Below are positions 1-64,000 of a DNA stretch of 64,000 nucleotides, in pieces. This DNA comes from Microbacterium sediminis. Its GTDB lineage: Bacteria > Actinomycetota > Actinomycetes > Actinomycetales > Microbacteriaceae. The stretch is taken from positions 248,001 to 312,000 of the forward strand of contig NZ_CP038256.1 in assembly GCF_004564075.1 (NCBI RefSeq), in the 5' to 3' direction. Numbering within the stretch: the stretch's first letter is position 1; each line of letters begins with the position of its first letter. A program made the translations under genes and the position numbers. The notes below the pieces were generated by a model, which searched no databases, was not told the origin of the DNA, and saw only the letters and a list, made by a program, of their open reading frames with translations.

Positions 1-882
1 GTGAGCGACCTCGTCAAGCGCGAGGCCGGCAAGGAGCCCAACAAGGGCGTGAACCCGGACGAGGTCGTCGCCGTCGGCGCCGCCCTGCAGGCCGGTGTCC
101 TCAAGGGCGAGCGCAAGGACGTCCTGCTCATCGATGTGACCCCCCTGAGCCTCGGCATCGAGACCAAGGGCGGCATCATGACCAAGCTCATCGAGCGCAA
201 CACGGCCATCCCGACCAAGCGCAGCGAGACCTTCACCACCGCCGACGACAACCAGCCGTCGGTGGCGATCCAGGTGTTCCAGGGCGAGCGCGAGTTCACC
301 CGCGACAACAAGCCGCTCGGCACGTTCGAGCTGACCGGCATCGCCCCGGCCCCGCGCGGCATCCCGCAGATCGAGGTCACCTTCGACATCGACGCGAACG
401 GCATCGTGCACGTCTCGGCGAAGGACAAGGGCACCGGCAAGGAGCAGTCGATGACCATCACGGGCGGCTCGTCGCTGCCCAAGGAGGACATCGAGCGCAT
501 GGTCCGCGAGGCCGAGGAGCACGCGGCCGAGGACAAGAAGCGCCGCGAGGCCGCCGAGGTCCGCAACCAGGCCGAGACGCTCTCGTACTCGATCGAGAAG
601 CTGATCCAGGAGAACGCCGACAAGCTGCCCGCCGACGTCAAGGACTCGGTGCAGGCCGACGTCGACGCCCTCAAGACGGCGCTGGCCGGCGAGGACGACG
701 ACGCCGTGAAGACCGCGTTCGACAAGCTCAACGAGAGCCAGACGAAGCTCGGCGAGGCGATCTACGCGCAGTCGCAGGCGGACGCCGCGGCCGCATCCGA
801 GAGCACCCCGACGGAGGAGACGTCCTCGGATGAGGACGTCATCGACGCCGAGGTCGTGGACGACGAGGACGAGAAGAAGTAA
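1..882 (+). CDS. dnaK: Chaperone DnaK (Hsp70), C-terminal part; 5' end outside window
   Basis: ATP-dependent Hsp70 chaperone of the cytoplasm, working with GrpE and DnaJ. The 293 visible residues start inside the nucleotide-binding domain: the [12 protein letters not shown] stretch corresponds to about residue 360 of E. coli DnaK, and the first GTG is an internal codon. The interdomain linker [19 protein letters not shown] follows, then the beta-sandwich substrate-binding domain (about 45-155) and the helical lid (about 155-255). The tail is acidic and low-complexity and ends DEDEKK, where E. coli has EEVKDKK. The TAA stop overlaps the grpE ATG by one base (TAATG), so translation is probably coupled. 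HspR, encoded last in this operon, is the expected repressor; its operator would lie upstream of dnaK, outside the window. Confidence 0.97.
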
Positions 883-1490
883 TGGCCGGCAAGGACTTCG
901 ACGAGAACGACGAGGTCCAGCCTGGCGCCGAGGGGCCGGAGGCGAACGCTTCCGGCCCCGACGCGCAGGCGGACGAGCAGCCCGCGCCCGAGGCGGAGGC
1001 CGAGGCGCTGACGGTGGACGACATCCTCGGCGCCGAGCAGACCGACGAGGCCGCCGAGGCCGAGCACAGCGACTACGAGACGCAGCTGCTGCACGACCTC
1101 AAGCGGCTGCAGGCGGAGTACGCGAACTACCGCCGCCGCACCGAGGAGCAGCGCCAGCTCGAGATCGATCGCGCCAAGGGATCGGTCGCCAAGGGCCTGC
1201 TGCCCGTGCTCGACGACCTCGATCGCGCTGCCAAGCACGGCGACCTGCAAGAGGGAACCGCGTTCGCGCTCGTGGCCGAGAAGCTGCGCGGCGTGGCCGA
1301 GCGCATGGGCCTGACGACGTACGGGGCCGCGGGCGATGCCTTCGACCCGCAGCAGCACGAGGCCGTGTTCCAGCAGCCCGTGCCCGGCACGACCGAGTCG
1401 ACCGTGCTCGAGGTGGTCGAGGTCGGGTACCGGCTGGGCGACGTCGAGCTGCGGCCGGCGAAGGTCGTGGTCGCCGTGCCGGCGGAGTAA
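882..1490 (+). CDS. grpE: Nucleotide exchange factor GrpE
   Basis: GrpE releases ADP from DnaK. The protein has 202 residues. A long acidic, disordered N-terminus (about 1-62) is followed by a helix that would form the dimer coiled coil (about 63-100, containing LKRLQAEYANYRRRTEEQ). The C-terminal beta domain follows, with the family signature near FDPQQHEAVFQQP and a PAKVVVA ending. The start codon overlaps the dnaK stop and dnaJ begins 12 nt downstream, so the three are one transcription unit. Length and domain order are normal for an actinobacterial GrpE. Confidence 0.97.
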   Translation: MAGKDFDENDEVQPGAEGPEANASGPDAQADEQPAPEAEAEALTVDDILGAEQTDEAAEAEHSDYETQLLHDLKRLQAEYANYRRRTEEQRQLEIDRAKGSVAKGLLPVLDDLDRAAKHGDLQEGTAFALVAEKLRGVAERMGLTTYGAAGDAFDPQQHEAVFQQPVPGTTESTVLEVVEVGYRLGDVELRPAKVVVAVPAE

Positions 1491-1502
1491 GGCAGGAGAC
1501 GG

Positions 1503-2483
1503 ATGGCCAGTCAGGACTGGTTCGACAAGGACTTCTACAAGGTCCTGGGGGTCTCGAAGGACGTCTCCGAGAGCGATCTGAAGAAGACGTATCGCAAGCT
1601 CGCGCGGAAGTATCACCCGGACTCCAACCCGGGGGACACCGCCGCCGAGGCGAAGTTCAAGGAGATCAGCGAGGCCTACTCGGTGCTCTCCGACCCGGAG
1701 CAGCGCCGCGAGTACGACGAGCTGCGCGCCATGGGCTCGGGCGCCCGCTTCACGGCGAGCGGATCGAGCGGCGGCGGGTTCGAGGACGTCTTCAGCCGCT
1801 TCACGACCAGCCGCGGATCGTCGGCCGACTTCGACGACATCTTCTCGATTTTCAACCAGACCCGCGGCGGCGGGTTCGGGACGGGACGGTTCGGTCAACC
1901 CAGCGGCGGGTTCCAGGGCTTCGGCGGCCCCACGAAGGGGCAGGACCTGCGGGCGAACACGACGATCGACTTCGTCACCGCCGCGAAGGGCGAGACCGTG
2001 ACGCTGCAGAGCGGCGACGGCAAGCCCTTCAAGATCAAGATCCCGGCGGGCGTGGCCGACGGCCAGAAGATCCGGCTGCGCGGTCGCGGGCGCCCGTCGC
2101 CCGACGGCGGCGACAACGGCGACATCGTCGTGGAGGTCAAGGTGCGCCCGCACCCGGTCTTCACCCGCGACGGGCTGAACCTGCGTGTCGCCGTGCCGGT
2201 GACCTTCACCGAGGCGGCCCTGGGCGCGACGATCGAGGTGCCGACGCTGGACGGCGACGTGGTGAAGCTGCGCGTCACGCCGGGCACGCCCTCGGGGCGG
2301 GTGCTGCGCGTCAAGGGCCGCGGCATCACGTCGAAGAACGGCACGGGCGATCTGCTCGCCGAGGTGCAGGTGGTGGTGCCGGGCCACCTCACCGACGCGC
2401 AGCGCGAGGCCCTCGAGCGCTTCCACGAGGTGGAGCCGCCCGAGAACCCGCGCGCCGACCTGATTGCGCGCGCAAAGGGCTGA
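1503..2483 (+). CDS. dnaJ: DnaJ-type co-chaperone without zinc fingers
   Basis: J-domain protein that delivers substrates to DnaK and stimulates its ATPase. The J domain covers residues 8-75 and has the essential HPD motif at 38-40. A Gly/Ser/Phe-rich segment (about 80-140) follows, then two beta-sandwich C-terminal domains (about 145-310). No CxxCxGxG zinc-finger repeats are present, so it has class B (CbpA/DnaJ2-like) architecture, although it sits where many actinobacteria carry the zinc-finger DnaJ1. Its 326 residues fit the missing zinc domain. AGGAGACGG precedes the ATG. It belongs to the dnaK-grpE-dnaJ-hspR operon, with a palindromic repeat between it and hspR. Confidence 0.93.
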
Positions 2484-2495
2484 TCGCGATGACCC

Positions 2496-2563
2496 GCGAG
2501 ACTGCAGCGCCGCGCCGAGACAGCAGACACGGGATGCTGTCTCGGCGCGGGCGTGCAGTCTCG
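2496..2563. repeat. Nested palindromic intergenic repeat, family 1 copy A
   Basis: The outer arms CGAGACTGCA (2497-2506) and TGCAGTCTCG (2554-2563) are perfect reverse complements. The inner arms GCGCCGAGACAGC (2512-2524) and GCTGTCTCGGCGC (2536-2548) are also perfect, with an 11-nt loop. The element fills the dnaJ-hspR gap. Copies lie at 29641-29709 and 31031-31097. In RNA it would form a long hairpin that could end, stabilise or attenuate the operon transcript before hspR. Confidence 0.9.
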
Positions 2564-2597
2564 GTGATGATGGCAGGACGAGCGAGGAGGTGGACGG

Positions 2598-3035
2598 ATG
2601 AGCGACGAGTACGAGATCGATGAGGACGCGCCCGTCTTCGCCATCGCCGTCGCCGCGGAGCTGGCGGGCATGCACCCGCAGACGCTGCGCCAGTACGACC
2701 GGATCGGGCTGGTGGTGCCGGGGCGCACGCGCGGCGGGTCGCGCCGCTACTCGGCGCGCGACATCGCCCAGCTGCGCGAGGTGGCCCGGCTCTCGGGCGA
2801 GGGGATGAGCCTCGCCGCGATCGCGCGCGTGCTCGACCTGGAGGACGAGGTGCGCGACCTGCGCCGGCGGGTGCGCGCCCTGGAGGAGCGGCTGGAGGCC
2901 GAGATCGCCTCGCGCCCCGGCGCCCGGGTGTTCGCGGCGGGGGCGACGGGATCGGTCGTCACGCTGCGGGCGGGCACGCGCGTGCGCCGCAGCGCCGAGC
3001 TGATGCTCTGGACGCCGCCCTCGTCGCCGCGCTGA
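2598..3035 (+). CDS. hspR: Heat-shock repressor HspR, MerR family
   Basis: DNA-binding autoregulator of the dnaK operon, which in actinobacteria represses together with DnaK as co-repressor. The 145 residues carry a MerR-type winged helix at about 12-80 (AAELAGMHPQTLRQYDRIGLV, then a GSRRYSARDI wing). A short coiled coil at about 82-105 (LEDEVRDLRRRVRALEERLE) and a poorly conserved tail follow. GAGGAGG lies 7 nt upstream of the ATG. Being last in the dnaK-grpE-dnaJ operon behind a hairpin repeat supports the assignment. Confidence 0.95.
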   Translation: MSDEYEIDEDAPVFAIAVAAELAGMHPQTLRQYDRIGLVVPGRTRGGSRRYSARDIAQLREVARLSGEGMSLAAIARVLDLEDEVRDLRRRVRALEERLEAEIASRPGARVFAAGATGSVVTLRAGTRVRRSAELMLWTPPSSPR

Positions 3036-3096
3036 CGGTCCCGCTGGGTCGCAAGACGCACCCGGCGCACCTGCCGGGCAATCGGCGGGGCCACGG

Positions 3097-3102
3097 CATC
3101 AT
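3097..3102 (+). promoter_or_regulatory. Possible -10 box for glgX
   Basis: CATCAT lies exactly 6 nt before the glgX ATG at 3109, with a GGGGGT spacer. The geometry matches the leaderless -10 boxes seen elsewhere in the window, but this hexamer lacks the T at position 1, and the G-rich spacer could act as a ribosome-binding site instead. Confidence 0.35.
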
Positions 3103-3108
3103 GGGGGT

Positions 3109-5271
<2,163 letters not shown>

Positions 5272-5277
5272 CCCCGC

Positions 5278-7851
5278 CTACGCCAGCGCGGCCAGGCCGA
5301 GCTCGGTGGTGGTGGCGAGGAGCGGATGGACCGGCACCACGCGCACGGTGTAGCCGAACGGGCCCGCCCGATCCAGCAGCACCTCGCCCGTGAAGGCCGC
5401 GCGCGATTCCTCGAACCGCTCGCTCAGCGAGAGCGGGGCCACCCGCAGCGAGGTGAGACGATCGTCGCCCTCGGCGCGGCCGTGCACGAGCTGCACCTGG
5501 ACGTCGTCGGGCGAGAGGTCGCCCAGGGCCACGTCGGCGCGGACCCGCAGCGAGGCCCCGACCTCGGCGACCTCGTCCACGCCGCTGGATTCCACGTGCT
5601 CCACCCGCACGCCCGGCCACGCCGTGCGCACGCGGCCCTTCCACGCTGCCAGCTCGACGGCCCCGGCGTAGTCGGCGCCGAGCGCCCGCGCGTTGCGCGC
5701 GGCGGGCGTGTACAGGGCGTTCACGTAGTCGCGCACCATCCGCGACGCCAGCACCTTCGGGCCCAGCGACTCGAGGGTGTGGCGCATCATCTCCATCCAT
5801 CGCACCGGGATCCCGGCCGCGTCGCGGTCGTAGAACCGGGGCGCGATCTCGCGCTCCAGCAGCTCGTACAGCGCGGCCGCCTCGAGATCGTCGCGGTGGT
5901 TCGGGTCGTCCACGCCGTCGGCCGACGGGATCGCCCACCCGTTCTCGCCGTCGAACCACTCGTCCCACCAGCCGTCGAGGATCGACAGGTTCAGCCCGCC
6001 GTTGAGCGCCGCCTTCATGCCGCTCGTGCCGCACGCCTCGTAGGGGCGCAGCGGGTTGTTCAGCCACACGTCGCAGCCCGGGTAGAGCACCTGGGCCATC
6101 TGGATCTCGTAGTCGGGCAGGAACACGATGCGATGGCGCACCTCGGCGTCGTCGGCGAAGCGCACGAGCTGCTGGATGAGCGCCTTGCCGCCGTCGTCGG
6201 CGGGGTGCGACTTGCCGGCGATGACGAGCTGGATGGGCCGCTCGGGGTCGAGCAGCAGCGCCTTGAGGCGCTCGGGGTCGCGCAGCATCAGGGTGAGGCG
6301 CTTGTACGAGGGCACGCGGCGGGCGAAGCCGATCGTGAGCACATCGGGCGAGAGCGCGTCGTCGATCCAGGTCAGCTCGGCGTCCACGGCGCCGCGGTGC
6401 AGCCACGAGGCCCGCACCCGGCGGCGCGCGTCGTGCACGAGGCGCTCGCGCATGCGCCGCTTGGCCGCCCAGATGCGCTCGAAGCCGATGTCGTTGAACA
6501 CCCGGGCGAGGGCGCCCGCCTCACCGTCGAGCTCGGCACCCGACTCGTCGAACATGTCGAGGAACTCGCGTGCCACCCACGTGCGGGCGTGCACGCCGTT
6601 GGTGATCGATCCGATCGGCACCTCGGCCTCGTCGAAGTCGGGCCACAGGCCGTTGAACATCTCGCGGCTCACGTGCCCGTGCAGCGTCGAGACGCCGTTG
6701 GCCCGCTGCCCGAGGCGGAAGCCCATCACCGCCATGTTGAACACGCCGGGGTCGCCGCCCTCGTAGTCCTCGGCGCCCAGGGCGAGCACCCGATCGGTGG
6801 GCACTCCCGGGAGCACGCCGCCGTCGGCGGCGAAGTACTGCTCGATGAGCGAGCGCGGGAACCGGTCGATGCCCGCCGGTACCGGCGTGTGGGTGGTGAA
6901 CACCGTCGACGCGCGCGACATCTCCAGCGCGTCGTCGAAGCCGAGGCCCGGGCCGCCGTCGCCGACCGTGAGCTCGCGGATGCGCTCCAGGCCCTGGAAC
7001 CCGGCGTGGCCCTCGTTGGTGTGGTAGACCTCGGGCTCCGGGGCGCCCGTGATCCGGCAGTAGGCACGCAGGGCTCGCACGCCGCCCACGCCGAGCAGCA
7101 GCTCCTGGCGCAGCCGGTGCTCGCCGCCGCCGCCGTAGAGGCGATCGGTGATGTCGGCGTAGTTCTGCGGGTTGCCGTCGACGTCGGTGTCGAGCATGAG
7201 CAGCGGCACGCGGCCGACGCGGGCCACCCAGATCCGCGCCTTCAGGTCGGGCCCGCCGGGCAGGGCGAGCGAGATCGTCGCGATCTGCCCGTCCGCCTCG
7301 CGCAGCGGGCTGATCGGCAGCTCGTCGGGGTCGAGCAACGGGTACGACTCCTGCTGCCACCCCTCGCGCGAGAGCGCCTGCGTGAAGTAGCCGTGGCGGT
7401 AGAGCAGGCCGACGCCGATCAGCGGCACGCCGAGGTCGCTCGCGGCCTTGAGGTGGTCGCCGGCGAGGATGCCCAGGCCGCCGGAGTACTGCGGCAGCGC
7501 CGCGGCGATGCCGAACTCGGGCGAGAAGTACGCGATCGCGCGGGGGCCGTCGCCGAGTTCGCGCTGATACCAGTGGTCGTCGGCGAGGTACGCGCGCAGA
7601 TCGTCACGCACCCGCGCGAGCCGATCGAGGAAGCCGTCGTCGCGCGCGAGCTCGTCGAGCCGCGTCGGATCGACCCCGCCGAGCACCTCGACCGGGTCCT
7701 GCGTGCGCGCCCACAGGTCGGCGTCGACGTGTGCGAACACGTCCTGCGTCTCGTGGTGCCAGCTCCAGCGCAGGTTGCCGGCGAGCTCGCCGAGCGCGGT
7801 GAGGGGCTCGGGCAGGACGGGCCGGACGGTGAATCGTCGGATCGCGCGCAT
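5278..7851 (-). CDS. glgP: Alpha-glucan phosphorylase (GT35)
   Basis: Releases glucose-1-phosphate from alpha-1,4-glucan using pyridoxal phosphate. The 857 residues match the long actinobacterial type. The N-terminus (NLRWSWHHETQDVFAHVD) carries the DUF3417 segment of this subgroup. YFSPEFGI, YSGGLGILAGDHLK and THTPVPAGID are conserved family stretches. The PLP lysine is expected at Lys613 in EACGTSGMKAALNGG. The ATG at 7851 was chosen because homology starts there and a TACGGT box lies 6 nt upstream; longer N-terminal extensions in this frame would run through the divergent promoter region and into the neighbouring gene. Confidence 0.95.
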   Translation of the reverse strand: MRAIRRFTVRPVLPEPLTALGELAGNLRWSWHHETQDVFAHVDADLWARTQDPVEVLGGVDPTRLDELARDDGFLDRLARVRDDLRAYLADDHWYQRELGDGPRAIAYFSPEFGIAAALPQYSGGLGILAGDHLKAASDLGVPLIGVGLLYRHGYFTQALSREGWQQESYPLLDPDELPISPLREADGQIATISLALPGGPDLKARIWVARVGRVPLLMLDTDVDGNPQNYADITDRLYGGGGEHRLRQELLLGVGGVRALRAYCRITGAPEPEVYHTNEGHAGFQGLERIRELTVGDGGPGLGFDDALEMSRASTVFTTHTPVPAGIDRFPRSLIEQYFAADGGVLPGVPTDRVLALGAEDYEGGDPGVFNMAVMGFRLGQRANGVSTLHGHVSREMFNGLWPDFDEAEVPIGSITNGVHARTWVAREFLDMFDESGAELDGEAGALARVFNDIGFERIWAAKRRMRERLVHDARRRVRASWLHRGAVDAELTWIDDALSPDVLTIGFARRVPSYKRLTLMLRDPERLKALLLDPERPIQLVIAGKSHPADDGGKALIQQLVRFADDAEVRHRIVFLPDYEIQMAQVLYPGCDVWLNNPLRPYEACGTSGMKAALNGGLNLSILDGWWDEWFDGENGWAIPSADGVDDPNHRDDLEAAALYELLEREIAPRFYDRDAAGIPVRWMEMMRHTLESLGPKVLASRMVRDYVNALYTPAARNARALGADYAGAVELAAWKGRVRTAWPGVRVEHVESSGVDEVAEVGASLRVRADVALGDLSPDDVQVQLVHGRAEGDDRLTSLRVAPLSLSERFEESRAAFTGEVLLDRAGPFGYTVRVVPVHPLLATTTELGLAALA

Positions 7852-7857
7852 GCGCCC

Positions 7858-7863
7858 ACCGTA
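7858..7863 (-). promoter_or_regulatory. -10 box of glgP, leaderless geometry
   Basis: Read on the minus strand, TACGGT is followed by 6 nt and the glgP ATG, which would place the transcription start at the start codon. The 195-bp gap to the divergent ABC permease gene holds both promoters; no clear -35 or operator was seen in it. Confidence 0.6.
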
Positions 7864-8034
7864 GCGCCGCGGCCCCACCCGCGCGTTACACCTCCGTGAA
7901 CGCGCGACGGCCGGGGCCGTTCCTGGACGAGCGGTGACGGGAGTCTGAATCGCCGGGGGCGCGTTCGCCCGTTGCGATGCATCTCGTTCACGATCCGGTC
8001 GCCGTCCCGTAGGCAGGATGTCCCGCGGCATCCA

Positions 8035-8040
8035 TACCGT
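8035..8040 (+). promoter_or_regulatory. -10 box of the Ugp-like operon, leaderless geometry
   Basis: TACCGT, then CTTGCC, then the GTG at 8047. There is no Shine-Dalgarno sequence, so this box is what favours the GTG as start over TTG or ATG codons further upstream. Confidence 0.5.
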
Positions 8041-8046
8041 CTTGCC

Positions 8047-9033
8047 GTGCCCACTGCCACCGAGCCCGCATCGCTGGCGCCGGCCGCGCCACCGCCGGCC
8101 GCGCCGGCCGCCGCGCCCGCGCCCCGACGCGCGCGGTTCGATCCCGCGGCGCTGTGGCGCAACCCGCGCCGGCGCCGCGACCTCTGGGTCTTCCTGGCGT
8201 TCGCGGGGCCGAACGTCGCCCTGATCGTCGTGTTCTGCTGGCGCCCCGTCTTCCAGAACCTGCAGTACTCGTTCCTCGACTGGACGCTCGGCAATGCCAC
8301 GGCCCGCCCCGTGGGCCTGGGCAACTACATCGAGTTCTTCACGGGCAGCGGGCCGGGGATCCTCTGGACGACCTTCCTGTTCACGGTTGCGACGGTCGGC
8401 GGGTCGATGGTGCTCGGCCTGCTCGTCTCCCTGGCCCTCAACCGGCGGCTGGTCGGCACCACCTTCGCGCGCAGCGCCGTGTTCGCGCCTTTCGTGCTGT
8501 CGGGCGTCGGCGTGGGCCTGGTCTGGCTGTTCATCTTCGACCCGATCGTCGGCGTGCTCTCGCACATCCTGCGGGGACTCAGCCTGGCGGTGCCGGACTG
8601 GTTCCTGCAGCCCGGGCCCGCCCTGGCGATGGTGTGCATCGTCTTCATCTGGAAGAACCTGGGCTACTGCGCGGTGATCTACCTCGCCGGCCTGCAGTCG
8701 GTCCCGTCCGACCTCATGGAGGCCGCGGCGCTGGACGGCGCCGGCCCGGTGCGGCGGTTCTTCCGGATCACGCTGCCCCTGCTGTCGCCCACGACCTTCT
8801 TCCTGCTCATCACGACCATCCTCAGCTCGCTGCAGGCCTTCGACCTCATCCGCATCATGACGCCGGCCAATCCCGGCACGCGGACGCTGATGTTCGAGGT
8901 GTACCTGCAGGCGTTCGGCGGCTACAACCGGGCGGGGTACTCGTCGGCGCTGGCGACGATCCTCTTCGTCATCCTCGTCGTGATCACCCTTCTGCAGATG
9001 CGCTACCTCGAGCGGCGGGTGCACTACTCATGA
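8047..9033 (+). CDS. ABC sugar or polyol importer permease, UgpA/MalF type
   Basis: Inner-membrane permease of a CUT1-family importer. A cytoplasmic Ala/Pro-rich N-terminus (about 1-40) precedes six predicted membrane segments. The EAA loop that contacts the ATPase reads EAAALDGAGPVRRFFRITLPLL. The 328-residue length is normal. The GTG at 8047 is preferred because of a TACCGT box 6 nt upstream. The stop overlaps the start of the second permease (ATGA). The partner and solute-binding genes resemble the sn-glycerol-3-phosphate (Ugp) group, but the substrate is unproven, and the location beside glgP and glgE makes a maltooligosaccharide or similar sugar equally possible. Confidence 0.85.
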   Translation: MPTATEPASLAPAAPPPAAPAAAPAPRRARFDPAALWRNPRRRRDLWVFLAFAGPNVALIVVFCWRPVFQNLQYSFLDWTLGNATARPVGLGNYIEFFTGSGPGILWTTFLFTVATVGGSMVLGLLVSLALNRRLVGTTFARSAVFAPFVLSGVGVGLVWLFIFDPIVGVLSHILRGLSLAVPDWFLQPGPALAMVCIVFIWKNLGYCAVIYLAGLQSVPSDLMEAAALDGAGPVRRFFRITLPLLSPTTFFLLITTILSSLQAFDLIRIMTPANPGTRTLMFEVYLQAFGGYNRAGYSSALATILFVILVVITLLQMRYLERRVHYS

Positions 9034-9890
9034 CCTCCGGCGCCGTCCGCACCCGCTCCCGCGCGGCCCGCCTCCTCGGCGATGCGCTCGGCGGCTACCT
9101 GCCGCTCGTCGTGGCGACCCTGATCGTCGCGCTGCCGCTCATCTGGATGATCCTGGGCTCCCTCAAGTCGCCGGCCGAGATCATCACGCAGGACCTCGTG
9201 GTGCTGCCGAGCAATCCGAGCCTCGACGCCTATGCCGACGCCTCGGCGCGCATCGACTTCGCCCGCCTCACGCTGAACTCGACGATCGTCACGGTCGTCG
9301 GCGGCGCGATCAAGGTGGTCCTCGCGCTCACCACCGCCTACGCGCTGGTGTTCGTGCAGTTCCCGTTCAAGCGCCTGGTCTTCGGCGTCATCCTCGTCGC
9401 CCTGATGGTGCCGGCGCAGGTCGCGCTCGTGCCGAACTACGTGCTGATCGCGGGGATGGGAGGCGTCAACACGTACTGGGGCATCATCCTCCCGGGGCTG
9501 GGGACCGCCTTCGGCACGTTCCTGCTGCGGCAGCAGTTCCTCGCCCTGCCGAAGGAGATCGTCGAGGCCGCCGAGATGGACGGCGCGGGGCACGTCACGC
9601 GCCTGTTCCGGGTGATCGTCCCGGTGACGACGCCGACCATCGCGACGGTCGCCCTCGTCACGGTCGTGAACGAGTGGAACGACTACCTGTGGCCGCTCAT
9701 CGTGACCAACTCGGGCGACATGATGACGCTCCCCGTCGGGCTGTCCCAGCTCAGCAACAGCGAGGGCGACCTGGGGCAGTACCCGATGCTCATGGCCGGC
9801 GCCGTCGTGGTCATCGTGCCGGTGCTCATCCTCTTCGCCTTCCTGCAGCGGTACATCGTCGCCGGCCTCACCCAGGGCGCCGTGCGCTGA
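9030..9890 (+). CDS. ABC sugar or polyol importer permease, UgpE/MalG type
   Basis: Second membrane subunit of the CUT1 importer. It has 286 residues and six predicted membrane segments, with the EAA loop EAAEMDGAGHVTRLFRVIVP and the conserved NEWNDYLWPLIV segment near the C-terminus. The start overlaps the preceding gene by 4 nt and the solute-binding lipoprotein follows 56 nt later. No ATP-binding subunit is encoded nearby. Actinobacterial CUT1 importers commonly share one MsiK-type ATPase, which is the likely explanation. Confidence 0.88.
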   Translation: MTSGAVRTRSRAARLLGDALGGYLPLVVATLIVALPLIWMILGSLKSPAEIITQDLVVLPSNPSLDAYADASARIDFARLTLNSTIVTVVGGAIKVVLALTTAYALVFVQFPFKRLVFGVILVALMVPAQVALVPNYVLIAGMGGVNTYWGIILPGLGTAFGTFLLRQQFLALPKEIVEAAEMDGAGHVTRLFRVIVPVTTPTIATVALVTVVNEWNDYLWPLIVTNSGDMMTLPVGLSQLSNSEGDLGQYPMLMAGAVVVIVPVLILFAFLQRYIVAGLTQGAVR

Positions 9891-9946
9891 ACGACCTCAG
9901 GCTTCCTTCCCTCCCCGTCATCGCCCCACCCTCGAAAGGACACCGC

Positions 9947-11308
9947 ATGATCCGCCGTCGTCTTCTCCCGCTCGCGGGACTCACCGTGGGAGCCCTCGCG
10001 CTCGCCGCGTGCGCAGGGCCGTCCGTCGCACCCGGCGGCGCCGACGCCGCCGCCTCCGTCGAGGGCGCCGGTGGCGGCCCCGACTTCGCGGGCGTGGAGC
10101 CCGCCGACAGCATCACCTTCTGGTCGGCCAACCCGGGCAACTCGGGCGAGGTCACGCAGGAGATCATCGACGCGTTCACGGCCGAGACGGGCATCGAGGT
10201 CGAGCTGGTGCCGACCGCGAGCTACGAGGAGGTCGCGCAGAAGTTCCAGACCGCCCAGGCCGGCGGCGGGCTGCCCGACGTGGTCACCCTCTCGGACGTG
10301 TGGTGGTTCCGCTTCTACCTGAACGACCAGATCATCCCGCTCGGCAACGTGCTCGAGGCCGCGGACGTGGACACCGACGACTACCGTCCCGTCTTCTACG
10401 GCGACTACACCTACGACGGCGAGCAGTGGGGCGTGCCGTTCGCGCGCTCGACGCCGCTGTTCTACTACAACAAGCAGCTCTGGGAGGCCGCGGGCCTGCC
10501 CGACCGCGGTCCGGAGACGTGGGAGGAGCTGGCGGAGTGGGCGCCGAAGCTGGCCGAGGCGAACGGCGGCAAGCCGGCGTTCGAGTGGCCGGAGATCGCC
10601 GGCTACGCCGGCTGGGTCGCGCAGAACGTGCTGTGGGGCTACGGCGGATCGTGGTCGCTCGAGGACTCGTTCGAGCCGAACACCACGTCGGAGGAGTCGA
10701 TCGCGGCGATGCAGTTCGTGCAGGACTCGGTCTACACCGACAAGTGGGCCGCGCAGGCCTCGACCGACTCGACGCTCTCGCTCGTCGCGGGCGCGTCGGC
10801 CGCCACGATCGCGTCGTCCGGCTCGGGCGTCGGCATCCTCAAGGCCCTCGCGGACGCGGGCGATCCGTTCGAGCTCGGTGCCGCGCCGCTGCCCGGCGGC
10901 CCGGTCGCCACGTCGGGCGTCGTCCCCACCGGCGGCACGGGCGTGTCGATCCCCGCGGGCATCGAGCCGGAGAAGCAGCTGGCCGCCGCGATGTTCATCG
11001 GCTTCCTCACCAACCCCGAGAACGCGGTCAAGTTCTCGGGCGCGACGGGGTACATCCCGGTGCGCAGCTCGGCCGACCCGAGCGCGCTCTACGCGGACAA
11101 CCCGGCGCTCGAGGTGGCCGTCGGCCAGGCCGACGCGACCCGTTCGCAGGACTGGGCGCGCGTGTTCCTCCCGGGCGCCGACCAGGAGCTGAACGCCGCG
11201 TTCTCCGACATCGTCACGCAGCAGGCGGACGTGGCCGAGACGATGAGCACGCTCGGCGACACCCTCGAGAAGATCTACACCTCGCAGGTGGAGCCGAATC
11301 TGAAGTGA
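9947..11308 (+). CDS. ABC importer solute-binding lipoprotein, UgpB-like
   Basis: Extracytoplasmic lipoprotein that captures the substrate for the two preceding permeases. A signal peptide with basic RRR and a lipobox ending LAAC gives a lipidated Cys22. The mature protein has the two-lobed type 1 fold: FWSANPGNSGEV opens the first lobe, GVPFARSTPLFYYNK forms the hinge region, and GYIPVRSSA resembles the UgpB group. The 453-residue length is typical. GAAAGGA lies 6 nt before the ATG. It is the last gene of the importer operon, followed by a hairpin. Substrate not proven. Confidence 0.85.
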   Translation: MIRRRLLPLAGLTVGALALAACAGPSVAPGGADAAASVEGAGGGPDFAGVEPADSITFWSANPGNSGEVTQEIIDAFTAETGIEVELVPTASYEEVAQKFQTAQAGGGLPDVVTLSDVWWFRFYLNDQIIPLGNVLEAADVDTDDYRPVFYGDYTYDGEQWGVPFARSTPLFYYNKQLWEAAGLPDRGPETWEELAEWAPKLAEANGGKPAFEWPEIAGYAGWVAQNVLWGYGGSWSLEDSFEPNTTSEESIAAMQFVQDSVYTDKWAAQASTDSTLSLVAGASAATIASSGSGVGILKALADAGDPFELGAAPLPGGPVATSGVVPTGGTGVSIPAGIEPEKQLAAAMFIGFLTNPENAVKFSGATGYIPVRSSADPSALYADNPALEVAVGQADATRSQDWARVFLPGADQELNAAFSDIVTQQADVAETMSTLGDTLEKIYTSQVEPNLK

Positions 11309-11322
11309 CGGCGGTCTGACGG

Positions 11323-11352
11323 GCGGGGCCGGTGCGCGAGCGCCGGCCCCGC
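11323..11352 (+). terminator. Hairpin after the Ugp-like operon
   Basis: GCGGGGCCGG (11323-11332) pairs perfectly with CCGGCCCCGC (11343-11352) across a 10-nt loop. There is no T tract, as is common for high-GC actinobacterial terminators. Confidence 0.6.
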
Positions 11353-11418
11353 TTCGTCGCGTGCGGCGCGGCCGTGCCGATGGTGGCCCGCCGGGCCGCG
11401 GTGTGGAAGGTTGGAGCC

Positions 11419-13383
11419 ATGGTCGGACGCATTCCCGTCATCGAGGTCCACCCCGTCGTGCACGGCGGAGAACGGCCGGCGAAGGCGACCGTGGGCGAGC
11501 CGCTCCCGATCCGCGCGACCGTCTTCCGCGAGGGGCACGATCAGCTCGGCACCGAGGCGGTGCTGATCGGCCCCGACGGCACCCGCCGCCCGCCGGTGCG
11601 GATGCGCGAGCTCGTCCCCGGCACCGATCGCTACGAGGCCTGGGTCACCCCCGACGCCGAGGGGGCGTGGGCCTTCGAGGTGCAGGCGTTCAGCGATCCG
11701 CTGCACACGTGGACGCACGACGCGGGCCTGAAGATCCCCGCGGGCGTCGACGTCGACCTCATGTTCCTCGAGGCGCGGCTGCTGCTGGAGCGGATCGCCG
11801 ACGCGCACAGCCTGGCCGGCCCCCATCGCACCGCGCACGCCGCCGCGCTCGCCGCGGCGACCGATGCCTCGCGTCCGCCCGAGGCGCGGCTGGCGGTGCT
11901 CACCGGGCCTGAGACGCAGGAGCTGTTCGAGACGCACCCGCTGCGCGATCTGCTCACCGTCGCCGGCCCCTACCCGCTGTTCGCCGACCGCGCCCGCGCG
12001 CTCTTCGGATCCTGGTACGAATTCTTCCCCCGCTCGGAGGGCGCGAAGATCGACCGCAGGACCAAGAAGCTCGTCAGCGGCACGTTCCGCACCGCGGCCA
12101 AGAGCCTCGATCGCGTCGCCGCGATGGGCTTCGACGTGCTGTACCTGCCGCCGATCCACCCGATCGGCGAGGTGAATCGCAAGGGCCGGAACAACACGCT
12201 GGCCCCCGGGCCCGACGACCCGGGGTCGCCGTGGGCGATCGGATCCCGCCACGGCGGACACGACGCGATCCACCCCGACCTCGGCACGTTCGCCGACTTC
12301 GACGCCTTCGTGCGCCGGGCGAAGCGGCTCGGGATCGAGGTCGCGCTCGACCTCGCGCTGCAGGCCGCGCCCGATCACCCCTGGGTGAGCGAGCACCCGT
12401 CGTTCTTCCGGCACCGCGCCGACGGATCGATCGCCTACGCCGAGAACCCGCCGAAGAAATACCAGGACATCTACCCGATCTTCTTCGACGACGACCTCGA
12501 GGGCGTCCTCGCCGAGGTGGAGCGGGTGGTCCGGCTGTGGATGAGCCACGGCGTGCGCATCTTCCGCGTCGACAACCCGCACACCAAGCCCGTGGCGTTC
12601 TGGGAGCGGCTGCTCGGATCGATCCGCGAGACCGATCCCGACGTGATCTTCCTCAGCGAGGCGTTCACGCGGCCGGCGATGATGCGCACACTCGGCGCGA
12701 TCGGCTTCCACCAGTCGTACACGTACTTCACGTGGCGCGTGGAGAAGGGCGAGATCGAGGACTACCTGCGCGAGGTGACGAGCGAGACCGATCACCTCAT
12801 GCGGCCGAGCTTCTGGGTGAACACCCCCGACATCCTGCACGCGAGTCTGCAGTACGGCGGACCGGCCATGTTCGCCATCCGGGCCACGCTCGCGGCCATG
12901 GCCACGCCCACGTGGGGCATGTACGCCGGCTACGAGCTGTTCGAGCACGTGGCGCTGCGCCCGGGCAGCGAGGAGTACCTCGACAGCGAGAAGTACCAGA
13001 TCCGCGTGCGCGACTGGACGGGCGCCGAGGAGAGCGGCAAGACCCTCGCCCCGTACATCGCGCGGCTCAACGAGCTGCGCCGCGCCCACCCGGCGCTGCA
13101 GCTCCTGCGCAACCTCGTGGTGCACCGCACCGACGACGATCACGTCCTCTGCTTCTCGAAGACCCACGGCGACGACACCGTGATCGTCGTCATCAACCTC
13201 GACCCGCACGGCGCGCGCGAGACGACCGTGCACCTCGATCTGGAGGCGGCGGGCCTGCCCGAGCGCTTCCTCGTACACGACGAGCTCACCGGCGCCGAGT
13301 GGGTCTGGGGCGAGCACGACTACGTGCGCCTGGAGCCGACCGGCGACGTGGCGCACATCCTGAGCGTGAGGGCGGTGCCGTGA
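11419..13383 (+). CDS. glgE: Maltosyltransferase GlgE (alpha-1,4-glucan:maltose-1-phosphate maltosyltransferase)
   Basis: Extends alpha-glucan by transferring maltose from maltose-1-phosphate (GH13 subfamily 3). It has 654 residues. An N-terminal beta domain and the GlgE helical insert precede the catalytic barrel. The nucleophile is Asp385 (FRVDNPHTKP) and the acid/base is Glu414 (FLSEAFTRP); their 29-residue spacing equals that of Streptomyces GlgE (394/423). The motif LPPIHPIGEVNRKGRNN is a GlgE signature. The ATG at 11419 has GGAG close upstream, and the stop overlaps the glgB ATG (TGATG). Pep2 and TreS, which supply maltose-1-phosphate, are not in the window. Confidence 0.96.
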   Translation: MVGRIPVIEVHPVVHGGERPAKATVGEPLPIRATVFREGHDQLGTEAVLIGPDGTRRPPVRMRELVPGTDRYEAWVTPDAEGAWAFEVQAFSDPLHTWTHDAGLKIPAGVDVDLMFLEARLLLERIADAHSLAGPHRTAHAAALAAATDASRPPEARLAVLTGPETQELFETHPLRDLLTVAGPYPLFADRARALFGSWYEFFPRSEGAKIDRRTKKLVSGTFRTAAKSLDRVAAMGFDVLYLPPIHPIGEVNRKGRNNTLAPGPDDPGSPWAIGSRHGGHDAIHPDLGTFADFDAFVRRAKRLGIEVALDLALQAAPDHPWVSEHPSFFRHRADGSIAYAENPPKKYQDIYPIFFDDDLEGVLAEVERVVRLWMSHGVRIFRVDNPHTKPVAFWERLLGSIRETDPDVIFLSEAFTRPAMMRTLGAIGFHQSYTYFTWRVEKGEIEDYLREVTSETDHLMRPSFWVNTPDILHASLQYGGPAMFAIRATLAAMATPTWGMYAGYELFEHVALRPGSEEYLDSEKYQIRVRDWTGAEESGKTLAPYIARLNELRRAHPALQLLRNLVVHRTDDDHVLCFSKTHGDDTVIVVINLDPHGARETTVHLDLEAAGLPERFLVHDELTGAEWVWGEHDYVRLEPTGDVAHILSVRAVP

Positions 13384-15593
13384 TGCCCGAGATCCTGCCC
13401 GTCGACACCGACGAGCTCGCCGCGATCGCCGCCGGGACGCACCGCGACCCGCACGCGGTGCTCGGCCCGCACCCGCACGGGGGCGACGTGACGGTGCGGG
13501 TGCTGCGGCCGCTGGCCAGCGGGGTCGCCGTCACCTACATCGCGCCGCCGAGCCGCCGGCACCCGGACGGGCGGCACCGCGTGGAGCTGGAGCACGAGCA
13601 GGACGGCATCTGGGTGGGGGTGCTCACCGGCGTGCCCGAGGGCGACGTGCCGGCGTACCGGATCGAGACCAGCTACGCCGACGGATCGACGCACGAGGCC
13701 GACGACCCGTACCGGTTCCTGCCCACCCTCGGCCCGCTCGATCTCCACCTGATCGGCGAGGGGCGGCACGAGCGGCTGTGGCAGGTGCTCGGCGCGCACG
13801 TGCACGAGTACGACGGGCTCGGCGCATGGCCGAACGTGCGGGGCACGGCGTTCGCGGTGTGGGCCCCGCGGGCGCGGGCCGTTCGCGTGAAGGCGGACTT
13901 CAACAACTGGGACGGCCGCGAGCACCCCATGCGGCAGCTGGGCACGAGCGGCGTCTGGGAGCTGTTCGTACCGGATGTGGGCAGCGGCACGCACTACAAG
14001 TACGACATCCTCGGCGCCGATGGGCGGTGGCGCCTCAAGGCCGATCCGATGGCCCAGTACGCCGAGGTGCCGCCGCTGACGGCCTCGGTGGTGCACGAGT
14101 CGCGGTACGCGTGGAACGACGCGGCCTGGCTCGAGCGGCGCGTCGCGAGCGCCGCGCGCGGGCACACCGATCAGCCGATGTCGATCTACGAGGTGCACCT
14201 GGCCTCGTGGCGCAAGGACCGCTCGTACGCGCAGCTGGCCGACGAGCTCGTCGCCTACGTGGCCGACCTGGGCTTCACGCACGTGGAGCTCATGCCCGTC
14301 ATGCAGCACCCCTTCGGCGGGTCGTGGGGCTACCACGTGACCGGCTACTACGCGCCCGACAGCCGGTTCGGCGATCCCGACGGCCTGCGCCTGCTCATCG
14401 ATCGCCTGCACCAGGCGGGCATCGGGGTGATCCTCGACTGGGTGCCGGGGCACTTCGCCACCGACGAGTGGGCGCTGGCCCGCTTCGACGGGCAGCCGCT
14501 GTACGAGGACCCCAACCCGCAGCGCGGCTGGCACAAGGAGTGGGGATCGCACATCTTCGACTTCGGCCACCGCGAGGTGCGCAACTTCCTCTACGCCAAC
14601 GCCGTCTACTGGCTCGAGGAGTTCCACGCCGACGGCCTGCGGGTGGACGGCGTCGCCTCGATGCTCTACCTCGACTACGCCCGCGAGGCGGGGGAGTGGT
14701 CGCCGAACGTGCACGGCGGGCGCGAGAACCTCGAGGCCGTGGCGTTCCTGCAGGAGATGAACGCGACCGTGTACCGCCGCGTGCCCGGCGTCGTGACGAT
14801 CGCCGAGGAGTCGACGGCCTGGCCGGGCGTGACCCGGCCCACCTCGGAGGGCGGGCTCGGCTTCGGGTTCAAGTGGAACATGGGCTGGATGCACGACACG
14901 CTCGGCTACGTCTCGCGCGACCCCGTGCACCGCTCGCACCACCACCACGACATGACGTTCTCGCTCACCTACGCCTGGAGCGAGAACTACGTCCTCCCGC
15001 TGTCGCACGACGAGGTGGTCCACGGCAAGGGGTCGCTGCTGCGCAAGGTGCCGGGCGATCGCTGGCGGCAGCTGGCCACCCTGCGCGCCTACCTCGCCTT
15101 CATGTGGGCGCACCCCGGCAAGCAGCTGCTGTTCATGGGCGGCGAGCTCGGCCAGGAGTCCGAGTGGGCGGAGTCGCGCGAGCTGGACTGGTGGCTGCTC
15201 GACCTGCCCGATCACCGGGGCGTGCAGCAGGCGGTGCGCGACCTCAACGCGCGCTACCGCGAGACGCCGGCGCTGTGGGCGCGCGACGCCTCCCCCGAGG
15301 GCTTCGCGTGGATCGAGGCCGACGACGCGGCGGCCAACGTGCTCGCCTTCGCGCGACGATCGCCCGACGGATCCCTGCTGGTGTGCGCGAGCAACTTCTC
15401 GGCCATGCCGCACGAGCGCTACGTGCTGCGCTTCCCGGCCGCGGGCGCGTGGGACGAGATCCTCAACACCGACGCCGCCGAGTACGGCGGGTCGGGCGTC
15501 GGCAACCTCGGGCGCATCGAGGTGCCCGAGGGCCTCGCGACCGCCGTCGCGCTGCCGCCGCTCGGCACGGTCTGGTTCCGCCTCGCCGGGTGA
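13383..15593 (+). CDS. glgB: 1,4-alpha-glucan branching enzyme
   Basis: Introduces alpha-1,6 branches into the linear glucan made by GlgE. It has 736 residues: N1 domain (about 15-110), CBM48 (about 130-225), a GH13_9 barrel and a C-terminal beta domain. Catalytic Asp422 (LRVDGVASMLY) and Glu475 (TIAEESTAWP) are 53 residues apart, as in E. coli GlgB (405/458). The start overlaps the glgE stop, so the two are translationally coupled, an arrangement common in GlgE-pathway actinobacteria. The last six codons are repeated downstream in the 3' flank. Confidence 0.96.
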   Translation: MPEILPVDTDELAAIAAGTHRDPHAVLGPHPHGGDVTVRVLRPLASGVAVTYIAPPSRRHPDGRHRVELEHEQDGIWVGVLTGVPEGDVPAYRIETSYADGSTHEADDPYRFLPTLGPLDLHLIGEGRHERLWQVLGAHVHEYDGLGAWPNVRGTAFAVWAPRARAVRVKADFNNWDGREHPMRQLGTSGVWELFVPDVGSGTHYKYDILGADGRWRLKADPMAQYAEVPPLTASVVHESRYAWNDAAWLERRVASAARGHTDQPMSIYEVHLASWRKDRSYAQLADELVAYVADLGFTHVELMPVMQHPFGGSWGYHVTGYYAPDSRFGDPDGLRLLIDRLHQAGIGVILDWVPGHFATDEWALARFDGQPLYEDPNPQRGWHKEWGSHIFDFGHREVRNFLYANAVYWLEEFHADGLRVDGVASMLYLDYAREAGEWSPNVHGGRENLEAVAFLQEMNATVYRRVPGVVTIAEESTAWPGVTRPTSEGGLGFGFKWNMGWMHDTLGYVSRDPVHRSHHHHDMTFSLTYAWSENYVLPLSHDEVVHGKGSLLRKVPGDRWRQLATLRAYLAFMWAHPGKQLLFMGGELGQESEWAESRELDWWLLDLPDHRGVQQAVRDLNARYRETPALWARDASPEGFAWIEADDAAANVLAFARRSPDGSLLVCASNFSAMPHERYVLRFPAAGAWDEILNTDAAEYGGSGVGNLGRIEVPEGLATAVALPPLGTVWFRLAG

Positions 15594-15641
15594 CGGCGGG
15601 TCGCTGCCGTTCGGGGCCGAGCGGGTTCCGCCTCGCCGGGT
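15574..15641 (+). repeat. 18-bp direct repeat at the 3' end of glgB
   Basis: GGTTCCGCCTCGCCGGGT occurs at 15574-15591 (the last codons of glgB) and again at 15624-15641 in non-coding DNA, offset by 50 bp. It looks like a local duplication or the scar of a past insertion. Confidence 0.8.
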
Positions 15642-15673
15642 CATGCGCAAGGTGGCGCAGCGGGCACGACGAA

Positions 15674-15697
15674 ACGCCGGCCCCAGGGGACCGGCGT
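15674..15697 (-). terminator. Hairpin between glgB and the convergent membrane-protein gene
   Basis: ACGCCGGCCCC and GGACCGGCGT pair with one mismatch around a short AGG loop. It lies 18 nt beyond the minus-strand stop at 15716 and about 80 nt beyond glgB, so it may serve both directions. Confidence 0.55.
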
Positions 15698-15715
15698 CAC
15701 GTCGCGCGTGGTGGC

Positions 15716-15988
15716 TTAGGAGCGCGTACCGCTTCGGCGCCCCGTGATGAGGCCCCAGATCAGCAGCACGACGATGGCGCCACCGATCGCAAGCAGCCAG
15801 CTCTCCAGGCTCCAGAACTCCTCGAGTCCGACGCCGAAGATCGCGGTGCCGATCCAGCCGCCGACGACCGCGCCGACGACACCGAGAAGCAGCGTGGCGA
15901 GCCATCCGCCGCCCTGCTCGCCCGGCAGGATCGCCTTCGCAATAGCTCCAGCGATGAGGCCGAGGATGATGAAAGCGATGAAGCCCAT
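15716..15988 (-). CDS. GlsB/YeaQ/YmgE family small membrane protein
   Basis: Small integral membrane protein of the so-called transglycosylase-associated family, often stress-induced; molecular function not established. The 90 residues contain three predicted membrane helices with Gly-rich packing (IILGLIAGAIAKAILPGEQGGG, LLLGVVGAVVGGWIG, LLAIGGAIVVLLIWGLI) and a short basic tail. The ATG at 15988 is chosen because AAAGGAGC lies 5-6 nt upstream and the family signature MGFIAFIILGLIAG starts there. Monocistronic, convergent with glgB. Confidence 0.9.
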   Translation of the reverse strand: MGFIAFIILGLIAGAIAKAILPGEQGGGWLATLLLGVVGAVVGGWIGTAIFGVGLEEFWSLESWLLAIGGAIVVLLIWGLITGRRSGTRS

Positions 15989-16087
15989 GGTCAGCTCCTT
16001 TCGTGCGGGCCCGTTGCCCGATGCCCCCACGCTAGGGACGCCGCCGGAGCCAGACGAGAGGCTTGACAAACGCCTCGCGGCTCGGGA

Positions 16088-16675
16088 TCAGGCCGGATCC
16101 AGGCGCAGCACGTTCGACTCGCCCACGGTGAGGTCGTCGTCGAGTCGCAGCGAGCGGGCGAGCTCGTCGATCGCGCCGAGCACGGTGCCGAAGCGCTCGC
16201 GGTCGGGGCTCATCGCGGTGAGCGTGACGAGGTGCGATCCCGTGTCCCACGTGTAGGTCGCCGTGGGCGGGGCGTTCTCGCCGCGCGGCAGATCGATGAC
16301 GAGGCGCTCGCCCGTGCCGAGATGCGGGCTGTGGAACGCCTCGGTGTCGTCGAACTCCATCGGCATCATGGCCCGCGCCGCCCGCAGGTGCGGGGTCAGC
16401 TCCTGCAGCTGCGCCGTCGCGATGAGCAGCTCCGGGTCGTCGCGCCAGACCCACGCGAGCACGCGGCCGTCCATGCGCTTCATGATCATCGGCACGAACT
16501 GGCTCATGAGCCACGGAGCCATCCGGCCGCTCGGGGTCTCGAGCCCCATCTGGCGGCGCGACGAGTCCAGCAGCATCCGGATCGCCGCCTTGCGGTGACG
16601 CCGCCCGCGCAGTCCCAGGCTGCCGGTGACGGGCACCCAGAGCCGCTCGTCGGCGGTGGCGGTCAGGCGGGGCAT
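16088..16675 (-). CDS. Conserved hypothetical protein
   Basis: Not recognised. The protein has 195 residues, with no signal peptide and no membrane segment. The middle is rich in Arg and Met (RRQMGLETPSGRMAPW, MIMKRMDGRV) and the C-terminal half alternates as expected for a beta-rich fold. The reading frame has the codon bias of its neighbours, which supports a real gene. The ATG at 16675 was chosen because GGAG lies just upstream and a TACGCT box lies 6 nt before it. It diverges from apt and sits 99 bp upstream of the small membrane-protein gene. Confidence 0.65.
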   Translation of the reverse strand: MPRLTATADERLWVPVTGSLGLRGRRHRKAAIRMLLDSSRRQMGLETPSGRMAPWLMSQFVPMIMKRMDGRVLAWVWRDDPELLIATAQLQELTPHLRAARAMMPMEFDDTEAFHSPHLGTGERLVIDLPRGENAPPTATYTWDTGSHLVTLTAMSPDRERFGTVLGAIDELARSLRLDDDLTVGESNVLRLDPA

Positions 16676-16681
16676 GGCTCC

Positions 16682-16687
16682 AGCGTA
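16682..16687 (-). promoter_or_regulatory. -10 box of the 16675 gene
   Basis: On the minus strand, TACGCT, 6 nt, then the ATG at 16675. The spacer GGAGCC also contains a GGAG, so both leaderless and SD-led initiation are possible. Confidence 0.45.
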
Positions 16688-16742
16688 CGGCGCGGCGCTG
16701 AGAGGCGGCCCGCCGTCCCGGCTGTCGTCCATCTCGCCCCGA

Positions 16743-16748
16743 TACCCT
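16743..16748 (+). promoter_or_regulatory. -10 box of apt, leaderless geometry
   Basis: TACCCT followed by 7 nt and the apt GTG at 16756; no Shine-Dalgarno sequence is visible. Confidence 0.5.
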
Positions 16749-16755
16749 GTGCGAC

Positions 16756-17271
16756 GTGACCAACGCCCTCGCCCGAGCCGAGTCGCTCATCGCCGTGACC
16801 CCCGACTACCCGGAACCCGGCGTGCTGTTCCGCGACATCTCGCCGCTCCTCGCCGACGGGCCCGCGCTGCGCGCCGTCGCCGACGAGCTCATCCGCCCGT
16901 TCGACGGGGCGTTCGACATCGTCGGCGGCATCGAGGCGCGCGGGTTTCTGCTCGCCGGCTACGTGTCGGCGCTCACCGGCGTGGGCATGCTGCCCATCCG
17001 CAAGGCCGGCAAGCTGCCGCGCCCGGCCGCCGCGGTCTCGTACGCGCTCGAGTACGGCACGGCCACCATCGAGGGCCCCGACGTGCTCGCCCCGGGCCAG
17101 CGCGTGCTGCTGCTCGACGACGTGCTCGCCACGGGCGGCACGCTCACCGCGGCGCAGGAGCTGGTGCGCGAGCTCGGCGCCGTCGTGGCCGGCTCGGCGG
17201 TGATCCTCGAGCTCGAGGGCCTGCGCGGCCGCGAGCACGCCGGCGACGTGCACACCGTCTTCACCGCGTAG
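16756..17271 (+). CDS. apt: Adenine phosphoribosyltransferase
   Basis: Salvages adenine with PRPP to AMP in the cytoplasm. The 171 residues carry the PRPP-binding loop VLLLDDVLATGGT (about 116-128), the FRDISPLL segment near the N-terminus and IEARGFL, all typical of APRT. The GTG at 16756 is preferred for its upstream TACCCT box. It is convergent with a purine permease gene across a strong shared hairpin, which fits a role in base salvage. Confidence 0.95.
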   Translation: MTNALARAESLIAVTPDYPEPGVLFRDISPLLADGPALRAVADELIRPFDGAFDIVGGIEARGFLLAGYVSALTGVGMLPIRKAGKLPRPAAAVSYALEYGTATIEGPDVLAPGQRVLLLDDVLATGGTLTAAQELVRELGAVVAGSAVILELEGLRGREHAGDVHTVFTA

Positions 17272-17284
17272 ACCGCAGACACAA

Positions 17285-17320
17285 AACGGGCCCGGACACC
17301 GCGCGGTGTCCGGGCCCGTT
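17285..17320. terminator. Bidirectional terminator between apt and the purine permease
   Basis: A 36-bp perfect palindrome. The left arm AACGGGCCCGGACACCGC (17285-17302) is the exact reverse complement of the right arm (17303-17320). It lies 14 nt after the apt stop and 9 nt after the permease stop, and carries A/T flanks suited to termination in both directions. Confidence 0.85.
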
Positions 17321-17329
17321 CGCGTCCGG

Positions 17330-18784
17330 TCAGACGCCGAGCGCGGCGCGGATCGGGTCGAGCGTGAAGTACACGACGAACAGCGCCGAGGCGAGCCACA
17401 TCAGCCAGTGGATCTCGCGCGCCTTGCCCTGGGCGAGCTTGACGATCACGTAGGCGATGAAGCCGGCGCCGATGCCGTCCGAGATCGAGTAGGTGAACGG
17501 CATGATCGCGATCGTCAGGAACGCCGGGATCGCGACCTCCATCTTCGTCCAGTCGATGCCGGAGATCTGAGTCATCATGAGGAACCCGACGAGCACGAGC
17601 GCGGGGGCCGCGGCCTCGTAGGGCACCAGCGCCACGAGCGGCGACAGGAACGTGGCCAGCAGGAAGGCGATGCCCGTCACCACGGACGCCAGGCCCGTGC
17701 GCGCGCCGTCGCCGACGCCCGAGGTCGACTCGACGTACGAGGTGTTCGACGACACCGACCCCACGCCACCGGCGACCGCGGCGAGCGAGTCGACGATGAG
17801 GATGCGGCGGGTCTGCGGCGGGTTGCCCTTCTCGTCGAGCAGCTTCGCCTCGGCGCCGACGGCGACCATCGTGCCCATCGTGTCGAAGAAGTCGGCCAGC
17901 AGCAGCGTGAAGATCAGCAGCACGGCGGTGACGATGCCGATCCGATCCCACGAGGTGAGGATGTTGAACTGACCCAGCAGCGAGAAGTCGGGGGCGCTCA
18001 CGACGCCCGTGAACCGCGGCGCCGAGTTCCAGCCGCCGGGGTTGTCCTCGCTCGCGGCGCCGATGCGCAGCGTGGCCTCGAGGATCACGGCCAGGACGGT
18101 GGCCACGAGGATCGCGATGAGCATGGCGCCGCGCACCTTGCGCACCCACAGCACGATGGCCAGCACGAGGCCGACGACGAAGACGAGGATCGGCCAGGTG
18201 CCGAGGTTGCCCAGGGCCAGGATCGTCGATCCGGTCTCGACGAAGCCGGCGTTGGTGAGGCCGATGAGCGTGATGAACAGGCCGATGCCCACGCCGATCG
18301 CGACCTTCAGCTCGCGCGGCACGGCGTTGAACACCGCCTCGCGGAACCCGGTCAGCACGAGCAGCAGGATGATGAGGCCCTCGATGACCACGAGGCCCAT
18401 CGCGTCGGCCCACGTCACGCCCGGCAGGCCGGCGATCGAGAACGCGACGACGGCGTTGAGGCCGAGACCGGCGGCCAGCGCCATGGGGTAGTTGGCGACG
18501 ACGCCCATGAGGATCGTCATGATGCCGGCGATCAGCGCCGTGGCAGACGCGATCATCTGCACGTTGGGCGCATCACCGCCGCCGAGGAAGCTGCCGGTGC
18601 CGTCGGGCACCGTGCCGATGATCAGCGGGTTCAGGATCACGATGTAGCACATCGCGAAGAAGGTCACCAGGCCGCCGCGCACCTCGGTGCCGATGGTGGA
18701 GCCGCGCTCGGTGATCTTGAAGAAACGGTCGATCGCGCCGCCCCGTCCGGGGGCGCGCGTCACCGTGGAGGTCTCGTTCGCCAT
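17330..18784 (-). CDS. NCS2 family purine permease (AzgA/PbuG type)
   Basis: Proton-coupled importer of hypoxanthine, guanine or adenine; the exact base cannot be read from sequence. The 484 residues have about 12-14 predicted membrane segments. Family motifs include GLVTFFAMCYIVILNP near the N-terminus, AAGLGLNAVVAFS, GIGLFITLIGL, LLLADFFDTMGTMVAVG and SVSSNTSYVESTSGVGDGARTGL. The start is the ATG at 18784, where the homology begins, although the upstream SD is weak. It lies 68 bp downstream of the XRE-cupin regulator on the same strand and may be its target or co-transcribed. Convergent with apt. Confidence 0.9.
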   Translation of the reverse strand: MANETSTVTRAPGRGGAIDRFFKITERGSTIGTEVRGGLVTFFAMCYIVILNPLIIGTVPDGTGSFLGGGDAPNVQMIASATALIAGIMTILMGVVANYPMALAAGLGLNAVVAFSIAGLPGVTWADAMGLVVIEGLIILLLVLTGFREAVFNAVPRELKVAIGVGIGLFITLIGLTNAGFVETGSTILALGNLGTWPILVFVVGLVLAIVLWVRKVRGAMLIAILVATVLAVILEATLRIGAASEDNPGGWNSAPRFTGVVSAPDFSLLGQFNILTSWDRIGIVTAVLLIFTLLLADFFDTMGTMVAVGAEAKLLDEKGNPPQTRRILIVDSLAAVAGGVGSVSSNTSYVESTSGVGDGARTGLASVVTGIAFLLATFLSPLVALVPYEAAAPALVLVGFLMMTQISGIDWTKMEVAIPAFLTIAIMPFTYSISDGIGAGFIAYVIVKLAQGKAREIHWLMWLASALFVVYFTLDPIRAALGV

Positions 18785-18852
18785 GAGAGAAATTCTTTCA
18801 TGCCCGTATTGCCTCCTCGTTTCCGGGCAGGTAGAGGGAGGCGTCGCCGGCG

Positions 18853-19422
18853 TCAGGCGGGGTGCACGATGAGCCAGCGGGCGACGACCGGCTCGGTGCC
18901 CGTGTTGTGCAGGCGGTGCGGCCGGCTGCACGGGTACGTCACGGAGTCGCCGGCGCGCAGCACGACGATCTCGTCGTCGAAGTCGATCGTGAGCTCGCCC
19001 GACAGGACGTGCCCGACCTCGTAGCCCTCGTGCCGGAAGAGCCCGTCCTTCGTCGCGGTGCTTCCCGGCGGATACACCGACTCGAAGTAGTCCACGCCCG
19101 GCGTCTCGGCTGGCGACAGTCGGCGGAACACGACGCCGCTTCCCAGCTCGACATAGTCGACATCGGCGGCGCGCTCGATCGCGACGTCGGACGGCTCGTC
19201 CGGGCGCGCGGTGAGGACGGCCGACATCGGCACGCCGAGCGCGTCGGTGATCGTGATCAGGCGGGACACGCTCGGCTGCATGACGCCGCGCTCGATCTGC
19301 GAGACCGCGCTCGTCGAGACGCCGATGCGACGGGCGAGCGCGGCCGCCGACAGCCCCGCCCGCAGGCGCACCTCGCGGAGGCGTCGTCCGACATGCATCG
19401 GGGCGTCGGAAGGGGCGGGCAC
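18853..19422 (-). CDS. XRE-family regulator with C-terminal cupin domain
   Basis: Transcription factor with an N-terminal helix-turn-helix (about 10-65: LREVRLRAGLSAAALARRIG, then STSAVSQIERGVMQPSV) and a C-terminal cupin_2 barrel (about 115-185: HEGYEVGHVLSGELTIDFD) that would sense a small ligand. The GTG at 19422 is favoured because TACGAT lies 6 nt upstream and no SD exists; the ATG at 19398 is an alternative. It diverges from the allantoin operon, and two near-identical palindromes at 19499-19541 in the shared gap are likely its operators. The ligand is inferred to be a purine or ureide from context only. Confidence 0.85.
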   Translation of the reverse strand: MPAPSDAPMHVGRRLREVRLRAGLSAAALARRIGVSTSAVSQIERGVMQPSVSRLITITDALGVPMSAVLTARPDEPSDVAIERAADVDYVELGSGVVFRRLSPAETPGVDYFESVYPPGSTATKDGLFRHEGYEVGHVLSGELTIDFDDEIVVLRAGDSVTYPCSRPHRLHNTGTEPVVARWLIVHPA

Positions 19423-19428
19423 AGGGGG

Positions 19429-19434
19429 ATCGTA
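19429..19434 (-). promoter_or_regulatory. -10 box of the XRE-cupin gene, leaderless geometry
   Basis: On the minus strand, TACGAT then 6 nt then GTG. It sits about 65 bp from the first GTGAAG palindrome. Confidence 0.5.
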
Positions 19435-19498
19435 ACCGGCCCCGGCCGCCGGAGACGGTTTTACATCGCCGCAACACACGCGACACAGGAACGGGAGC

Positions 19499-19541
19499 GT
19501 GAAGCGATAGCTTCACACCCCAGGTGAAGTGATCGCTTCAC
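19499..19541. promoter_or_regulatory. Two tandem operators upstream of the allantoin operon
   Basis: GTGAAGCGATAGCTTCAC (19499-19516) and GTGAAGTGATCGCTTCAC (19524-19541) are each near-perfect 18-bp palindromes with a shared GTGAAGYGATNGCTTCAC form and centres 25 bp apart. They lie between the XRE-cupin gene and the NCS1 permease gene and are the best candidates for the regulator's binding sites. Confidence 0.8.
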
Positions 19542-19612
19542 ACGGCGCATCGTCCGGGGCACCTGACCGGAGCTCCACTCCGACACCCCACACCTCTTCG
19601 AAAGGTGCACTC

Positions 19613-21301
19613 GTGCCACACAACGGATCTTCCCTCAGCTCACCGCTCACCAAGCCGCAGGACGTCATCGAGGCCGCCGGTTTCCCCGCCGGGTCGGGCA
19701 ACGTGCGCCCCGGCTACGACCGTCGCCTGGCGAACGAGGATCTCGCCCCGCTGCGCAAGCAGAAGTGGTCGGCGTACAACATCTTCGCGTTCTGGATGAG
19801 CGACGTGCACTCCGTCGGCGGATACGTCACCGCCGGATCGCTCTTCGCCCTCGGCATCGCCAGCTGGCAGGTGCTCATCGCCCTCGTCGTCGGCATCGTC
19901 ATCGTCCAGTGCTTCGCGAACCTCGTCGCCAAGCCGTCGCAGCGGACGGGCGTCCCGTACCCCGTCGTCAACCGCTTCATCTTCGGCGTCAAGGGCGCGA
20001 ACATCCCCGCGGTCATCCGCGGCGTCATCGCGATCGCCTGGTACGGCGTGCAGACGTTCCTCGCCGCGGAGTCGCTCAACATCGTCATCCTCAAGTTCAT
20101 CCCGGGCTCGGCCGCGCTCGTCGAGCCGAGCTTCCTGGGCCTGAACGCCCTGGGCTGGATCTCCTACGCGATCCTGTGGGTGGCGCAGGCGGCGGTGTTC
20201 TGGAACGGGATGGAGGCCATCCGCCGGTTCATCGACTGGGCGGGCCCCGCGGTGTACGTGGTGATGATCATCCTCGCGGTCTATCTCGTCTCGCGGGCGG
20301 GATGGGAGAACATCAGCTTCAGCCTCTCCTCGGGGGAGCCCCTCGGCTTCGTGGAGTCCCTTCCGGTGATGCTGACCGCGATCGCCATCGTGGTGTCGTA
20401 CTTCTCGGGCCCCATGCTGAACTTCGGCGACTTCGCCCGCTACGGCAAGAGCTTCACGGCGGTCAAGCGCGGCAACTTCTGGGGCCTGCCGATCAACTTC
20501 CTCTTCTTCTCGATCCTCACGGTCCTCACGGCGTCGGCGACCGTGCCGGTGTTCGGCGAGCTCATCACCGATCCGATCCACACGGTCGAGCGCATCGACC
20601 ACTGGTTCGCGATCCTGCTCGGTGGCCTGACCTTCGTCACGGCCACGGTCGGCATCAACATCGTCGCGAACTTCATCTCGCCGGCGTTCGACTTCTCGAA
20701 CGTCGCGCCCCACCGCATCTCGTGGCGCGCCGGCGGAATGATCGCGGCCGTGGGGTCGGTCATCCTCACGCCGTGGAACTGGTACAACAACGACGAGGCG
20801 ATCCACTACACCCTCGGCATCCTGTCGGCCCTCATCGGCCCGCTCTTCGGCGTGCTCATCGCCGGGTACTACGTCGTGGCGCGGCAGCGCATCAAGGTCG
20901 ACGACATGTACACGATGTCCGAGAACGGTGCCTATTGGTACCGCAAGGGCTACAACGTCAACGCCCTCGCCGCGGTGCTCGGCGCCGGCGTGCCGACGAT
21001 CCTCACCGCGATCGTGCCGAAGTCGCTCGTCTTCGCGGGCGTCGCCCCGGCCGGCGCCGGCGCGATCAGCGATTTCAGCTGGTTCATCGGCTGCGGGCTG
21101 GGCTTCGCGATCTTCACGATCCTCGAGCGGGTCCGCCCCCGCGTCCCGCGGCTGGAGGGCGAGGGCGGCGTCTCGGACGGCACCGTCGCGGAGCCCGTCG
21201 AGGGGTATCCCGACACCGCCACCGCCGCGATCGCGGTGACCGAGGCGGCGCGGATCGTCGCGCAGCCCGCATCCGAAGAGACGACGACGACGAAGGCCTG
21301 A
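19613..21301 (+). CDS. NCS1 family permease, probable allantoin or ureide transporter
   Basis: Membrane importer of the nucleobase-cation-symport-1 family, which includes PucI (allantoin), Mhp1 (hydantoins) and CodB (cytosine). The 562 residues have 12 predicted membrane segments. NCS1 features include NEDLAPLRKQKWSAYNIFAFWMSD near the N-terminus and the LTPWNWYNNDEAI region before TM9-10. The GTG at 19613 is preferred because GAAAGG lies 8 nt upstream and homology starts soon after. It is first in a seven-gene run of allantoin catabolism genes, and the racemase GTG begins 1 nt after its stop. Regulation by the upstream GTGAAG palindromes is inferred. Confidence 0.88.
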   Translation: MPHNGSSLSSPLTKPQDVIEAAGFPAGSGNVRPGYDRRLANEDLAPLRKQKWSAYNIFAFWMSDVHSVGGYVTAGSLFALGIASWQVLIALVVGIVIVQCFANLVAKPSQRTGVPYPVVNRFIFGVKGANIPAVIRGVIAIAWYGVQTFLAAESLNIVILKFIPGSAALVEPSFLGLNALGWISYAILWVAQAAVFWNGMEAIRRFIDWAGPAVYVVMIILAVYLVSRAGWENISFSLSSGEPLGFVESLPVMLTAIAIVVSYFSGPMLNFGDFARYGKSFTAVKRGNFWGLPINFLFFSILTVLTASATVPVFGELITDPIHTVERIDHWFAILLGGLTFVTATVGINIVANFISPAFDFSNVAPHRISWRAGGMIAAVGSVILTPWNWYNNDEAIHYTLGILSALIGPLFGVLIAGYYVVARQRIKVDDMYTMSENGAYWYRKGYNVNALAAVLGAGVPTILTAIVPKSLVFAGVAPAGAGAISDFSWFIGCGLGFAIFTILERVRPRVPRLEGEGGVSDGTVAEPVEGYPDTATAAIAVTEAARIVAQPASEETTTTKA

Positions 21302-21302
21302 C

Positions 21303-22076
21303 GTGCGCATCACCCTGATCAACCCCAACACCTCGCGGGCGATGACCGAGAAAGTCGCGGTCGCCGCCCGCGAGGTGGCGGCTCCCGATGTCGAGATCCT
21401 CGCCGTGTGCCCCGCACCCGGCGAGGGCCCCGACGCGATCGAGAGCCACTACGACGAGGTCCGCGCGAGCGCCGCGATCCTCGACCTCGTCTCGCGTGAC
21501 CTCGCCGCGGGCGGATCGGACGCCTACGTCATCGCCTGCTTCGGCGACCCGGGCGTCGACGCGGTGCGCGAGCTCGTCGACGTACCGGTCGTCGGCATCG
21601 CCGAGGCGGCCATGCACGTCGCGTCGATGGCGGGGCGCACCTTCGGCATCGTCACCACGCTCTCGCGAACGCTCGGCCGGGCCGAGGACCTCGTGCTCCG
21701 TCACGGCTTCGAGCGCGCCTGTGTGTCGGCGTGCGGCACGGGCATCCCCGTGCTCGCGCTCGAACGGGAGGATCCCGCGGCGATCGAGCGCATCGCCGGA
21801 TGGTGCGAGCGCGTGGTTCGGGAGGACGGGGCGGATGCCGTGGTGCTCGGCTGCGCCGGGATGGCCGACCTGTGCCGCGAGCTGTCGGAGCGCGTCGGGG
21901 TGCCCGTCGTCGACGGCGTTGCCGCCGGTGTCGGCCTCGTGCAGGCCATGGTCCGCATGGGTGTGGGCACGAGCAAGCGCGACGAGTACGCGCGGCCGCC
22001 GCGGCTCGCGCCGGAACACCGCGCCGCGGGCGACGACACATCGGCGACACACGAGCCCGTTAGCCTGACCGCGTGA
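21303..22076 (+). CDS. Hydantoin/allantoin racemase (Asp/Glu racemase family)
   Basis: Cofactor-independent racemase, probably interconverting R- and S-allantoin (HpxA type) so that both enantiomers enter the pathway. The 257 residues show the family opening ITLINPNTSRAMTEK and the two catalytic cysteines: Cys79 in IACFGDPG and Cys184 in VLGCAGMA. GIAEAAMHVASM is conserved among hydantoin racemases. The GTG start lies 1 nt after the permease stop, and the stop overlaps the allantoinase start (GTGA). The C-terminal 25 residues are variable. Hydantoin racemase activity is the alternative, but the genes around it favour allantoin. Confidence 0.88.
   Translation: MRITLINPNTSRAMTEKVAVAAREVAAPDVEILAVCPAPGEGPDAIESHYDEVRASAAILDLVSRDLAAGGSDAYVIACFGDPGVDAVRELVDVPVVGIAEAAMHVASMAGRTFGIVTTLSRTLGRAEDLVLRHGFERACVSACGTGIPVLALEREDPAAIERIAGWCERVVREDGADAVVLGCAGMADLCRELSERVGVPVVDGVAAGVGLVQAMVRMGVGTSKRDEYARPPRLAPEHRAAGDDTSATHEPVSLTA
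22061..22066 (+). promoter_or_regulatory. Possible internal -10 box before allantoinase
   Basis: TAGCCT lies 6 nt before the allB GTG although the site is inside the 3' end of the racemase gene. It could give a leaderless internal transcript, but the gene is also reachable by coupling. Confidence 0.35.
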
Positions 22077-23389
22077 ACCGCGCGCTCCCGTCCTCCGTCG
22101 CCGCGCGCCGGGTGTTCCTCGACGGAGGCTTCCGTGCCGCCACCGTGCGCATCGCGAACGGCGTCGTCGCGGCCGTCGACGCATTCGACGCCAGGGCCGA
22201 CGTCGTCGTCGACGACGGACACGTGCTGCTGCCGGGTCTCGTCGACTCCCACGTGCACTTCAACGAGCCCGGCCGCACGGGCTGGGAGGGCTTCGCCACG
22301 GGAACGGCGGCCGCGGCCGCCGGCGGGGTCACGACCGTCGTCGAGATGCCGCTGAACTCCATCCCGGTCACGACGACGCCCGCGGCGCTCGCGGCGAAGC
22401 GCGAGGCGGCCGCGGGTCAGCTGGCCGTCGACATCGCGTACTGGGGCGGCGCCGTCCCCGAGAACCTCGGCTCGCTCGACACCCTGCTGGACGCGGGCGT
22501 CGTGGGGGTGAAGTGCTTCCTCGCGCCGAGCGGCATCGACGAGTTCGGCCACCTCGATGCCGACCAGCTGGAGCGCGCCCTCGCGGAGCTGGCCGCGCAT
22601 GACGGGCTCCTCATCGCTCACGCCGAGCTGCAGGAGCACCTGGGCGACGCGCACGGTCCGGTCTTCACCGACTTCGTGGCCTCGCGACCGCCCGCCGCCG
22701 AGGTCGAGGCGATCCGTCGCGTGATCGACGCGGCGCGCCGGACCGATGCGCGGGCGCACATCGTGCACGTGGCCGCGGCCGGGGCCCTCGATCTCGTGCG
22801 GGCGGCGAAGGCGGAGGGCGTCCGGCTCACGATCGAGACCTGCCCGCACTACCTCACGCTGCGCGCGGAGGAGGTGCCCGACGGGCAGGGGAGGTTCAAG
22901 TGCTGCCCGCCGATCCGCGACGGCGCGAACCAGGACCTGCTGTGGGAGGGCGTGCTGGACGGCACGATCGACGCCATCGTCAGCGACCACTCACCGGCCA
23001 CCGCGGAGCTCAAGGACAACGCCGACCTCGGCGCGGCGTGGGGCGGGATCTCCGGCGTCCAGACCGGTCTGCGCGCCGTCTGGACCGAGGCGCGGCGACG
23101 CGGGATCGCTCTGGAGCGCATCGTGCCGCTGTTCACGACCGGACCGGCCGGCCTGGTGCGACTCGACCGCGGCAGCATCGCCACCGGCGCCCCCGCCCAC
23201 CTCGCGGTCTTCGACCCCGAGGCCGAGCGCACCCTCACGGTGGACGAGCTCGCCTATCGGAACCGGATGTCGCCCTGGGTGGGGCGGCGCCTGCGGGGCG
23301 CCGTCGTCGAGACCTATCTTCGCGGTGAGCGGATCTATACGCAGGGGGCGGGGCTCCTCTCCCGGAACGGACGCGAGGTGCTGGTGTGA
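22073..23389 (+). CDS. allB: Allantoinase (cyclic amidohydrolase)
   Basis: Hydrolyses S-allantoin to allantoate in a binuclear metal centre. The 438 residues carry His60 and His62 (DSHVHFNEPG), the metal-bridging lysine at 147 (GVKCFLAPSG), later His residues (LIAHAE, HIVHVA) and the catalytic Asp in IVSDHSP. NEPG after HVHF and the CCPPIRD motif are characteristic of allantoinase versus dihydropyrimidinase. The GTG start overlaps the racemase stop and the stop overlaps the next gene (GTGA). Confidence 0.93.
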   Translation: MNRALPSSVAARRVFLDGGFRAATVRIANGVVAAVDAFDARADVVVDDGHVLLPGLVDSHVHFNEPGRTGWEGFATGTAAAAAGGVTTVVEMPLNSIPVTTTPAALAAKREAAAGQLAVDIAYWGGAVPENLGSLDTLLDAGVVGVKCFLAPSGIDEFGHLDADQLERALAELAAHDGLLIAHAELQEHLGDAHGPVFTDFVASRPPAAEVEAIRRVIDAARRTDARAHIVHVAAAGALDLVRAAKAEGVRLTIETCPHYLTLRAEEVPDGQGRFKCCPPIRDGANQDLLWEGVLDGTIDAIVSDHSPATAELKDNADLGAAWGGISGVQTGLRAVWTEARRRGIALERIVPLFTTGPAGLVRLDRGSIATGAPAHLAVFDPEAERTLTVDELAYRNRMSPWVGRRLRGAVVETYLRGERIYTQGAGLLSRNGREVLV

Positions 23390-24567
23390 CACGCGACGAC
23401 ACGATGACGCGCAACCGATTCGGCACGGGGCCGGCGCCCGACTTCGCGGCGCTGCCGATCCTGCAGCCGGGGGTTTTCCCACCCGGAGCCGAGCCCGCGG
23501 AAGGCGTGGCGTACCTCCCCGCGAGCCCCGAGACGGTGCTCTGGGGACGCCTGCCGGGACGCCGCGATGCGCCGGTGCTGACGATCGCCTCGGGCGACAC
23601 GGTCGTGATCGACACCGTCAGTCACGAGGGGATCCTCCCGGACCAGGGGCAGGACCCGGCGGCCTTCTTCGCCCAGCACGGCGTCGCTGCCGAGGCGGTG
23701 CTCGACGACGCGATCGCGATCGCCTCCCGCGCGCCGCGCGACGCGGTGGCGGACGGGCCCCACGTGATCACGGGCCCGATCCGCGTCGAGGGCGCGCGCC
23801 CGGGCGACGTGCTGCGCATCGGCATCGAGCGCCTCGAGCCCCGGGTGCCGTACGGCGTGATCAGCAACCGGCACGGCAGGGGAGCCCTGCCCGCCGTGCT
23901 GCCGAGAGACGGGCAGACGGTCAGTGTGTTCGCGCCGGTCGAGGAGCGTGCGGGCGCGCTGTGCGGCACCCTGCCGCGCACGGAGGGCGGCACGCGCGAC
24001 GTCGCGTTCCCGCTGGCGCCATTCCTCGGCACGATCGGCGTCGCCCCCGACAGCGACGAGCGGCCCCACTCGGTGCCCCCGTCCGACTTCGGCGGGAACA
24101 TCGACATCCGGCTCCTCGTCGAGGGCACCTCGCTCTACCTGCCCGTGCAGGTCGACGGCGCCCTCGCGTACGTCGGCGACCCCCACTTCGCGCAGGGCGA
24201 CGGCGAGGTGGCGCTCACCGCGCTTGAGGCGTCGCTGCGCGCCACCCTGACGTTCGAGGTCGTCCCGGCCGACGTCGCGCGCCGGGAGTTCGGTGCTCTT
24301 GCCGGGCCGCTCGTGCGCACCCCGGACTACCTCGTGCCGACGGGGCTCGACCCCGACCTCGGAGAGGCGATGCGCAAGGCGGTCCGCGCGGCGCTCGATC
24401 TGATCCGGGCACGGTGGGGGATGGACGAGCATCTTGCCTACGCGTACCTCTCGGCGGCAGCCGACTTCGACATCTCGCAGGTGGTCGATGTGGTGTGCGG
24501 TGTCCACGCGCGCATCCGGGAGGCCGACTTCCCCGCTCTCGCGGTCGCGGGCGGAGCCGGCGCATGA
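23386..24567 (+). CDS. Acetamidase/formamidase family protein (FmdA type)
   Basis: Zinc-type amidase family that hydrolyses small amides such as formamide or acetamide to ammonia. The 393 residues contain the central HVITGPIRVEGARPGDVLRIGIE region and FLGTIGVAPDS, followed by the PPSDFGGNIDIRLL and LPVQVDGALAYVGDPHFAQGDGEV segments typical of FmdA proteins. Start and stop each overlap the neighbouring genes by 4 nt, so it is an integral part of the allantoin operon. Its natural substrate here is unknown. Since PucG makes oxalurate, an amide such as oxamate is a reasonable guess, not a demonstrated one. Confidence 0.85.
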   Translation: MTRDDTMTRNRFGTGPAPDFAALPILQPGVFPPGAEPAEGVAYLPASPETVLWGRLPGRRDAPVLTIASGDTVVIDTVSHEGILPDQGQDPAAFFAQHGVAAEAVLDDAIAIASRAPRDAVADGPHVITGPIRVEGARPGDVLRIGIERLEPRVPYGVISNRHGRGALPAVLPRDGQTVSVFAPVEERAGALCGTLPRTEGGTRDVAFPLAPFLGTIGVAPDSDERPHSVPPSDFGGNIDIRLLVEGTSLYLPVQVDGALAYVGDPHFAQGDGEVALTALEASLRATLTFEVVPADVARREFGALAGPLVRTPDYLVPTGLDPDLGEAMRKAVRAALDLIRARWGMDEHLAYAYLSAAADFDISQVVDVVCGVHARIREADFPALAVAGGAGA

Positions 24568-26144
24568 CCGCGCGCGAGATCCCCGGTGCGGCCGATGTGC
24601 CGGCGGACCTGCTCGAGGCGCTCTTCGCCTACGAGGCCGCGATCCTCGCCGACGACCTCGACGAGCTCGATCGCTGGTTCCTCGACTCCCCGGCGACGTT
24701 GCGCGGCGACGACGCCGGCCTGCTCGTCGGCCACGACGCGATCAGCGCGTTCCGCGGCCTGCGCGGGGGAGTGGCCGACCGCGTGATCGAGCGGATCGAG
24801 TATCGCCCCCTCGGCGACGGCATCGCCCTCGTGGTGTCGGTCTCGCGCTTCACCATCGGCGGGCGCGGGTTGCAGACGCAGGTGTGGCAGCGGACCGCGG
24901 ACGGCTGGCGCATCACCGCCGCACACGTCTCGGGGCGGCCGCAGCCGTTCAACCGCGCGATGTGGCGCACGGTGGGCGATCCCCTGTTCCAGGGCGCATG
25001 GCAGGGGCCCCTCGCGGGGCTCACGGTCGCCGTGAAGGACCTCTTCGCGATCAAGGGCTACCGGATCGGCGCGGGCAACCCGACGTATGTCGACAGCGTG
25101 GCTCCCGAGCCGCGCACCGCGCCGGCCGTCGCCGATCTGCTGCGGGGCGGGGCGTCGCTGCGCGGCATAGCGCGCACCGACGAGTTCGCGTACTCGATCG
25201 CCGGAGACAACGCCCACTACGGCACGCCGCCCAACGGCGCACTGCCCGGCGCGCTGCCCGGAGGCTCGTCGTCGGGACCGGCGAGCGCGGTGGCGACGGG
25301 GCAGGCCGACATCGGGCTCGCCACCGACACCGCGGGCTCGATCCGCGTGCCCGCGTCGTATCAGGGGCTGTGGGGACTGCGCACGACGCACAACCTCGTG
25401 CCGCGCGCGGGGCTGCTTCCGCTGGCCCAGTCGTTCGACACGATCGGCTGGATCACCCGCGACGGCGAGACGCTGCAGCGCGTGGCCGAGTGGTGCCTGT
25501 CGTACGACGGTTCGGCGTCCACCGAGCGCGTGTTCGGCGCGTCGAGCGGAGATCTGCCGTGGGAGTTCCGCGTGCCGACCGAGGTGCTCGACGCCGTCGA
25601 GCCGGACACGCGCGCGGCGTTCGAGGAGTTCCTCGACACCCTGGGGGCGCCCGTGCAGCGTGTCCCGATCGGCGCGCTCGTCGGCTACCAGGAGCCCTTC
25701 CGCGTGGTGCAGGCCGCGGAGGCCTGGCGCAACAACGGGGACTGGATCCGCGAGCACCCCGATGCGCTCGGTCCCGCGGTCGCCGCGCGGTTCCGCGACG
25801 CGGCCCGGGTGACGGCCGACGACGAGCGCGCCGCCCGGGCGGCCCTCGAACCGCTCAAGGCCCGGCTCGACGACATCCTCGGCGGGGCGCAGCTCATCCT
25901 GCCGACGGTGCCGGGCCCCGCCCCGATGCGCACATCCGACGGCGCGCAGGTCGATGCCACCCGCGCGGCCACCCTGCGCATGACCACGCCCGCCGCCGTC
26001 GCCGGGGTGCCGGCCGTGTCGATCCCGCTGCTCACCGTGCCCTCGCCGCTCGGTCCTGCGCCCGTGGGCGTGTGCGTGATCGCCCGCGCCGAGACCGACA
26101 TCGCGCTCGTCCGGCAGGCCCGCCGGATCGCCTCGCTCATCTGA
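24564..26144 (+). CDS. Fused AtzH-like (DUF3225/HpxZ) domain and AtzE-like amidase (HpxY)
   Basis: Two-domain protein of 526 residues. Residues 9-124 form a SnoaL-like cone domain of the AtzH/HpxZ (DUF3225) family (FAYEAAILADDLDELDRWFLD, then RTADGWRITAAHVS). Residues 125-526 are an amidase-signature enzyme with Lys158 (VAVKDLFA), the cis-serine in GGSSSGP (235-237) and the nucleophile Ser259 (TDTAGSIRVPAS). In Klebsiella hpxWXYZ and in cyanuric acid clusters these two families are separate genes. Here they are one polypeptide, and no gene for the small HpxX/AtzG subunit is seen. The start overlaps the FmdA stop (ATGA), and the aminotransferase follows after 18 nt. Substrate inferred to be oxalurate or a related ureide. 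Confidence 0.88.
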   Translation: MTAREIPGAADVPADLLEALFAYEAAILADDLDELDRWFLDSPATLRGDDAGLLVGHDAISAFRGLRGGVADRVIERIEYRPLGDGIALVVSVSRFTIGGRGLQTQVWQRTADGWRITAAHVSGRPQPFNRAMWRTVGDPLFQGAWQGPLAGLTVAVKDLFAIKGYRIGAGNPTYVDSVAPEPRTAPAVADLLRGGASLRGIARTDEFAYSIAGDNAHYGTPPNGALPGALPGGSSSGPASAVATGQADIGLATDTAGSIRVPASYQGLWGLRTTHNLVPRAGLLPLAQSFDTIGWITRDGETLQRVAEWCLSYDGSASTERVFGASSGDLPWEFRVPTEVLDAVEPDTRAAFEEFLDTLGAPVQRVPIGALVGYQEPFRVVQAAEAWRNNGDWIREHPDALGPAVAARFRDAARVTADDERAARAALEPLKARLDDILGGAQLILPTVPGPAPMRTSDGAQVDATRAATLRMTTPAAVAGVPAVSIPLLTVPSPLGPAPVGVCVIARAETDIALVRQARRIASLI

Positions 26145-26162
26145 TCCGCCCGAGGAAGAACC

Positions 26163-27386
26163 ATGACCCGCCCCACCCCGCTCGATCCCCCCGCCCGCCT
26201 GCTCATGGGGCCCGGCCCCATCTCCGCGTACCCGCGCGTGCTGCGCGCCATGTCGGCACCGCTCGTGGGCCAGTACGACCCGTTCATGACCGGCGCGATG
26301 GGCGAGGTGCAGGAGCTGTATCGCGAGGTGTGGGCGACGCGCAACGAGCAGACGTTCGTCATCGACGGCACGTCGCGGGCGGGGATCGAGGCGGCGCTGG
26401 TCTCGCTCATCCGGCCCGGCGATCGCGTGCTCGTTCCCGTGTTCGGGCGGTTCGGCCACCTTCTCGCCGAGATCGCGGAGCGCGCGCTCGCCGAGGTCCA
26501 CACGATCGAGGTCGAGTGGGGTCAGGTCGTGCCGGTGTCGATGATCGAGGAGGCGATCGTCCGCGTGAGGCCGACGCTCCTCGCGCTCGTGCAGGGCGAC
26601 ACGTCGACGACGATGAACCAGCCGCTCGACGAGATCGGCGCGCTGTGCGAGAAGCACGGCGTGCTGTTCTACTGCGACGCCACCGCGTCGCTCGGCGGCA
26701 ACGACTTCGAGGCCGACCGCTGGGGTCTCGACGCCGCGACCGCGGGGCTGCAGAAGTGCCTCGGCGGCCCGAGCGGCTCGAGCCCCATCACGCTGTCGGA
26801 TCGCGCCGTCGAGGTGATCCGTTCGCGCGCCCGCGTCGAGGCCGGGATCAGAGAGGCGGGCGACGAGAGCGCCGCGGACTTCATCCGCAGCAACTACTTC
26901 GACCTCGGCATGATCATCGACTACTGGGGGCCGCGGCGCCTCAACCACCACACGGAGGCCACGAGCATGCTCTACGCCGCCCGCGAGTGCGCCGCCGTGC
27001 TGCTCTCCGAGGGCCGCGCGAACGTCATCGCGCGGCACCGCCTCGCCGGCGACGCGATGCTCGCGGGCGTGCGGGGCCTCGGACTGACGGTGTTCGGCGA
27101 CGTGGCGCACAAGATGAACAACGTCGTCGCCGTCGAGATCCCCGATGGGGTTCCCGGGGACGCCGCGCGTCAGGCGATGCTCGAGGACTTCGGCATCGAG
27201 ATCGGCACGTCGTTCGGTCCGCTGCACGGCCGCGTCTGGCGCATCGGCACCATGGGCTACAACGCCCGCAAGGATGCCGTGCTGACCACGCTCGCCGCCC
27301 TCGAGCAGGTGCTGCGCCGCCACATCCCGGTGCCCGCCGGCGGCGGCGTCGACGCCGCCCTCGACGTGTACCGCGTGTCCGCATGA
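26163..27386 (+). CDS. pucG: (S)-ureidoglycine-glyoxylate aminotransferase
   Basis: PLP enzyme (class V, alanine-glyoxylate aminotransferase fold) that transfers the amino group of ureidoglycine to glyoxylate, giving oxalurate and glycine. The 407 residues include LLMGPGPISAYPRVLRAMS at the N-terminus, the SRAGIEAALVSL cofactor region and Lys198 (GLQKCLGGPSG) for the Schiff base. ADFIRSNYFDLGMIIDYWG and NHHTEATSMLYA are closer to PucG than to generic serine-glyoxylate enzymes. It lies between the amidase and allantoate amidohydrolase genes, and its stop overlaps the allC ATG. Confidence 0.92.
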   Translation: MTRPTPLDPPARLLMGPGPISAYPRVLRAMSAPLVGQYDPFMTGAMGEVQELYREVWATRNEQTFVIDGTSRAGIEAALVSLIRPGDRVLVPVFGRFGHLLAEIAERALAEVHTIEVEWGQVVPVSMIEEAIVRVRPTLLALVQGDTSTTMNQPLDEIGALCEKHGVLFYCDATASLGGNDFEADRWGLDAATAGLQKCLGGPSGSSPITLSDRAVEVIRSRARVEAGIREAGDESAADFIRSNYFDLGMIIDYWGPRRLNHHTEATSMLYAARECAAVLLSEGRANVIARHRLAGDAMLAGVRGLGLTVFGDVAHKMNNVVAVEIPDGVPGDAARQAMLEDFGIEIGTSFGPLHGRVWRIGTMGYNARKDAVLTTLAALEQVLRRHIPVPAGGGVDAALDVYRVSA

Positions 27387-28690
27387 CCGACGCGCGGCTC
27401 GCCGGGATCGCCCCGGAGGTCTTCGCCGCGGCGGCCCGCCGGGTGATGGCGCGGTGCGACGAGCTCGCCCGCGTCACGGCCGACGACGGTGCGATCACCC
27501 GCGTGTACCTCTCGCCCGAGCACGCGCGCGTCAACCGCCTCGCCGCAGAGTGGATGCGCGAGGTCGGCATGACGACGCGCCAGGACCCGGCGGGCAACCA
27601 GCTCGGCCGCCTCGCCGCGGCCGACCCGGACGCCCCGGCGCTGATGCTCGGCTCTCACCTCGACACCGTGATCGACGCGGGCCGCTTCGACGGCATCATC
27701 GGCGTGCTCATGGCTATCGAGGTCGTGCGCGTGCTGCGGGTGCCCGGCGCCGTCGACGGATCGTGGCGCAGCCCGTTCCCCTTCGCGATCGAGGTCGCCG
27801 CGTTCAGCGATGAGGAGGGCACGCGCTTCGGCAAGGCCCTGCTCGGCTCGTCCGCCGTGGCCGGCGCGTGGGACGACGACTGGTGGGCCCTCACCGACTC
27901 CGACGGCATCACCCTGCGCGAGGCCTACCGCGAGTTCGGGCTCGACCCCGGCCGCATCGGCGAGGCGGCGCGCACGGGCGACCAGCTCGTCGGCTATCTC
28001 GAGGCGCACATCGAGCAGGGGCCCGAGCTCGACCGGCGCGGCGAGGCGCTCGCCGTGGTGTCGTCGATCGCGTCGGCGCGGCGCTTCCAGCTCACGGTCG
28101 AGGGCGAGGCGCGCCACGCGGGCGGCACGCCCTACGACATGCGGCGCGACGCGCTGCTCGGCGCCTCGGAGGCGGCGCTCGCCGTGGAGCGGATCTGCGC
28201 CGCCGAGCACCACATCATCGGCACGGTGGGTCGGCTCGAGGCGTTCCCGGGCGCCGTCAACGTCGTCCCCGGCGAGGCGCGCTTCAGCCTCGACCTGCGC
28301 GGCGAGTTCGACGAGGCCCGGGACCGCGTGTGGCAGTCGCTCTCGCGCGAGCTGGACGAGATCATGGGCCGCCGCGGCCTCCGCTGGAGCGCCCGGGAGA
28401 TGCACTCGGCACCGGCGCTGTTCTGCGATCCACTGCTGCAGGACGTCGTACGCGCCGGCATCGGATCGACCCTCGGCTCCCGGCCGGCGGAGCCGATCAC
28501 GCTCTTCAGCCCCGCGGGCCACGACGGCATGACGATCGGCTCGGTCGCGCCGGTGGGGATGCTCTTCCTGCGCAATCCCGACGGCATCAGCCACCACCCC
28601 GACGAGGCGGTGAGCGTGGCGGACGTCGCCGTCGGCCTGCGTGCGTTCGCCGAGGCGGTGGCGCATCTCGGCGCCGAGCCGGCGCGCTGA
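27383..28690 (+). CDS. allC: Allantoate amidohydrolase (M20 family)
   Basis: Hydrolyses allantoate to ureidoglycine, CO2 and ammonia using two metal ions; also called pucF. The 435 residues show the metal ligands in GSHLDTVIDAGRFDG and FSDEEGTRFG, EAHIEQGPELD, and a dimerisation domain with EARHAGGTPYDMRRDAL. The C-terminal PAGHDGMTIG and GISHHPDE motifs separate AllC from peptidases. It is the last gene of the seven-gene operon that starts at 19613; a 129-bp gap follows before the SDR gene. Confidence 0.93.
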   Translation: MTDARLAGIAPEVFAAAARRVMARCDELARVTADDGAITRVYLSPEHARVNRLAAEWMREVGMTTRQDPAGNQLGRLAAADPDAPALMLGSHLDTVIDAGRFDGIIGVLMAIEVVRVLRVPGAVDGSWRSPFPFAIEVAAFSDEEGTRFGKALLGSSAVAGAWDDDWWALTDSDGITLREAYREFGLDPGRIGEAARTGDQLVGYLEAHIEQGPELDRRGEALAVVSSIASARRFQLTVEGEARHAGGTPYDMRRDALLGASEAALAVERICAAEHHIIGTVGRLEAFPGAVNVVPGEARFSLDLRGEFDEARDRVWQSLSRELDEIMGRRGLRWSAREMHSAPALFCDPLLQDVVRAGIGSTLGSRPAEPITLFSPAGHDGMTIGSVAPVGMLFLRNPDGISHHPDEAVSVADVAVGLRAFAEAVAHLGAEPAR

Positions 28691-28819
28691 GGGCGGGGGA
28701 GGCCTCCGCCGAAGCGGTGCCCATCGGTCGCGACAGGCGTAGGCTGTCAGATATCGGTTCCATTCGAATGAATGCGTCGCGATCCCTGCGTCGCAGCCGG
28801 GTGGAGCACTGGCAGAGGA

Positions 28820-29581
28820 GTGATCGAATGGCATTGCGAAGGCAAGGTCGCGATCGTCACGGGCGGCGGTTCGGGCATCGGTGAGGCCACCGCGAAGGAG
28901 CTCGCCGCGCTCGGTGTGAAGGTGATCGTCACCGACATCAAGCTGGAGGCCGCGCAGCGCGTGGTCGACGAGATCGCCGCCGCGGGCGGCGAGGCCGCGG
29001 CATTCCAGGGCAACACCGCCGTCGCCGAGGACAGCAAGAAGGCCGTCGACTTCGCGGTCGAGACCTACGGCAAGCTCAACTACGCCTTCAACAACGCCGG
29101 CATCGGCGGCCCCAGCGCGCCCACCGGCGAGATGGACCTGGGCGGCTGGGACACGGTCGTCGGCATCAACCTCAACGGTGTCGCCTACGGTCTGCGCTAC
29201 CAGATCCCGGCGATCCTCGAGGCCGGCGCGGGCGAGGGCGCGATCGTCAACATGGCCTCGATCCACGGCACCGTCGCGGCGCTCGGCAGCTCGGCCTACA
29301 CCGCCACCAAGCACGCGGTGGTCGGTCTCACCAAGAACGCGGCCGCGGAGTACGGCGCCGCGGGCCTGCGGATCAACGCCGTCGGCCCCGGCTACATCGA
29401 CACCCCGTTGCTCGCCGGCGCCCCGGCCGAGATCAAGGAGGGCCTCGTCGCGAAGCACCCGCTCGGTCGCCTGGGCCGCCCGGAGGAGATCGCCAAGGTC
29501 GTCCGCTTCCTGCTGTCGGACGACGCCTCGTTCGTCACGGGCGCGTACTACCTGGTCGACGGCGGCTACACCACCGTCTGA
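28820..29581 (+). CDS. SDR family oxidoreductase with a probable 1-nt frameshift at its start
   Basis: NAD(P)-dependent short-chain dehydrogenase, substrate unknown. The nucleotide-binding motif TGGGSGIG, NNAG, the catalytic Ser region MASIHG and the YTATK active site are intact, and the protein ends in the usual VDGGY motif. The 5' end is odd. A good SD (AGGAG, 28816-28820) is spaced 7 nt from an ATG at 28828, but that ATG is in another frame. Removing one A from CGAAGGC (28837-28843) would give the canonical MALRGKVAIVTGGG. As written, translation must start at the GTG 28820 inside the SD or further upstream (ATG 28772). The gene is followed by a strong hairpin. Confidence 0.75.
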   Translation: MIEWHCEGKVAIVTGGGSGIGEATAKELAALGVKVIVTDIKLEAAQRVVDEIAAAGGEAAAFQGNTAVAEDSKKAVDFAVETYGKLNYAFNNAGIGGPSAPTGEMDLGGWDTVVGINLNGVAYGLRYQIPAILEAGAGEGAIVNMASIHGTVAALGSSAYTATKHAVVGLTKNAAAEYGAAGLRINAVGPGYIDTPLLAGAPAEIKEGLVAKHPLGRLGRPEEIAKVVRFLLSDDASFVTGAYYLVDGGYTTV

Positions 29582-29592
29582 TCGCCCCGCTC

Positions 29593-29629
29593 GTCGGCCC
29601 CCGCCCCGGTTCGCCGGGCGGGGGCCGAC
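29593..29629 (+). terminator. Terminator hairpin after the SDR gene
   Basis: GTCGGCCCCCGCCC (29593-29606) pairs perfectly with GGGCGGGGGCCGAC (29616-29629) around a 9-nt loop, starting 11 nt after the stop codon. Confidence 0.8.
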
Positions 29630-29640
29630 GTCGTTCACAC

Positions 29641-29709
29641 GCCGAGACAGCACGTGTGCGCCGAGACAGCATGCAGCGCCGGCTGTCTCGGCGCAGCGAT
29701 GCAGTCTCG
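29641..29709. repeat. Nested palindromic intergenic repeat, family 1 copy B
   Basis: The inner arms GCGCCGAGACAGC (29658-29670) and GCTGTCTCGGCGC (29682-29694) are identical to those at 2512-2548. The right outer arm TGCAGTCTCG (29700-29709) is conserved; the left outer arm is CGAGACAGCA, with one mismatch. It lies between the SDR terminator and the 3' end of a truncated ROK gene. Confidence 0.88.
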
Positions 29710-29744
29710 CGGTGAGGAGAGCGGGTGATGCGTGCGGGCGGCGT

Positions 29745-30269
29745 TCAGACGCGGACCTGGCGCGTGAGGCGATCGTTGATCTGCCGCGAGATGCCGACGA
29801 GGATCGCGTCGGCGCCGAGGGCGGCGGGACTGATGTCGAGGTCGCGGGTCATGAGCGGGTGCGCGCCCTCATACACCTGGCTGCGGAACGCGGAGACGAA
29901 GGGCTCGAGCGTGGACAGCGCGCCGCCGAGGTAGATCGCCCCGGGGTTGAAGAAGTTCACCACGGCGCACAGCACCTCGCCGAGATGACGACCGGCGGCG
30001 CGGGTGAGGATCATCGCCGTCGGATCGGCGTCGCGTACGAGACGGATGACATCGGGGGTGCTCGTGACGTCGTAGCCCTCGGCGCGCAGCAGCCGCACGA
30101 GGGCGGCGCCCGACGCCACGGTCTCGAGGCACCCGCGGTTGCCGCACGAGCAGGGGAGATCGCCCGCGGCCGAGACACGCGTGTGCGTGATGTCGCCGGC
30201 GGCGCCCGACGAGCCGCGGTACACGGCCCCATCGATGACGATGCCCGCGCCGATCGCCGTGCCCACCTT
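29745..30269 (-). pseudogene. ROK family protein, C-terminal half only (gene A)
   Basis: On the minus strand, recognisable ROK homology begins abruptly at KVGTAIGAGIVIDGAVYRG and runs to a normal C-terminus. The zinc-binding motif CSCGNRGCLE and the late GAIYLGGAL segment are intact. The N-terminal half, including any helix-turn-helix and the DxGGT phosphate motif, is missing. The homology stops at about 30269, exactly where a second truncated ROK gene begins on the other strand. The frame stays open further upstream, but only as a shadow of that gene. A GTG at 30266 could start translation of a fragment; function is unlikely. Confidence 0.75.
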
Positions 30270-30981
30270 GGGGGCGTTCGGCGTGACGATCGCGGGCACG
30301 CTGGATCCGGGCACGGGCGTCGTCGGGCGCAGCACCAACCTGCCGTGGCTCGACGGCACGGCGCCCGCCGAGACCCTGTCACGTGCGCTGGGCATACCCG
30401 GCGTCGCGGTGCAGGACGGCGAGGCCGCGGCGCTCGCGGAGGCGCGTGTCGGCGCGGGCCGGGGCGCGGGCGACGTGTTCGTGATCGCCCTCGGCACGGG
30501 CATCGCGGGGGCACACGTCGTGAACGGCGCCGTGCACCGTGGCGCGCACGGCGCGGCCGGCGAAATCGGCCACCTGCGTGCGACCGACGCGGACCACGCC
30601 TGCTCGTGCGGCGGCCGCGGCTGCCTCGAGACCGTCATCGGCGGATCGCAGCTCGGCGTCCGGTGGCGCGAGCGCGGGGGAGAGGGCGGCACGGCGCGCG
30701 ACGTCGTCGCGGCCGCCGGCGCGGGGGACGCCGCGGCGATCGCGACCCTCGACGCCGCGGCCCGGGGCTTCGGCCGCGCGCTGCTCGCCCTGTCGGCGCT
30801 CGTCGATCCGGCGCTCGTGGTGGTCGGCGGCGGCGTCGCACGATCGCCGGAGTGGACGGTCGAGCCCGCCCTCCGGCATGCGCGCGCCGAGTCGACGTTC
30901 CACACCCTGCCCCCGGTCCTCCCGGCCGCGCTCGGCGTGTGGGCGGGCGCGCACGGCGCGGCGCTCGCGGCGGCGGCCTGA
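30259..30981 (+). pseudogene. ROK family protein lacking its N-terminus (gene B)
   Basis: On the plus strand, ROK homology begins at about residue 65-70 of the family (LGAFGVTIAGTLDPGTG, then NLPWLDG). It continues through the catalytic-base region (VQDGEAAALAEA), the second phosphate motif IALGTGIAGAHVV and the zinc motif CSCGGRGCLE to a full C-terminus. The ATP-binding DxGGTK start of a ROK kinase is absent. A GTG at 30259 opens the fragment. In the catalytic motif, where sugar kinases have END or N-D-N, this protein has QDGEA. It lies head to head with gene A, the two sharing a breakpoint of about 10 bp. Confidence 0.75.
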
Positions 30982-31030
30982 CGCCCGGCCGCGGGCCCGG
31001 CGTCCCGGTCGGGGCCCGGGGCGTCTCCCG

Positions 31031-31097
31031 CGAGACTGCAGCCCTGCGCCGAGACAGCGTGCAGTGCCGGCAGTCTCGGCGCAGGCGTGCAGTCTCG
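31031..31097. repeat. Nested palindromic intergenic repeat, family 1 copy C
   Basis: The outer arms CGAGACTGCA (31031-31040) and TGCAGTCTCG (31088-31097) are perfect. The inner arms are GCGCCGAGACAGC (31046-31058) and CAGTCTCGGCGC (31071-31082), the latter with two changes from copy A. It lies between the 3' ends of truncated ROK gene B and the convergent dehydrogenase. Confidence 0.88.
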
Positions 31098-31113
31098 CGG
31101 TCAGGGGGCCCGC

Positions 31114-32043
31114 TCAGGTGCGGATGACGACGTTGATCGGGTCCTCGCCGCGCACCATCCGCTCGGCCTGCGTCGCGACGAGGCGGGCGATCCGGGGCCG
31201 CATGGCCTCGCTCAGCCCGCCGACGTGCGGCGTGATGAAGACGTTGGGCAGCGACCACAGCGGGTGGTCGGCGGGCAGGGGCTCGGGATCGAACACGTCG
31301 CTCGCCACGCGCAGCCGCCCGCGCTGCACGTGCTCGACGAGCGCTGCGGTGTCGACGGTCGGGCCGCGGCCGACATTCACGACGAGGGCGCCGTCCGGAA
31401 GCGCCGAGAGCACGGCGTCGTCGATGAGGTGGTGGGTCTGCTCGCCCCCGGGGAGCACGTTGATGAGGATGTCGGCGGTCGGGGCGAGGTCCGGCAGCTC
31501 CTCGATGCCGTGCACGTGGCGGCCGTCCTCGTCCCGCGCGGTCGAGGCCACCGGGACGATCTCGACCTCGAACGGCTCCAGGCGAGCCGCGATGGCCTTG
31601 CCGACGCCGCCGTACCCGAGCAGCACGACCCGGCGATCGGCGAGCCCCGGGGTGACCGACTTGGTCCACACGGCGCGATCCTGGTTGCGCACGACGTCGA
31701 CGAGTCCGCGCTGGGCCACGAGGATCAGCGCCAGGGTCAGCTCGCTCGTCGCCGTCTCGTGCACGCCCGAGGCGTTGGCGTAGACGAGCCCGGCCGGCAG
31801 GGTGTCGGCGACGCCGTCGTACCCGATCGCCTGCCCCTGCACGAGGCGGGGCATCAGGGCCGTGAGCGCCCGCAGCGTGGCGCCCTGCTTCATGTACGGC
31901 GGCACGACGATGTCGATCGGCCCCTCGGGCGTCGACGCCTCGTCCTTCCACAGCACGACCTCGACGCCGAGGGAAGGATCCAGCAGCGCCCGCACGTCGT
32001 CGGCGAGCTGTTCGGTCGGGACGGAGACGGTGAGAGCGGTCAC
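31114..32043 (-). CDS. D-isomer-specific 2-hydroxyacid dehydrogenase
   Basis: NAD(P)-dependent dehydrogenase that reduces a 2-oxo acid or oxidises a D-2-hydroxy acid; substrate unknown. The 309 residues have the cofactor motif GYGGVGKAIAARL (about 140-155), the substrate-binding arginine in VGRGPTVDTAAL, and catalytic His in TPHVGGLSEAMRPR. A GTG at 32043 is preferred because TAGCGT lies 7 nt upstream; a GTG at 32052 would overlap that box. It lies 43 bp downstream of purQ on the same strand, but its own promoter suggests a separate transcript. Confidence 0.85.
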   Translation of the reverse strand: MTALTVSVPTEQLADDVRALLDPSLGVEVVLWKDEASTPEGPIDIVVPPYMKQGATLRALTALMPRLVQGQAIGYDGVADTLPAGLVYANASGVHETATSELTLALILVAQRGLVDVVRNQDRAVWTKSVTPGLADRRVVLLGYGGVGKAIAARLEPFEVEIVPVASTARDEDGRHVHGIEELPDLAPTADILINVLPGGEQTHHLIDDAVLSALPDGALVVNVGRGPTVDTAALVEHVQRGRLRVASDVFDPEPLPADHPLWSLPNVFITPHVGGLSEAMRPRIARLVATQAERMVRGEDPINVVIRT

Positions 32044-32050
32044 CCGATCC

Positions 32051-32056
32051 ACGCTA
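32051..32056 (-). promoter_or_regulatory. -10 box of the 2-hydroxyacid dehydrogenase gene
   Basis: On the minus strand, TAGCGT, 7 nt, then GTG at 32043. Confidence 0.45.
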
Positions 32057-32086
32057 CCGCGACCGCACGCCTCGGCAGACCGGGCG

Positions 32087-32794
32087 TCAGGCCGCGGCGG
32101 CGACGGTGGCGGCGATGGCGCTGCGGAAGAAGGCCAGGCCGTCCACGCCCGAGCGCATGGCGGCCGGGGTGCCGGGGCCGAAGCCGGGCTCGACCGCGTG
32201 CTCCGGGTGCGGCATGAGGCCCACGACGTTGCCGGCCTCGTTGCTCACGCCCGCGATGTCGTTGAGCGAGCCGTTGGGGTTCACGCCGAGGTAGCGGAAC
32301 ACCACCCGGCCGTCGCCCTCGATGCGCTTGAGGGTCTCCTCGTCGGCGATGTAGCCGCCGTCGGCGTTCTTGAGGGGGATGACGATCTCCTGGCCCGCGG
32401 CGAACTCGCTCGTCCAGGCGGTGGACGCGTTCTCCACGCGCAGGCGCTGATCGCGGCGGATGAACTGCTGATGCGCGTTGCGGATCAGGCCGCCGGGCAG
32501 CAGGTGCGCCTCGACGAGCATCTGGAAGCCGTTGCAGATGCCCAGCACCGGCATGCCCTTGGCGGCGGCGTCCTTGACCTCGGCCATGATCGGCGCGTGC
32601 GCGGCGATCGCCCCGGCGCGCAGGTAGTCGCCGTACGAGAAGCCGCCGGGCAGGATCACGGCGTCGACGCCCTCGAGGTCGTGCGAGCCGTGCCACAGGG
32701 CGACGGGCTCGGCGCCGGCGATGCGGATCGCGCGGCGGGCATCGCCGTCGTCGAGCGATCCCGGGAAGGTGATGACGCCGATGCGTGCGGTCAT
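32087..32794 (-). CDS. purQ: Phosphoribosylformylglycinamidine synthase, glutaminase subunit
   Basis: Supplies ammonia from glutamine to PurL for FGAM synthesis (step 4 of purine synthesis), in complex with PurS and PurL. The 235 residues are a class I glutamine amidotransferase with nucleophile Cys87 (LGICNGFQ) and the His/Glu pair in [24 protein letters not shown] is a PurQ signature. The ATG overlaps the purS stop by 4 nt. PurL is not adjacent on this side, so it lies elsewhere. Confidence 0.96.
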
Positions 32795-33042
32795 CGGTCC
32801 GCGACCTCCACGCTGACGACGTCCTCGATCACCGAGTTGGAGAGGATCTCGTCGGCGATCTGGCGTGCCTCGGCGAGCACCGCGTCGGTGACCTCGCCCT
32901 CGACGGTCAGCTCGATGCGCTTGCCGATCCGGACGTTCTGGAACGCGCCGTGGCCCAGGCGCGCGAGCGATCCGGTGACCGCCTTGCCCTGCGGGTCCAG
33001 CAGCTCGGCCTTGGGCATGACGTCGACGACGATGGTGGGCAT
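32791..33042 (-). CDS. purS: Phosphoribosylformylglycinamidine synthase subunit PurS
   Basis: Small structural subunit that bridges PurQ and PurL in the FGAM synthase complex. The 83 residues are the usual length, with the alternating strand-helix pattern and the conserved DPQGKAV and GKRIEL segments. AAGG lies 8 nt before the ATG. It is the first gene of purS-purQ, with a TAGAAT -10 box about 40 nt upstream and the bipartite AGATCT repeat beyond it. Confidence 0.95.
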
Positions 33043-33081
33043 GTGTGAGCCTTCGGATCGCGCGGGCAGGGTTTCCCCATG

Positions 33082-33087
33082 ATTCTA
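33082..33087 (-). promoter_or_regulatory. -10 box of purS-purQ
   Basis: On the minus strand TAGAAT lies 39 nt before the purS ATG, giving a short 5' leader with its own SD. The family 2 repeat begins about 35 bp further upstream. Confidence 0.5.
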
Positions 33088-33120
33088 GGCGACCAGCCGG
33101 GGTTGCCGATCACGGCGTTC

Positions 33121-33195
33121 GCGCGCAGATCTGCGATCCGGCGCATCGCACGGCGCGAGATCTACGCTGCTGTGCAGATCTGCGCCACAACGCCG
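33121..33195. repeat. Bipartite AGATCT repeat, family 2 copy 1
   Basis: Two GCAGATCTGC palindromes at 33125-33134 and 33174-33183, exactly 49 bp apart, with similar sequence between and after them (GATCCGGCGCA and CAACGCCGG). The copy at 61971-62048 has the same order, orientation and 49-bp spacing. It lies between the purS promoter and the ceb promoter. Confidence 0.85.
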
Positions 33196-33218
33196 GGGCC
33201 GTTTCGAGCCGGGTGGTC

Positions 33219-33276
33219 TTGACAGGTGTGGGAGCGCTCCCATAGTGTCGCCGTCAACAGCGTGGGAGCGCTCCCA
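33219..33276 (+). promoter_or_regulatory. cebE promoter with two CebR operators
   Basis: A TTGACA -35 (33219-33224) is followed by 16 bp and CATAGT (33241-33246) as -10. The perfect 14-bp palindrome TGGGAGCGCTCCCA occurs at 33229-33242, between and over these boxes, and again at 33263-33276. This is the known binding sequence of the Streptomyces cellobiose repressor CebR. Site 1 should block RNA polymerase binding and site 2 its escape. Confidence 0.92.
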
Positions 33277-33306
33277 CACCCCTGCACACCACGAAGGAGT
33301 GGAACC

Positions 33307-34575
33307 GTGACACATCGTGCTCTCCGCCGGACTCTCGCCGGCGTCGCACTCGCATCGGTCGGCGGGCTCGTGCTCGCCGGCTGCACCGGCGGCAATGGTG
33401 ACGGCGGCGGCGACGCCGGCGGCGACATCGAGCTGACCATCGCCACCTTCAACGACTTCGGCTACAGCGACGAGCTGCTGCAGGAGTACGAGGACGCGCA
33501 CCCCGGCGTGACGATCGTCCACAACCGCGCGGCGACGTCGAACGACGCGCGCGCGAACTTCTTCCAGAAGCTCGGCAACACCGGCCTGGCCGACATCGAG
33601 GCGATCGAGATCGACTGGCTCGCCGAGGGCATGCAGTACTCCGACCTGCTTGCGCCGGTGCCCGACGACCTCAAGGGCCGCTGGCTCGACTGGAAGGAGG
33701 CCGCGGCCACCGACGCCGAGGGCAACCTGATCGGCTACGGCACCGACATCGGTCCGCAGGCCGTCTGCTACCGCGCCGACCTGTTCGAGGCCGCCGGGCT
33801 CCCCACCGACCGCGAGGAGGTCGCGGGCCTGTTCACCACGTGGGACGACCTGTTCGCCGTCGGCGCCGAGTACAAGGAGAAGACCGGCAAGCCGTTCCTC
33901 GACTCGGCCAACTCGATCCTGCAGGGCCTCGCCAACCAGCTCGAGGAGACCTACGAGGACGCGGACGGCAACGTCATCGCCACCGAGAACCCCGACGTGC
34001 GCGAGATGTTCGACACCGTCATCGAGAAGGGCGTGCCGATCTCGGCCTACGCCGGCCAGTGGAGCGAGGACTGGTACGCCTCGATGGCCAACGGCGAGTT
34101 CGCCGCGATGCTGTGCCCGCCGTGGATGCACGGCATCATCTCGGGCGAGGCGCCCGACGTGACCGGCTGGGACATCGCGGACGTCTTCCCCGGCGGCGGC
34201 AGCAACTGGGGTGGCTCGTACCTGACCATCCCCGCCAACGGCGACAACGTCGAGGCGGCCCAGGAGCTCGCCGACTGGCTGACCTCGCCCGAGATCCAGG
34301 CGCGCGCGTTCGCGAACGTCGGGGCCTTCCCGAGCCAGCCCGATGCGTACGAGATGACCGAGGTCAGCGACGCCACCAACGAGTACTTCAACGACGCACC
34401 CGTCGGCGAGATCAACTCGAACCGCGCGGCCGCCATCACGGTCACGCCGATCAAGGGCCCGAAGTACTTCCAGTTCCACGAGGCGCTGAACCAGGCGGTC
34501 ACCCGCGTGTTCGACGGCCTCGAGACGCCCGAAGAGGCGTGGGACTCGTGGGTCACCGAGGTGTCGGCCTTCTGA
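33307..34575 (+). CDS. cebE: Cellobiose ABC importer, solute-binding lipoprotein CebE
   Basis: Surface lipoprotein that binds cellobiose or cello-oligosaccharides for import. The 422 residues start with a signal peptide and lipobox LAGC (lipidated Cys26), then a Gly-rich linker and the two-lobed CUT1 binding fold (LTIATFNDFGYSDELLQEYE opens it). AAGGAG lies 7 nt before the GTG at 33307, which excludes the longer frame that would read through the operators. First gene of cebEFG-bglC-cebR. The identification rests on operator sequence, the GH1 enzyme and the LacI regulator as well as the fold. Confidence 0.9.
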   Translation: MTHRALRRTLAGVALASVGGLVLAGCTGGNGDGGGDAGGDIELTIATFNDFGYSDELLQEYEDAHPGVTIVHNRAATSNDARANFFQKLGNTGLADIEAIEIDWLAEGMQYSDLLAPVPDDLKGRWLDWKEAAATDAEGNLIGYGTDIGPQAVCYRADLFEAAGLPTDREEVAGLFTTWDDLFAVGAEYKEKTGKPFLDSANSILQGLANQLEETYEDADGNVIATENPDVREMFDTVIEKGVPISAYAGQWSEDWYASMANGEFAAMLCPPWMHGIISGEAPDVTGWDIADVFPGGGSNWGGSYLTIPANGDNVEAAQELADWLTSPEIQARAFANVGAFPSQPDAYEMTEVSDATNEYFNDAPVGEINSNRAAAITVTPIKGPKYFQFHEALNQAVTRVFDGLETPEEAWDSWVTEVSAF

Positions 34576-34577
34576 GC

Positions 34578-35624
34578 ATGACCGCCACGATCACGGATCG
34601 CGGCACGGCGTCCGGGGCTCCGAGCCCCGGACGCCCGGTCCGCGTCCTCTCCTTCTCCCAGCGCCTCAGCCGCTGGGACGTGAAGCTCTCGCCCTACCTC
34701 TACATCTCGCCGTTCTTCATCGTCTTCGCGGTGGCCGGGCTCTTCCCGATCGTCTACACCGCCGTGATCTCGTTCATGGACTGGGACCAGATCCGGCGCT
34801 CGGGCGAGTGGGTCGGCTTCGACCAGTACGCGTGGATCCTGCAGCAGCCCAAGTTCTGGGTCGCGCTGGGCAACACGTTCAGCATCTTCCTGCTCTCGAG
34901 CGTGCCGCAGCTGATCCTCGCGACCTTCATCGCGGCGATGCTCGACCGGCACATCCGTGCCCGCACGTTCTGGCGCATGAGCGCCCTGCTGCCCTACGTG
35001 GTCGCCCCCGTGGCGGTGGGCCTCATCTTCAACGCGCTCTTCGCCGACAACTCCGGCCAGGTGAACGAGTGGCTCGGGTTCTTCGGCATCGGCCCGATCC
35101 CGTGGCACGTCGAGCCGTTCTGGAGCCACGTCGCCATCGCGACCATGGTCAACTACCGCTGGACGGGCTACAACGCGCTCATCCTGCTCGCGGCCATGCA
35201 GGCGATCCCGCGCGACTACTACGAGGCCGCGACCGTGGACGGCGCCGGCCCGTTCCGCCAGTTCTGGAGCGTCACGCTGCCGTCGCTGCGGCCCACCCTC
35301 ATCTTCGTGATCATCACCTCGACGATCGGCGGCCTGCAGATCTTCGACGAGCCGCGCATGTTCGATCAGTTCGGCCGCGGCGGCGCCGGATCGCAGTGGC
35401 TCACGATCACGCTCTACCTCTACGACATCGGCTGGGGCGAGTGGAACTTCGGACGCGCCTCCGCGATGGCGTGGATCCTGTTCATCATCATCCTCGCGAT
35501 CGGGCTCATCAACCTCCTCGTCACCCGCTCGCTCGTGCGCGACGAGGGCGGCCGAGGCCCGGTGCTCACGCGCGCCGAGCGGCGTGCGGCGGCCCGCGCG
35601 CGCAGAAGGGAGGCCCGCGCATGA
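34578..35624 (+). CDS. cebF: Cellobiose ABC importer permease CebF
   Basis: First membrane subunit of the cellobiose importer (MalF type). The 348 residues have six predicted membrane segments after a cytoplasmic N-terminus. The EAA loop reads YEAATVDGAGPFRQFWSVTLP. The C-terminus is unusually basic (RAERRAAARARRREARA). The ATG is 2 nt after the cebE stop, and the stop overlaps cebG (ATGA). No ATPase gene is nearby; a shared MsiK-type subunit is expected. Confidence 0.9.
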   Translation: MTATITDRGTASGAPSPGRPVRVLSFSQRLSRWDVKLSPYLYISPFFIVFAVAGLFPIVYTAVISFMDWDQIRRSGEWVGFDQYAWILQQPKFWVALGNTFSIFLLSSVPQLILATFIAAMLDRHIRARTFWRMSALLPYVVAPVAVGLIFNALFADNSGQVNEWLGFFGIGPIPWHVEPFWSHVAIATMVNYRWTGYNALILLAAMQAIPRDYYEAATVDGAGPFRQFWSVTLPSLRPTLIFVIITSTIGGLQIFDEPRMFDQFGRGGAGSQWLTITLYLYDIGWGEWNFGRASAMAWILFIIILAIGLINLLVTRSLVRDEGGRGPVLTRAERRAAARARRREARA

Positions 35625-36529
35625 GCGCTGCGAACCCGGCCGGCGGCGACGCCACGGCCGCGATCATCACGCCCATGGCCAAGCGCGGCAAGACCGTGCG
35701 GATCCGAGGCTCCCGGCCCGGCTTCTGGGTGTACGCGGGGCTGGCGGTCGTGCTCGTCGCGAGCGTGTTCCCGCTGTACTTCTCGTTCCTCATCGGCTCG
35801 GGCGACGCCTCGACGCTGCGCGACCCGAACCGTTCGTGGATTCCGGGCGGCAACTTCTTCGCCAACGCCGCCGCGGTCATGAACGACGGCGCCGTGAACT
35901 TCTGGCTCGCGCTGTGGAACAGCATCTGGAGCTCGACGATCATCGCCGTGAGCGTGGTGGTGTTCTCCACGCTGGCCGGATGGGCGTTCGCGAAGCTGCG
36001 CTTCCCGGGCGGCCCCGCGCTGCTGGCCTTCGTCGTCGCCACCATGGCGGTGCCGCAGCAGCTGGGCGTCGTGCCGCTCTACGTGCTCTTCAGCGAGATC
36101 GGCTGGACCGGGCAGATCGGCGCGATCATCGTGCCGGCCCTCACGAGCGCGTTCGGCGTGTTCTGGATGACGCAGTACCTGCGCCAGTCGGTGCCCGACG
36201 AGCTCATCGAGGCGGCGCGCGTGGACGGGGCCTCCATGATCCGCGTGTTCTGGACCGTCGGCGTCACCGCCGCGCGCCCGGCCGCGGCCATGCTGTTCCT
36301 GTTCACCTTCGTGACCGCGTGGAACAACTTCTTCTGGCCGTTCATCGTGCTCGACCGCCAGAACCCCACGCTGCCGGTGGCGCTGTCGCTGCTGCAGTCG
36401 AACTACTTCGTGGACTATTCGATCGTGCTCGCCGGTGTGGTGCTGGCCACGCTGCCCCTCCTGCTCCTCTTCGTGGTGGCGGGCAAGCAGCTGGTCAGCG
36501 GCATCATGGCCGGCGCCGTGAAGGGATGA
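35621..36529 (+). CDS. cebG: Cellobiose ABC importer permease CebG
   Basis: Second membrane subunit (MalG type) of the importer. The 302 residues contain six predicted membrane segments and the EAA loop IEAARVDGASMIRVFWTVGV; AWNNFFWPFIVLDRQNPTLPVAL near the end is conserved in CebG-like permeases. The start overlaps the cebF stop by 4 nt and the beta-glucosidase follows directly. Confidence 0.9.
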   Translation: MSAANPAGGDATAAIITPMAKRGKTVRIRGSRPGFWVYAGLAVVLVASVFPLYFSFLIGSGDASTLRDPNRSWIPGGNFFANAAAVMNDGAVNFWLALWNSIWSSTIIAVSVVVFSTLAGWAFAKLRFPGGPALLAFVVATMAVPQQLGVVPLYVLFSEIGWTGQIGAIIVPALTSAFGVFWMTQYLRQSVPDELIEAARVDGASMIRVFWTVGVTAARPAAAMLFLFTFVTAWNNFFWPFIVLDRQNPTLPVALSLLQSNYFVDYSIVLAGVVLATLPLLLLFVVAGKQLVSGIMAGAVKG

Positions 36530-36531
36530 CA

Positions 36532-37956
<1,425 letters not shown>

Positions 37957-37963
37957 GAGCTCC

Positions 37964-38977
37964 ATGAGTCAGGGATCCGATGTCGACGCCGTCACGATCG
38001 AGCAGGTCGCGGCGCGCGCCGGCGTGTCCCGGTCGACCGTGTCGCGCGTCGTCAACGGCGGTTCGCGGGTCAGCCCCGACGCGCTGGAGGCGGTGCGCCG
38101 CGCCATCGCGGAGCTGAACTACGTGCCCAACCGGGCGGCCCGATCGCTGGCGTCGCGCCAGACGCACGCGATCGCGCTGGTCGTGCCCGAGGACACCACC
38201 CGGTTCTTCGGCGACCCGTTCTTCGCGGCCGTCGTCACCGGGATCAGCGAGCGGATGTCGGGGTCGGATCACGTGCTCAACCTCTTCATCGCCTCGGACG
38301 ATCCGGGCAACAAGACGACGAGCTACCTGCGCGGCGGCAACGTGGACGGGGCGATCGTGGTGTCGCACCACACGAGCGACACGTACCTCGAGCGGATCGC
38401 GGACGCCGTGCCCGTGGTCTTCGGTGGCCGGCCGATCCGCGAGCGGGCCCGCGACTACTGGGTCGACGTCGACAACGTGGCGGGGGCGCGCGCGGCGGTC
38501 GAGCACCTCGTGGCGCAGGGGCGGCGGCGCATCGGCACCGTCACCGGGCCGCTCGACATGCCCGCCGCGATCGACCGACTGCGCGGGTTCGATGCCGCGC
38601 TCGCCGCGGCGGGCCTGGAGCCGGGCCCGATCGTCGACGGCGGCTTCACGATCGACGGCGGCGCGGAGGCGGCCCGGAGGCTCGTGGACGAGGGGGAGCC
38701 CTTCGACGCGCTCTTCGTGGCGAGCGATCTCATGGCGCGCGGGGTCATCCCGGCGCTGCGCGACGCCGGGATCCGCATCCCGGACGACGTCGCGATCGTC
38801 GGCTTCGACGACTCGCCGCTGGCGACGAGCATCGCGCCGGCGCTGACGACGATGCGCCAGCCGTCGCGCCTGCAGGGCTGGACGATGGTCGACGTGCTCC
38901 TCGCGCGCCTGGCGGGCCAATCGCCCCCGCGCGTCACGATCCTCCCGACGGAGCTCGTCATCCGCGACACCGCCTGA
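37964..38977 (+). CDS. cebR: LacI-family repressor CebR
   Basis: Repressor of the cellobiose genes, released by cellobiose. The 337 residues have a LacI helix-turn-helix at about 8-32 (VTIEQVAARAGVSRSTVSRVVNG), the hinge (YVPNRAARSLASRQT) and a periplasmic-binding-like ligand domain. Seven nucleotides separate it from bglC. The ATG at 37964 follows a weak purine-rich stretch and fits the domain start. The two TGGGAGCGCTCCCA sites before cebE match the Streptomyces CebR operator, which strongly supports the name and implies negative autoregulation of the whole operon. Confidence 0.92.
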   Translation: MSQGSDVDAVTIEQVAARAGVSRSTVSRVVNGGSRVSPDALEAVRRAIAELNYVPNRAARSLASRQTHAIALVVPEDTTRFFGDPFFAAVVTGISERMSGSDHVLNLFIASDDPGNKTTSYLRGGNVDGAIVVSHHTSDTYLERIADAVPVVFGGRPIRERARDYWVDVDNVAGARAAVEHLVAQGRRRIGTVTGPLDMPAAIDRLRGFDAALAAAGLEPGPIVDGGFTIDGGAEAARRLVDEGEPFDALFVASDLMARGVIPALRDAGIRIPDDVAIVGFDDSPLATSIAPALTTMRQPSRLQGWTMVDVLLARLAGQSPPRVTILPTELVIRDTA

Positions 38978-39385
38978 CGCGCGCGGGCCGCCCCACGAGG
39001 CTGGGGTGGTACGGGCTCGTCGACCGGAGGCGCGAAGTCGAGACCGAGGGGTTCAACCCTGAGCTCTCGACTCCGCTGCGCTTCGCTCGAGCCGTCTCGG
39101 CTGCGTTCGCTGCGCTCACTCCGCTCGACGAGCCCGTGGTCACGGTTCGTCGACCGGAGGCGCGGAGCGCCGGAGTGGAGACGGGTCGAGCGCAGCGGCG
39201 AAGCCGCGCAGTCGAGGCCGAGGGTTGAAGCCCGGTGCTCTCGACTCCGCTGCGCTCCGCTCGAGCCGTCTCCGCTCGCTTCGCTCGGTCGACGAGCCCG
39301 GGTGGTCACGGCTCGTCGAGCGCAGCGGCGCAGCCGCGGAGTCGAGACGGGGCCTCAGCCCGCGCTCGACCCCGCTGCGATCGCG
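38978..39385. repeat. Gene-free interval with clustered TCGACGAGCCC inverted-repeat elements (family 3)
   Basis: No gene is seen in this 408-bp interval. Unit 1 (39013-39135) has ends GGGCTCGTCGA and TCGACGAGCCC. Unit 2 (39144-39299) has ends GGTTCGTCGACC and GGTCGACGAGCCC. A partial third unit (39310-39353) starts GGCTCGTCGAGCGCAGCGG and is cut short before the uracil permease stop. Internal blocks such as TCGAGCGCAGCGG and CTCGACTCCGCTGCGCT recur in both orientations, so the RNA of either strand would fold strongly. No transposase or open frame of note. A related 72-bp block lies inside the gene at 48386. Confidence 0.85.
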
Positions 39386-40735
39386 TCAGTCCTGGGGGTC
39401 GCCGCCGAGCGGGCCGACCGCGGGGATCGGGCCGCCGTCGTCCGCACCGTTCTTGGTGGCGCGGGCGAGGAGGTTGCCGAGGTGGTAGATCGCGAAGGCG
39501 GCGATCGTGCCGAGCGCGATGCCCGCGAGCTGGAAGTCGCCCCACTGCATCGTGTAGTTCGCGATCGCGATGACCAGCGCCACACCGGCGGTGTACTGGT
39601 TGACGGGCCGCGAGAAGTCCGAGCGGTTGTCGACCCAGATCTTCACGCCGATGACGCCGATGAGGCCGTACAGGGCGGTGGTGGCGCCGCCGAGCACCCC
39701 CGGCGGGATCGAGTTGAACACCGCGCCGATCTTGGGCGAGAACGCGAGCAGGATCGCGGTGAGGCCGGCCACCCAGTACACGGCCGTGGAGTACACGCGC
39801 GTGGCGGCCATGACGCCGATGTTCTCGCCGTAGGTGGTGGTGCCCGAGCCGCCGAACGTGCCGGCCAGCGCGGTGGCGGCACCGTCGGCGATCAGCGCGC
39901 GACCGGTCTCGCGGTTGAGGCGGCCGTCGGTCATCGTGGCCACGCCGCGGACGTGGCCGACGTTCTCGGCGATGAGCACGAGCACCACGGGCAGGAACAT
40001 CGGCAGCAGCGCCCACGTGCTCGGCGAGACGAAGTCGGGGAACGCGAAGGTCGGCGGGCCGAACCAGGCGGCGTCGGCGATCGTGTCGGCCGGCGTGACG
40101 CCCTGCGCGTTCGCCTCGCCGAAGTACCCCGTGGCGGCCTCGTAGACGAAGCCGATGAGCACGCCGACGAAGATCGAGATGCGGCCGAGGAACCCCTTGA
40201 ACAGCACCGAGCACAGGATGATCGCGATGAGCGTGACGATCGCGCCGTCGGCGCCCGCCTGCACGCTGCCCCACGCCGCGGGGGCGAGGTTGAAGCCGAT
40301 GAGGGCGACGATCGTGCCGGCGAGCACGGGCGGCATCGCCTTGTCGACCCAGCCCACGCCGAGCACGTTGACGACGAAGCCGATCAGCGCGAGCAGCACA
40401 CCGACGGCGACGATGCCGGCCAGTGCCGATCCCATGCCGTTCGTCGCGGTCGCCGCCTGCAGCGGTGCGATGAACGCGAACGACGAGCCCAGGTAGCTGG
40501 GGAGGCGATTGCGCGTGATGAGCAGGAACAGCAGCGTGCCGAGGCCGCTGAACAGCAGCGTCGTCGAGACGGGGAAGCCGGTGAGCGTCGGCACGAGGAA
40601 CGTCGCGCCGAACATCGCGACGACGTGCTGCAGGCCCATCGCGATCGTCGCCGACCAGTTCAGACGCTCATCGGGCGCGACGACGGCGCCGCGGGCGACG
40701 GTGCGGCCGTCGCCGTGCAGGGACCAGAGAGGCAT
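39386..40735 (-). CDS. uraA: NCS2 family uracil permease
   Basis: Proton-coupled uracil (or uracil/xanthine) importer. The 449 residues have 14 predicted membrane segments. Motifs include LQHVVAMFGATFLVPTLTGF near the N-terminus and the NCS2 signature around PVVLVLIAENVGHVRGVATMT, where the conserved Glu contacts the base, then FGGSGTTTYGENIGVMAATRVYS. AAGGAG lies 4 nt before the ATG at 40735; the longer frame upstream has no SD. Divergent from the BCCT transporter; the 204-bp gap holds an imperfect inverted repeat (GGTAACGGT at 40832, ACCGTTGCC at 40878). Confidence 0.92.
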   Translation of the reverse strand: MPLWSLHGDGRTVARGAVVAPDERLNWSATIAMGLQHVVAMFGATFLVPTLTGFPVSTTLLFSGLGTLLFLLITRNRLPSYLGSSFAFIAPLQAATATNGMGSALAGIVAVGVLLALIGFVVNVLGVGWVDKAMPPVLAGTIVALIGFNLAPAAWGSVQAGADGAIVTLIAIILCSVLFKGFLGRISIFVGVLIGFVYEAATGYFGEANAQGVTPADTIADAAWFGPPTFAFPDFVSPSTWALLPMFLPVVLVLIAENVGHVRGVATMTDGRLNRETGRALIADGAATALAGTFGGSGTTTYGENIGVMAATRVYSTAVYWVAGLTAILLAFSPKIGAVFNSIPPGVLGGATTALYGLIGVIGVKIWVDNRSDFSRPVNQYTAGVALVIAIANYTMQWGDFQLAGIALGTIAAFAIYHLGNLLARATKNGADDGGPIPAVGPLGGDPQD

Positions 40736-40939
40736 GGGGCTCCTTGGGGCAGGGGAGAACAAATCGATCCACGATACAGCCCGCGTGGTTTCGGGCACGT
40801 TCCGGGGCGGGCGCCAGAATGATCACGGCGCGGTAACGGTCCGACCGGCCCGGGTGTGATCCGGCGGCCCGGTCCGTACCGTTGCCCCGAACGACCCCGT
40901 GCGCACCGCGTGCGGCCGATCGACGAATGAGCGGACATC

Positions 40940-42904
40940 ATGAGCGCCACATCGCCCGAGAAGCCCCAGCCGAAGAAGCCCGTCACGAAGGTCCTGCGGG
41001 AGGTGACGCACCCTGCGCTGATCCCGGGAATCGGCGTCGAGGACACGGGGAAGACCTTCTCCACCAACTGGACCGTGTTCGGTGTGGCGGGGGCCCTCGT
41101 CCTCGTCGTGGTGATCTGGGGCTTCCTCGCGCCGCAGAGCATCGCCGGCACCGGCAGTGCGTCGCTGGCGTGGGTGATGGAGAACTTCGGCTGGCTGTTC
41201 TCGGTGCTGGCCATCGTGACGATCGCGTTCATGCTCGTCATCGGATACGGGCGCACCGGCGGCGTGCGACTCGGCGCCGATGACGAGGAGCCCGAGTTCT
41301 CGACCATCTCGTGGATCGCGATGCTGTTCTCCGCCGGCATGGGCATCGGCCTGCTGTTCTGGGGGCCGGCGGAGCCGCTCGGCTACTTCCTCGACGTGCC
41401 CTACGGCTTCGACGCCGAGGCGGGTTCGCGCGACGCCATGCACGTGGCGCTCGCCCAGTCGATCCTGCACTGGGGCCCGATGGCCTGGGCCTTCTACGCG
41501 CTCGTGGGCGGCGCGATCGCCTACGCCGCGTACCGGCGGGGCCGCCCGCCGCTCATCTCGGCGATCTTCGCCCCGATCTTCAAGGAGCGCACCGAGGGCT
41601 GGGCCGGCGCCGTCATCGACGTGTTCGCGATCATCGTCACCCTGTTCGGCACGGCGGTGACGCTCGGCATGGGCGCGCTGCAGATCGCCAGCGGCATCGA
41701 GTACGTCACCGGCATCGGGCCGCTGGGCAACATCGGGCTGATCGTGATCGTCACGGTGCTGACCGCCGCGTTCGTCGTCTCGGCCGTGTCGGGCATCAAG
41801 CGCGGCATCCGCGCCCTGTCGAACATCAACATGGTGATCGCGCTGATCATCGGAGTGATCATCTTCGTCGCGGGGCCCACGCTGTTCCTGCTCAACATCA
41901 TCCCGTCGTCGGTGTCGGCGTTCCTCGCCGAGCTGTGGACCATGCTGATGCGCAACCCGGCGCAGGGCGAGGACGCCGCGACGTTCGTCTCGGCGTGGAC
42001 GAACTACTACTGGGCGTGGTGGGTCTCGTGGACCCCGTTCGTCGGCATGTTCATCGCCAAGATCTCGCGGGGCCGCACGCTGCGCGAGTTCGCGACCGTC
42101 GTGATCGTCGTGCCCGCCGCCGTGTGCATCGTGTGGTTCGGGATCATGGGCGGCACCACGATGTTCTTCGAGGAGGCCGGTGCCGCGATCAGCGAGGCGG
42201 GGGCCCCCGAGGCGATCCTCTTCGCGGTCCTGAACGAGCTGCCGTTCGCGGCGGTGCTGTCGGTGCTCGCGATGATCTCGATCGTCCTGTTCTTCGTCAC
42301 CTCGGCCGACTCGGCGGCGATCGTCATGGGCTCGATGAGCCAGCGCGGCAAGCCCGAGCCGTCGTCGTGGGTCACGCTGACGTGGGGCGTGCTCCTCGGC
42401 GCCGCAGCCCTCGCGCTGCTGCTGGCGGGCGGCGAGACCGCGCTGTCGGGGCTGCAGTCGATCATGGTGGTGACGGCGCTGCCGTTCGCGATCATCGTGA
42501 TCGGCATCATGTTCGCCTGGGGCCGCGAGCTCACCACCGATCCGTACATCCTGCGGCGGCGCTTCGCGCGGGCGGCGATCGCGCAGGGCGTGCGCCTGGG
42601 CATCGAGGAGCACGGCGACGACTTCGTCTTCGGCGCCACCGAGGTCGCCCCGGAGCAGGGCGCCGGCGCGGGCATCGACACCGAGGACCCCGCCCTCACC
42701 GAGTGGTACGAGACGGCGACGGAGCAGGTCCCCGTCGTCAGCGCGCAGGACGTCACCCGCACGCTCGAGCCCGGCCGCATCCAGCCCAAGGGCCCGGAGC
42801 GCCCGGACCACGTCGCCTCGGGCGACGCCTCGCTCACGGTGGGCGAGGAGCGTCGTGCCCAGCGCGAGCGCGAGCGCCGGCGCGAGGAGCCGCCCGCCGA
42901 GTGA
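40940..42904 (+). CDS. BCCT family transporter (betaine/choline/carnitine type)
   Basis: Secondary transporter for a compatible solute such as glycine betaine. The 654 residues have 12 predicted membrane segments from about residue 45 to 545, followed by a long charged C-terminal tail (about 545-654), the part that senses osmotic stress in BetP. The MFSAGMGIGLLFWGPAEP segment is the sodium/betaine motif, and WAWWVSWTPFVGMFIAKISRGRT is the TM8 signature with its Trp cluster. The ATG at 40940 has GCGGAC upstream, a weak SD. Substrate not provable from sequence. Confidence 0.9.
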   Translation: MSATSPEKPQPKKPVTKVLREVTHPALIPGIGVEDTGKTFSTNWTVFGVAGALVLVVVIWGFLAPQSIAGTGSASLAWVMENFGWLFSVLAIVTIAFMLVIGYGRTGGVRLGADDEEPEFSTISWIAMLFSAGMGIGLLFWGPAEPLGYFLDVPYGFDAEAGSRDAMHVALAQSILHWGPMAWAFYALVGGAIAYAAYRRGRPPLISAIFAPIFKERTEGWAGAVIDVFAIIVTLFGTAVTLGMGALQIASGIEYVTGIGPLGNIGLIVIVTVLTAAFVVSAVSGIKRGIRALSNINMVIALIIGVIIFVAGPTLFLLNIIPSSVSAFLAELWTMLMRNPAQGEDAATFVSAWTNYYWAWWVSWTPFVGMFIAKISRGRTLREFATVVIVVPAAVCIVWFGIMGGTTMFFEEAGAAISEAGAPEAILFAVLNELPFAAVLSVLAMISIVLFFVTSADSAAIVMGSMSQRGKPEPSSWVTLTWGVLLGAAALALLLAGGETALSGLQSIMVVTALPFAIIVIGIMFAWGRELTTDPYILRRRFARAAIAQGVRLGIEEHGDDFVFGATEVAPEQGAGAGIDTEDPALTEWYETATEQVPVVSAQDVTRTLEPGRIQPKGPERPDHVASGDASLTVGEERRAQRERERRREEPPAE

Positions 42905-42931
42905 GCGGCGCCGGCCCCCTCGCGGCCGCCC

Positions 42932-42937
42932 TAACCT
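42932..42937 (+). promoter_or_regulatory. -10 box of the MDR oxidoreductase gene
   Basis: TAACCT followed by GGGAGGC (7 nt) and the ATG at 42945. The spacer also holds a perfect GGAGG, so either leaderless or SD-led initiation is possible. Confidence 0.4.
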
Positions 42938-42944
42938 GGGAGGC

Positions 42945-43967
42945 ATGCCCGCCACCATGAAGGCGCTCGTGCTCGACGCGCACGGCCCGATCGACGACCT
43001 CCGCCTCCGCCCCGACCACGAGATCCCCGAGGTCACCCCGGGCCACGTGCTCGTGCGGGTGACGGCGGCCTCGTTCAACCACCACGACATCTTCACGGTG
43101 CGGGGCATGCCCGGCATCCGCCTGCCGCTGCCCGTGATCATCGGGCTCGACATGGCCGGCGAGGTCGCCGAGGTGGGCGAGGGCGTCGACGGCTGGGTGC
43201 CGGGCGACCGCGTGGTCGTCGTGCCGCTCGCCTCCGACGGGCACCTGATGGGCGAGATGCACGACGGCGGCATGGCGCAGTACTGCCTCGTCGAGGCCGA
43301 GCAGCTCGTGCGCCTTCCCGACGAGGTCAGCGACGTGCAGGCGGCCGCCCTGCCGGTGGCCTACGGCGCGGCCCACCGGATGATGGTGGGCAAGGGCGCC
43401 GTGCACACCGGCGACAAGGTGCTCGTCCTCGGGGCCTCGGGCGGCGTCGGTACGGCGTGCGTGCAGCTGGCGCGCGGGATGGGCTGCCACGTCGTCGCGG
43501 CGGCCGGCTCCGAGGAGAAGGGTCGGGCGCTGCTCGAGCTCGGTGCCGACGAGTTCCTCGACTACACGCAGCACGACATCGCGCAGTGGGTGCGCGAGCA
43601 CCACGGCAAGCCGCACCGCTTCGATTCCGGTCCCGGCATGGACGTGGTGGTCAACTTCACCGGCGGCGACACCTGGGCGCCCACGCTGCGCTCGGTCGGC
43701 CGCGGCGGGCGCATCCTCGTGTGCGGGGCGTCGGCCGGCTACGACCCGGTGGAGGACCTGCGCTACATCTTCTCCTTCGAGCTGCAGATCATCGGCTCGA
43801 ACGCGTTCGAGAAGTCCGACATCGAGCAGCTCGTCGCCCTGGTGGCCGAGGGGCGGCTCGACCCGGTGATCGGCGCGGAGCTCGCGCTCGACGAGGCGGT
43901 CGAGGGCCTGCGGATGATGGAGCGCCGCGAGGTGTTCGGGAAGGTCGTGGTGCGGCCGTGGGCGTGA
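42945..43967 (+). CDS. MDR-superfamily alcohol dehydrogenase/quinone oxidoreductase
   Basis: NAD(P)H-dependent medium-chain oxidoreductase, substrate unknown. The 340 residues show the GroES-like N-terminal domain (FNHHDIFTVRGMPG, then GLDMAGEVAEVGEGVDGW) and a Rossmann domain with VLGASGGVGTACVQLA. The structural-zinc cysteine cluster is absent, as in quinone oxidoreductases. The stop overlaps the start of an acyl-CoA ligase gene (GTGA), so the two are likely one unit acting on a carboxylic acid or its aldehyde. Confidence 0.82.
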   Translation: MPATMKALVLDAHGPIDDLRLRPDHEIPEVTPGHVLVRVTAASFNHHDIFTVRGMPGIRLPLPVIIGLDMAGEVAEVGEGVDGWVPGDRVVVVPLASDGHLMGEMHDGGMAQYCLVEAEQLVRLPDEVSDVQAAALPVAYGAAHRMMVGKGAVHTGDKVLVLGASGGVGTACVQLARGMGCHVVAAAGSEEKGRALLELGADEFLDYTQHDIAQWVREHHGKPHRFDSGPGMDVVVNFTGGDTWAPTLRSVGRGGRILVCGASAGYDPVEDLRYIFSFELQIIGSNAFEKSDIEQLVALVAEGRLDPVIGAELALDEAVEGLRMMERREVFGKVVVRPWA

Positions 43968-45484
43968 CCGATCCGTACCCGGGCGGCGGGGGAGCGCTCG
44001 CCGCGGCCTACGTGAACCAGGGCGCGGCCATCCGCCTCGACCGCCCCGACGTCGACACGATCACCGATCTGTCGGGTGCCGAGCCGCTGACCGTCACCTT
44101 CGGCGAGTTCGACCGCCGCGCGGCCGTGCTCGCCGGCGCGCTGGCCGAGCGGTTCGCGCGCGGCGCCACCGTCGCGATCCTCGGCGAGAACTCGCTGCCG
44201 TGGCTGGTGACGTTCATGGCGATCCAGCGGGCGGGGCTCGTGGCCGTGCCGATCAGCTACCGGTCGCCGGCCGAGGTGGTGGAGTACATCGCCGCGGACG
44301 CGGGCGCCGCGGCCGTGTTCGCCGACGCCGCGCACGCCACCGGCTACGACTTCGCCGTGCCCGTGATCCCGCTCGCCGACGCCTGGGCGTGGAGCGAGCA
44401 GGGCGATCCGTTCCCCGCGGTCGTGCCCGATCCGGAGGAGCCGGCGATGTTCCTCTACACGTCCGGATCGACCGGCCGGCCCAAGGGCGTGGTGCTCTCG
44501 CACCGCAGCCACCTCTGGGTGATCGGGCGGGGGATCGAGGGCGACAGCCGGGACTCGCGCCTGCTCATCTCGGCCCCGCTGTACCACATGGGGGCGCTGA
44601 GCCCCGTGCAGCGGGCGCTGGGTGCCGGCCAGTCGGTGGTGCTGCTGCCGCGCTTCGACGTGCGCCGCGTCGTCGACGCGATCGAGCGGTATCGCGTGAC
44701 CGATCTCAACGGCGTGCCGCCGATGATCGCGATGCTCCTCAACGACGCCGAGGCGATCGCCGGTGCCGACCTGTCCAGCGTGCGCACGGTGATCCTCAAC
44801 TCCGCTCCCGCCAGCAGCGAGCTGCTGAACGCGCTCGACGAGGCCTTCGACCACCCGCGGCTCGTCTTCACGTTCGGCACGACCGAGTCGAGCCCGATCG
44901 CCTTCACGGCTCCCGCCGACGGCCGGACGGTGCCCCTGGGGTCGGTGGGCGTGCCGCACCCCGACGTGGAGATCCGGCTCGTGGGGCCGGACGGATCGGT
45001 GCAGCCCGACTTCGGCGTGCTGCAGATCCGCAACGGCGCGCTGATGTCGGGCTACCACAACCGGCCCGACGTGCCGTCCCCGCTGACCGACGACGGCTTC
45101 TACCACACCAAGGACCTGTTCCAGAGGGACGCCGAGGGGTTCTACTTCTTCGTCGGCCGCGAGGACGACATGTTCGTCTCGGGCGGGGAGAACCTCTACC
45201 CGCGCGCGATCGAGATCGCCCTGGAGTCGCACGCCGAGGTCTCGCAGGCGGCGGTCGTGCCCGTGCCCGACCGGATCAAGGGCACCAAGCCCGTGGCCTT
45301 TGTGGTCCGCGTGGCGGGGTCGGCCATCGGCGAGGAGGAGCTGCGGCGGTACTCGCTCACCAAGCTCGACCCGGCCGCCCACCCGCGGCGGATCTGGTTC
45401 CTCGACGCGCTGCCCCTGGCGGCGACCAACAAGATCGACAAGAAGCCGCTCGCCGAGGAGGCCGCCCGGCGGATGGCGGAGTGA
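43964..45484 (+). CDS. AMP-dependent acyl-CoA synthetase/ligase
   Basis: Activates a carboxylic acid through an acyl-adenylate to the CoA thioester. The 506 residues carry the P-loop YTSGSTGRPKG (165-175), the TFGTTESSP adenine motif, the YHTKDLFQRD segment and the catalytic lysine in TNKIDKKPL near the C-terminus. The GTG start overlaps the preceding stop. The closest functional group is fatty-acid or aromatic-acid CoA ligases, but the chain cannot be specified. Convergent with the GntR regulator. Confidence 0.87.
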   Translation: MTDPYPGGGGALAAAYVNQGAAIRLDRPDVDTITDLSGAEPLTVTFGEFDRRAAVLAGALAERFARGATVAILGENSLPWLVTFMAIQRAGLVAVPISYRSPAEVVEYIAADAGAAAVFADAAHATGYDFAVPVIPLADAWAWSEQGDPFPAVVPDPEEPAMFLYTSGSTGRPKGVVLSHRSHLWVIGRGIEGDSRDSRLLISAPLYHMGALSPVQRALGAGQSVVLLPRFDVRRVVDAIERYRVTDLNGVPPMIAMLLNDAEAIAGADLSSVRTVILNSAPASSELLNALDEAFDHPRLVFTFGTTESSPIAFTAPADGRTVPLGSVGVPHPDVEIRLVGPDGSVQPDFGVLQIRNGALMSGYHNRPDVPSPLTDDGFYHTKDLFQRDAEGFYFFVGREDDMFVSGGENLYPRAIEIALESHAEVSQAAVVPVPDRIKGTKPVAFVVRVAGSAIGEEELRRYSLTKLDPAAHPRRIWFLDALPLAATNKIDKKPLAEEAARRMAE

Positions 45485-45490
45485 GCGGGC

Positions 45491-46159
45491 TCAGGCCCGG
45501 GCGCGGGCGTAGCTGGCGAGGATGAGCCGCTCGGAGCTGTCGAGGTAGGCCTCCAGCAGCGAGGCCGCCTCGGCGACCCGGCCCTGGGCGTAGGTCGCCG
45601 CGATGCGCGCGTTCTCCTCGACATACGGCCCGTGCAGGTACTCGGGGTCGTCGATCATGCCGAACACGAGCCGCAACTCCGTCTGCAGCGAGGCGTACAC
45701 GGCCTCCAGGCGCGGGCTGTCGGCCAGACGGACGATCGCCCGGTGGAACTCGTGGTTGGCCGTGCCGACCGCGACCCAGTCGTCGCGCTCGCGGGCGGCG
45801 TGCGCGGCCTCGACCGCGGCGTGCATCTCGGCGCCGGACGGGTGGCGGGGCAGCGCGCCGCGCATGACGTTGACCTCGATGAGGCGCCGCACGCGATAGA
45901 TGTCGATGACGGCCGCCATGGTCGGCAGCGCCACGTGCACGCCCTTGTGCGGCTCGTGCACCAGGAGACCCTCGGCCGCGAGCAGCCGGAAGGCCTCGCG
46001 GAGGGTGTTGCGCGAGACGCCGAGCTCCTCGGCGAGGCGCGCCTCGCTGAGCCGGTCGCCGGGCCGCAGGGCCGCCGCCGCGATCGCCGCCCGGAGCTGC
46101 TCGGCCGCGCCCACGGCGCGCGAGCGCGGGGTGAGGGCGCCGTCCGCGTCGGTGCTCAC
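45491..46159 (-). CDS. GntR-family regulator with FCD domain
   Basis: Metabolite-responsive repressor of the FadR subfamily. The 222 residues have an N-terminal winged helix (about 15-78: LRPGDRLSEARLAEELGVSRNTLREAFRLLAAEGLL) and an all-helical FCD ligand domain (about 85-215) whose metal-site residues are provided by DxxxHxxI-like FHRAIVRLADS and later His. The GTG at 46159 is preferred, with AAGGAG 5 nt upstream; a GTG at 46165 touches the SD. It diverges from the 5-oxoproline operon, and a FadR-type site lies over that operon's promoter. Confidence 0.85.
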   Translation of the reverse strand: MSTDADGALTPRSRAVGAAEQLRAAIAAAALRPGDRLSEARLAEELGVSRNTLREAFRLLAAEGLLVHEPHKGVHVALPTMAAVIDIYRVRRLIEVNVMRGALPRHPSGAEMHAAVEAAHAARERDDWVAVGTANHEFHRAIVRLADSPRLEAVYASLQTELRLVFGMIDDPEYLHGPYVEENARIAATYAQGRVAEAASLLEAYLDSSERLILASYARARA

Positions 46160-46196
46160 GGGCACTCCTTCCTGCTGTTCCGGGGCGTCTCAGCGA

Positions 46197-46202
46197 AGCC
46201 TA
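46197..46202 (-). promoter_or_regulatory. -10 box of the gntR gene
   Basis: On the minus strand TAGGCT lies about 37 nt before the GTG at 46159, leaving a leader that carries the AAGGAG ribosome-binding site. Confidence 0.45.
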
Positions 46203-46237
46203 CGGTGTGAAGAGCGTGTTACATCACGCGTCTCGAG

Positions 46238-46279
46238 TAGGCAGACGGTTCCATCGTCCGCTATAGATTGTTGAACGAT
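46238..46279 (+). promoter_or_regulatory. Promoter and FadR-type operator of the 5-oxoproline operon
   Basis: A possible -35 TAGGCA (46238-46243), 18 bp, then -10 TATAGA (46262-46267). The imperfect palindrome ATTGTTGAACGAT (46267-46279) directly follows and fits the FadR-subfamily form TNGTNNNACNA. It is the likely site of the divergent GntR repressor, at the transcription start. Confidence 0.65.
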
Positions 46280-46318
46280 TTCGCTCCACCCACCCGACCC
46301 TCTTCCCCAGGAGAACCC

Positions 46319-47581
46319 ATGAGCGACACACCCGAGACCGTCACTGCGCCCAAGGTGACCGACTACCTCAAGGCGCGCCGTGGCGCCCTGGTGGGAGCGA
46401 TCTTCCTCATGGCCACCTCGGCCATCGGCCCCGGCTTCATCTCGCAGACCGCCCAGTTCACGATCACCCTCGGCTCGGCGTTCGCGTTCGGCATCCTCAT
46501 CTCGGTGATCATCGACTTCATCGTGCAGATGAACGTCTGGCGCATGCTGTCGCTGTCGGGCAAGTACGTCTTCCAGCTCGTGGGGCAGGCGGTGCCCTAC
46601 AGCGGCCACGTGCTCGCCGTGCTGGTCATCTTCGGTGGCATCGTGTTCAACGTCGGCAACATCGCCGGCGCCGGCCTCGGCCTCAACGCCGCGCTGGGAC
46701 TGGACACCAAGATCGGCGGCGCGATCAGCGCGCTCCTGGCGGTCGGCATCTTCCTCTACAAGCGCGCGGGCGTGGTCATGGACCGCTTCCTCGTGGTGCT
46801 CGGCATCGTCATGATCGTGCTCACGGCGATCGTCGCGATCGTCTCGCAGCCGCCGATCGGCGACGCGCTGCGGCAGACGGTGTGGCCCGACACGATCGAC
46901 ATCGCCACGATCACGACGATCGTCGGCGGCACGGTCGGCGGCTACATCACCTATTCGGGCGCCCACCGCCTCATCGACAACGGCACGGTCGGCCCCGACC
47001 GCGCCAAGGAGGTCAACCGCGCGGCGCTGCTCGGCATCGGCGTGACCGGCATCATGCGCTACGTGCTGTTCCTGGCGATCCTCGGCGTCGCGGCCAGCGG
47101 TGTGACGATCGACCTCGCCTCCAGCTCGGCCAACCCCGCCGCCCAGGCCTTCGGCCACGCGCTCGGCGACGCCGGCCTGCGCATCTTCGGCGTGGTCATG
47201 TGGGGCGCCGGCATCAGCTCGGTGATCGGCGCCGCCTACACCTCGGTGAGCTTCTTCGCGGCGTTCTCGATGCGCGCCCTCGAGCCGAAGATCCGCTCCT
47301 GGTCGACCGTGATCTTCATCGCCGTCTCGCTGGTCGTCTTCCTGCTGCTCGGCGCGGCCCCGCAGGCCCTGCTCGTCTTCGCCGGCGGCTTCAACGGCCT
47401 CATCCTGCCGATCGGCCTCACGCTGCTGATGTACGTCGGGTTCTTCCGCAAGGACCTGATCGGCCACAAGTTCCCGACCTGGCTGCTCGTGCTCGGCTCG
47501 CTCGTGTGCATCCTCACCTGGTACATGGGCATCACCTCCGCGTCGACGATCTTCCAGTTCCTCTTCCCGCCCGCTGCGTGA
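46319..47581 (+). CDS. NRAMP-family transporter of the 5-oxoproline operon (YcsG-like)
   Basis: Membrane transporter, 420 residues, about 11 predicted membrane segments. The fold is NRAMP, but the metal-binding motifs are not: TM1 has SAIGPGF where metal transporters have DPGN, and TM6 has TYSGAHRL where they have MPH. B. subtilis ycsG, also NRAMP-like, lies next to the LamB/YcsF and kipI/kipA genes, so this protein probably imports an organic substrate such as 5-oxoproline; that is inference. AGGAG precedes the ATG at 46319. It is the first gene of the operon, with pxpA 43 bp downstream. Confidence 0.85.
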
Positions 47582-47624
47582 GGATGGAACACGCACCACT
47601 GATCGACCGAAAGGACGGCGCGAC

Positions 47625-48386
47625 GTGACCACGATCGACCTCAACTCCGACATGGGCGAGAGCTTCGGCCGGTGGACCCTCGGTGACGACGAGGCGATGC
47701 TCGACATCGTCACGAGCGCCAACGTCGCGTGCGGCTTCCACGCGGGCGACCCGGAGGGCATCCTCGCCACGCTCACGGCCGCGCAGGCCAAGGGCGTCGT
47801 CGTCGGCGCCCACCCGGCCTATCGCGACCTCGCCGGCTTCGGGCGGCGCAACCTCGACGCCTCGCCGAAGGAGCTGTACGGCGACGTGCTGTATCAGCTC
47901 GGCGCGATCGCCGGCCTGGCGCGGTCGATCGGCGCGGAGGTGCGCTACGTCAAGCCGCACGGCGCGCTCTACAACACGATCGCCTACGACGAGAAGCACG
48001 CCCCCGCCGTGATCGACGCGATCGGGTCCTTCGACGAGAGCCTCGTCGTGATGGGCCTGGCCGGCTCGCCCTTCGTCGAGAAGGCCAAGGCGGCCGGGCT
48101 CACCACGGTGCAGGAGGCGTTCGCCGACCGGGCCTACACCCCGGGCGGCGAGCTGGTCTCGCGGCGCGAGCCGGGATCGGTGCTGCACGACACGGCCCTC
48201 GTGGCCGAGCGCATGGTCCGGCTCGTGCAGGAGGGCGTGATCGAGGCGATCGACGGCACCATCGTGCCGGTGGAGGCCGACTCGATCTGCGTGCACAGCG
48301 ACTCGCCCGGCGCGGTCGAGATCGCCCGCGCCGTCCGCGACGCACTGGTGGGCGCGGGGGTCGAGCTGCGCTCCTTCGCCGCCTGA
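47625..48386 (+). CDS. pxpA: 5-oxoprolinase subunit PxpA (LamB/YcsF family)
   Basis: Subunit of the ATP-dependent 5-oxoprolinase that opens 5-oxoproline to glutamate. The 253 residues have the family start [15 protein letters not shown] and the conserved [27 protein letters not shown] and [11 protein letters not shown] segments. AAAGGA lies 9 nt before the GTG. The stop shares one base with the ATG of the fused pxpB-pxpC gene (TGATG), which fits a PxpABC complex. It is the second gene of the operon. Confidence 0.94.
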
Positions 48387-50104
48387 TGCGCATCCTGCCC
48401 GCCGGCGTCGACGGCCTCATCGTCGAGCTCGACGACCTCGAGCACGCGCTCGCCCTCTACCGCGCGCTGCAGGCCGACCCGATCCCCGGCGTGGCCGAGC
48501 TGATCCCGGCCGCCCGCACCGTGTACGCGCGGTTCCGGCCGGCGCTCGTCACGGCCGAGGAGGTGGCCGGGGAGGTGCGCTCGCGCACGGTGGCCGCCGG
48601 CGGCGGGCAGGCGGGCGAGCTCGTGCGCATCCCGGTCGTCTACGACGGCGAGGACCTGGCCGAGGTCGCGGCGCTCGTGGGCATGAGCGTCGACGAGGTC
48701 GTCGCCCGCCACCACGCGCCGACGTACTCCGTGGCGTTCACGGGGTTCGCGCCCGGGTTCGCGTACATCTCCGGCGGAGACCCGGCGCTGCACGTGCCGC
48801 GCCGGTCGACGCCGCGCACGGTGATCCCGGCCGGCGCCCTCGCGATCGCGGGCGAGTTCACGGGGATCTACCCGCGCTCCAGCCCCGGCGGCTGGCAGCT
48901 GATCGGCCACACCACCGAGGCGATGTGGGACCTGCGCCGCGACCCGCCCGCGCTGCTGCAGCCCGGCGCCCGCGTGGAGTTCGTGCCGACGCGCGAGCAG
49001 GCGGCGGGCTCCGCGGAGTCCGCGGCCGTAGCCCCCGCGGGCTCGATGGGGTCCGCCACGGCCGCCACCCCCGCGGGCTCGATGGGGTCCGCCGCGGCCG
49101 TAGCCACCACGGGCTCGTCGAGCGAAGCGCGCAGCGCGGAGCCGAGACGGGTCGAGCGCAGCGCAGCGGAGTCGAGACCTGGGCTGGAGATCCTCGCCGC
49201 AGGACCCCACGCGCTGCTGCAGGACCTCGGCCGCACCGGCGTCGCCTCGCTCGGCGTCTCTCCCTCCGGCGCCATGGACCGCGGCGCCCTGCGCCGGGCG
49301 AACCGCCTCGTCGGCAACCACGAGGCCGCCCCGGCGATCGAGGCGGCGCTCGGCGGGCTCGAGCTCCGCGCGCGCGGCCCGGTCACGATCGCGGTCTCCG
49401 GCGCCCCCGCGCCGCTGCTCATCCGCACCGCCGACGGCGCGAGCCTCGAGGCTCCGGCGGAGTCCGCGTTCGCCCTCGACGACGGCGACGTGCTCGCGCT
49501 CGGCGCCGCCGATTGCGGCGTGTACTCGTACGTCGCGGCGCGCGGCTCGTTCGACGTGGCGCCCGTGCTCGGATCGGCGGCCCGCGACGTGCTCGCCGCC
49601 CTCGGACCGGATCCGCTCGCCGCGGGAGCGGTGCTGCCGATCGGCACCCGCGTCGCCGGATCCGTGCCCGGCTGGCACGAGCCCGTCGACCCGCTGCCGT
49701 CGGCGTCCGAGATTACCTGGCTCGACGTCGTGCTCGGGCCCCGCACCGACTGGTGCACGCCCGAGGCGCTCGCGACCCTCGCCGAGCAGGAGTGGGTGGT
49801 CACCCCCCAGTCCAACCGCGTCGGGCTGCGCCTGCAGGGCGAGCGGCCGATCGAGCGGGCGATCACGGCGGAGCTGCCCAGCGAGGCGACCGCGGCCGGC
49901 TCGCTGCAGATCCCCGCGAGCGGCCAGCCCGTCCTGTTCACGGCCGACCACCCGCTGACGGGCGGATACCCGGTCATCGGCGTCGTCGCCGATGCCGACC
50001 TCGACCGCGCCGCACAGGTGCCGGTCGGTGGGCGCATCCGGTTCCGCATCGCCGCGCCCTTCGTCGACTACGCGGATGCGTCCGCTCGCACCACCCCGGA
50101 GTGA
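48386..50104 (+). CDS. pxpBC: Fused 5-oxoprolinase subunits PxpB-PxpC (KipI-KipA) with repeat-derived linker
   Basis: One 572-residue protein holds both remaining 5-oxoprolinase subunits. PxpB covers about 1-210 ([29 protein letters not shown]). PxpC covers about 266-560 ([45 protein letters not shown]). The linker is odd. Residues 217-240 are two copies of a 12-residue unit starting PAGSMGSA, from a 36-bp tandem repeat. Residues 242-265 ([12 protein letters not shown], then [12 protein letters not shown]) are encoded by a block matching the family 3 repeat at 39 kb. The linker is Ala/Ser/Arg-rich and presumably flexible. The start is coupled to pxpA and the biotin carboxylase gene follows after 4 nt. 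Confidence 0.92.
49034..49181 (+). repeat. Intragenic repeats in the pxpB-pxpC linker (36-bp tandem pair plus family 3 block)
   Basis: CCCGCGGGCTCGATGGGGTC occurs at 49034 and again at 49070 (period 36 bp). The following block from 49111 to 49180 (GGGCTCGTCGAGCG, GAGACGGGTCGAGCGCAGCG, GGAGTCGAGACC) closely matches unit 2 and unit 3 of the 39-kb repeat region. All are in frame, so the open reading frame is kept. Confidence 0.88.
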
Positions 50105-50108
50105 TCCC

Positions 50109-51860
50109 ATGAAGAAGGTCCTGATCGCCAACCGCGGCGAGATCGCCGTGCGCGTCGCCCGCGCCTGCGCCGAGTACGGCGTGGCCTCGGTGGCGGTGTA
50201 CGCCGATCCCGACGCCGAGGCGCCGCACGTCGCGGCGGCGACCGAGGCGTGGGGGCTGCCGAGCACCGCGCCGGCCGACACGTACCTCAACATCGACGCG
50301 CTGCTCGACGTCGCGGCGCGTTCGGGGGCCGACGCCGTGCACCCCGGCTACGGCTTCCTGTCCGAGAGCGCGGAGTTCGCCGCGCGGGTGATCGCCGCCG
50401 GCCTGACATGGATCGGGCCTTCGCCCGAGTCGATCGCGCAGCTGGGCGACAAGGTCACCGCGCGCGAGCTGGCGGCCTCCGTGGGCGCGCCGCTCGTGGC
50501 CGGCTCGGACGGCGTGGTGACCTCGGCCGCCGAGGTCGTGGCGTTCGCGCGGGAGCACGGGCTGCCCGTGGCGATCAAGGCCGCGTTCGGCGGCGGCGGT
50601 CGCGGCATGCGCGTGGCCCGCACCGAGGAGGAGATCCCCGACCTCTACGACGCCGCCGTGCGCGAGGCCGTCGCGGCCTTCGGGCGGGGCGAGAGCTTCG
50701 TCGAGCAGTTCCTCGAGAACCCGCGGCACGTCGAGGTGCAGGTGGTCGGCGACGGCCGCGGCGGCGTGGCCGTGGTGGGCACGCGCGACTGCTCCGTGCA
50801 GCGGCGCAACCAGAAGCTCGTCGAGGAGGCGCCGGCCCCGTTCCTCACCGACGCGCAGCGCACGGCGATGGCCACCGCCGCGCGCGACATCTGCGCGGCC
50901 GTCGGCTACGCCGGCGCGGGGACGGTCGAGTTCCTCGTCGGTGCGAACGGCGTGGTGTCGTTCCTCGAGGTCAACACGCGCCTGCAGGTGGAGCACCCCG
51001 TCACGGAGGAGACGGCGGGCGTCGATCTCGTGCGCCAGCAGCTGCTCGTCGCCGACGGGCTGCCGCTCGAGATCCCGCTTGCCCCCGCCGAGGGGCCGGT
51101 CGAGCCGCTGCCCGCGCAAGGTCACGCGTTCGAGTTCCGCCTCAACGCCGAGGACCCCGGTCGCGGCTTCCTGCCCGAGCCCGGCGCGGTCACGCGCTTC
51201 GACCTGCCCGGCGGCCCCGGCGTCCGTGTCGACGCGGGTGTGGTCGCGGGCTCGTCGGTCCCCGGGGCGTACGACTCGATGCTGGGCAAGCTGATCGTGT
51301 GGGGCCCCGACCGCGACGCCGCGCTGCGCCGCGCGCGCACCGCGCTCGCCGAGCTGCGGATCGAGGGCGTGCCCACGGTCGTGCCGTTCCACCGCCGCCT
51401 CGCGGCCGACGCCGCGCTCGCGGGCGACGGCGCGTCGTTCGGCGTGCACACGCGCTGGATCGAGACGGAGTGCGACTGGCTCGACGAGCTCGTCGCGCCC
51501 CGGGCCGAGGCCGCGCCCGAGGGCGGCATCACCCGCACGTGGATCGAGGTCGACGGCCGCCGCGCCGAGCTCGCGCTGCCGACCGCCCTGCTCGGGGGTC
51601 TCGGGGTGCCCGCGCCGGCCGCGGCTCCCGATGCCGCTGCGCCCGCGGATCCCGCGGTGCTCGCGGCGCCGATCGCCGGCACGGTGGTGTCGTGGAAGGC
51701 CGCCGACGGCGCGGAGGTCGCCGAGGGCGAGGTCGTCGCCGTGATGGAGGCGATGAAGATGGAGACCCCGGTCACCGCGCACCGCGCCGGCACGCTCGCG
51801 CACGGTGCGGCGGCGGGCGCCTACCTCGCCGCCGGGGCGGAGCTGGGCCGCATCGGCTGA
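50109..51860 (+). CDS. Biotin carboxylase fused to biotin carboxyl carrier domain
   Basis: ATP-dependent carboxylation of a protein-bound biotin. The 583 residues comprise the biotin carboxylase (about 1-445: [66 protein letters not shown]), a linker, and a C-terminal biotinyl domain with Lys550 in EAMKMETP. No carboxyltransferase gene is in the window. It is last in the 5-oxoproline operon, 4 nt after pxpBC; acetyl-CoA carboxylase-like subunits often accompany pxp genes, but their role there is not settled. An acyl-CoA carboxylase alpha subunit is the conservative name. Confidence 0.92.
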
Positions 51861-51866
51861 TCCGCG

Positions 51867-54014
51867 TCAGTCGACGGCGGTGACCTCGATCGCGAACGCC
51901 TGCTCGGGGTCGAGCGGGGGCAGCTCCACGCCGAGCGCGCCGAGCAGCTCGCCGCGATGCGCCAGCTCGGCGCCATCCCACCATGCGGGCACACGCGGCG
52001 GCCGCGGCAGCAGGTCGGGCCCGGGCAGCGGCCGCACGCGGTAGCGCGCGGCGGGGTCCAGGCCCGGCAGCGCGATGCGCCCCGGGGGCCAGGAGGCCAC
52101 GACCTCGAGCATCGCCACGGTGTAGACCGCGCGCGAGCGATCGGGGGCGACGACGCCGCGCAGCACGACGGCGCCGCCGTGCGCCTCGGCGTTGACGGTC
52201 GTGCCGGTGTGGATGAGCGCGCGCAGTGATCGGTGCAGCCCGATCCAGCCCGCGAGCCGGGCGCGCTCGTCCTCGGCGAGCAGTCGCACGTCGAGCTCGG
52301 CGCCGAAGTGACCGAGGAGGGCGGTGAGCGCGCGGAACGCCAGCTCGTGCGTGCGCCCCGTGGAGTGCGTGCGCGTGGCCCCGATGTGCGCGCCCATCAT
52401 CTCGGGCGGCACGAGCAGCCCGGTGTAGCGGTGGATGCGGTGGCGTTCGATCGGGTCGAGGTTGTCGCTCGGCCAGACGCGGTCCACCCGCTCGAGCACG
52501 CCCATGTCGATCCGCGCCCCGCCGCTCGAGCATGACTCGATCTCGAGCCGCGGGAAGCGCTCGCGCAGCTCATCAATCAGGGCGTAGAAGGCCCGCGTCT
52601 GCCCGTGCGTCGCCGCGCGGCCGTCCGCCCCGCCCGCCTCGACGAGATCGCGATTGTGGTCCCACTTGATGTAGTCGACCGAGAGCTCCTCGACGAGCGC
52701 CACGACCCCGTCGCGGATCGCCCCGTACGCGTCGGGGTTGGTCAGGTCCAGCACCTGCTGGGACCGCGCGGCCGGGGGCAGCCGATCGCCGACGTGCAGG
52801 ATCCACTCCGGGTGCTCGGCGGCCAGCCGCGAGCGCTCGCTGATCATCTCGGGCTCGAACCACAGGCCGAACTCCATGCCCAACTCGTGCACGTGATCGG
52901 CCAGCACGCCCAGCCCATCGGGCCACACGTCGGGATCGACCTGCCAGTCGCCCAGCGACGTCTCGGCGTCGCGGCGCCCGAGGAACCAGCCGTCGTCGAG
53001 CACGAACCGCTCCACCCCGACGGCCGCGCCGGCCTCGGCGAGCGCGATCATCGCGGCCGGGTCCTGCGCGAAGTACACCGCCTCCCACGAGTTCAGCGTC
53101 ACGGGGCGCGGGCGCCGCGGGTGGCGCGCCCGGGTGCGCAGGCGCGCGTGGAAGCGAGCGGCCAGCTCGTCGAGGCCCTCGCCGTGCGAGGCGTAGACGA
53201 CGGGCGTGTCATAGCGGTCGCCCTCGCCCAGCACGACCTCGCCGGGGAACAGCAGCTCGCCGGCCGCGATCGTCGTGATCCCCGTCACGAGGCGCTCCAC
53301 CGCCACCGAGCGGTTGCCCGACCAGCCCACGTGCACGCCGCGCACCGCGCCGCGGCGGAAGTCGAATCCGGGCCGGCCGACGACGGTGAGGAACTCCGAT
53401 TCGTGACCCGTGCGCCCTCCGCGGTTCTCGCGCAGGTGGATCCCATCGCGGATCCGGCCCCGGCGGGGGACGCGCTCGCGCGCCCACAGGCCGGTGAAGT
53501 CGAGCAGCTCGTCGGCGTCGGCGGGCACGGGCACCGAGAGCGAGAGGCGCTCGACCCGGTACGGCGCGGTGCCGAGGTTGGTCACGCCCGCGCGCAGCAG
53601 CAGGAGGCCGGCTTCATCGATCTCCACATCGATCGCGACCTCCAGGGCCGCGGTCTCGTCGCGCGCGACGAGCGCGGCGCGAGCGGGGGTCGCCTCCAGC
53701 GCGCGGAGCCGGAACGCGGTGGACCAGTCGCGGCCCTCGCGATCTCCCACGAGACCCGGGCGTCCCATCCATCCCGTGCCGTGCTCGGGCAGCAGGCTCG
53801 CCGGCACCACGGCATCGACCGTCGTCTTCACCGGCAGCGTGGCGATCGCCGCGGCGGCGGCCGCGATGTCCGCGGCGTCGGCGTGGGTGAACGAGGGCCC
53901 CCAGTACGCGATCGCGGGGATGCGGTGATCGCTCCAGGTGAGCACCACGTCGGTGCCGGCGCGGCGCAGCAGGATCGTGCCGGCCTCGGGCGCGGCGGTT
54001 CGGGGCGACGTCAT
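51867..54014 (-). CDS. Alpha-galactosidase, GH36
   Basis: Cytoplasmic hydrolase for alpha-1,6-galactosides such as melibiose or raffinose; no signal peptide. The 715 residues have an N-terminal beta-sandwich (about 1-310), a barrel with nucleophile Asp452 (VDYIKWDHNRD) and acid/base Asp517 (WPSDNLDPIER), and a C-terminal beta domain. FVLDDGWFLGRRD, GLWFEPEMIS and ESCSSGGARIDMGVL are GH36 signatures. The ATG at 54014 is where homology begins. It lies 35 bp downstream of purC and is convergent with the biotin carboxylase gene. No transporter gene is adjacent. Confidence 0.93.
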   Translation of the reverse strand: MTSPRTAAPEAGTILLRRAGTDVVLTWSDHRIPAIAYWGPSFTHADAADIAAAAAAIATLPVKTTVDAVVPASLLPEHGTGWMGRPGLVGDREGRDWSTAFRLRALEATPARAALVARDETAALEVAIDVEIDEAGLLLLRAGVTNLGTAPYRVERLSLSVPVPADADELLDFTGLWARERVPRRGRIRDGIHLRENRGGRTGHESEFLTVVGRPGFDFRRGAVRGVHVGWSGNRSVAVERLVTGITTIAAGELLFPGEVVLGEGDRYDTPVVYASHGEGLDELAARFHARLRTRARHPRRPRPVTLNSWEAVYFAQDPAAMIALAEAGAAVGVERFVLDDGWFLGRRDAETSLGDWQVDPDVWPDGLGVLADHVHELGMEFGLWFEPEMISERSRLAAEHPEWILHVGDRLPPAARSQQVLDLTNPDAYGAIRDGVVALVEELSVDYIKWDHNRDLVEAGGADGRAATHGQTRAFYALIDELRERFPRLEIESCSSGGARIDMGVLERVDRVWPSDNLDPIERHRIHRYTGLLVPPEMMGAHIGATRTHSTGRTHELAFRALTALLGHFGAELDVRLLAEDERARLAGWIGLHRSLRALIHTGTTVNAEAHGGAVVLRGVVAPDRSRAVYTVAMLEVVASWPPGRIALPGLDPAARYRVRPLPGPDLLPRPPRVPAWWDGAELAHRGELLGALGVELPPLDPEQAFAIEVTAVD

Positions 54015-54049
54015 GCGATCTCCGTTGATCCGGTCGTCGGCGGGCGGCC

Positions 54050-54931
54050 TCAGGCCGTCATCCGCTCCAGCAGCTCGCGGTAGCGGGCGACGGTGCGGTC
54101 GATGATCTCGGCCGGCAGCGGCGGCGGGGTGCCCTGCTTGTCCCAGCGGGCCGAGAGCCAGTCGCGCACGATCTGCTTGTCGAAGCTCGCCATCCGCTCT
54201 TTCGGCGTCGCGCCCGTCTCCCAGGACTGGCGGTCCCAGTACCGCGAGGAGTCGCTCGTGAGCACCTCGTCGGCCAGCCGCAGCACGCCGTCCTCGTCAA
54301 CCCCGAACTCGAACTTCGTGTCGGCGAGGATGAGCCCGCGCGCCTCGGCCGCCGCGGCCGCCCGCCGGTAGATCGACAGCGAGGCGTCGCGCAGCTCGGC
54401 GGCGCGCTCGGCGCCCACCAGCTCCACGGTGCGCTCGAATGAGATGTTCTCGTCGTGCTCGCCCAGCGGCGCCTTGTACGCGGGGGTGTAGATCGGCTCG
54501 GGCAGGCGATCGCCGTCCTGCAGGCCCGCCGGCAGCGGGATGCCGCACACCGTGCCCTGCGCGCGGTACTCCAGCCAGCCCGATCCGGTGAGGTAACCGC
54601 GCACGACGCACTCGACGGGCAGCATGTCGAGCGAGCGCACGATCATCGCCCGCCCCGCGACCTCCGGCGGCGCCGCCTCGCCGGTGAGGTGGTTCGGCAC
54701 GGCCTCGCCGCCGTCGGCCCCCGCGAGCTGGTCGAACCACCACAGGCTGAGGCTCGTGAGCAGCTCGCCCTTGCCGGGGATGCCGGGGGAGAGCACATGA
54801 TCGAACGCGCTCACCCGGTCGCTGGCGACCACGAGCATGCGCCCGTCGCCGCCGTCCGCGGGACGGTACAGGTCGCGCACCTTCCCGGAGTACACGTGCG
54901 TCCAGCCGGGGATCTCGCGCGCCTCGCTCAT
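54050..54931 (-). CDS. purC: Phosphoribosylaminoimidazole-succinocarboxamide synthase
   Basis: Joins aspartate to CAIR with ATP, giving SAICAR (step 8 of purine synthesis). The 293 residues are of the longer type. YSGKVRDLY near the N-terminus is the nucleotide loop; SDRVSAFDHVL, VECVVRGYLTGSGW, DTKFEFGVDEDG and DEVLTSDSSRYW are conserved. The ATG at 54931 follows a GATAAT box by 6 nt with no SD, so the mRNA is probably leaderless. Separated from the other pur genes of the window. Confidence 0.96.
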   Translation of the reverse strand: MSEAREIPGWTHVYSGKVRDLYRPADGGDGRMLVVASDRVSAFDHVLSPGIPGKGELLTSLSLWWFDQLAGADGGEAVPNHLTGEAAPPEVAGRAMIVRSLDMLPVECVVRGYLTGSGWLEYRAQGTVCGIPLPAGLQDGDRLPEPIYTPAYKAPLGEHDENISFERTVELVGAERAAELRDASLSIYRRAAAAAEARGLILADTKFEFGVDEDGVLRLADEVLTSDSSRYWDRQSWETGATPKERMASFDKQIVRDWLSARWDKQGTPPPLPAEIIDRTVARYRELLERMTA

Positions 54932-54937
54932 CCGTCC

Positions 54938-54943
54938 ATTATC
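54938..54943 (-). promoter_or_regulatory. -10 box of purC, leaderless geometry
   Basis: On the minus strand GATAAT (5 of 6 matches to TATAAT), 6 nt, then the purC ATG. Confidence 0.6.
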
Positions 54944-55055
54944 GGGGCGCCGCGGGGCGGTGGGAGACGCGGTCCGGTGGGGAAGGCTGTGCCGGCTGTA
55001 TAGGGACGAACAACCCGACGGCTCCGGTTCTCCTCCGAAATGCATGAAGGACGAC

Positions 55056-55099
55056 CGTCGGGCGCCGGTCCGCCCCTGAAGGCTGACTGGCGCCCGACG
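55056..55099 (-). terminator. Hairpin after the PH-domain gene
   Basis: CGTCGGGCGCC (55056-55066) pairs perfectly with GGCGCCCGACG (55089-55099) across a 22-nt loop, 6 nt beyond the minus-strand stop at 55105. Confidence 0.65.
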
Positions 55100-55104
55100 C
55101 GTGA

Positions 55105-55473
55105 TCAGTGACTGTTCAGGACCGCCCACGCGATGAGGCTGTCGATGCGGCGGACATCCGCCCCTTTCGCGAGCTTCACCTTGATATGTCCGGCGCGTGT
55201 CCAGAGCTCGATCTCCGAGTTCCAGTCGAGCGTGCCGGCGTTCTCAGACGACCACATGTTGATCGCGCCGTACGGCAGCGAGTAGATCTCCACCTTCTTG
55301 CCGGTGATCCCCTGTGCATCCCGCACGATCAGCCGTTTCGTCGTGAACGTCGCCGAGTCGCGGAAGGTCCGAAACGACGCCACCGCCTGCTCGCCTTGCG
55401 TCAGAAGAGACACGACATCTTCGGGTACGGGGATCTCCTGCTGAAGCGTCCAGGTGAGGATCGGTGCTTCCAT
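55105..55473 (-). CDS. Bacterial PH-domain protein
   Basis: The 122-residue protein has the pattern of a small bacterial PH domain (YokE/bPH family): a lead helix with LTQGEQAVASF, then strands FTTKRLIVRDAQGITGKKVEIYSLPYGAINMW, and a final helix ADVRRIDSLIAWAVL. There is no signal peptide or membrane segment. Function unknown; such domains often sit on membrane-associated complexes. The ATG shares one base with the stop of the upstream TM2-PASTA-Ltp gene (TGATG), so the two proteins are likely made together. Codon use is less GC-biased than in the surrounding genes. Confidence 0.75.
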   Translation of the reverse strand: MEAPILTWTLQQEIPVPEDVVSLLTQGEQAVASFRTFRDSATFTTKRLIVRDAQGITGKKVEIYSLPYGAINMWSSENAGTLDWNSEIELWTRAGHIKVKLAKGADVRRIDSLIAWAVLNSH

Positions 55474-56516
55474 CAGTAGCCCACCGCAGCGAGCGCGAAG
55501 TCGATCTGTTCGGGCGTGAAGTCCTCGTACGCGAGCTGGTCGTAGAGACCTTCACGGGAGAACGCCATCATGTCGAGGTAGCTCTGTGCCTTCTCTGCGG
55601 CCTCGGCATTCCAGTCCGGTGCGAGGTGGTCTACAGCGAACGTGGCGTCCTCGACCGAGTAGCCCTCGTATTCGAGCTGTTCGATTAGACCCGTACGCGA
55701 GAAGCCCATGTAGTCGAGGTAGTCCTGGGCCTTGCTGACCGCGTTCGACTGGGACAGGGTCATGGCGGGCGCGGGCTCGGTTGCGGCGATCGCGACAGTC
55801 GCGCCCTCTTCGGTCTCCTGGCCGGCAGTGGGCTCCTGCGAGTCGATGACCGCTTCGTCGGTGGCACCGCCTGCATCGAGCGTCAGCCCAAGCTCGGACA
55901 GCGTCGCACGGGCTTCGCCCACTGTCGCTCCGACGACCGATGGCACAGTGAGCGCAGGCTCCTCGACGACTGGTGCCGGTTCGGGCGCCTGTGACGGCTC
56001 GGCGTCCGTGCTCTGTTCGTCGGCCGTGGTCTGTTCGTCGGAGGAACTCGGAGTGCTCGCGGTGTCACTTGCGCCGTTCGCGGCATTGATCCCATTGATG
56101 ATGAGGCCGAGCACCACGAAGGCGCCAGTGAGAATCCACGCGAGCTTCCGATGCTGCTCGTGACCCTGGAGCCTGGCCCCTCGCACGTCACGCGTTGCGC
56201 CGGCCAACACCATGATGAGGTCGATGAGCCACCAGATTCCGGCCCCGCCGAGCGTGACCAGTTTCAGAATGCCGGTGCCGATCTTGCCCAGGTAGAAGCG
56301 GTCGACGCCGAAGATTCCGAGGAACAGCGACAGAAGCCAGGTTGCGATGAATGACTTCGATCCTTCGCCCGGCGCGGGGATGCCGCGCGCCGGCGGCTGT
56401 GCGCCGGGGAGAGGTGCAACCGGCGGCGGCACCACTCCGCCACCGGCGGGCGGATTGGCGGGACTGAATGCCGGTCCCTGCGGGCCGGGCGGCGGCGGGG
56501 TCTGATCGAATGACAT
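55473..56516 (-). CDS. TM2-PASTA-Ltp multidomain membrane protein
   Basis: A 347-residue modular protein. A Pro/Gly-rich N-terminus (1-50) is followed by a TM2 domain (54-108: LSLFLGIFGVDRFYLGKIGTG), a third membrane helix (125-143) and an acidic Ser/Thr/Glu/Pro linker (150-188). A PASTA domain follows (189-246: VPSVVGATVGEARATLSELGL), then two tandem Ltp-type repeats (254-298 and 301-345), each with the pattern AxxYLxxMxFSRxGLxxQLxYEG. PASTA domains usually bind cell-wall peptides. Ltp repeats occur in a phage lipoprotein that blocks superinfection and in many host surface proteins. AGGAGA precedes the ATG at 56516. Combined function unknown. Confidence 0.85.
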   Translation of the reverse strand: MSFDQTPPPPGPQGPAFSPANPPAGGGVVPPPVAPLPGAQPPARGIPAPGEGSKSFIATWLLSLFLGIFGVDRFYLGKIGTGILKLVTLGGAGIWWLIDLIMVLAGATRDVRGARLQGHEQHRKLAWILTGAFVVLGLIINGINAANGASDTASTPSSSDEQTTADEQSTDAEPSQAPEPAPVVEEPALTVPSVVGATVGEARATLSELGLTLDAGGATDEAVIDSQEPTAGQETEEGATVAIAATEPAPAMTLSQSNAVSKAQDYLDYMGFSRTGLIEQLEYEGYSVEDATFAVDHLAPDWNAEAAEKAQSYLDMMAFSREGLYDQLAYEDFTPEQIDFALAAVGY

Positions 56517-56745
56517 CGGTCTCCTCATGCATAAGTCCCCGGGCAGATATGAGCACCCGGGAAGGGCGAGTTTAGTTTTCCGGATCGCGGGTCACCAGGA
56601 CCGGCTGGTGGATAACGATTCAGGTGCGATCTCCACTGTCGGGGCGGATGAGGATCCGCACCTCCGCCATCCGACCGGAACCGGTCAGACGATCGTCTGC
56701 CGATCCGTGGACGAAGGGCGGGCACGCGGTGTCGGAGCGGCCGCC

Positions 56746-56751
56746 TAATCT
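56746..56751 (+). promoter_or_regulatory. -10 box of the histidine kinase gene, leaderless geometry
   Basis: TAATCT, 6 nt, then the ATG at 56758. No Shine-Dalgarno sequence. The remaining 56517-56745 gap holds a GACGATCGTC palindrome (56691-56700) but no other clear signal. Confidence 0.55.
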
Positions 56752-56757
56752 CGGAAC

Positions 56758-58008
56758 ATGACCACCCCCGTGCCCGCACAGGACAGCCGCTGGTCGCGGC
56801 TCCTCGACGGCGGCTGGTCGACCGGTCTGTTCGTCATCGGCTGCCTGTGGGACATCCTGTGCCTCATCAACGTCCCCGGGGCGGCGATCGTCCCGTGGGA
56901 GGCCGAGGCGGAGGTCACGCTGACCGATCTCGGCGTGCTGCTGTTCCTCGTCGTCGTCGGGGCGTGGTCCACGGTGTTCTTCCGCGCCCGGATGCCGATC
57001 GCCGTTCTGATCGCGGGAGGCGTCCTTCTCGTCATCGGCGTCTCGTACCTGCTCGCCCTGGTGGGCGCCTTCCAGGCGCTCACGCGGTGGCCCCGCCGGA
57101 CGACGGCGATCGCGGGCGGCACTGCGATCGCCGTCGTGCTGTTCGCCCTGCGCGAGTCGACGACCGACTGGGGGATGGCCGTGCCGTGGCTGTTCGGGCG
57201 GGAGCACTCCGACCCGACGCTGCTCGGCTGGGCGCTCGTGCCCTGGGTCGTCGCGGTCGTCGCGCTCGGCGTGCTCGCCGGTCTCGTGGCGTTCCAGCGC
57301 ACGCGCACGGACGCCGAGGCGAGCAGGCGGCGTGCCGAGCGGGAGCACGCCCGCGCCGACGCGCTGGACGAGGAGCTCGCGCGGCAGGCGGAGCGGGCCA
57401 GGATCGCGCGCGATCTGCACGACGGCCTGGGGCACCGGCTGTCGACCGCGGCGCTGTCGGCCAGCGCGTTCGAGGCGCAGGTCGCCGCCGACCCCGCCGT
57501 GAACCCCGCCCTGGCGCAATGGGCGCGCACGGTGCGCGAGCAGACCCACGCGGCCCTGAACGACGTCCGCGGCGTGGTGGGAGGGCTGCGCGCCGACTCG
57601 CCGGGAGGGCAGGCGTCGCCGTCGCCGACCCTGCGCGACATCGGTGCGCTGCTGGCGGGCCTGCGTGCGGCGGGGCACCGCATCGAGGCGTATGTCGTCA
57701 CCGAGGCGATCGACCAGGCGCGGCAGGAGCTGCACACCGAGGGCTACCGGATCGCCCAGGAGGCGCTCACCAACGCGACCAAGCACGCACCCGGCGCCGC
57801 GGTCTCGTTCGTCCTGGACGCCGCGCCCGACCGGGGACTGCGGATCCGCGTGGAGAACCCGATCGTCGCGGCGCCGGTCCCCGTGCCCTCGGGCGGGTTC
57901 GGCCTCGTCGGCCTGCGCGAGCGCGTGCAGTCGGCCGGCGGGGAGGTGTGGATCGGTCCGCACGAGGGGAGGTTCATCGTCGACGTGACGCTGCCGTGGA
58001 GCGCGTGA
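56758..58008 (+). CDS. Two-component sensor histidine kinase, NarL/DesK-type
   Basis: Membrane sensor that phosphorylates the response regulator encoded 32 nt downstream. The 416 residues start with about five predicted membrane segments (roughly 18-180) and no large extracellular domain. A coiled-coil linker follows (TDAEASRRRAEREHARADAL). The HisKA_3 domain has His221 in ARIARDLHDGLGHRLS, and a HATPase domain (about 320-414) has EALTNATKHAPG and GGFGLVGLRERVQSAGG. The signal is unknown; kinases of this layout often report membrane or cell-envelope stress. Confidence 0.92.
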   Translation: MTTPVPAQDSRWSRLLDGGWSTGLFVIGCLWDILCLINVPGAAIVPWEAEAEVTLTDLGVLLFLVVVGAWSTVFFRARMPIAVLIAGGVLLVIGVSYLLALVGAFQALTRWPRRTTAIAGGTAIAVVLFALRESTTDWGMAVPWLFGREHSDPTLLGWALVPWVVAVVALGVLAGLVAFQRTRTDAEASRRRAEREHARADALDEELARQAERARIARDLHDGLGHRLSTAALSASAFEAQVAADPAVNPALAQWARTVREQTHAALNDVRGVVGGLRADSPGGQASPSPTLRDIGALLAGLRAAGHRIEAYVVTEAIDQARQELHTEGYRIAQEALTNATKHAPGAAVSFVLDAAPDRGLRIRVENPIVAAPVPVPSGGFGLVGLRERVQSAGGEVWIGPHEGRFIVDVTLPWSA

Positions 58009-58028
58009 GCGCACGCCCCTCGTGCCGG

Positions 58029-58034
58029 TAGGTT
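58029..58034 (+). promoter_or_regulatory. -10 box of the response regulator gene, leaderless geometry
   Basis: TAGGTT, 6 nt, then the GTG at 58041. It lies in the 32-bp gap after the kinase gene and may give a separate leaderless mRNA. Confidence 0.5.
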
Positions 58035-58040
58035 TGCGGG

Positions 58041-58721
58041 GTGACCACCGGTCAGCCCGATCGCCCGATTCGCGTCCTCGTCGTCGACGACGACTTTCTC
58101 GCACGCTCCGCCGTGGAGGCGATCCTGGCACCCCGTCCCGACATCGAGGTGATCGGCACCGCTTCGGGCGGCGCGGAGGCGATCGAACTCGCGCGGGCGC
58201 ACCGCCCCGACGTCGTGCTCATGGACGTCCAGATGCCCGGCATGGACGGCATCGAGACGACCCGCGAGCTGCTGCGACACGTGGACACGCAGGTGGCCGC
58301 GATGACGAGCATCGCCGGAGCCGACACCGTGGCGCGGATGCTCGAGGCGGGCGCGTACGGCTACGTGCTCAAGGAGACGGCGCCGGCCGATCTCGCCCAC
58401 GCGGTGGTCACGGTGGCGCGCGGCGACGCGTTCCTGTCTCCGCTGCACACACGGCAGCTCATCGAGCGCCTCACCGTCGACTCCGGCGCGGGCGAGCGTC
58501 GCCACGCCGCGGAGGTCGTCGAGACCCTGACCGATCGGGAGCGCGACGTCGCGCGGCTGGTGGCCACCGGCGCGAGCGACGACGAGATCTCGCGGGAGCT
58601 GCACCTCGCGCCGTCGACCGTGAAGTCACACATCCAGCAGGCGCGGCTCAAGCTCGGCGCGCGCAACCGCACGCAGATGGCGGTGATCGTCGACCGGGCG
58701 ATGCGGGGCCCGGCGTTCTGA
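58041..58721 (+). CDS. LuxR/NarL-type response regulator
   Basis: DNA-binding partner of the preceding kinase. The 226 residues have a receiver domain with the acidic pocket VVDDDF, phospho-acceptor Asp62 (VLMDVQMPGMDGIE) and the conserved Lys in YVLKETAPADL, then a LuxR helix-turn-helix (about 160-220: LTDRERDVARLVATGASDDEISRELHLAPSTVKSHIQQARLKLGARNR). In the receiver, the usual Thr/Ser switch is followed by Ser (MTSIAGADTV), slightly unlike the common TTF form. Convergent with the membrane-protein gene, 4 nt apart. Confidence 0.93.
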   Translation: MTTGQPDRPIRVLVVDDDFLARSAVEAILAPRPDIEVIGTASGGAEAIELARAHRPDVVLMDVQMPGMDGIETTRELLRHVDTQVAAMTSIAGADTVARMLEAGAYGYVLKETAPADLAHAVVTVARGDAFLSPLHTRQLIERLTVDSGAGERRHAAEVVETLTDRERDVARLVATGASDDEISRELHLAPSTVKSHIQQARLKLGARNRTQMAVIVDRAMRGPAF

Positions 58722-58725
58722 CGCG

Positions 58726-59283
58726 TCAGTGGAAGGTGGCCGAGCCGGTGTAGTTCGAGGGCGCCTCGGGGCCGCCGTCGAAGCCCAGGCTCTGCGACAG
58801 GCCGGAGCGCGCGCCGTCGCGGTCGAGCCGGCGCTCGACGAGGCGCACGTTGTAGCGGTTGGGGTAGACGTACACGGCCACGAGCACGAGCGAGATGACC
58901 CCGCCGATCGCGTAGGTGATGAGCGTGGCGTGCGGCAGCGCGAACTGCAGCGCGACCGAGACGAGCGCCGGGAGCATCGCGACGGCGACGCGCTGGAACA
59001 GCGTGGTCTGGTAGGCGCCGAGGCCGGCCGTCCGGTCGATCTCCACGTCGCGGGCGGGCAGCGCCGGCATGCGCAGGCCGAAGGTGAGCACCCCGATCCA
59101 GGCCGCGGCGCCGATCGCGAGGGGCACCACGATCCCGAGCAGGTCAGGAGCGCCCCACGGGTCGTCCGCCGGGGTGATGAAGGTCAGCACGATGCCGATC
59201 ATCGGGATCGCGCCGAGATAGGCGATCGCAATGGTGCGCAGGATGCGCAGGCGTGCGGCGGCGGGCGCGGGTTGCGTGGTCAC
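58726..59283 (-). CDS. Four-to-six-helix membrane protein of unknown function
   Basis: Not assigned to a known function. The 185 residues carry about five predicted membrane helices (AIAYLGAIPMIGIVLTFI, LLGIVVPLAIGAAAWIGVLTFGL, VAVAMLPALVSVALQFAL, ITYAIGGVISLVLVAVYVYP) and a soluble C-terminal tail. The start is the GTG at 59283 with GAGGGGG 7 nt upstream. It is divergent from the MFS gene and convergent with the response regulator gene, and is a plausible but untested target of the two-component system. Confidence 0.7.
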   Translation of the reverse strand: MTTQPAPAAARLRILRTIAIAYLGAIPMIGIVLTFITPADDPWGAPDLLGIVVPLAIGAAAWIGVLTFGLRMPALPARDVEIDRTAGLGAYQTTLFQRVAVAMLPALVSVALQFALPHATLITYAIGGVISLVLVAVYVYPNRYNVRLVERRLDRDGARSGLSQSLGFDGGPEAPSNYTGSATFH

Positions 59284-59353
59284 GGTCGTCCCCCTCGGTC
59301 GTGGCTCGTGCCCTCATCATCCCAGGTCGTGCGCCGGTGAGAGGATGGAGCCG

Positions 59354-60529
59354 ATGACCGCGCTGCCCGCCGACGAGAGATGGCGCGGCGTCGCGGGCGG
59401 GGCGATGCTCATCGGCGTCGCGGTGATGGCGGCGATCTACGCCCCGCAGCCGCTGCTCGCCGAGATCGCGGCCGAGTTCGGACGCACGGCGCTCGAGGCC
59501 AACCTCGTCGTCTCGATGACCACGCTCGGCATCGCGTGCGGCGTCTTCCCCGCGGCGTGGATCGCCGATCGCGTGGGTCGCGGCCCGGTGCTCGCGGTGT
59601 CGCTCGGGTGCGGGGCGCTCCTCACGCTTGTGACGGCCGCGACGCCCGACTGGGCCGTGATCGTGGCGGCCCGCTTCCTCGCCGGGCTCCTCATGAGCGG
59701 GGTGCTCGTCTCGGCGGTGGTGTGGACGGGAGCGGCGGTGCCCCGCCTGCGTCGTGCGCGCGTGGCGGCCGCCTACGTCTCGGGCACGACGATCGGCGGC
59801 ATGAGCGGTCGCATCGCCGCCGGCCTCGGCGCCGAGGCGTGGGGCTGGCGCGCGGGCATCGTGCTCGTGGACGTGCTCGTCGTGCTGGGCGGCGTCTGCG
59901 GCGTGATCGCGGTGACGATGCTCGCCCGCCGCCGCCCGTCCGAGGCGCCCGCCGCCACGGGCGGCACCCGCGTGGTGGTGAGCTGGACGGTCCGGGCGCG
60001 GCTCTACGCGATCGCGTTCTTCGCGATGGCCGCCTTCATCGGCGTCTACAACGCCATCGCGTTCCGCATGACGCACCCGCCCTTCTCGCTCGGCGTGGGG
60101 CTCACCTCGATGCTGTTCCTCGGCTACATCGCCGGCACGGTCACGTCGGTCCGGGCGGGCGCCCTGATCGACCGGATCGGCGTGCGGGCGACCATCCTCG
60201 TCGGGATCGCGCTTGAGCTCGCCGGGATCCTCGCGACGCTGATCGAGAGCCTCCTCGCGATCATCCCGGGCCTGCTGCTCATGGCGGCCGGGTTCTTCGT
60301 GCTGCACGCCGCCGCGTCGGCGACCGTGCCGGCGGTCTCGCCGCGCCCGACGGTCGGATCCGCCTGGTACACGCTCTGGTACTACGCCGGATCGTCCGCG
60401 GGCTCGCTCCTCCTCGGCGCCGCCTGGGACGCCGGCCGCTGGCCCGCGGTGGGCGCGCTCGCCGCGGCGATGGCCCTCGCCGCGGCCGTCAGCGCCGCGA
60501 CCCTGCCGAGCCGCCCCGGCGGCCGCTGA
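59354..60529 (+). CDS. MFS transporter
   Basis: Major facilitator with 12 predicted membrane segments, 391 residues; probably a drug, sugar or metabolite exporter of the DHA1/YnfM type. The TM2-3 loop motif reads AAWIADRVGRGPVLAVSL. The TM4 to 5 region AAYVSGTTIGGMSGRIAAGLGAEAWGWR matches YnfM/CynX-like carriers. The start is uncertain: the ATG at 59354 follows GGAG by 3 nt, while an in-frame ATG at 59345 directly abuts GAGAGG. Substrate unknown. Confidence 0.83.
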   Translation: MTALPADERWRGVAGGAMLIGVAVMAAIYAPQPLLAEIAAEFGRTALEANLVVSMTTLGIACGVFPAAWIADRVGRGPVLAVSLGCGALLTLVTAATPDWAVIVAARFLAGLLMSGVLVSAVVWTGAAVPRLRRARVAAAYVSGTTIGGMSGRIAAGLGAEAWGWRAGIVLVDVLVVLGGVCGVIAVTMLARRRPSEAPAATGGTRVVVSWTVRARLYAIAFFAMAAFIGVYNAIAFRMTHPPFSLGVGLTSMLFLGYIAGTVTSVRAGALIDRIGVRATILVGIALELAGILATLIESLLAIIPGLLLMAAGFFVLHAAASATVPAVSPRPTVGSAWYTLWYYAGSSAGSLLLGAAWDAGRWPAVGALAAAMALAAAVSAATLPSRPGGR

Positions 60530-60658
60530 TCAGGCGCTCACCGGCTCACAGGCTCGGCGAGCCGCGCGCGGTTCGAGGTCCTCGAGAAGAAGATCGAGTT
60601 GCTCGATCGAGATGTCGCGACGCTGTACCACCGTCAGTTCGGCGACGACCGCGCCTAG
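60530..60658 (+). pseudogene. Possible gene remnant downstream of the MFS gene
   Basis: After the MFS stop the same frame stays open to a TAG at 60656-60658. It reads as a plausible C-terminal helix (EVLEKKIELLDRDVATLYHRQFGDDRA), with heptad-like hydrophobic spacing. No start codon or SD precedes it. It may be the tail of a lost gene or chance; it ends 22 nt before the purD stop. Confidence 0.3.
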
Positions 60659-60680
60659 GTGTACCGGGTCGCGCGCCCGA

Positions 60681-61946
60681 TCAGACCACGCGTGCGGCGA
60701 TGTCGCGGCGGTGGTGCGATCCCTCGAGCGTGATCCGGTCGATCGCCGCGTAGGCGCGCTCGCGGGCGGTCGCGAAGTCGGGCGCCGTGGCGACGACGTT
60801 CAACACGCGGCCGCCCGTGGCGACGAGGCCGTCGCCCTCGGCGCGCGTGGCGGCGTGCGCGAGGTGCACGCCCTCGACGGTGGCGGCCTCGGCGAGCCCG
60901 CCGAGCGGGCGGCCGGTGATCGGCGCCTCCGGGTAGCCCTCGCTGGCCAGGACCACGGTCACGGCGACGTCGTCCGCGAACTCCGGGGCCGGGGCGTCCT
61001 CCAGCGTGCCGCGCGCGGCGGCCAGCAGCAGCTCCGACAGCGGCGTGCGCAGTCGCGGCAGCACCACCTGGGTCTCGGGATCGCCGAAGCGGGCGTTGAA
61101 CTCGATCACCTTCACGCCGCTCTCGGTGAGGATCAGGCCGGCGTAGAGCAGGCCGACGAACGGCGTGCCCTCGGCATCGAGCTGGCGGATGACGGGGAGG
61201 GCGACCCGCTCGGTGACCTCGGCGACGAACTCGGCCTCGCCGCCGAACCGCTCGGCCAGCCACGGCAGCGGCGAGTAGGCGCCCATGCCGCCCGTGTTCG
61301 GGCCGGCGTCGCCGTCGAGCGCCCGCTTGAAGTCCTGGGCGGGGCTCAGCGCGCGCACGGTGTCGCCGTCGCTGAGGAAGAAGAGCGACACCTCGGGGCC
61401 TGAGAGGAACTCCTCGATCAGCACCGCCCCGCTGGGCAGGTATTGGGCCGCGTGGGCGAGCGCGGCCTCGCGATCGGAGGTCACGATGACGCCCTTGCCC
61501 GCCGCGAGGCCATCGGCCTTGACCACGTAGGGGGCGCCGAACGCGTCGAGCGCGGCGGCGACCTCCTCGGCGGTGCCGGCGCGGGCGGCGCGTCCCGTGG
61601 GCACGCCCGCCGACTCCATGATCCGCTTGGCGAAGGCCTTGGATCCCTCCAGCTGCGCGGCCGCCTTGCCCGGGCCGAACACCGGGATGCCGCGCTCGCG
61701 CAGCGCATCGGCCACGCCCGCGACGAGCGGGGCCTCGGGGCCGACGACGACGAGGTCGACCGCGTGCTCGATCGCGTAGGCGCTCACGGCGACGGGGTCG
61801 AGCATGTCCAAGTCGACGATCCGCGCGTCCTGGGCGATGCCGGCGTTGCCCGGCGCCGCGAGGATCTCGTGGGCGGTGGGCTCCGAGCGGAGCGCCAGGA
61901 CGATGGCGTGCTCGCGCGCGCCCGAACCGAGGACGAGGATCTTCAC
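60681..61946 (-). CDS. purD: Phosphoribosylamine-glycine ligase
   Basis: ATP-dependent ligation of glycine to phosphoribosylamine, giving GAR (step 2 of purine synthesis). The 421 residues have the N-terminal [17 protein letters not shown] loop ([13 protein letters not shown]), [17 protein letters not shown], the ATP-grasp loop [15 protein letters not shown] and the catalytic [12 protein letters not shown]. The GTG at 61946 is chosen for its KILVLG start and the TAGGCT box 7 nt upstream. The family 2 repeat begins about 12 bp beyond that box. Confidence 0.96.
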
Positions 61947-61953
61947 GCGCACC

Positions 61954-61959
61954 AGCCTA
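61954..61959 (-). promoter_or_regulatory. -10 box of purD, leaderless geometry
   Basis: On the minus strand TAGGCT, 7 nt, then the GTG at 61946. A -35 region would fall inside the family 2 repeat. Confidence 0.55.
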
Positions 61960-61970
61960 CGGGGCCTGCG

Positions 61971-62048
61971 GAATCGCGCAGATCTGCGATTCCGCGCAGC
62001 GCGAGGCCGATCGGGTGAGCCGAATCGCAGATCTGCGCGGCAACGCCG
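61971..62048. repeat. Bipartite AGATCT repeat, family 2 copy 2
   Basis: GCAGATCTGC at 61978-61987 and 62027-62036, exactly 49 bp apart as in copy 1. The first half extends to the near-palindrome GAATCGCGCAGATCTGCGAT. The right end, GGCAACGCCG, matches copy 1 (CACAACGCCG). It fills the purD to sterol-carrier-gene gap. Confidence 0.87.
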
Positions 62049-62082
62049 CCGCCCGCCGCACGCGCCCGCCCGAACCCCGCGG

Positions 62083-62088
62083 TTGAAT
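62083..62088 (+). promoter_or_regulatory. Possible -10 box of the sterol carrier-like gene
   Basis: TTGAAT, 6 nt (GGGGGC), then the ATG at 62095. A weaker match than the TANNNT boxes; the G-run could also bind the ribosome. Confidence 0.35.
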
Positions 62089-62094
62089 GGGGGC

Positions 62095-62463
62095 ATGGCG
62101 AAGCGGATCGAGACGGGCGAGGGGCGCGCGGCGCTCGAGGCCGTGCGCGCGGCCGGCGCGGCGGGGGAGCGGCCCCCGCGCCCCGCCCTCGCCACCGCCG
62201 TGCGCTACCTGCTGCAGCTGCTCGTCGAGAAGGCCCCGGGCAACACCGTCGAGGTGCGGGTGCCGCCGTTCGGCGCGGCGCAGGTGGTGCAGGGCCCGCG
62301 GCACACGCGCGGCACCCCGCCCAACGTCGTCGAGATGGACGCGGCCGTGTGGATCGCCGTCGCCACGGGCGAGGCCACCTGGGATGACGCGCTCGCCGAG
62401 GGGCGCATCTCGGCCTCCGGGGTCCGCGCCGACCTCGCGCCCCTGCTGCCCCTGCGCCCCTGA
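62095..62463 (+). CDS. Sterol carrier family (SCP-2-like) protein
   Basis: Small cytoplasmic protein of 122 residues. The core LATAVRYLLQLLVEKAPGNTVEVRVPPFGAAQVVQGPRHTRGTPPNVVEMD is the pattern of the actinobacterial sterol-carrier-like family, and a helix-rich end follows (WDDALAEGRISASGVRADLAPLLPL). In actinobacteria this family is frequently near purF/purM, as here. Binding of a lipid is only suggested by the family name; the function in this context is unknown. The ATG at 62095 is preferred over the long upstream frame, which overlaps purD. Confidence 0.82.
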   Translation: MAKRIETGEGRAALEAVRAAGAAGERPPRPALATAVRYLLQLLVEKAPGNTVEVRVPPFGAAQVVQGPRHTRGTPPNVVEMDAAVWIAVATGEATWDDALAEGRISASGVRADLAPLLPLRP

Positions 62464-62532
62464 GACCGTGCCTTCGCTGGGAGGTGCGCGAGAAGAGAGC
62501 ATTCCCAGAATGCCGGTGAAAGAATCGGGATC

Positions 62533-62847
62533 ATGCAGTCCGGGGTGAACGCCGATGTCGTCAAGGTGCGTCGCGCGCCCAAGTTCGGCGTCTTCGCCGC
62601 CCTGGGCGCCATGCTCGGCATCGTCGCGGCGATCATCCTCTCGACGGTCTTCACCGGCACCGACGAGGCCAGCCGCTACACGCTCGTGGAGTACACCCGC
62701 GGGCAGGCCTTCGGGTTCATCCTGCTGTGGTGCGTCCCCGCGGGCATCGCGCTCGGCATGCTCGTGGCGCTGATCCTCGACGCGACGATCGGCCGCCGCA
62801 CCCGCGACGTGCGGGTCTCGCACGAGACCGTCGCCGACGCCGACTGA
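62533..62847 (+). CDS. Small two-helix membrane protein, unknown function
   Basis: The 104 residues contain two predicted membrane helices (FGVFAALGAMLGIVAAIILSTVF and FGFILLWCVPAGIALGMLVALILDATI) separated by a short charged loop, with basic residues on the inside ends and an acidic tail. Not assigned to a named function. The ATG at 62533 lies 3 nt after GGGATC. It is convergent with the hypothetical gene, 2 nt apart. Small proteins of this type are common beside purM/purF in Microbacteriaceae. Confidence 0.7.
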   Translation: MQSGVNADVVKVRRAPKFGVFAALGAMLGIVAAIILSTVFTGTDEASRYTLVEYTRGQAFGFILLWCVPAGIALGMLVALILDATIGRRTRDVRVSHETVADAD

Positions 62848-62849
62848 CG

Positions 62850-63437
62850 TCAGAGCAGATCGGCCACGATCGGCCGGATCGCCTTCCCGAACGCCGGCGC
62901 ATCGCCGCGGAGCCCGTCGCTCACCGCGATCGAGAGGTCGCCGATCCACCAGATGCCGCGCTGCGTGAGCGGCAGCAGCTGCACGTTCAGGGTGAACGGA
63001 TGGGCCGGGCGCCCCGCGCGCTTCTCCTCGTCGCGCACGAGGTAGGTCCACACCAGATCGGCCGCGCGGGCGCGCTGCTCCAGCATCAGCCGGCCCCGCG
63101 CCGCGTCGGCGAACGCGAGCGCCGCGGGGGCGAGCGGCGCGATCGCCTCCGCCAGGCGCACGGCGCTCACGGGGAGCGCCACGAGATCGCGGAAGCCGTC
63201 CACGAGCTCGAGCGGCTCGTCGGCCGGATGGGCGAGCGGTTCCACCGTCATGCGCCAGTACTGCAGCCACTGCGCGGTGACCTCGTCGTCGGCCTCGCCC
63301 GCCGGGATCACCCCGCGCAGCGCCGGAAGCTCCTCGGGCGGCCGCACCCCGAGCGTCGTGCGCAGGTAGAGCGCCACCAGCACGCCGAGGTCGGTGCCCT
63401 CGGTCACACGCCAGCTCGGCCGCTCCGATGCCTGCAT
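62850..63437 (-). CDS. Conserved hypothetical protein
   Basis: Not recognised. The 195 residues start with a helix and include a Pro-rich segment (TTLGVRPPEELPALRGVIPAGEADDE) and a Trp-containing mixed region (QWLQYWRMTVEPLAHPADEP). The C-terminus is beta-like (FTLNVQLLPLTQRGIWWIGDLSIAVSDGL). No signal peptide or membrane segment. A TAGACT box lies 6 nt before the ATG at 63437. Divergent from purM. Confidence 0.65.
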   Translation of the reverse strand: MQASERPSWRVTEGTDLGVLVALYLRTTLGVRPPEELPALRGVIPAGEADDEVTAQWLQYWRMTVEPLAHPADEPLELVDGFRDLVALPVSAVRLAEAIAPLAPAALAFADAARGRLMLEQRARAADLVWTYLVRDEEKRAGRPAHPFTLNVQLLPLTQRGIWWIGDLSIAVSDGLRGDAPAFGKAIRPIVADLL

Positions 63438-63443
63438 GCGCTC

Positions 63444-63449
63444 AGTCTA
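63444..63449 (-). promoter_or_regulatory. -10 box of the 63437 gene, leaderless geometry
   Basis: On the minus strand TAGACT, 6 nt (GAGCGC), then the ATG. Confidence 0.5.
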
Positions 63450-63517
63450 GGGACGGGCCACCCGCCGGGGCCGGTGCGCGCCCAGCCCTCTCGCATGGAG
63501 CATCCCGATGCGGCGGC

Positions 63518-63523
63518 TAGGCT
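63518..63523 (+). promoter_or_regulatory. -10 box of purM, leaderless geometry
   Basis: TAGGCT, 6 nt (GGACGC), then the GTG at 63530. No Shine-Dalgarno sequence. Confidence 0.6.
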
Positions 63524-63529
63524 GGACGC

Positions 63530-64000
63530 GTGGCCGCCGATCCCACCTCGCAAGCGCCCTCCGCGCACAACTCCACGTACACCGAAGCCGGTGTCGACAC
63601 CGCCGCAGGCGACCTCGCGGTCGAGCTGATGAAGTCGTCGGTGCGCGCGACGCAGGGCCCCGAGGTGCTGGGCGGGGTCGGCGGATTCGCCGGGCTCTTC
63701 GACGCCAGCGCACTGCGCGGCTACCGCCGCCCGCTGCTCGCCACCAGCACCGACGGCGTGGGCACCAAGGTCGCGATCGCGCAGGCGATCGACAAGCACG
63801 ACACGATCGGCCAGGACCTCGTGGGCATGGTCGTCGATGACATCGTCGTGGTCGGCGCCCGGCCGCTGTTCATGACGGACTACATCGCGTGCGGCAAGGT
63901 CGTGCCCGAGCGCATCGCCGACATCGTGCGCGGCATCGCCGACGCCTGCACCGCCACGGGCACCGCGCTCGTCGGCGGCGAGACCGCGGAGCACCCGGGC
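63530..64000 (+). CDS. purM: Phosphoribosylformylglycinamidine cyclo-ligase, N-terminal part; 3' end outside window
   Basis: Cyclises FGAM to AIR with ATP (step 5 of purine synthesis). The 157 visible residues include [43 protein letters not shown] and the metal-binding [28 protein letters not shown], then [11 protein letters not shown] at the window edge. All are PurM signatures. The GTG at 63530 is chosen from the TAGGCT box 6 nt upstream; the first about 15 residues are variable. Confidence 0.95.

Follow-up and report, generated by a model that had tools for sequence, protein, structure and literature searches.

A seven-gene allantoin operon of Microbacterium sediminis encoding an AtzH-amidase fusion and an FmdA-family protein that may together convert oxalurate to oxalate

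The window analysed here, a stretch of 64,000 nucleotides of the Microbacterium sediminis contig NZ_CP038256.1 (positions 248,001 to 312,000), carries at 19613-28690 seven plus-strand open reading frames, which are spaced by gaps of 1 or 18 bp or overlap by 4 bp (Table 1). These frames tile the interval with minimal gaps and overlaps, in agreement with the operon and the coordinates that an earlier sequence-only reading had put forward. For the permease, the longest open reading frame begins at 19529, and 19613 is the start chosen by both that reading and the gene caller; the protein scores below two allantoin-permease equivalog cut-offs (273.1 against 620 and 235.4 against 800).

Table 1. Features of the operon and of the region upstream of it, in window coordinates.
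Feature	Coordinates	Strand	Basis
XRE + cupin regulator, divergent	18853..19479	-	PF01381, PF07883
Near-palindrome GTGAAGCGATAGCTTCAC, putative operator copy 1	19499..19516	.	direct reading
Near-palindrome GTGAAGTGATCGCTTCAC, putative operator copy 2	19524..19541	.	25 bp from copy 1
NCS1-family permease, probably importing allantoin	19613..21301	+	PF02133 288.7 bits
Asp/Glu/hydantoin racemase family, putative allantoin racemase	21303..22076	+	PF01177 198.2 bits
Allantoinase AllB	22073..23389	+	TIGR03178 529.4 bits, above the cut-off of 357.85
FmdA/AmdA-family amidohydrolase, proposed oxamate amidohydrolase	23386..24567	+	PF03069 106.4 bits
AtzH-like + amidase-signature fusion, proposed oxalurate amidohydrolase/decarboxylase	24564..26144	+	PF11533, PF01425
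PucG-type ureidoglycine-glyoxylate aminotransferase	26163..27386	+	PDB 3nnk 580 bits, 3isl 427 bits
AllC, allantoate amidohydrolase	27383..28690	+	NF006775 497 bits, above the cut-off of 479

The divergently encoded XRE-cupin protein, which has a homologue at 16 of 80 relative loci, is a possible local regulator of the operon. When the genome was scanned with a pattern built from the two near-palindromes themselves, allowing up to three mismatches, the pair alone matched with fewer than three; with the pattern reversed as a control, 13 sites matched within the same limit, so that sites with three mismatches carry no meaning. As the two sites themselves supplied the pattern, shuffles of the window serve as a rough guide only. 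A single copy of the operator-like site lies at the equivalent place in loci L043 and L044, and the site is absent from nine other loci tested. Promoter and terminator scans yielded nothing above chance.

The assignments of AllB, AllC and PucG made in the sequence-only reading are borne out, the first two by scores above equivalog cut-offs and the third by matches to solved structures: the aminotransferase aligns over residues 3-404 with 3nnk, a full-length close match to a PucG/HpxJ-type member, and also matches 3isl, a PucG structure, so that its predicted activity is ureidoglycine-glyoxylate transamination. Because these three are well supported, oxalurate is the expected product. Judged by their families, the permease, the racemase, AllB, AllC and PucG would convert allantoin to oxalurate and glycine, and the operon as a whole would import allantoin and remove its nitrogen.

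The fusion protein consists of an AtzH-like domain (residues 10-123) and an amidase-signature domain (residues 147-514), for which the names HpxZ and HpxY had been suggested. The first name holds at the level of the family, as the N-terminal half is an AtzH-like (DUF3225) domain (PF11533, 72.4 against a cut-off of 27), but not at the level of the HpxZ equivalog (NF033625, 60.6 against 135). The second, HpxY/AtzE, had to be given up: the amidase half, recognized by PF01425 with 170.6 bits, falls short of the AtzE/HpxY cut-offs (TIGR02715, 146.8 against 425.75; PRK09201, 147.3 against 461), and its best curated model is PRK08310, the cut-off of which is likewise not reached (358.9 against 391). 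PRK08310 matches all 61 fusions compared, with a best E-value of 3e-118 against 2e-55 for the AtzE models. Among solved structures, 2dc0 is the best match by sequence, followed by AtzE (6c62) with malonamidase E2 behind it, and by Foldseek malonamidase E2 is the nearest fold after 2dc0; the predicted models (pLDDT 93.9 for the fusion) are used here in support of folds only. The alignment of 61 fusions comprises that of the window and 60 of 69 dereplicated ones, the nine omitted including L035, which has an internal deletion inside its AtzH domain. The Lys-Ser-Ser triad of the amidase (K158, S235, S259) is kept in 61/61. The fusion of the window, aligned to 6bjt, has the equivalents of the catalytic Tyr22 and Arg46 of AtzH, and the pocket equivalents of Tyr22, Arg46, Arg63, Arg66, Arg73 and Gln108 are present in 60-61 of the 61 proteins, the exceptions being Arg96 (13/61) and Gln106 (51/61); the list of pocket and catalytic residues is that given in PMC6219798. 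The fusion is not rare but common, with both domains present in all of the best 120 relatives listed.

The protein encoded next to the fusion shares PF03069 (cut-off 27) and its fold with the FmdA/AmdA acetamidase/formamidase family, but fails the formamidase equivalog (NF045496, 68.2 against 500). Its model (pLDDT 92) has 3b9t as the nearest solved fold, which is also that of 2ii1 and 2f4l. An Arg-His pair, R162-H163, is invariant (54/54) and sets the protein apart from the aligned 2f4l, 2ii1 and 3tkk, in which it is absent; 5ubu has the His. Enzymes of this family act on simple primary amides, and oxamate is such an amide.

We consider it probable that the fusion and the FmdA-family protein take oxalurate via oxamate to oxalate, with neither HpxW nor AllFGH. 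The amidase domain would release ammonia from the terminal amide of oxalurate to give N-carboxyoxamate, the AtzH-like domain would decarboxylate this to oxamate, and the FmdA-family protein, replacing the unrelated HpxW, would hydrolyse oxamate to oxalate and ammonia. The operon, the families, the conserved residues, the co-occurrence with PucG, the adjacency and the gene fusions form the computed basis; from there we infer all substrates and the order of the steps. In the main rival scheme, which appears unlikely, the roles are reversed: FmdA would act on oxalurate to give N-carboxyoxamate, AtzH would yield oxamate, and the amidase would hydrolyse it. The Foldseek neighbour malonamidase E2, whose substrate is a small amido-acid, would suit such a role of the amidase, yet AtzE outranks it by sequence, and the usual substrates of the FmdA family favour oxamate for FmdA. 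The known precedent also has the amidase before AtzH (PMC6219798), since AtzE acts first and AtzH is thought to decarboxylate 1,3-dicarboxyurea; the assignment of oxalurate to the amidase and of oxamate to FmdA is modelled on this pair.

Searching genomes for the fusion beside pucG had been suggested as a check in the sequence-only reading. Among 248 genomes of the window's order, counted raw and uncorrected for kinship, 43 have PucG, 54 the amidase gene, 61 FmdA and 41 all three; the amidase gene and FmdA each occur in 42 of the 43 PucG genomes (both in 41), and in 12 and 19, respectively, of the 205 genomes without PucG. Fisher p values for the co-occurrence range from 2e-31 to 6e-39 and are not counted as evidence, because the genomes are related and hence not independent. 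Within the window's genus, both genes are found in 6/6 PucG genomes and either one in 0/4 others, and 41 of the 43 PucG genes have the amidase gene and/or FmdA within 10 kb. Three hits of the PucG search (E 6e-70 to 2e-61, 38-43% identity) were judged to be different aminotransferases and are omitted from these counts. FmdA was counted at E 4e-89 or better, with the addition of G535, where the match is split in two, and other weaker or split hits (e.g. G392, G407, G413, G427, G525) were left aside; the amidase count takes in all 54 hits at E<=1e-40, including G384 (38%) and G566 (partial domain), some of which lack the AtzH domain. A random phylum-wide sample of 296 genomes was set aside as too sparse for orthologues, its hits being nearly all other amidases.

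These numbers bear on a further possibility, that the true substrate of the module is some other ureide or amide (biuret-like, formamide or hydantoin-derived) and that its link with PucG stems from general nitrogen scavenging. Ten of the 248 genomes do carry the amidase gene and FmdA without PucG, and an isochorismatase-family gene lies near the module in 5/80 named loci and also in L034 and L037, most of these loci having cupin, creatininase-family and ABC-transporter genes as well. The near-constant presence of both genes in PucG genomes and their proximity to PucG make this explanation improbable. In the named loci, where families of neighbouring genes were assigned from representatives, PucG lies within the locus in 67/80; 47 loci have HIU hydrolase, 46 OHCU decarboxylase and 30 uricase. 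The 13 with no visible PucG include at least three on short contigs, one (L122) that nevertheless has uricase, and five with the isochorismatase-family gene, so that the module may act on another substrate.

In 68/80 named loci the fusion has FmdA upstream at a distance of at most 500 bp. The genomes of ten FmdA-less loci were searched (an eleventh, L054, is truncated by the contig start and lies outside this search): six have FmdA elsewhere at >=52% identity, that of L080 has only a 34% relative, and none was found in those of L075, L102 and L119. No GGT-family protein fills the slot of FmdA among ten upstream or neighbouring frames at eight loci without adjacent FmdA. One of these frames, in L100, belongs to the CinA family, some members of which are amidases, but the same genome has FmdA elsewhere. 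In the Nocardioides loci L102 and L119 the fusion is kept, FmdA is absent and AllG is present, accompanied in L119 by AllH and an AllF-like gene with a CoA-ligase domain. AllG would here replace exactly the step that FmdA has under reversed roles; however, both loci keep the AtzH pocket intact apart from Arg96, and with reversed roles it would have no substrate there.

Other enzymes of the pathway were sought in the window's genome. AllG (PF06545) has no match, with a positive E. coli control, so the absence of a carbamoyltransferase, claimed earlier for the operon, extends genome-wide for AllG. As also claimed, no HpxX/AtzG-like small subunit is encoded by the seven genes; genome-wide, the HpxX model NF033624 gave zero matches, in the controls as well, and the absence thus applies to the operon alone. 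There is no GGT-family gene among the seven either, and the only such protein of the genome, encoded about 290 kb from the operon, matches 6j3a with 637 bits against 81 bits for 5hft, which we take to be HpxW; a GGT-family match was found in 31/50 genomes, this one included, and none in 19/50. Hydrolysis of oxalurate by the amidase to oxalate and urea, with FmdA catalysing a side reaction, would be chemically feasible for an amidase-signature enzyme, and urease is present in 14 of the 50 genomes searched. The other 36, that of the window included, have none and would lose this nitrogen unless urea amidolyase is present, and urea release would explain neither the FmdA-amidase fusions nor the kept AtzH pocket, so that we hold this the least probable of the alternatives.

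Natural fusions also join the proposed partners. FmdA is joined to the amidase, with no AtzH domain, in several species and six protein clusters, and FmdA, AtzH and amidase are joined in six others, as in the single polypeptide of Mycetocola; P0127, P0140, P0153 and P0172 were rejected as fusions because their domains align in part only and the remainder resembles another frame. The domain order of the triple fusion, FmdA-AtzH-amidase, is collinear with the reversed roles. In G479, G375 and G062, all of which have PucG, and in L065, the AtzH domain is absent or damaged, and no intact copy was found elsewhere in any of the four; together with the FmdA-amidase fusions, this suggests that decarboxylation is dispensable or spontaneous there. 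Overall, the core idea of the sequence-only reading, that the fusion and FmdA clear oxalurate, receives strong comparative support, while which enzyme takes which substrate is what we infer.

To our knowledge, only two enzyme sets have been assigned to oxalurate, AllFGH and the Klebsiella hpx genes, and no description of an AtzH-amidase plus FmdA route was found in the literature searched. Like hpxWXYZ, the oxalurate branch of uric acid breakdown in Klebsiella, the operon combines an AtzH-family (HpxZ) and an amidase-signature (HpxY) component with allantoate amidohydrolase and transaminase genes, for a presumed conversion of oxalurate via oxamate to oxalate; unlike it, the AtzH domain is fused, the amidase is of a different subfamily, the operon contains no HpxX-like gene, and the place of the GGT-family HpxW is taken by an FmdA-family enzyme. 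With the atzDGEHF operon for cyanuric acid in Pseudomonas sp. ADP, the present operon shares the pairing of an amidase with AtzH, of which it keeps the catalytic Tyr22/Arg46 equivalents; it differs in lacking AtzD, AtzG and AtzF, in its link to allantoin genes and in an amidase below the AtzE model cut-offs. The oxamate carbamoyltransferase AllFGH of E. coli acts on oxalurate and gives oxamate (2024, PMC11326118), as the proposed module would, but it belongs to other protein families and makes carbamoyl phosphate.

On balance, and slightly less surely than for the locus itself, the AtzH-amidase, together with FmdA as a new type of oxamate amidohydrolase, may constitute a third oxalurate route across Actinomycetes, free of both carbamoyl phosphate and HpxW. 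If this is true, the Mycetocola polypeptide would carry oxalurate all the way to oxalate, with two ammonia and carbon dioxide as the other products, HpxW would be joined by an unrelated second hydrolase of oxamate, AtzH would gain a role beyond triazine breakdown, and a very common actinobacterial pair, annotated as 'AtzH-like domain-containing protein' and acetamidase/formamidase, would acquire a function.

The allantoin operon reported from the sequence-only reading was borne out by ORF reading in strand, span and tight spacing, with seven genes joined by 4-bp overlaps or short gaps. AllB and AllC scored above the NCBIfam equivalog cut-offs, and the aminotransferase matched both 3nnk, named as a ureidoglycine-glyoxylate aminotransferase (580 bits), and PucG 3isl (427 bits) over almost the entire length. 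Oxalurate and glycine are the expected products of AllB, AllC and a PucG-type aminotransferase. Adjoining the operon is a second purine-related patch, in which a gene resembling adenine phosphoribosyltransferase by eye lies close to a purine/uracil-type permease.

Coordinates of features in the window
Feature	Position	Strand	Details
Adenine phosphoribosyltransferase-like gene	16756-17271
Purine/uracil-type permease	~17336-18826		PF00860
Near-palindrome pair	19499-19541		two 18-bp sites, 25 bp apart
Allantoin operon	19613-28690	+	seven genes
FmdA gene	23386-24567	+	SNRHGRG motif
Fusion gene	24564-26144	+	AtzH-like, residues 10-123; amidase-signature, residues 147-514
PucG gene	26163-27386	+

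To follow the genes beyond the window, 248 genomes of its order were searched with PucG, the amidase gene and FmdA, which were found in 43, 54 and 61 genomes, respectively, and together in 41, counts that ignore kinship. Amidase and FmdA were each present in 42 of the 43 PucG genomes, the exceptions being G432 and G375, whose assemblies comprise roughly 700 and 1060 contigs, and in 12 and 19 of the 205 genomes without PucG. One or both lay no more than 10 kb from PucG in 41 of 43 genomes, and the two were at most 300 bp apart in 35 of the 51 genomes holding both. In the window's genus, all six PucG genomes carried both genes, and none of the four others carried either. A search for the fusion beside pucG, as originally proposed, found PucG in 67 of 80 fusion loci, the best 80 of 296 confirmed in one scan of named genomes, some clipped by contig ends. 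These loci span Microbacterium, Cellulomonas, Curtobacterium, Agreia, Naasia, Frigoribacterium, Demequina, Nocardioides, Blastococcus, Bifidobacterium, Amycolatopsis and others. FmdA was present in 69 loci, at most 500 bp upstream of the fusion in 68, and 6 of 10 searched genomes with an FmdA-less locus held an FmdA at least 52% identical elsewhere. Of the further operon genes, AllC occurred in 65 loci, AllB in 49, the NCS1 permease in 21 and the racemase in 19; HIU hydrolase (47), OHCU decarboxylase (46) and uricase (30) were assigned to family from one representative each. The module is common in Actinomycetes, and genomics strongly supports an oxalurate module with predicted enzyme functions.

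Among the matches listed, the named proteins nearest to the fusion come from Microbacterium species (80-83% identity). The original interpretation stands in outline; its AtzE/HpxY label for the amidase is not supported by curated models. PRK08310 was the best model for the window's amidase half, yet under its cut-off, and matched 61 of 61 fusions scanned, with a best E-value of 3e-118 versus 2e-55 for the better of two AtzE models. The triad K158/S235/S259 is present in all 61 aligned fusions. Of the residues assigned to the AtzH pocket in PMC6219798, numbered as in 6bjt by hand from the alignment, the window's fusion retains Tyr22, Arg46, Arg63, Arg66, Arg73, Arg96, Gln106 and Gln108, and Phe94 is changed. 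Six pocket residues are conserved in 60-61 of 61 fusions; the counterpart of Gln106 is kept in 51 and that of Arg96 in only 13. Such a pattern would fit a substrate such as N-carboxyoxamate, with one carboxylated end as in dicarboxyurea and a different other end. In FmdA, R162 and H163 are invariant (54/54); these positions are occupied differently in the aligned acetamidases 2f4l, 2ii1 and 3tkk, and 5ubu shares the His, making the pair a candidate carboxylate-binding site.

By analogy with AtzE followed by AtzH, the amidase would strip ammonia from oxalurate at its ureido end, the AtzH-like domain would then decarboxylate the product, and FmdA would cleave oxamate. Microbacterium kunmingense (L065) encodes a single 793-aa ORF, FmdA then amidase, with no AtzH domain. 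A search with this protein gave 752 matches, the best 120 of which contained six clusters of near full-length FmdA-amidase fusions (P0122-P0126 and P0128) and six of FmdA-AtzH-amidase triple fusions (P0131-P0136), from Mycetocola where species names were legible; four further candidates were rejected as frame-damaged. Of all the evidence, these natural fusions point most strongly to FmdA, AtzH and amidase working on successive intermediates. G479 (L149), G375 and L065 lack the AtzH domain or carry it damaged, and in G062 (L035) it has an internal deletion; amidase and FmdA persist in L035, L149 and L065. The domain was not found at the G050 locus, with one weak 28-bit match elsewhere in that genome. 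No substitute was found in the carriers with a missing or damaged domain, therefore the AtzH step can be spared. A reverse assignment, in which FmdA acts first and the amidase later, is a less likely alternative: the domain order of the triple fusions is collinear with it, and the FmdA-less Nocardioides hold an enzyme family, AllG, that would replace FmdA under that scheme.

AllG was found in 6 of 50 searched genomes, including both FmdA-less Nocardioides (L102, L119), which combine it with AtzH-amidase. A CoA-ligase-domain (AllF-like) gene was found with AllG in the L102 genome; in that of L119 such a gene and AllH adjoin AllG. Of the two AllG loci (L146, L147), both with the CoA-ligase-domain gene, AllH was looked for and found at L147, and a PucR-like regulator was seen nearby by eye. 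The sequence-only reading saw no carbamoyltransferase gene and named such a set elsewhere in the strain as evidence against its proposal; a genome-wide search found neither AllG nor urease in the window's genome. Its one GGT-family protein matched 6j3a far better than 5hft, which we take to be HpxW, and 19 of 50 genomes had no GGT-family match (31 did, the window's included); oxamate hydrolases of the HpxW type are therefore not the rule here. Klebsiella HpxW was reportedly studied by Hicks and Ealick in 2016.

No paper describing the route was found among the open-access full texts searched, judged by title or abstract start. We drew on PMC12625717, PMC6219798, PMC11326118, PMC5270733 (for Klebsiella HpxW), PMC3560190 and PMC6022934. 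In the Enterobacteriaceae ggt-atzG-atzE-atzH clusters described in PMC6219798, the genes are separate and near an allantoate amidohydrolase, a context regarded there as little evidence for a specific function.

AtzH-amidase also clusters with an isochorismatase-family hydrolase (L034, L037, L110, L112, L113, L114 and L121), with cupin and creatininase-family genes in L034, L110, L112, L113 and L114 and a luciferase-like monooxygenase in L112; the substrate there may be another ring-opened ureide. In L037 (G031, 8222-11008) the domains are unfused; a small ORF that is AtzH-like stands in a row with genes of the isochorismatase and cupin cluster and an amidase ORF, possibly the ancestral arrangement.

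An XRE-cupin regulator gene is divergent from the operon, and between them lies a pair of near-palindromes. In the 2.92 Mb genome these are the sole sites with fewer than three mismatches to a pattern itself derived from them. One copy occurs at the matching position in M. suaedae (L043) and M. excoecariae (L044), and none in nine further loci tested. The pair is a possible operator of the XRE-cupin regulator; if so, the regulator might control this operon alone.
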